NCBI GenBank assembly: GCA_018524725.1 | Contig: JAEUWP010000281.1 | Location: 1 to 22,467, forward strand | Direction: 5' to 3' | DNA from: Podaxis mareebaensis | Lineage: Eukaryota > Basidiomycota > Agaricomycetes > Agaricales > Agaricaceae | Length of the DNA stretch: 22,467 nucleotides | Shown here: positions 1-22,467 of the stretch, piece after piece | Layout of the letters: the number at the start of each line of letters is the position of its first letter | Position numbering within the stretch: position 1 is the first letter of the stretch | Notes under the pieces: generated by a model | Database searches by the model: none | What the model saw: the letters and a program-made list of their open reading frames with translations, nothing else | Told to the model about the DNA's origin: nothing | Position numbers and translations under genes: made by a program

Positions 1-109
1 CGAACTTGCTAGGGTGTGGCTTTTGGTAATACTATTTTATATTTCACTTCACATTAGCTCTTTTATTTGTTATATTCAATAGTGATCCATTTGCTGCCCC
101 ATCAGCGCC
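1..109. other. AT-rich left edge, no gene seen
   Basis: The first 109 bases are AT-rich and have no coding character. The frame used by the downstream pol remnant meets TGA at 83-85, and recognisable RNase H tail sequence starts only near 110. This is probably the junction where element A was truncated or interrupted. The left flank is outside the window, so I cannot tell a deletion from an insertion. Confidence 0.4.
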
Positions 110-1678
110 CATAAAATCAAGATTCGCCATATTCCCAGATCCAAGAACTGCACCGCCAATGCTTTGTCTAGAAGGCCAGATCACACCTCAACAAGTAAAG
201 ACATGGAGCTCAAAACAACAAAGGCAGCCATCCCACTAGAGAAGTTTCAAACTAGTGACTTCACCAATGCTAATGCGAAACTGGCTAATTCAGGAGAAAA
301 CAACAAAATCAACATCATAGACCCTGATGTTGAAAATGAAGCCCAGAAAGGAAAGGACAGAACCATAGAGTTGGATCAAGAAGGTCGCATTCAACTTCCC
401 ATGGACTCCATGCTTAAGAAGTGCTTGTTGCGGTGTGTACATGATGCACCAGCTGCAGGACACCCCAGAGTTGCTGAAACTCTCAGGAAACTTCAAGAAT
501 ACATCACCTGGCCTGGCATTCGCACCTACGTCACGAATTATGTGAAAGGATGCCCTACCTGCCAGCAGTACAAAATCAACAGACAACCCTTGAAGCCTCC
601 CCTCCAACCGATTCCAGGTCCCTGATCTTCACAGCCTTTTGACCAGATGTCCATGGACCTCATCACAGACCTCCCCGAATCCAACAGATATGACGCAATA
701 TTGTCCATGGTGGACCACGGTCTTACAAAGGGGATAATCATAGTACCCACTTCAAAATCTGCCACCACCGATCAAATCACAGACATCTTGATCAAGCACG
801 TGTTCATTCACACAGGAATACCTGATAAAATCATTTCAGATAGAGATCCCCGATTTATGGCCAAATCGATACAAGCCATGTTCAAGAAGCTGGATATCGA
901 TCACACCCCCTCTACTGCCTATCACCCTCAATCGGACAGATCAACTGAACGATTTAATCAAGAAATCGAGATGTACTTATTGGCCTATTGCGCTCAGAAT
1001 CCCCATACCTGGCCCGAACATCTTCCTCTAGTCGAATTCTCTCATAATTCCAGAACACACGCCAACTGCCAGCAAACGCCGTTTGAACTCATGTATGGCC
1101 ATCCCCTCAAAGCCTTCCCAACTGAGCTAGCACCAACAAACTCCCCATTGGCCAAAGAAAGAATGAATTGGATTATAAATATCCAAGAAGCTGCAAAAAT
1201 AGCACATGAGACTTCGTGCAAAATTATGATGGAACAGACACAAACATGCATGCTACCAAAAATAGAACCTGGCCAGAAAGTTTGGCTCAACGCTCGAAAC
1301 TTGCCCATTCAGGTCACGTCAAGGAAAATCGCCGCCCGTCGACTAGGCCCATTCACCATTGTTAGGAAACGTGGAAACATATCCTACGAGCTATCTCTTC
1401 CCAAGAACTGGAAGATCCACAACGTCTTCCATGTCCAATATCTCTATCCTGTCACTGAAAATGACATTTATGGCAAACACTTCTCAAGACCCCCACCTGA
1501 CCTCATCCAAGGAGAAGAAGAATGGGAAGTCAAAGCCATAGTGGTGCACCATCACACCAGAAGACAAGGATTAGAGTTTCTAGTGCATTGGAAGGGATAC
1601 CCCAAAGTGGAACGAACCTGGCAAAATTCGACAGACCTGTGCAATTCCAAAACCCTCCTCGATGCTTATAAACTATGA
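110..1678 (+). pseudogene. Ty3/gypsy element A pol remnant: RNase H tail, integrase, chromodomain
   Basis: This is the 3' part of a pol polyprotein that inserts retrotransposon cDNA into chromatin. The end of RNase H is visible as KIRHIP followed by ANALSRRPDH (about 113-184). The H2C2 zinc-binding domain of integrase follows, with HDAPAAGH and CPTC (about 440-575). The catalytic core has D at 656, D at 839 and E at 947; the last two are 36 codons apart, the D,D35E spacing. The C-terminus (about 1500-1675) is a chromodomain containing FLVHWKGYP and TW, which in chromoviruses steers insertion to heterochromatin. One in-frame TGA at 623-625 splits the frame. It falls where the family often has a short Pro/Arg linker before the core, so CGA to TGA is likely. 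IPG reads IPR and HPQTDG reads HPQSDR, both explained by CpG to CpA. The 5' end (gag, protease, RT) is missing. The ATG at 647 is internal and not a true start. Confidence 0.88.
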
Positions 1679-1709
1679 CACAACCTCCACTGAAACCCAA
1701 GCTACTTGA

Positions 1710-3381
1710 ATGTCTTTCACTTCTAATGACACTACAACCACTGACTACCCGACCACTCCCACTTCTTTCACCCGAGTGTCATCACAAACTCTTATCTCAG
1801 TTCCACCTACTCCCCTCACTCATGAGCTGACACCTTCCCCTGAAGATCGCCCCTCTACCCCCAAGTCCCTTCACTATGAAGAGCAGCAAAGACAAGTCAC
1901 CAACATCACAGAAGTCAGGCACCAAATATCCGAGGTGTTCCAACTACATGAAGCACAAAGCACCCAAAGGCAAACCTTTTTGTCTTGTGCCTTACAAGAA
2001 GCAGGTGATGCCGCTCTTTCTGCTGCAGTACGACTCGACTCTCTATACGAAGATGCCTTTTCCCGAGCAAGGACTGCTCTTGAGCATGGTAATCAATCAA
2101 CTGAAGTATTCGACTCTTTCAGGATGACTTGGTTTAATGCAATACATTGCCAGCTCCATGCTAACAGACTGGCTGACGAAGTCAGTGCCCGCTTTACTGA
2201 GGTTATTGACTTGCCAGGACTTGATCAAGAAAGGCGATACCTCTGAGGTGCCCACCACATGATTCTGCAAGTGTGAGAGGACGTATCTGCTTTTCTCCAC
2301 CCACAAATTGGACTTAGATCTGGCAATGTTACTCACAACCCCTCGCCCCGATGGAACCAAGGAACCACTTCAGTACCTGAGCAACTTCATGATGTGGATC
2401 GACAACACACCGAAACAAGAACTTCTGGAGATCCAGAACCTCTTATCACAGACAGCCCTATCCTCACCCTATCCAACCAATGCGCCACCTGCTATCAATG
2501 TAGCAATGTGGGTCATAGGGCGGATCAATGCAACAGATACTATTGCCCCTTCTGCCACCACTACACCCCCAGACACTACCAGAAGTATTGTTTTCTCAAT
2601 CCCATCAGAACCCGCCCACCATTCCATTATGCCAGAATCCTCACCAACTGAGCCCAGCTCGCCATGGCCAGACTCACCAAACATGCTGCCACTACTGGGC
2701 AGCAGGATGGTGGATGAGGAACTAGCACTCCCACAAACGATCAATCCCAGAATGCTCATCCCCCAGCTCTCCCCTTACCAACTTCCTCCTCCTCTGCAGC
2801 TCGACCCCCATCATCAGGAGACTCAAGATCTCCTTTGCCCATTCATCTGTGCTGCAACCAATGTCACACTCTCCTTCAGGCAGGCCTCACCACTGCTGAC
2901 AACATCTGAGGACCTAGATTCGCTGATGAACGCCATGACAGATCTCCTCCATGCCTCTCCCATCATGCCATCAATACCACCATCATCCCTAGAGCCTCTG
3001 ACCGATGCATTCACCCTCGACAACAGTCAGCTTGATCAATTGAGCGTGCCCTCTGAAGCATCATGGATGACGCAGGAGAGGGAATGTATGAATATCCTTA
3101 TGACAATGAAAATGTTACCGGGAGCCACTGAGTCGAGTGAGGACACTTGACATTACAAAGGGGATCATGTTACGAATATTGCAGACTCTGAGAACACCAA
3201 GGAGACTGAAGAGCCCGAGCAGCAGCCTTATGAAGAATGGGATTTGATGAAGCACATGATGGTAAGCCTCTGGCAGGAAACCATGGAGTTGCGACAAACG
3301 CTTGATTGGGAAATGTGCGAGAAGGTAGACGAAGCATGTCGCTACCACGGAGTATACTTTCCATGCAATGACGACTTGTGA
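1710..3381 (+). pseudogene. Element A second ORF with double zinc knuckle
   Basis: This ORF starts at ATG 1710, just after the pol stop at 1676. Its first 178 codons are polar and Ser/Thr/Pro-rich, then helical, ending in TGA at 2244. The same frame continues through TGA codons only and encodes a double zinc motif at 2490-2591: C-x2-C-x4-H-x4-C followed by C-x2-C and later H and C. This motif matches, cysteine by cysteine, the one in the intact ORF at 20715-22352, so the two are homologous. After about 2650 the frame collects many TGAs. The +1 frame is open from 2308 to 3147 and, after one TGA, to 3381, where it is acidic and plausible as protein. A frameshift between 2650 and 3150 is likely, but I could not place it. 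The last part runs past the predicted LTR start at 3168, so the true C-terminus is uncertain. Nucleic-acid binding is inferred from the knuckles. Confidence 0.6.
3157..3164 (+). other. Polypurine tract of element A
   Basis: AAAGGGGA lies four bases upstream of the predicted LTR start TGTTAC. Nearly the same block, AAAGGGGAT-N-ATGTTAC, occurs on the minus strand at 20675-20691 before the LTR of element C. In LTR elements this tract primes plus-strand DNA synthesis. Confidence 0.65.
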
Positions 3382-3946
3382 TCAGACACTGAACTTACTA
3401 CTTCCTATTTCAGACACTTTTCTATATTTGGACTAGGTATCAGTTTCATCTCTTCTGACATATTTATGTTCGCATCAATTATGCTTGCCCTTGCAGACTT
3501 TCGTCCTATGCCGTATGCACTCCACCTTTCTATCTTTATGCCCATATGCCTTATGAATTCCTCTTCCATATGCTTTCCTCTTATTCAACCTTTATGCTAC
3601 TATTGATCTACTTCCTAAAGTAGTCATAGGACTTGTATATGTATGCCGCCTGGACATGTAGATTAGCCAAGTCTAATCTTAATGCATGTTACCTTAACAT
3701 AACATGTTAAGTCTACATCTCTTCACCCTTGTGTGCAGCTTTTCCCTCCAAGGTTTCTCTTTAACGTCATGTCCTATGGAGTGTGTGATCTATACGAGTT
3801 TGCTGCCTAGAGACAATGTGAACAGCCACCCAAGGTTAAACAGAGCAGCTCCTTCAGACCTGTACAGGACAAGGACCTCTGCTCGTCTCACTTACAAGGA
3901 TAGGCTCTGACTTAGGTGTCACTTAGCCAAAGAAGAACCTGTAACA
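3168..3946 (+). repeat. Probable 3' LTR of element A
   Basis: The segment begins TGTTACG directly after the polypurine tract and ends GTAACA at 3941-3946, giving inverted ends TGTTAC/GTAACA. These are the same ends as the 648-bp LTR at 20033-20680. Most of it after 3382 is T-rich and non-coding. It includes an AGATTAG/CTAATCT hairpin near 3660 and CTTAACAT/ATGTTAAG near 3692. The right border rests only on the terminal hexamer, because there is no second copy in the window. I saw no clear internal similarity to the element C LTR by eye. Confidence 0.45.
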
Positions 3947-3960
3947 AACGAACTGACCTT

Positions 3961-6300
3961 ATGCCCATGCATAGCATATATAAAATACAACTCACTCAAC
4001 AGTACCTCAAGCACGTCCTCGACTCCACTAATGATGGGATCACCTATGATCCCCTCAACACCAAAATTGATGAAGTGATTGAAAGGGCCGAACAACACCC
4101 AGTACACGAGCACCATCATCAACACAATAACAATGGACCGCCAGCAATGCCTCAACCACAACTCCGCATTGCAGCCCCTCACTTACATCCACGCCATCCA
4201 TCCCCCTCACTGACTGCATTATCGAATACTGCCCAAGCCATGGTGCATTTACATGCACCCAGGCAACCAGGGGAAACAGATCAAGCTTACAACAAGCACC
4301 TCAGCACGCAATGATGACACGCACAAGGGTACAGCCTAAGGGCCACACACTTCACCATCGATGGGTCCACTGTCACGGATGGTGAGACAATCCCAGGGAA
4401 TGATACCTTCGCGAACCAATTGCATCACTATGCCCCAACCACTGGGGCATCACAATCCTGACTGCCGCCTCCCCTGTTAATGCAACCTGACCCCCGGGGT
4501 CAGATCAACACCCTCAATCCACATTGGTCACCTCAACTGCCCCCTATCCCTTCTCCCAAAGGGAAAGGACCAATGGGTGTACCATTGCCAAGAACAATGG
4601 CACAGGGTAGTAACTACCCTGCAATGAGTCCTGAGACCATGAGATTGCCACCGGCCAAACCCATGGCCGGTGGAAAATCCCCAGCAGCTTCAACATCAAA
4701 TGTTAAAGCCAAGCTACCTTCTGCCACTAGCGTTCCCATGAACGCTGGCTTGTTCCAAGCCTCGAGCACCCCATTCGTATTGCCTACAGCTAAACGAACC
4801 CCTCATGCTGATAAGTGGAGCGACTGGGTCACCTTACAATGAATGTGAAATGAAGACATTCGCACCCATGGGTCATCTCTGATAGATGACCAATATGTTA
4901 GATTCAACGGACACATACCCATTGAGGCCACCATGTCGGAACACAAGGAGCAAAAGGCAGCTACTCGTGTATTCTTTGGAGGCCCTCTCAAGACACCTCA
5001 AACAGTTAATACCTGCAAAACAGTCAGGATGGCATCCCCACCCCAACAACTATCCTTGCAGGGGCAAAATCTGCCCCCGCTATACAATCTACATCCCCTC
5101 CGAAATCTTCCTCCCGTCCAAGAGGAAGAAGGAGAGGAAGAAGATGATACAAAGGAGGAGCAGGAGGCATACACCACCTCACGACTCCCCACGCCAAACT
5201 GAGGGACTCGTCAATACTCTCTAGTCAGAGAGGCATGTGATGAGTCAGTAACTCTGGGGATCGTACAATCTGTCCAGAGTTACAATAACCTAATGTATGA
5301 TCATTTACACCGAATGATTGACCAATACCTCACGCAACCAATCAAGTATCCCAAAGGTTATAAACCTTCACTAAACAAGCTCCCCACAGAAAAGAGCTTA
5401 GAACTGTACAGTGGAAGTCACCGATTCAGAGACTTATTGTCATTTGTAACAAGTCTCTGTGCTGACTTCGCCATGAAAGGACTAGGGGGACAAAGTCCCA
5501 CTACGGATCGACTATGAATCCTAACCCTCCAATATTACCTCGTTGGAGAGGCAAAGGATATGTTCATTCATCATGTACTTAGTATAGATCATAGTAAATA
5601 CAATTGGACATTCAAGAGCATCATTACAGTGCTCTATGACAGATTCATCAGACTGATGTCAATGCACGAGGCTCGTGAAAGCCTCAAAGGGGTCAGATAC
5701 AATCCCAAAGAAGGGATTCAACACTATTACAACGCCATCTTGGGTTACTCGCAAGACATGGCGATCCACTCTGATGATTATTCTCTCATTGAGACCTTCC
5801 TGGAAGGTCTCCCACAAACCATGAGGCACTTCCTCATGTTCAACAGAGGACTGTCTCCTGAGATGAACCAACTTGAGGACTTCATGGCACATGCAGCTGA
5901 TTATGAGAATCGGATGCAAAGCAGTGCTTTCTTTGAAAGGGTACTGAAACCTTCTTGATCACATGAACCATCAGCAGGCTTCTCAAAGAAACCTGCTGCA
6001 GCAGAACCAAGAACGAGGACCACATGGGTCCCTCATCACATATCCACAGGATGAGATCGCATCCCTGCCCATGAGCTAAGGCAATCCTTGAATGCCTTTC
6101 CACCAAAGCAACCATCGAAACCCCCACCTCGACAATACAAACCCAAGGCTCAATTCAAACCACAGGTACAGAGCAAGGTACCTGTTAAGCAGAACCAAGG
6201 GAACAAGGCCACAGAGAAAGGGCCTTGTTATGAATGCAGAAAACATAGTCACTGGGCACAAGAATGCCCAGAGAAGGGGAAACAATGCAGCTATGTATGA
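3961..6300 (+). pseudogene. Element B gag with CCHC zinc knuckle
   Basis: Gag forms the virus-like particle that packages retrotransposon RNA. The frame can start at ATG 3961. About 3961-5290 is a low-complexity Pro/Gln/His/Lys-rich region with an acidic patch near 5119-5160. The capsid-like domain spans about 5293-5955 and contains the family-typical ETFLEGLP near 5788 and a helical ADYENRM segment. A basic Pro/Lys/Gln linker leads to a single knuckle at 6226-6267, C-x2-C-x4-H-x4-C. The frame is cut by TGA at 4312, 4315, 4459, 4840, 4846, 5200, 5515, 5956, 6052 and 6298, with no other stop type. The parts are in register throughout, so substitution rather than indels broke the gene. Confidence 0.75.
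3977..3985 (+). promoter_or_regulatory. Possible TATA box near the start of element B
   Basis: TATATAAAA lies just after the end of element A's LTR and upstream of the first hairpin-rich gag sequence. It is compatible with a promoter, but no matching LTR context is visible, so it may be coincidental. Confidence 0.3.
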
Positions 6301-7599
6301 GCCACACACACAGTCATTCCAGTGAACAACAAAGAAGTTCTTCAACAAGAAGTTGAAGAGATTGAACAGGACTTGACCTCAGAGGACAACACTGAGGTCC
6401 AAGAAGAACCAGAGTATAGTTTGTCAAATGGAGACAAACTAGTACAAGTCAAAGTCATCAAATCAGACTACAGATCTGATGTTGACAATGAATACGATTT
6501 TGCTGCCATGATTGGCGATGCAGAAGATGTCAGTGACAAAGATTGCAATGACTTTGATGTCGTCAACGCTCTCACTGTCGAGCCCAGCAAGAAACCAGAC
6601 CACGAAGTGAGGGTACACCGCATTACCCTCCATAAAGAGAAGGATAAGATCCTTCAGCCCCAAGCCTCCCTCAGTGAGAAACAATGTCTCGCCACTCTCG
6701 TCAGTGTCAACGGGATTGATGCTTGGACACTGTGGGACTCCGGTAGCATGACTACTGGCATCACCCCCACGTTTGCACAAGTGGCTGGCATCAGGGTCAA
6801 CAAACTATTAGACCCTCACACACTGCAACTGGGGACAGTGGGCAGTTGATCCACTGTCAAGTACAGAGCAACAGTAAATGTCACCATTGGAAACATATGT
6901 ACCTGTATGTATGTAGACACAGCGAACTTCGATCACTATGACATGATAATTGGTATGCCATTCATGCATACAAATAACGTCATCCTCAACTTCATCAAGA
7001 ATGAAGTCAGAATTGGAAACAAAACCATAGCAGTGGTGAACTTCACCAGTGAATCAGATACCCACCTGCGTCGCCACTGTGCAACTGACAAAAACAAGTC
7101 AAGTTGACTTGTGGAGGATGTCTGATGAGATAATATTCATCGAACATCCATAGAAGAAGTTTGAGATGACGAACAAAGTTCTAGAGGGGAAACATTACCC
7201 CACAATAGCCGTCACCTCCTAGAAGAGGTTGAGAGTTCCATGAACTCTCGAAGGGAGGACGTAGGTCACAGAGGACACAAGGTCTCCTCCAAGAGAGACA
7301 AACTGAAGGAAAAATCACACCCTTCACCAAACCAAGAGGGACAAAATGCCCCTCATAGACCACAAAAAACAAGATACAAGTCTTGTTTGATGGACAGACC
7401 CACTCAGAACCCAATGTTCGAGTGGTACTACGACCCCTGCATGCCCACAGAATGGAACGCCATGGTCTGCGGCATATGGGAAATGCGTCGTCCTGGGGAC
7501 AAACTACCAACCTCGACTGGGTTCACACAACCCAACCTCGACAACATAGTTGAAACTCAGGAGTTTACCAGGGTACATTACCCTGATAAAATGGTATGA
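6301..7599 (+). pseudogene. Element B aspartic protease region
   Basis: The retroviral-type protease cuts the Gag-Pol polyprotein. The catalytic triplet is visible as DSG in LWDSGS (Asp codon 6736-6738). The second half of the fold is seen in DMIIGMPFMHTNNVILNF (about 6940-7000), a typical gypsy protease block. An acidic linker precedes the domain (6322-6600), and a charged linker of unclear role follows it (7165-7596). TGA codons interrupt at 6847, 7105, 7123, 7126, 7162 and 7597. TGA 6847 lies in the 9-nt loop of an 8-bp hairpin (6834-6858). TGA 7123 pairs with a retained CG in a hairpin arm, which points to an ancestral CGA. Confidence 0.75.
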
Positions 7600-9261
7600 G
7601 ATCAACTCTGCAGTATGATCATCACTCGTCTTCCAGTGGAAGACGATTCAGAAACACAGATACAAAATGCTCGGATCAACGCCAAGAAGAGGAACTGCCA
7701 CCCTGAGCAACAAGGCTGGTACTCCAAGAAGGACATACCGACGCTGCACCAGCAGTGGTTCAATGAATTCAAGGACATAATGCATGGTCCTCCAGACAAG
7801 CTTCCCCCATTTCATGAAGTAAATCACGAAATAAACCTCATCGACAAGAGTAAGAAGTATAGCTACTTCACTCCCAGATGCCCACAATCCCTGCATGGGG
7901 AGTTTCACCAGAAACTCAACCACTATGTGAATGCAAGATGGTGGGAGCCACAACATATCTCCCAAGCAGCACTGTTATTGTGCATCCCAAAGAAAGATGG
8001 TCGATTACAAACTGTCATCGATGCACGACAACAAAACGAAAACACTGTCAAGGACGCTACACCCTTGCCAGACCAAGATGTCATTTGAGAAGATGTCACT
8101 TGAGTGCGATATCAATCCAAGATCGATCTCACTGATGCCTACGAGCAAGTCCGAGTATGTCTGGAAGATGTAGACAAAATGGGATTCGCTACAATCACTG
8201 GCACATATGTCAGCAACATAATGCAGCAGGGGGATTGTAATGCCCCTGCAACCTTTCAGTGGTTAATGACTGCTATATTTCATGATGTCATAGGTATATG
8301 TGTACACGTATACCTTGACAACATCTTCATATTTTCTGACTCAATAGATGAACACGAAGATCATCTACAACTTGTGTTTGAGCAACTGCACGAACACAAG
8401 TTATATGTCAAACAATCCAAATGCGATCTGTATGCAGATTGTGTAGACTGCCTTGGTCATATTATTGATGACCAAGGGATACACCCAGACGAAGACAAAC
8501 TGACTCGTATTTGGGGATGGTGCACTCCCAGAAACTATACTGATGTCCAACGATTTGTTGGACTTGTCAACTACCTGGCAAACTTTTTGCCAGATGTATC
8601 TGCATACACTGGGCCACTGCTTGCAATCACCCAGAATGGAACCCCATTCCATTGGAGACCCCTTCACCAGCGCTGCTTTGACATGGTAAAGAGGATCTGC
8701 GAGAAGACCCCTATTGTCAAACCGATAGACCCCAGAACTGGGGAACCCATATGGATCATCTGCGATGCCTCTAAGACAGGCATCAGAGCTATGTACGGAC
8801 AAGGACCCACCTGGGCAGACTGCCACCCAGCAGGATTCATGTCCAAGAAGTTCACCCCCGCACAGCAGAACTATGCTGTGCACGAACTCGAGATACTAGC
8901 AATTTTAGAAGTGCTAATGAAGTGGGAGGACAAGCTCGTCGGCTACCAGATCCATGTTATCATGGATCACAAGGCACTGGAGTTTTTCAAAACTCAAATG
9001 CGATTGTCTAGCCAACAACGACGATGGATGAACTATCTATCACACTTTAACTTTGACATTACATATGTCAAAGGAGAACGAAATAAAGTAGCAGACTGCT
9101 TGTCTCGCTACTTTGAAAGCAATACTCCAGGAGAGGAACACTCCCCTGGAGAATATGTCCAAGTCGACCACAGAATCGATCCTCACTGCGAGGACCTACC
9201 TCTACAACGAGCCAAGGAGATTGAGCATCTCCTTGACAGAGTCAAGGCAATGGTCGAGTGA
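7600..9261 (+). pseudogene. Element B reverse transcriptase and RNase H
   Basis: This part copies element RNA into DNA and degrades the RNA strand. RT motifs in order are IPKKDGRLQTVIDAR (about 7984-8028), SKIDLTDAYEQVRV (8116-8157), the QQGDCNAPATFQ block (about 8224-8259) and the catalytic box near 8311. The box reads YLDN instead of YLDD: codon 8320 is AAC after a C, as expected from CpG to CpA. RNase H follows, with CDAS at 8761, HELEI near 8881, MDHKALEFF near 8962 and ADCLSRYF near 9091. The usual GIGA after the first RNase H Asp reads GIRA (codon 8785, again preceded by C). TGA codons at 8086, 8101 and 9259 fall in frame; the first two lie between PLPDQD and SKIDLTDAY, where relatives carry Arg-type residues. 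The enzyme would be inactive even if translated. Confidence 0.9.
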
Positions 9262-10932
9262 CCATTGCAGCAAAGCACCTGCCTGCACGAACAACAGGAA
9301 GAATGAGAAATCGAAGCTCGTGAGCTCCAAGAAACAGCCCAGAGACAGGTGGCTCAACAGGAGCCACAAGAACGAATTTTTGAGTCTCCAACACTGGGAG
9401 ACACGTTAATGGGTAACATCACCACTGAAGCTCCAATGGAGCTCCCAGTCGATGTGATGAAAACAATCACATCAGGATATGCATCTGACCCTGTATTTTC
9501 AGCGGTGCTTGAAGCACCTGAGAAATACAGTGGTTTTACCATCAACAATGATGGTATTATTCAAAGAACTACCCCCCAAGGACAGGAGGTAGTATGCGTT
9601 CCCAACGATCAATCCTTAATTACAGAGCTTTTGAATAAAGCTCACAAGATCGTTGGTCACTTCGGCAATCAACGGACAGCAGAGTACCTCTGAAGGTGGT
9701 ACTGGTGGCCAAAAATAGCCAAAGATGCACGCATGTTCTGCAGAACATGTGAAATATGTCAACACTCAAAGGTCTTGACTATGAAACCTTCTGGGACACT
9801 GCACTCACTACCAGTCCCAACCAAACCTTGGGATTCCATTGGAATGGACTTTGTCAGTCCATTCCCTGAATCCAAAGGCTTTGACTACCTCTGGGTCGTC
9901 ATTTGTAGAATGACAAGTATGGTACACCTGATTCCAGTACATACACAGATGAAAGCATCCAAGTTATCTTGGATCTACCTACAAGAGATCGTGAGGCTAC
10001 ATGGCCTCCCTAGTTCAATCGTAAGCGATCGAGATTCAAAGTTCACCTCCATTTGGTGGGTAGAACTCCATAAAATTTTAGGAGCTAAGCTCCTAATGTC
10101 CACATCGTTCCACCCACAAACGGATGGGCAGACCGAATGCATGAACCGGAATATCGGACAGATATTCCAAGCAATGGTCAGCCATGACCAGAAAAACTGG
10201 GTAGACAAGGTACCCATGACCGAGTTTGCTATAAACTCGAGTATTTCGGCCACTACTGGGTATGCACCATTCAAATTGAACAGTGGATACATGCCCAGTA
10301 TGATCTGAGAAATACAGGGTGACCTGACACCCCCTAAGGGTGTTAGACTATTTGCCGAAGCTGCCCTGATAAACTTGGCATCTGCTCATGATGCCATCAT
10401 AGAAGCGCAGGTTTTCCAAACCTGCCAGGCAAACAAAAAGAGAGGGCCCAAACCCAACATTAAAGTCAGGGATCTGGTATTCCTCTCCACCAAAAACCTG
10501 AACTTGCTGAAAGGCAGAGCTCAAAAGCTCTGCCCAAAGTTCATCAGACCCTTTAAGGTCCTGGAAGCCAAACCTGAGACGTCTAACTACCGTCTCGAGC
10601 TACCACCAGCCCTGCAGGAACATCAAATACACCCGATGTTCCACATATCCTTGCTTCGGCCCTATAATGCATCAGATGATACACTATTCCCTAGCTGAAA
10701 TAAACCAGAACCCTATGACTTTGGTGTAGACAACGAACATGAATGGTTTGTCAATGAAATCATCAGTCATCGTTTCACAAACGATGGCAAGGTGGAATTC
10801 CAGGTACACTGGAGTCTAGGCAATATGACATGGGAGCTGTATTGCCATTGTAAAGACCTAGCAGCTCTAGATCGGTATCTAGAGCTGAAAGGTGCTAACT
10901 CAGTTCAACAACTACCACGGATCAGTCAATGA
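9262..10932 (+). pseudogene. Element B integrase with C-terminal chromodomain
   Basis: Integrase joins the cDNA to the host chromosome. The zinc-binding H2C2 part has HKIVGHFGNQRT and CRTCEIC (about 9640-9760). Between them the frame reads YL-TGA-RWYWWP, where relatives have an extra Arg. The core has D at 9847, D at 10027 and E at 10135, the last two 36 codons apart (D,D35E). QTE is followed by CMNR where relatives have Arg, as expected from CGC to TGC. A C-terminal domain ending in HPMFHISLLRPY (near 10630-10665) leads, after TGA 10696, to a chromodomain at about 10739-10890 with EWFVNEIISH, VHWSLGNMTW and LAALDRYLEL. TGAs lie at 9304, 9691, 10306, 10696 and 10930. The last may be either the true pol stop or another decayed CGA, since the frame continues into the next ORF. 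Confidence 0.88.
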
Positions 10933-11058
10933 CTATCCATGGAAAAATTGATGGTGTCCAAAATTGGACACTCAACCCTGAGGATCACATTCCCAATGTT
11001 TGGGAACACAGAGACAGGACAAATAACTTTAATTTGTTCTCGCCTCAACACCACCACC

Positions 11059-14000
11059 ATGGATGCACAACACCCCCAGTACACCCAACAGCAACAAGAT
11101 GCATCAGTGCAGGGTGACACGATTCACCCTGCACAACATGGAGGCCCTCCAACAGGCCTTGAAGGGGGGAGGGCAATGGACATATCGTCCGACCCAACCC
11201 CCACACCAGTGAACAATGGGCAACAATTCGCTGCCCATCAAGTGTTACTAACCAACCTTGTGGGCATGCTACCACAAGGTCCAAACATGATGGATCCATC
11301 GCATATGCATGCAATGCCCCCACCACCCCCACAATTCACGCAGGGTTTTCCATACCCTGCATTCTACCCTCCTCCTCCTCCACACATGTACAGTTTCCCA
11401 CAACCGTATGGGCACTATCCTCCACCACTGGCACCATATCAACAATACCAGCAAACCACCCCGGCACCACTCGCTCAACAATTGCTAGTGCCAATCCAAC
11501 AGACAGCGCCAGCCCTTCAACCACCACATCCACCGATCCAAGACCAGCCAGCTACAACAACACGACCAATGACGCTGGCCCCAAAGACATCATCCACAAC
11601 TGATGCACAGAGGAAAGATGCCCCTCCATCCCAATCTTCCTCAGTTGCCTCGACCCGAGGAAGGAGCAAGACCAAAAACTCCCTGGCATCCTTGTCCTTA
11701 GAGGACAAGGATAAACAGAAATTAACTGAGCCAGCACAGCCCATCCTTTCCTCAAAAGCCCGAGGAAAGCAACGAGCCATGGATGTAGAGCTCAAGGACA
11801 ACCAGTATGTCCAAGAGCTAATGAATCGACTCAATGAGGCAGGTCTACCTATAGACCTGATATCCGAATTAAGCACCAGCTCAAGGCACACTGGCTGCAA
11901 TGCAATTATCGAGGAGCTTCTCATGAAGCTCCGTAGTCTGCAAGACCGTTTTGTCATGCTCGAAGGACAAAACAGCTTACTACAGAGGCAGGTCTCGAAC
12001 CTGCAATGACAACTAAACAAAAAGTCGGACCACGAAGAAGAACAGCCTGCAAAATGACGCATGATGTCTCAATCGACGACATCATCTCAATGGGGGGTGC
12101 ATAGCACCCCACAGACCCCAACAACCCTGACACTGCGCACTGGTAACAAGGTAAAACCACTACCTCACCAACATTGTCAACCTTTGCCTCCACTGACCGC
12201 TTCATCCTCACGTCAGCCACCACCACTGCCAGCCAATGTTACCCTACCATATATTGAGGAGGTACTGTCCGGGGACATCAATGTCCCCATGACAGAACCT
12301 CCTCAAACAACCCCATCGAGGTCAGTAAAACAGACCTCGAGCAGCATTGTTCCATCAGAGTCCCTATTTGAGGGACTCTCCTTTGGCCAACTGATCCTGG
12401 TATGCCCACCAGGAACTCTCCTCCCAGAGCCTGAAATCTGACTACATCACGAATTCATCCGGTACAGTCCAGACGACCCAGATGAATGATTATCAGGCCT
12501 GGAATACTCGAGTGACAACGATGATTCCACAAAGAATTGTCGTAAGAAAAACAAGAGCAAATCAAAGGCATCGTCGTCAAATAATGACGACTGCGCCAAT
12601 GTATCAGACCACATTGGCTGCGGAGGTAGAGTCCCCGACTTCTGGGGACTCTGGGGAACCAAACCCGGCATTTGAGAATGTGACAACTTCATGCACAGAA
12701 TGTTGTCGCATGACATCTACTACTGCCAGTGAATAAACACTGTGTTCACCGGTACAAATGCCCAAATTGCTGCAAACAGTGAACTCCAAGGTAGGGAGTT
12801 CATTCACAGCAACAAGAAGGGCACCATCCACCACATCACAGGCCAGGGTCTACCTATGACCCCAAGACAAGTAATTCGGTTATGGCAGTTCATGAACAAC
12901 TGCCATGTCAACATCCACAGCAGGTTTGAAGCATATTTCTTGCTTTGAGAACTGTATCACATCACCTCCTTGACCCTTCCAGAGCATCACAATGATGCTA
13001 TGGAATTCATACTGAACCTTGAGGGTTACGACCCCAAGTTTTTAGCATCTGGGATGCAGGAGGAGTACATCACCAGGTTAGAACCCATCATGTGTGCCAT
13101 ACAAGACCATGGTGCATGCAATATCCTCAAATGAAACGAGGGCAAAGGATTACCGATGCCCTCTGGACCACAACTGTTCGATATTGACCTTTTAGGTCAA
13201 TATCTTCTAATACATGGAAACCCTGACATGCGCAATGCCTTTAATGGCATTGCATTCAAACAGCAGAAGCTTGTGCACTGCCGTTGCATATTTGGATATG
13301 GCCTGGGCCACGCTTTAAGTCCTGACAATAAAAGCACAGCCCAAAGGTTCGTGCGACTATTCGCAGTACTGGTAGCAACCCCACACCTCTACCATGAACT
13401 CATCACATCATACAACAGCCACATTCCTCCAGAATGTGCCTTCGCTCCTCAGAATGGGCCCGTATACTCTATATGGCCCCTAGAAATGACTTCATATGCA
13501 TCCCACAATCTGAGCCTCAATGATGTGGCTCACGTTCTCATCTGCAACAGTATACCCATTTCATGGGTAGACCACTCTTACCTTTTTGGGCTGTGGTGGT
13601 TAAACCACACCTATCGTGGTGACCAATTACACCACAACTTATACGATGAACATGACAACTGCCGGGTCGAGTACCTTGACTGATACCACGAGCCCCTGGT
13701 GATTCCTGAGTGGGATGGTTGGAGACATCCCACTCTCGATGACATTAACCAATTCTTGTACTTTGAGTACAAGAATGCACAACAAGCAAAAGGGGAGCAC
13801 TTTGTTCCCCGAGGGTGGTTACCAGCAGGAGCATTGCCCTTCTTCCGGCTCCTCCAGAACCATGATTACCCCCAACGCCTGCTGGAACCACCCCCCTCCC
13901 AATTGTGGCTGGCCCACCCCCTCATGTTGACCCTCACCAGGTCGACACCTATGATCACCAAGGGAGCAGCACTCGATGCAGACACCCAAATGACAGAGGC

Positions 14001-14211
14001 CAACACCTCTGTAACCACTCCCACCACCGCCGACCATCCATCATTGGATGCAACCATGACTGAGGCCAATGCCTCTGCCCTTGCGTCTGATCTGCCTCCC
14101 ATTGCCTTCCTGGCTGAGGCCAACACCTCTGCCCCATTATCCCAAGATGTCGCTGGCGAATCTTCATCGATCGCCTCCTCCCACTCACACTCGTCCTCAT
14201 CACCTTCTTGA
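11059..14211 (+). pseudogene. Element B third ORF, unrecognised, downstream of the chromodomain
   Basis: I do not recognise this protein. It lies in the same frame as pol. The ATG at 11059 has a good fungal start context (CACCATGG) and 129 nt follow the TGA at 10930. From N to C terminus it shows a Gln/Pro/Tyr-rich region with runs of five prolines (about 11320-11470), a Ser/Lys-rich part, and a likely coiled coil ending LLQRQVSNLQ (about 11810-12006). Next come a Ser/Pro linker, a short basic patch near 12535-12570, and a mixed-composition, probably globular region of about 390 residues (12730-13900) rich in His and aromatic residues. The tail is Ser/Thr-rich with three TEANTS-like repeats (13991-14135). 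TGAs lie at 12007, 12055, 12439, 12487, 12673, 12730, 12946, 13132 and 13681, ending at 14209. No signal peptide or membrane segment is apparent, so it is not an obvious envelope protein. It could be a captured host gene or an accessory particle protein. Confidence 0.6.
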
Positions 14212-14370
14212 ACAAGTCAACCCCAGCTTATGCCTTTGTTGAGGTGAACTGTCACCTCGTACTAATCCACCATGCTGGCTGGGCACTATATGTGCCCCGT
14301 CCATCACTCACCTCCACAAGTAGCCATGCCACTTGTGTTTCAATTTCCTTGACCATATTCTATGGTCTCA

Positions 14371-14380
14371 ATGGGGGGTG
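14371..14380 (+). other. Probable polypurine tract of element B
   Basis: ATGGGGGGTG directly precedes TGTAAGGG, the expected order of polypurine tract and LTR start. The tract is G-rich and lies about 160 nt after the last TGA of the third ORF. Confidence 0.45.
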
Positions 14381-14583
14381 TGTAAGGGCTGGGCCCTTGC
14401 AGTCACATATTCATTGCTCCATATCATCTTCAGTTGCTCATTGTTAATTAATTAATTATTTTCTTGTTTGTCTTGGACCTTGATGGATTACTCAATCCAT
14501 CAAAAAACATTCCTTATAAATCTCGCTGTCAGCTGTTGTTAGGACAGCTGACCTTATACATACACTACGTACATCCCAATACA
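14381..14583 (+). repeat. Probable 3' LTR of element B, right end uncertain
   Basis: The segment starts TGTAAGGGC after the G-rich tract and contains a TATA box at 14515. It also carries two element-B-style hairpins, a 10-bp stem at 14480-14503 and a 9-bp stem at 14528-14552. I place the end at ATACA near 14583 because LTRs end in CA and CpG-free copia sequence begins soon after. No 5' copy was found to confirm either border. Confidence 0.35.
14515..14521 (+). promoter_or_regulatory. TATA box in the element B LTR
   Basis: TATAAAT lies about 135 bp into the proposed LTR and is followed by non-coding sequence, as expected for an LTR core promoter (U3/R border). Confidence 0.45.
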
Positions 14584-14626
14584 TCAGGTTTATTGTATGT
14601 CGGTGTGAACTTAAGGTCTAAAGCTC

Positions 14627-15441
14627 TTAGTAAGCCTCAGTAGGCTTACATCTTTCTAGAGGCCTAGACACTCTTTCAAAGTTTACATTAAAGCTTTTCT
14701 GATGCATTTTTCCCATAGCACAACCCTCACAAGGTTTCAAGCTGTTTTTGGGAATGTCTACATGAGGAAAGCCAATTGTACTTGTCTCAAAATGTTTGAG
14801 GATATGATCTGATGGGTGTCCCATTCAATTGTGTAGGATGTCATATCCTGGATTGAAACTAGTTGCAAAGGCATGCATATCACCTTGACTTTTAATTATC
14901 TTACTCTTCACATAGTGTAGAGTATGAGAGCAACTGATCATCAGTTTGGCAACTAGGATTGGATGTCCCATAGCATCATTGATGCTTGAGTAGCTGTCAG
15001 TTGTTTCAATTTTAGCTCCTGCTTTAGCAAGTTGCCCAACTGATAACAATTGATCTCCACCACTTCAAGGTAATGCACCAGATATAGATAAGAATGATTT
15101 AATATCCAAGTGCCATCATCTGTATTGATCATGGTTTCAATTAAGACAGTTCCATGACCAGGAGACTGCATTGGAGTACCTGCTGTATAAACATTTATTG
15201 GTTCAGGGTAATATTGGAAGTCAATGAAGTCTTCCAAATGAGGTGTATAGTGCCCTGAGGCTCCTGAATCCAATAACCAAATAGCATTATACTCATCCAT
15301 ATATATTGGTTCATCTTCATGAGCAATCTTAGAAGTGTTTGGACTAGGTGGTTCATGTATGGAATGGATAACATTAAAGTGAGATGTGCTTGTGCACATT
15401 GCTACAAAATCTGTACATGATACATTGTAAAAATTGTCCAA
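14627..15441 (-). pseudogene. Copia protease and GAG-pre-integrase domain
   Basis: The aspartic protease signature WLLDSGASGHYT lies at about 15240-15285 on the minus strand. Downstream, a one-base frameshift between about 15040 and 15065 moves the frame so that LLSVGQLAKAGAKI, a copia hallmark, is read from about 15049. The pre-integrase zinc motif follows, HN-TGA-MGHPSDHI, then CEGCAMGK (about 14720-14830). The TGA at 14825-14827 sits where copia elements often have Arg (HNRMGHPS), which fits CGA to TGA. Coding ends at TAA 14627. The sequence stops within the linker that normally leads into the integrase core. Confidence 0.85.
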
Positions 15442-15462
15442 ATTTATGAGCCACCTAAGTAC

Positions 15463-17265
15463 TCACTCCCATGGTGGTAGGTGCTCATCTCCTCTTCCTC
15501 CTTCTGCCCTACATGGGTGACTCACTGACCCTCCCAATGTTTGGCCTTGGCACAGTGCTTCTTGCTGAGCTTGCCCTTTTTCTTCCCTTGAGGAAGCATC
15601 ATGACTGGTCTGAGATAGGAGGTGATCAGCATCAGAAGATGGTGATAAGATTTGGATTACATACTCCATTGCCTTCTTTTTGAAGTCACTCTCAGCATCA
15701 CTCATGTCATCAGCATTGTAATCCACATCAGATAGATGATGTGGGCCATTGACAAGAGGTGGGCAATCTTTGACATTGCTCTTGACAAGATCAATCTCAT
15801 CATTGGGATGAGACACTCCAGGGAGACAGGGAGAAGAAGGTGGGCAATCTTTGACATTGCTCCTGATGAGGTCAATCTCATCATTGGGATAAGACACTCC
15901 AGGGAGATGGGGAGAAGAAGGTGGTGCAGGTGGGACATTGACTGATGAGGTCACAGGCACCATGGCCTCATCCCATTCATGTTCTGTTAAACCTATTGAG
16001 TAAAGGTATTCCTGATCTTTAGGATCAGAAGGAAAACCTTCTGGGTTTTTGTTGATCACAGCAAGAGCCTCTTGAAGGGCTCAAGAGCTTTGTTTTCCCT
16101 GTTGAGTAACAAGGAAGTGAATAAGCTGTAATCAACCAATAGGGTTAACACATATGTTTGGATCAACTTCATAAGTGTCCTTGATAACACCAAAATGAAT
16201 TAAATGGTTCATCAAGTCTTGATAGAAGCAACTCACATGTGGGATGTAGACCTCCCCTTGAGCCTTAGACTTCCCTTTCTTGAAGCAAAGTTCCTTAGCC
16301 TTCCTCTGCTTCTCTTTTTCATGTTCATGAAGAGCTTCTTTGATGACATCATACAGCTTCTCAGGGCACTGCATTGAAGGCTGAGTCTTCTTTGGATTTT
16401 TAGTCCATTTGCCCATGCAGACACACTGAGAGTAAGTGCCTACCTCAATCAGGTGACCTGCTGGCAGAAGACCAGACTGTCCCAGAAGTGGTGGGAAGTC
16501 TTCATCAAAGGTCTTTGCTTTCTCACTAACATTATCTAGTGACATGAGGAGTAAGGTTTCCTCAATCAGTTCCACAATGCTTCATTTGGTTGGAACACAA
16601 CAAAGCTTATGGGTATGATTGATGTTGCAATAACATTGGGATTGGATCTTCTGTTCCTTGTGAAGCTGATCCAGTGACTTAGTCACTGTATCAGTGCATT
16701 GACATTTCACTGTCTTGAGGGTCTCATGCACTTCCTGTGCAAGGTTGATTATTTCTTGCTCAAGGATGGCAGTAAAACAGAGGTTACTTGCCTCTATTTT
16801 TGACTCCTCAAACTTATGCTTCTCCTGCATGGCAGGAGAGTAAGTTGGGACAATGGGAACAGGGTTCTGAGACCATACCCAGTGAGAAAGTGAAGGGAGC
16901 AGGGGGCAATCCTGTGGGACTGAAGCAGCCAGATGCTGCTGGACCAGAGCCTGTGGCAGAATGTGAGGAGCATTCTGTTGTGGCCACTGGATCTGATCTA
17001 AGAGGTCAAAGGGGTGCATGTTGGGACCTGTGTAAGGTCTACCAGCACCAGCAGGAGATGGATGGTCTGGCTCTGCTAGTCAAGCAGGTGCAGCAAAACC
17101 CACCATGGAATTGGCTGGTTTAGCTGTGGCATTAGGGGACTTCTTCTTCTTGGGGGCCCTTTTCTTCTTTGGCTTGATGGTCTGCCATTGACCTGGCTGA
17201 CTGCTTTGTTGTCCTTGAGGCTTGGGACCATTGGAGGACTTGTCCCTGCTAGTAGGCTGAGACAT
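15463..17265 (-). pseudogene. Unrecognised insert between copia gag and protease
   Basis: About 600 codons lie between the gag core and the protease, in the gag frame, with TGA at 17080, 16582, 16132, 16078 and 15463. I do not recognise this part. It begins with a Lys-rich stretch (KPKKKRAPKKKKSP, about 17140-17190). A Pro/Gln-rich region follows, then a helical region with scattered Cys (about 16590-16800). Next is a charged helical segment rich in Lys/Glu (about 16250-16370), then an acidic Ser/Pro part with a 27-residue tandem repeat. The CCHC knuckle usual in copia Gag was not found. Near 15470-15600 the +1 frame looks more protein-like (basic, then acidic), so another frameshift is possible. 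Confidence 0.5.
15758..15919 (-). repeat. Two tandem 81-bp copies in the copia insert
   Basis: Copy one is 15758-15838 and copy two 15839-15919, differing at only a few bases. The period equals 27 codons, so the frame is kept. Both encode an acidic unit containing DCPPSSP, LPGVS, PNDEIDL and a final Ser. This is a recent in-frame duplication of a low-complexity segment. Confidence 0.85.
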
Positions 17266-17991
17266 AAATCAACTACAAGGTGGGCCAGGATGGGTTTTGT
17301 TCCAGACAGAAGGACTGCCTTGGTCATTGGGAAGCTTAGCTTTAGCAGCAGAGTTAGCATTGGCAAGATGAGCAGACATTTTGTTATGTCCAGTCCTCTG
17401 TGCCCATTCAGCATTTAAAGTGTCTGTGACCACTCACCAAGTTAAGGCAGCAATAGTGGTATTATTGGTCAACAACAATTGTCAGACCAAATCCCACTCA
17501 TCTGGAATAGCTGAAAGAAGAACCATGGCTCTGAGAACTTCAGGGATGGCAGCAGTAGCTTCCTCAACCTGAGTGAAGAGCATTGCCATTTCAGCAATAT
17601 CAACCACAATATCTCTTTCTCTGGTGATTCTCTTCTTCAGAGCTTGGGTGAACAAGCTGTAGACATTAGCAGGACCAAGCATTCCAAATTGAGTTTAGAG
17701 ATAAGTCCATAAGGTGTCTGGGGCTGTTCTACCATGAAGCAGCATCGAATCTGGCAATGTGTTTTCAATAATCGATAAGGCTTGTGCCTTCATCTGATTC
17801 TGACATGCTGTTTCAGCTATATCACCTGTTCCAGGTGCTGTTGCTGTTCCATTGGTCAGGGACCAGCCTGTTTCTGTGGAACCAGTAACACTAATCAAGG
17901 AAAGAGCTCCTTGAAGGTGACAAGCCCAGAACTTGTAGTTGGAGGGGCCCTCAAGTTTAGGAAGGGAGTTGGTAGCAATAGCTGATGCCAT
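17266..17991 (-). pseudogene. Copia gag (UBN2-like) N-terminal region
   Basis: Gag is the structural particle protein. The likely start is the ATG at 17991 (MASAIATNSLPKLEG), because LEGPSNYKFW is the conserved copia gag opening; the frame is open further upstream to 18105 but that part looks like leader. LLSAIPDEWDLV near 17500 is the second family hallmark. Stops interrupt at 17695 (TAA), 17482 (TGA), one TGA near 17420 and one near 17270. The TAA is the only in-frame stop in this segment that CpG decay cannot explain. Confidence 0.8.
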
Positions 17992-18105
17992 ATCTGATGT
18001 ATCAAAATAGTTGGCAGTTAAGTAGTCAGCTGAGTATAAGAACAAATATGGGGTATTAGTGTAATGCAAAATACAGATAATGATCAGGTAGTTATCCCAA
18101 GACAT

Positions 18106-18669
18106 CTTTATCTCAATCCTAAATTAATAGGAGAGAATCCTCAGAAGGAGAGTCTCAGGGCCCATAACCTGATGAGAAGAAAATGATATTGCTGCTACAC
18201 TAGCATTGCATCAGTGGAGAGTAAACCAGTTACTCACAATCTGAGGCTAATTGAACAGGAAGTGAATTGGTAAGGTGAGGGAAAGGTGAGTCCAATGGAG
18301 AACCAGTAAAGATAAGGCTGAGTTGAAAGTAGCAAGGAATGGTGTGCTTAGGAGAGCTGAGATGTCAAATAGATGAGGAATGTAAACTCCAGTGAAGCAA
18401 GTATGCTACTACATGAGGGTTTAAATACTGTAGTAGCTACACTGGGTATAGGGTATAATACATGCATGAGTCAGAAACATAAAGCATACATGCATACAAC
18501 ATGAGTAGGATGCATGTAAAAGATGAAGATAGATGAAACATGACTCTACCATATACTACAGGAGTCATAAGATGTGAGAAATGTTTCTACAGGTCATAAT
18601 CCATGAGGATATGAGTAATACTAACACAGGCCATACATCTACATATGTGTTATAAGTATATTAATAGAA
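18106..18669. other. Non-coding stretch, probably copia leader and LTR remains
   Basis: No ORF of note is present. It lies directly upstream of the minus-strand copia gag, where leader and 5' LTR should be. A minus-strand TTTAAA (18420-18425) lies inside a loose CTACTAC/GTAGTAG hairpin and could be an old LTR promoter. ATGCATG motifs recur near 18460-18515. I could not define LTR borders. Confidence 0.4.
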
Positions 18670-19710
18670 ATGGATCAATCTAATCATAGCATGAAGCTAT
18701 GTAGGGTTCCAAAAATATCTATGCTCAGTCAATGCAGAGCATATGAGTTGAGGATGCAGCATGTACTGCCAATGGTAAGTATACACATAAGCATCATGCT
18801 GATTAATTCCTCAACATCCCAAATCCCAAATGCCTCTCAAGACACCACCACTGACACCAATGAATCTGCCAGCAATTTCACTCACTACAGGAATGAAGCC
18901 TTTGCTAATTGTTGCCTTCCTGGTCACACCTCACTCTTCTCTGAAGACTGGCCAACCCTTGGCCCACTATTCTATTCTACTGATTGCATGATGACTGAAA
19001 TACTGTGCATTGCCTGGGAGAATGTCCCCTTCACTCATGTCTTCAATCCTGACAGTCTTTATGTTCAAACTATTGCCAATGACTTCAACTCATCCTGGGC
19101 CCATGACTGGAAGATGATTCCCTATGCTGGAGAGCCAATTGTATTCCTTCACCCCTACATGATGTATCTGCCAGTTGTCCCTCATATTATCAAATATGAA
19201 GTCATCCATGGACTCTACTTTTGAGAAGTAGAAGTCTATTGTATTGATCCTAACTCTGAGGATCCACCTTCCATCTCTCTGTGGTGTACCCAACTCCCTC
19301 CTCTCTTCAGTGTTGACTCCAATGTCCCCAGCATCAATGAGTCACCTCCTGAAGAACTGGCCATTGCTCCACCTCCACCTCCTCCTTACCTGCCTCCCTA
19401 CATCACTGGAGATATCTCCCCCTCATCATCATCATCATGGTCACCATGCTACAGCCCTATGGTTGAGTCAGACTCTTCTGACTCTCCACTTGTCAGGAAC
19501 TTCACAGTTCCCTCCTCTGCCTCATCCCCTGCCTTGTTTACTTCTGACTCTTCTAATGGACAACTTCATCCAGACTTAGACTTGTATTATATGCCTCTTG
19601 TCTATTGACCAGAATGTATGGACTCATCTCCAGAACTACTCCCTGTTTCTGTTTCTTGCTACTCCACTATAACTTGTCTTGAACTATTCTTGGACTTAGT
19701 CTATCTCTGA
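18670..19710 (+). pseudogene. Unrecognised Ser/Pro-rich ORF with TGA interruptions
   Basis: One plus-strand frame runs from ATG 18670 through TGA 19222 and TGA 19606 to TGA 19708 with no TAA or TAG, about 347 codons. The N-terminal half (about 18880-19220) has mixed, aromatic-rich composition and looks like a folded domain. After 19222 it becomes Pro/Ser/Asp-rich, with six prolines in a row near 19370 and a Ser run near 19425. GTAAGT at 18775 could be an intron donor, so the true start may differ. There is no CpG in the ORF at all. I do not recognise the protein; it could be an accessory ORF of a transposon or a decayed host gene. Confidence 0.4.
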
Positions 19711-20032
19711 TTCTTAGCCTGTTTCTATTTCTACCTCATCTCCACTCCATAGTTATATGTCTCTGATTGACTATTGGACTTAGCACTACATCATCATAGA
19801 TTCCCAATTAAGACCATAGATGTAGAGCTTAAATAGCTACCCATGTACTGGGAGTGCAAGCTTCCAATATTCTAAACCTCAATTGTATCTATGTACTTCA
19901 CTCTTACAATTGATGTTAGTTGATGATCAGTGTGGTAGTAAACTTTCTATTAGTCATACTCTTGACTGATAGAAGTTCAACCTCTAAGTGTGCTTAATTC
20001 ACATAGTCAACCTACAGTGTAGCGAGTGACTC
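19711..20032. other. Non-coding gap with one imperfect hairpin
   Basis: No gene is visible. An imperfect inverted repeat pairs 19941-19955 (AACTTTCTATTAGTC) with 19964-19977 (GACTGATAGAAGTT). The last ten bases, GCGAGTGACT, carry the first CpG after the desert and border the LTR at 20033. The five bases before the LTR, GACTC ending at 20032, may be one copy of the target-site duplication. Confidence 0.4.
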
Positions 20033-20680
20033 TGTTACGTAGAGACGGTTTCTACACGTCGTCTCAATGCGGAGAGATACTGTCCTAAGACACCCCGACA
20101 CTATTAAGTTCCTGAAGCGGAACACCCGTCCGTTCTCTTGGGGAGAACTAGAGGCTGGTCGGAAATCTCGCAGGGACTGCCTAGGGAGAGATACGACTTG
20201 TAAGGTCGCAGGCTACTCCGTAGGTTTAGCTGTTACGCCAGTTATCCTGTCGAGGCAGGTAGAGCTCTCATGCGGCAAGAAGATAAAGCGGAAGACAGTC
20301 CTCGCTATTCTCGCGCTATGTACAAGTGATCGTAAAGCTAAGTTCTACTTACTTTACGAGCTATCTAAATACTAGGGCGATTACTATCCTACATGTCCTA
20401 AAGGAGAATCTTCGTACTTACTTCAGTACTCTAAGTATAGAAGACCGAGCCTGAGGTAAGATGAGATCTACAGAAGGTAGACTATTAATACACAACACAT
20501 CACCGAGCCTGAGTGCTAAACATAGTGCCGCTTCGGAAGATCCGAAGTGAGACCGAAGTTGCAATGAAGGACGAGTCAAGGCGGGCGCTTGGAGTCGAGG
20601 GGCGGAAGGGCAGTCGACAGACAACGAGGCGGGAATGCATGAGGGGCATAGATGGCGGAGGAAGCGAGAGGATTGTAACA
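20033..20680 (-). repeat. 3' LTR of gypsy element C
   Basis: This 648-bp segment reads TGTTAC at one end and GTAACA at the other, and on the minus strand it follows a polypurine tract. It is CpG-rich with no sign of decay. It includes a 12-bp direct repeat and a CTTCGGA/TCCGAAG hairpin (20531-20547). Short ORFs inside it (for example 20067-20375) have no recognisable motif and I do not regard them as genes. The partner 5' LTR should lie beyond the right edge of the window. Confidence 0.75.
20444..20513. repeat. Direct repeat pair in the element C LTR
   Basis: ACCGAGCCTGAG occurs at 20444-20455 and again at 20502-20513, start to start 58 bp. Short repeats like this in LTRs can be transcription-factor or enhancer units, but function here is only a guess. 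Confidence 0.6.
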
Positions 20681-20683
20681 TCA

Positions 20684-20695
20684 TCCCCTTTGTGT
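20684..20695 (-). other. Polypurine tract of element C
   Basis: On the minus strand ACACAAAGGGGA is followed by TGATGTTAC. This matches the corresponding block at 3155-3173 of element A apart from two extra bases and one substitution, linking the two elements to one family. Confidence 0.75.
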
Positions 20696-20714
20696 AATCG
20701 AACTCCGGATCGAT

Positions 20715-22352
20715 CTACCTATAACAAGTGTCGATCTCTGCGAGGCGTCGTTTGGACTGATTCTGGATGGGAATATTGTTAATGGTGACATGTCGTCCTT
20801 CGGTCTGTTTCGTGATAGGATTGAAAGTATACTCAGTAGTGGTATTTTCTAAAGCTCCACGATCGCGAGGGATAGGGCGAGGGATGAGAGTGAAAGCGTC
20901 TTCATACAACATGTTCTGTCGTCCTCTTTGACCGAGAGTCAGAGCGTTGGTGAGAAACCGGACACGCTTCTTGGCTTCTTCATACGTGGGGCCGTTAACA
21001 GGGGATTGGTATCGAGACAGAATGACGGGAGTCTGAGGACGTTGAATGCATTGCCATGAATGGTGATTTCGTCCTTGGCAGAATCGACACATGTGGTTAG
21101 GACAATCAGAAGCGATATGCCCTACTCCTAAACAAAGCCAACAGCCTTGCGCGTATACTCTGAGGAGGTTGAGAGGAAGGAGTTTCGCGACGGTGAGAGG
21201 AAGAGTTCGTCGTCGAATGTGGCGCTCCCAGTTGGGGTATTTCGAGAGGGGGTTCAGTTCTCCTTGCAGAGTCAAGACGTTTATGAGGGTTGGTAGGTTC
21301 AGGTAGGTGGCGATGTCAGGCTTCTGTTCGACTGAAGCCTTAGCTCGAGACTGAAGGGTCTCTGGGACGAATGGGTCGGTATGTGCTCGATGGGAATATG
21401 CTCTTCCCTCAGCAACAAGGACTCCTCGATCTCGTTGGTACTGCCAGGGATAGTTTTCTGGTGTAACTCGTGTTCGGCTTCCAGTATCTGTTGCACTGGA
21501 CTCTCGAGACTGAGATACTCGATCCATCTCTGCGCGTTGGGCGTGAGTGGAGGAGGAGGGGTTCGAGGAGGAAGAGTGTGCCGTGGTGTGCTTGCTTCCA
21601 TACTGTTGATGGAGCGAGGCGACGAAGGCGGGGGTCTCTGCGGTCGAGGTGGTGGTGAGGAAAGTACACGCCTGTCTGACGAGGTTCTTCGCGTATTGGA
21701 TCTGATGCTGGGTTCGATACTGCGATGCGACGTTGTAGAGGGGTCGTGTTGCTCGGGTAGCTGCGTCTCGGAAATTAAACCATAACTCGTCTCCTGGTTC
21801 CGGAGCTGGTGGGTTCCAGCTTCGTGGGTCTGTGAGCACGTCGGCTGTGCTTGGATAACCAGCGGCCTGGGCGAGGGAGGTAGCAGTCTGGTAGATATGA
21901 CTCGAGGGGTTATATGGATGGGGGAGATCGGTCGGATTTCCAGATGTTCGTGGGTCCAACACTCGATGGTGTTGTCCCGATGGATGACGATCTGTGTTCC
22001 TTTGGGGAGTGGTGGCAAGGGCTTGTCGAAGGAAATTCTGATAGTTTTCATCTTCCGGAACAGTCGTTGTGCGGTTTGGAAGACTGGCATGCGGTGGATC
22101 GGAGGTAGGTGTCGTAGATGCTGGATGAGTGAATGAATGTTGGTGGAACGGGTTGGTACTAGTGATTGGGGATGGTTCGCTCTGGATGGTAGCGAACTCG
22201 AGGTGGTCCGAGGGAGACGTCGCGACGTAGTCGCTGTCAGATCCTCTGGTCTGAGAGTCTCCATGGAGGAGCTCTGTGAAGCTTTCCGGTCTGGACGCTG
22301 CTGGCTCGATGGCGGCATAATCGTTGACAGAGAAGGAACTAGCGTTTGACAT
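20715..22352 (-). CDS. Intact zinc-knuckle protein at the 3' end of element C
   Basis: A 545-residue ORF without any interruption ends 34 bp before the LTR. Residues 1-180 are Ser/Thr/Pro-rich and probably disordered; about 190-240 is a helical segment; 250-300 is Ser-rich. About 340-400 is a Leu-rich folded part. A CCHC knuckle has C404, C407, H412 and C417; a second zinc motif follows at C422, C425, H430 or H431 and C435. The C-terminus is polar, with INNIPIQNQSKRRLAE. The motif order C-x2-C-x2-VGH-x-A-x2-C-x4-C-x-FC is shared with element A's second ORF, so this is a conserved ORF of the family and not a random gene. The ATG at 22352 is 58 bp after a TATA box. RNA or DNA binding in the particle is inferred; it could instead be a Gag if the element is short and non-autonomous. 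The coding sequence is CpG-rich and undecayed. Confidence 0.75.
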   Translation of the reverse strand: MSNASSFSVNDYAAIEPAASRPESFTELLHGDSQTRGSDSDYVATSPSDHLEFATIQSEPSPITSTNPFHQHSFTHPASTTPTSDPPHASLPNRTTTVPEDENYQNFLRQALATTPQRNTDRHPSGQHHRVLDPRTSGNPTDLPHPYNPSSHIYQTATSLAQAAGYPSTADVLTDPRSWNPPAPEPGDELWFNFRDAATRATRPLYNVASQYRTQHQIQYAKNLVRQACTFLTTTSTAETPAFVASLHQQYGSKHTTAHSSSSNPSSSTHAQRAEMDRVSQSRESSATDTGSRTRVTPENYPWQYQRDRGVLVAEGRAYSHRAHTDPFVPETLQSRAKASVEQKPDIATYLNLPTLINVLTLQGELNPLSKYPNWERHIRRRTLPLTVAKLLPLNLLRVYAQGCWLCLGVGHIASDCPNHMCRFCQGRNHHSWQCIQRPQTPVILSRYQSPVNGPTYEEAKKRVRFLTNALTLGQRGRQNMLYEDAFTLIPRPIPRDRGALENTTTEYTFNPITKQTEGRHVTINNIPIQNQSKRRLAEIDTCYR

Positions 22353-22400
22353 GAGTATGTTTGGAAGTGGCGAGCTTTTGGAATGGAGGGATGAAATGTC

Positions 22401-22410
22401 TCTTTTTATA
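22401..22410 (-). promoter_or_regulatory. TATA box upstream of the element C zinc-knuckle ORF
   Basis: TATAAAAAGA on the minus strand begins 58 bp before the start codon, followed by C-rich leader sequence. This is a credible core promoter. It suggests the ORF is transcribed separately, or that a 5' LTR end lies just beyond the window. Confidence 0.55.
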
Positions 22411-22467
22411 CTCTACTAAAATCTTCGAAGCGTTTCTTGTCAAGTTTTCTTCGTCTTCCCAAGTGTT

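What the first reader, a model, noticed from the sequence alone, without database searches (positions are those of the whole stretch)
4487..14552. A gypsy element saturated with short perfect hairpins
Seen directly: at least 45 perfect stems of 8 bp or more (ten of 10-11 bp) in about 10 kb, with loops of 0-15 nt, plus many 6-7 bp stems. With uniform bases about 2.5 stems of 8 bp or more and 0.15 of 10 bp or more are expected. They cross gag, pol, the third ORF, the 3' end and the LTR, with centres in every codon position (5801 second, 13192 first, 13764 third), so neither protein sequence nor a single RNA signal explains them. Elements A and C and the copia fragment in the same window do not show it. 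Inference: either a mutational process that perfects near-palindromes (template switching by RT or polymerase on hairpins) or selection for a locally folded genomic RNA, for example for packaging, RT pausing or evasion of silencing.
Basis: partly seen in the sequence, partly recalled or inferred. Interest (0 to 1): 0.88.

Follow-up and report, generated by a model that had tools for sequence, protein, structure and literature searches.

The report
Retrotransposon packed with selected RNA hairpins
A family of jumping genes in a mushroom-type fungus carries a small perfect hairpin about every hundred bases along nearly its whole length, and natural selection appears to keep them there, a genome-wide folding habit otherwise described in some RNA viruses.

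Summary
Element B (about 3945-14650) holds 61 perfect stems of 8 bp or more (loops 0-15). Dinucleotide shuffles give 2.5, codon-preserving shuffles 2.8-4.0. All 20 copies fetched show the excess, as do five elements of a second clade (64% DNA identity). Six genomic control loci (one overlapping a distant gypsy RT) and a further gypsy RT region do not.

Predicted folding excess (MFED, 350-nt windows) is 21-33% on the sense strand in four elements, against -4 to +7% in six control sets.

Template switching is not supported: changes at lost stems are not concentrated in one arm, loops are not inverted, and stems evolve slowly even where both paired bases are synonymous. Selection is supported: third-position diversity in stems is 0.35 of background (0.24-0.49), loops are unconstrained, and pairs that cannot form in a single-strand hairpin are not conserved. 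Compensatory double changes support it less strongly. Most hairpins turn over between clades while density stays.

Best reading: density of local hairpins in the genomic RNA is under selection, as in genome-scale ordered RNA structure of RNA viruses. The sense strand is favoured only weakly. The benefit (shielding, packaging, reverse transcription) is unknown.

The parts
3945..14650 (+). Element B, a Ty3/gypsy-type LTR retrotransposon, 5'-truncated here (5' LTR and part of the leader missing, where an LTR of element A abuts it at about 3945)
   Evidence: Copies elsewhere in the genome match from window 3945 and to about 14650; RT/RNase H and integrase Pfam hits
3945..4461 (+). 5' leader remnant: 4 stems of 7 bp or more against 0.37 expected
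   Evidence: leader of another copy (L041) 8 vs 0.69
4462..7107 (+). gag frame (881 codons), ends at a TGA kept in 18 of 18 copies with sequence there
   Evidence: (Retrotrans_gag, 21.7 bits, below its cut-off of 24.1)
7108..10932 (+). pol frame (1274 codons): RT, RNase H, integrase; ends at a TGA kept in 17 of 17 copies with sequence there
10933..14211 (+). third frame (1092 codons), same frame as gag and pol; no Pfam match in the pieces scanned
   Evidence: no homologue found for the second clade's version
14381..14650 (+). 3' LTR (approximate), with stems 14480-14503, 14528-14552 and 14630-14649
   Evidence: this stretch recurs 5' of two other copies (C287, C280); hairpins
4400..14660 (+). 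Hairpin field scored: 61 perfect stems of 8 bp or more (loop 0-15); 96 separate hairpins of 7 bp or more (loop up to 10), mean spacing 107 nt; about 20% of bases in stems of 6 bp or more
5791..5811 (+). 10-bp stem recorded with a 1-nt loop; as a single strand it must open to 9 bp with a 3-nt loop
   Evidence: unformable inner pairs are not conserved
6834..6858 (+). 8-bp stem, 9-nt loop, perfect in 18 of 18 copies
7094..7112 (+). 9-bp stem whose 3' arm contains the gag-pol TGA; perfect in 16 of 18 copies
9051..9073 (+). 9-bp stem, 5-nt loop, perfect in 17 of 17 copies
10862..10887 (+). 11-bp stem, 4-nt loop, perfect in 16 of 17 copies
13180..13204 (+). 11-bp stem, 3-nt loop, perfect in 12 of 13 copies
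6417..6441 (+). 9-bp stem, perfect in 8 of 19 copies, 7 of those 8 with changed bases (CpG sites not excluded)

Best explanation
Element B belongs to a lineage of LTR retrotransposons whose sequence is under selection to fold, as a single strand, into about one hundred small local hairpins (mostly 7-11 bp, loop of at least 3 nt) spread over leader, gag, pol, third ORF and LTR. Shown: the excess, its presence in two clades, slow evolution of stems, lack of constraint on loops, the lack of selection on pairs inside loops under 3 nt, and turnover of individual hairpins at similar density. Inferred: the strand is the sense genomic RNA; selection acts on density of local pairing rather than on particular hairpins; and the benefit is general, most likely keeping the RNA locally closed (less accessible to antisense or small RNAs, and more compact for packaging). 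This resembles the genome-scale ordered RNA structure (GORS) of some RNA viruses.
For: Excess over dinucleotide and codon shuffles (second clade). All 20 copies show it, 41-67 stems of 8 bp or more in the 16 loci with at least 8 kb aligned. Five elements of a second clade show it, 22-56 vs 0.8-3.2. Six genomic control loci sum to 4 vs 4.1; one of them (L033) overlaps a distant gypsy RT, and a further such region (L040) shows none. Third-codon-position diversity outside CpG-prone sites: stems 0.058 vs 0.166, ratio 0.35 (bootstrap 0.24-0.49), loops 0.177. WC-preserving doubles exceed independence per cell: odds 3.2 vs 0.56 in the second clade; 10.0 and 3.4 vs 0.77, and 5.3 vs 0.67, in three B pairs. 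Inner pairs that a single-strand hairpin cannot form are broken in 17% of 222 cells, against 2.6-3.6% for middle and innermost formable pairs and 6.0% for outermost pairs of the same stems; inner complementarity in 3- and 4-nt loops is 0.25 and 0.24 for stems of 7 bp or more, chance 0.245. MFED on the sense strand exceeds the reverse strand in all 12 elements tested (seven B including the window, five of the second clade). In formable middle pairs G.U is tolerated best in 4 of 4 analyses. Only 10 of 54 B stems sit in the same register in L035, yet densities are similar. The preferred codon registers are the two that leave more third positions free.
Against: The strand is only weakly resolved. 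The G.U over A.C difference has intervals that include zero in all four analyses, three of which share data. Coarser comparisons showed no G.U advantage or mixed results; one search showed a modest one. By z-score one of six B elements (L016) folds slightly better on the reverse strand. G.U-containing stems are few: one-G.U stems are enriched about 6-fold over shuffles, against about 43-fold for perfect stems of 9 bp or more (29 vs 0.68 in the window). Counted by column, non-CpG double changes in B are few: 7 of 403 columns. L035/L038 showed no double-WC cells, and between clades the odds are 0.69 vs 0.38. For stems of 6 bp or more inner complementarity in 3-nt loops is 0.31, above chance. No GNRA/UNCG loop preference. 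Some non-B stretches are not blank: C, and flanks or inserts in L017 and L015. Two clades from one genome only; no DNA relatives could be read elsewhere. No expression or probing data.
Confidence: 0.7

Rival explanations
1. Template switching (by reverse transcriptase or DNA polymerase) copies one arm of a near-palindrome onto the other, creating and correcting perfect hairpins; selection on protein then removes harmful events.
For: Stems are nearly all Watson-Crick and individual hairpins turn over. Position 1 is more diverged in lineage-specific B stems than outside in 4 of 5 comparisons. The process is documented in yeast coding genes and proposed for RNA hairpins (PMC8604942, abstract; PMC8794818, passages).
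Against: Changes at lost hairpins are not more one-sided than in control stretches (asymmetry 0.28 vs 0.31, 0.32 vs 0.42 and 0.48 vs 0.45 at three divergence ranges). Only 5 of 2635 changed loops look inverted, all 4-5 nt and partial. Pairs with both bases at third positions should drift freely but diverge at 0.035 vs 0.177 and 0.088 vs 0.209. Positions 2 and 3 of lineage-specific B stems are not consistently more diverged than outside.
Confidence: 0.08
2. The selected hairpins form in single-stranded cDNA or in both sense and antisense RNA, not only in the sense RNA.
For: Several comparisons treat G.T and A.C alike, loops show no RNA-type tetraloop preference, and the reverse strand also has high MFED, 16-24%.
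Against: When only formable middle pairs are counted, G.T is tolerated better than A.C in 4 of 4 analyses, and sense MFED exceeds reverse-strand MFED in all 12 elements tested. A perfect hairpin is perfect on both strands, so high reverse-strand MFED is expected anyway.
Confidence: 0.2
3. The inverted repeats are double-stranded DNA sites with dyad symmetry, for example for dimeric DNA-binding proteins.
For: They are short, perfect and present on both strands by nature.
Against: Arm sequences differ from site to site. Innermost pairs in loops under 3 nt are not conserved and, for stems of 7 bp or more, not in excess.
Confidence: 0.03
4. The excess is a by-product of composition, codon usage, repeats or assembly.
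For: None found.
Against: Dinucleotide and codon shuffles, genomic controls, many copies on different contigs, slow stem evolution.
Confidence: 0.01

Closest known systems
Genome-scale ordered RNA structure (GORS) of positive-strand RNA viruses (PMC7642675, passages read)
   Same: Folding energy excess along the whole genome, consecutive stem-loops through coding sequence, lower diversity at paired sites, pairings that turn over between relatives while the overall level stays.
   Different: A fungal LTR retrotransposon; MFED 21-33% (non-overlapping 350-nt windows, not the identical protocol) against about 15% for SARS-CoV-2 and 23.4% for the most structured coronavirus in the passage read; signal concentrated in perfect 7-11 bp stems with short loops and few G.U pairs.
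Yeast Ty3 and Ty1 genomic RNA structure (PMC11381356, passages read)
   Same: Ty3/gypsy relative; structured regions dispersed over the genomic RNA.
   Different: There stable low-reactivity regions make up to 30% of the RNA and the known cis-acting sequences sit in a structured 5' end; saturation by perfect hairpins is not mentioned in the passages read.
Template-switch hairpins (PMC8794818 passages; PMC8604942 abstract)
   Same: Perfect stems in functional sequence.
   Different: Expected footprints (one-arm changes, spacer inversion) were looked for and not found.
Coding palindromes of Nematomorpha mitochondria (PMC6649704, abstract)
   Same: Many perfect inverted repeats inside protein-coding genes.
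   Different: Those reach 284 bp; here none exceeds 11 bp in the window.
Dispersed packaging-signal hairpins of small RNA viruses (recalled, no paper read)
   Same: Many small hairpins along a packaged RNA.
   Different: Those are recalled to share a loop motif; loops here are unconstrained.

Membership tests
Genome-scale ordered RNA structure (GORS) | Folding energy below dinucleotide shuffles along most of the genome | tested here: met
   MFED 20.8-32.6% in 4 elements, six control sets -4.4 to +6.6%; each of eleven 1-kb bins of B enriched for stems of 7 bp or more (the last bin runs past the end of B)
Genome-scale ordered RNA structure (GORS) | Many consecutive stem-loops in coding sequence, not explained by codons | tested here: met
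   57 vs 2.8-4.0 in codon shuffles; second clade
Genome-scale ordered RNA structure (GORS) | Less diversity at paired sites | tested here: met
   ratio 0.35
Genome-scale ordered RNA structure (GORS) | Pairings poorly conserved in position between relatives | tested here: met
   10 of 54, 3 of 27, 7 of 47, 11 of 55 and 8 of 49 alignable stems in the same register in five second-clade elements
Genome-scale ordered RNA structure (GORS) | Property of the sense genomic RNA | tested here: inconclusive
   sense MFED higher in all 12 tested, G.U best tolerated in 4 of 4 but intervals include zero
Genome-scale ordered RNA structure (GORS) | Structure shown in the actual RNA by probing | not testable with these tools
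   no transcripts or probing data
Ty3/gypsy LTR retrotransposon | gag then RT, RNase H, then integrase | tested here: met
   (gag match below its cut-off)
Ty3/gypsy LTR retrotransposon | Flanking LTRs | tested here: met
   not both in the window; the 3' LTR stretch recurs 5' of two other copies
Template-switch-generated hairpins | Changes clustered in one arm | tested here: not met
Template-switch-generated hairpins | Spacer inversions | tested here: not met
   5 weak cases of 2635 changed loops

The most novel reading that the evidence does not exclude
A whole lineage of fungal LTR retrotransposons has evolved a genome-wide folded RNA, comparable to or above the most structured RNA viruses reported in the paper read, in which selection maintains hairpin density rather than individual hairpins, plausibly as a general shield against small-RNA or antisense silencing.
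Probability: 0.4. Interest if true: 0.88.

Novelty: new variant of a known kind. Interest (0 to 1): 0.74.

Why it matters
GORS has been discussed for RNA viruses and host persistence, with its function unsettled (PMC7642675, passages). Finding the same signature in an endogenous LTR retrotransposon of a fungus takes it outside vertebrate innate immunity and into a setting with many fossil copies, where selection can be measured copy by copy. It makes the question of why some replicating RNAs fold along their whole length testable with small-RNA data, probing and comparison among related elements with and without the property. A search of the open library for GORS together with retrotransposons listed 5 papers, none of whose titles or abstract openings concerns this; related searches were made, of which I saw the listed rows only.

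Tried and rejected
Template switching, dsDNA dyads and composition were tested and set aside (see rivals). A first covariation count gave 218 WC-preserving double changes against 8 others. I discounted it because copies have suffered CpG decay: all 31 frame stops in the window are TGA and 28 of the 31 show CGA or CAA in other copies, and double CpG hits mimic compensation. The codon- and pair-resolved counts leave out CpG-prone sites (one search also lists the prone sites apart); searches do not. The cell-level excess then remained, but within B rests on only 7 columns. The early impression that G.T and A.C are treated alike weakened once terminal and sterically impossible pairs were removed. 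Loop first-mismatch and tetraloop tests for strand were uninformative. The second clade's third ORF gave no homologue (the 7983 best candidates scored) and only a weak sub-threshold Pfam match. No relatives at DNA level in the viral and prokaryote contig collections. Rfam: no match in the window. A first count for element A had included part of B's leader; one search repeats it without.
Full report
What was checked. A scan for maximal perfect stems lists 59 of 8 bp or more (loop 0-15) within the stated 4487-14552 and 61 in 4400-14660, 13 of them 10-11 bp. Dinucleotide-preserving shuffles of 4400-14660 give 2.48 (maximum 8 of 200 shuffles) and 0.15; over the whole of B, 3945-14650, the figures are 61 and 2.45. 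The excess sits at loops up to about 10 nt and vanishes beyond: 3 stems for loops 16-31, 0 for 300-315. Shuffles that keep the encoded protein and codon usage give 2.8, and 4.0 when codon-junction dinucleotides are also kept, against 57 observed. Each of eleven 1-kb bins of B is enriched for stems of 7 bp or more. Leader and 3' end also carry the excess.

What the element is. B is a Ty3/gypsy-type LTR retrotransposon with RT, RNase H and integrase Pfam matches. Copies elsewhere match from window 3945 to about 14650, and the 3' LTR is about 14381-14650. Its 5' LTR is missing here; an LTR of element A abuts B's leader. The genome holds 37 Mb in 429 contigs, and two B pieces each match 35 places including the window (lower bounds). 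The few named proteins among the 120 listed RT homologues (of 651) are Agaricomycetes such as Hypsizygus, Pleurotus and Trametes (class recalled). Three frames (881, 1274 and 1092 codons) lie in one reading frame, separated by TGA codons kept in 18 of 18 and 17 of 17 copies. All 31 in-frame stops of this copy are TGA; 28 show CGA or CAA in other copies, which reads as decay of CpG.

Family-wide property. All 20 fetched copies have the excess; the 16 loci with at least 8 kb aligned hold 41-67 stems of 8 bp or more against 1.6-3.5 expected. Five elements of a second clade (64% DNA identity; 67-74% protein identity in RT) hold 22-56 against 0.8-3.2, and four open frames of one of them show it against codon shuffles. 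Six 3-kb control loci sum to 4 against 4.1. One of the six, L033, overlaps an RT of a distant gypsy clade; L040, another such RT region, also shows none. Other non-B stretches are mixed: a 7.5-kb flank in L025 shows none, flanks or inserts in L017 and L015 show some (6 bp or more: 34 vs 16.7 and 25 vs 12.3), element A is marginal and C has 24 vs 7.7 stems of 7 bp or more. MFED in 350-nt windows is 28.2, 28.9, 32.6 and 20.8% in four elements and between -4.4 and +6.6% in six control sets on either strand, A and C included. A coronavirus paper reports about 15% for SARS-CoV-2 and 23.4% for the most structured virus in the passage read (PMC7642675); the protocols are similar, not identical.

Selection or mutation. 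With CpG-prone sites excluded (2134 of 10261), third-position diversity among 20 copies is 0.058 in stems and 0.166 outside stems, ratio 0.35 (bootstrap over stems 0.24-0.49), while loops have 0.177. Single changes in stems run at 0.20-0.65 of control in the within-clade tables and 0.72-0.85 between clades. WC-preserving doubles exceed independence in most tables: odds 3.2 vs 0.56; 10.0 and 3.4 vs 0.77; 5.3 vs 0.67; none seen in L035/L038; 0.69 vs 0.38 between clades. Counted by column within B there are only 7 of 403, so covariation is supportive rather than strong.

Template switching predicts changes in one arm, loop inversion, and free drift where both bases of a pair are synonymous. None is seen: arm asymmetry is below control in two of three divergence ranges and close to control in the third; 5 weak cases of 2635 changed loops; third-third pairs at 0.035 vs 0.177 (B) and 0.088 vs 0.209 (second clade). 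One observation leans the other way: position 1 of lineage-specific B stems is more diverged than outside in 4 of 5 comparisons.

Single strand, not duplex. In stems recorded with loops of 0-2 nt the innermost pairs cannot form in a hairpin. These are broken in 17.1% of 222 cells, against 2.6% and 3.6% for middle and innermost formable pairs and 6.0% for outermost pairs of the same stems. Inner complementarity in effective 3- and 4-nt loops is 0.25 and 0.24 for stems of 7 bp or more and 0.31 and 0.26 for 6 bp or more, with 0.245 expected. By column in the window this rests on 5 of 8 against 13 of 57.

Which strand. Perfect stems are the same on both strands, so the strand shows only in imperfect pairs. 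Coarse counts showed no G.U advantage, mixed results or a modest one. Restricting to formable middle pairs gives G.T 0.44, A.C 0.22, other 0.12 in B, and 0.55/0.32/0.30, 0.43/0.28/0.16 and 0.67/0.39/0.26 for three overlapping second-clade references; intervals for the difference include zero. Sense MFED exceeds reverse-strand MFED in all 12 elements tested, although composition favours this and one B copy is slightly reversed by z-score. Sense RNA is therefore the likelier but unproven carrier.

Turnover. Between clades only 10 of 54, 3 of 27, 7 of 47, 11 of 55 and 8 of 49 alignable B stems of 7 bp or more keep their register, against 0-3 in shifted controls, while density is similar. At 80-92% identity 149 of 2048 stems have lost three or more pairs, at 70-80% 52 of 231, at 60-70% 940 of 1390 (ordered pairs, not independent). 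Selection on density rather than on particular hairpins fits this best. The two preferred codon registers are those with more free third positions.

Function. Loops are unconstrained, which argues against a shared packaging motif. Hairpins span all parts, which argues against a local signal. A general benefit of local folding is left: shielding from antisense or small RNAs (about 0.35 of my belief), compaction or packaging (0.3), reverse transcription or cDNA effects (0.25), other (0.1). These are judgements, not results.

Limits. One genome; copies share ancestry, so cell counts overstate independence; no transcripts; 20 B copies, five second-clade elements and a few control loci were in hand.

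Noticed in passing
7105 and 10930: gag, pol and the third ORF share one frame and are separated by TGA codons conserved in all copies with sequence (18 of 18, 17 of 17). The pol/ORF3 stop reads TGACTA in all 17, and the second clade's aligned sequence near its gag-pol boundary contains TGACTATATGG in 5 of 5 elements; UGA-CUA is a recalled high-readthrough context, and Candida Tca2 is reported to have gag and pol separated by a UGA (PMC2194720, abstract opening in a search listing)..
   Followed up: partly
10939-14211: Third ORF of about 1092 codons without Pfam match in the pieces scanned and, in L012 and L035, without a strongly hydrophobic stretch. The second clade's version found no database homologue; B's own was sought only in this genome. 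In L035 it lies in the +1 frame relative to pol..
   Followed up: partly
4462-14209: All 31 in-frame stops in this copy are TGA, 28 with CGA or CAA in other copies: decay by CpG transitions, as expected of a methylated repeat..
   Followed up: partly
14651-22467: The C region has a moderate excess of short stems (24 vs 7.7 of 7 bp or more, 7 vs 2.1 of 8 bp or more) but low MFED (4.0 and 6.6%). Element A (1-3944) is marginal (7 vs 3.3)..
   Followed up: partly
18826-19997: A stretch of the C region recurs (71% identity) in an insert within another B copy (L015 4610-8060), which itself holds 6 stems of 8 bp or more against 0.9..
   Followed up: no
11438-14300: Several copies keep about 88-91% identity up to about 11.4-11.8 kb and drop to about 75-77% in the third ORF, which suggests recombinant subfamilies..
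   Followed up: no
14953-15441: Minus-strand frame with a Pol_BBD match, a different retroelement pol fragment..
   Followed up: no
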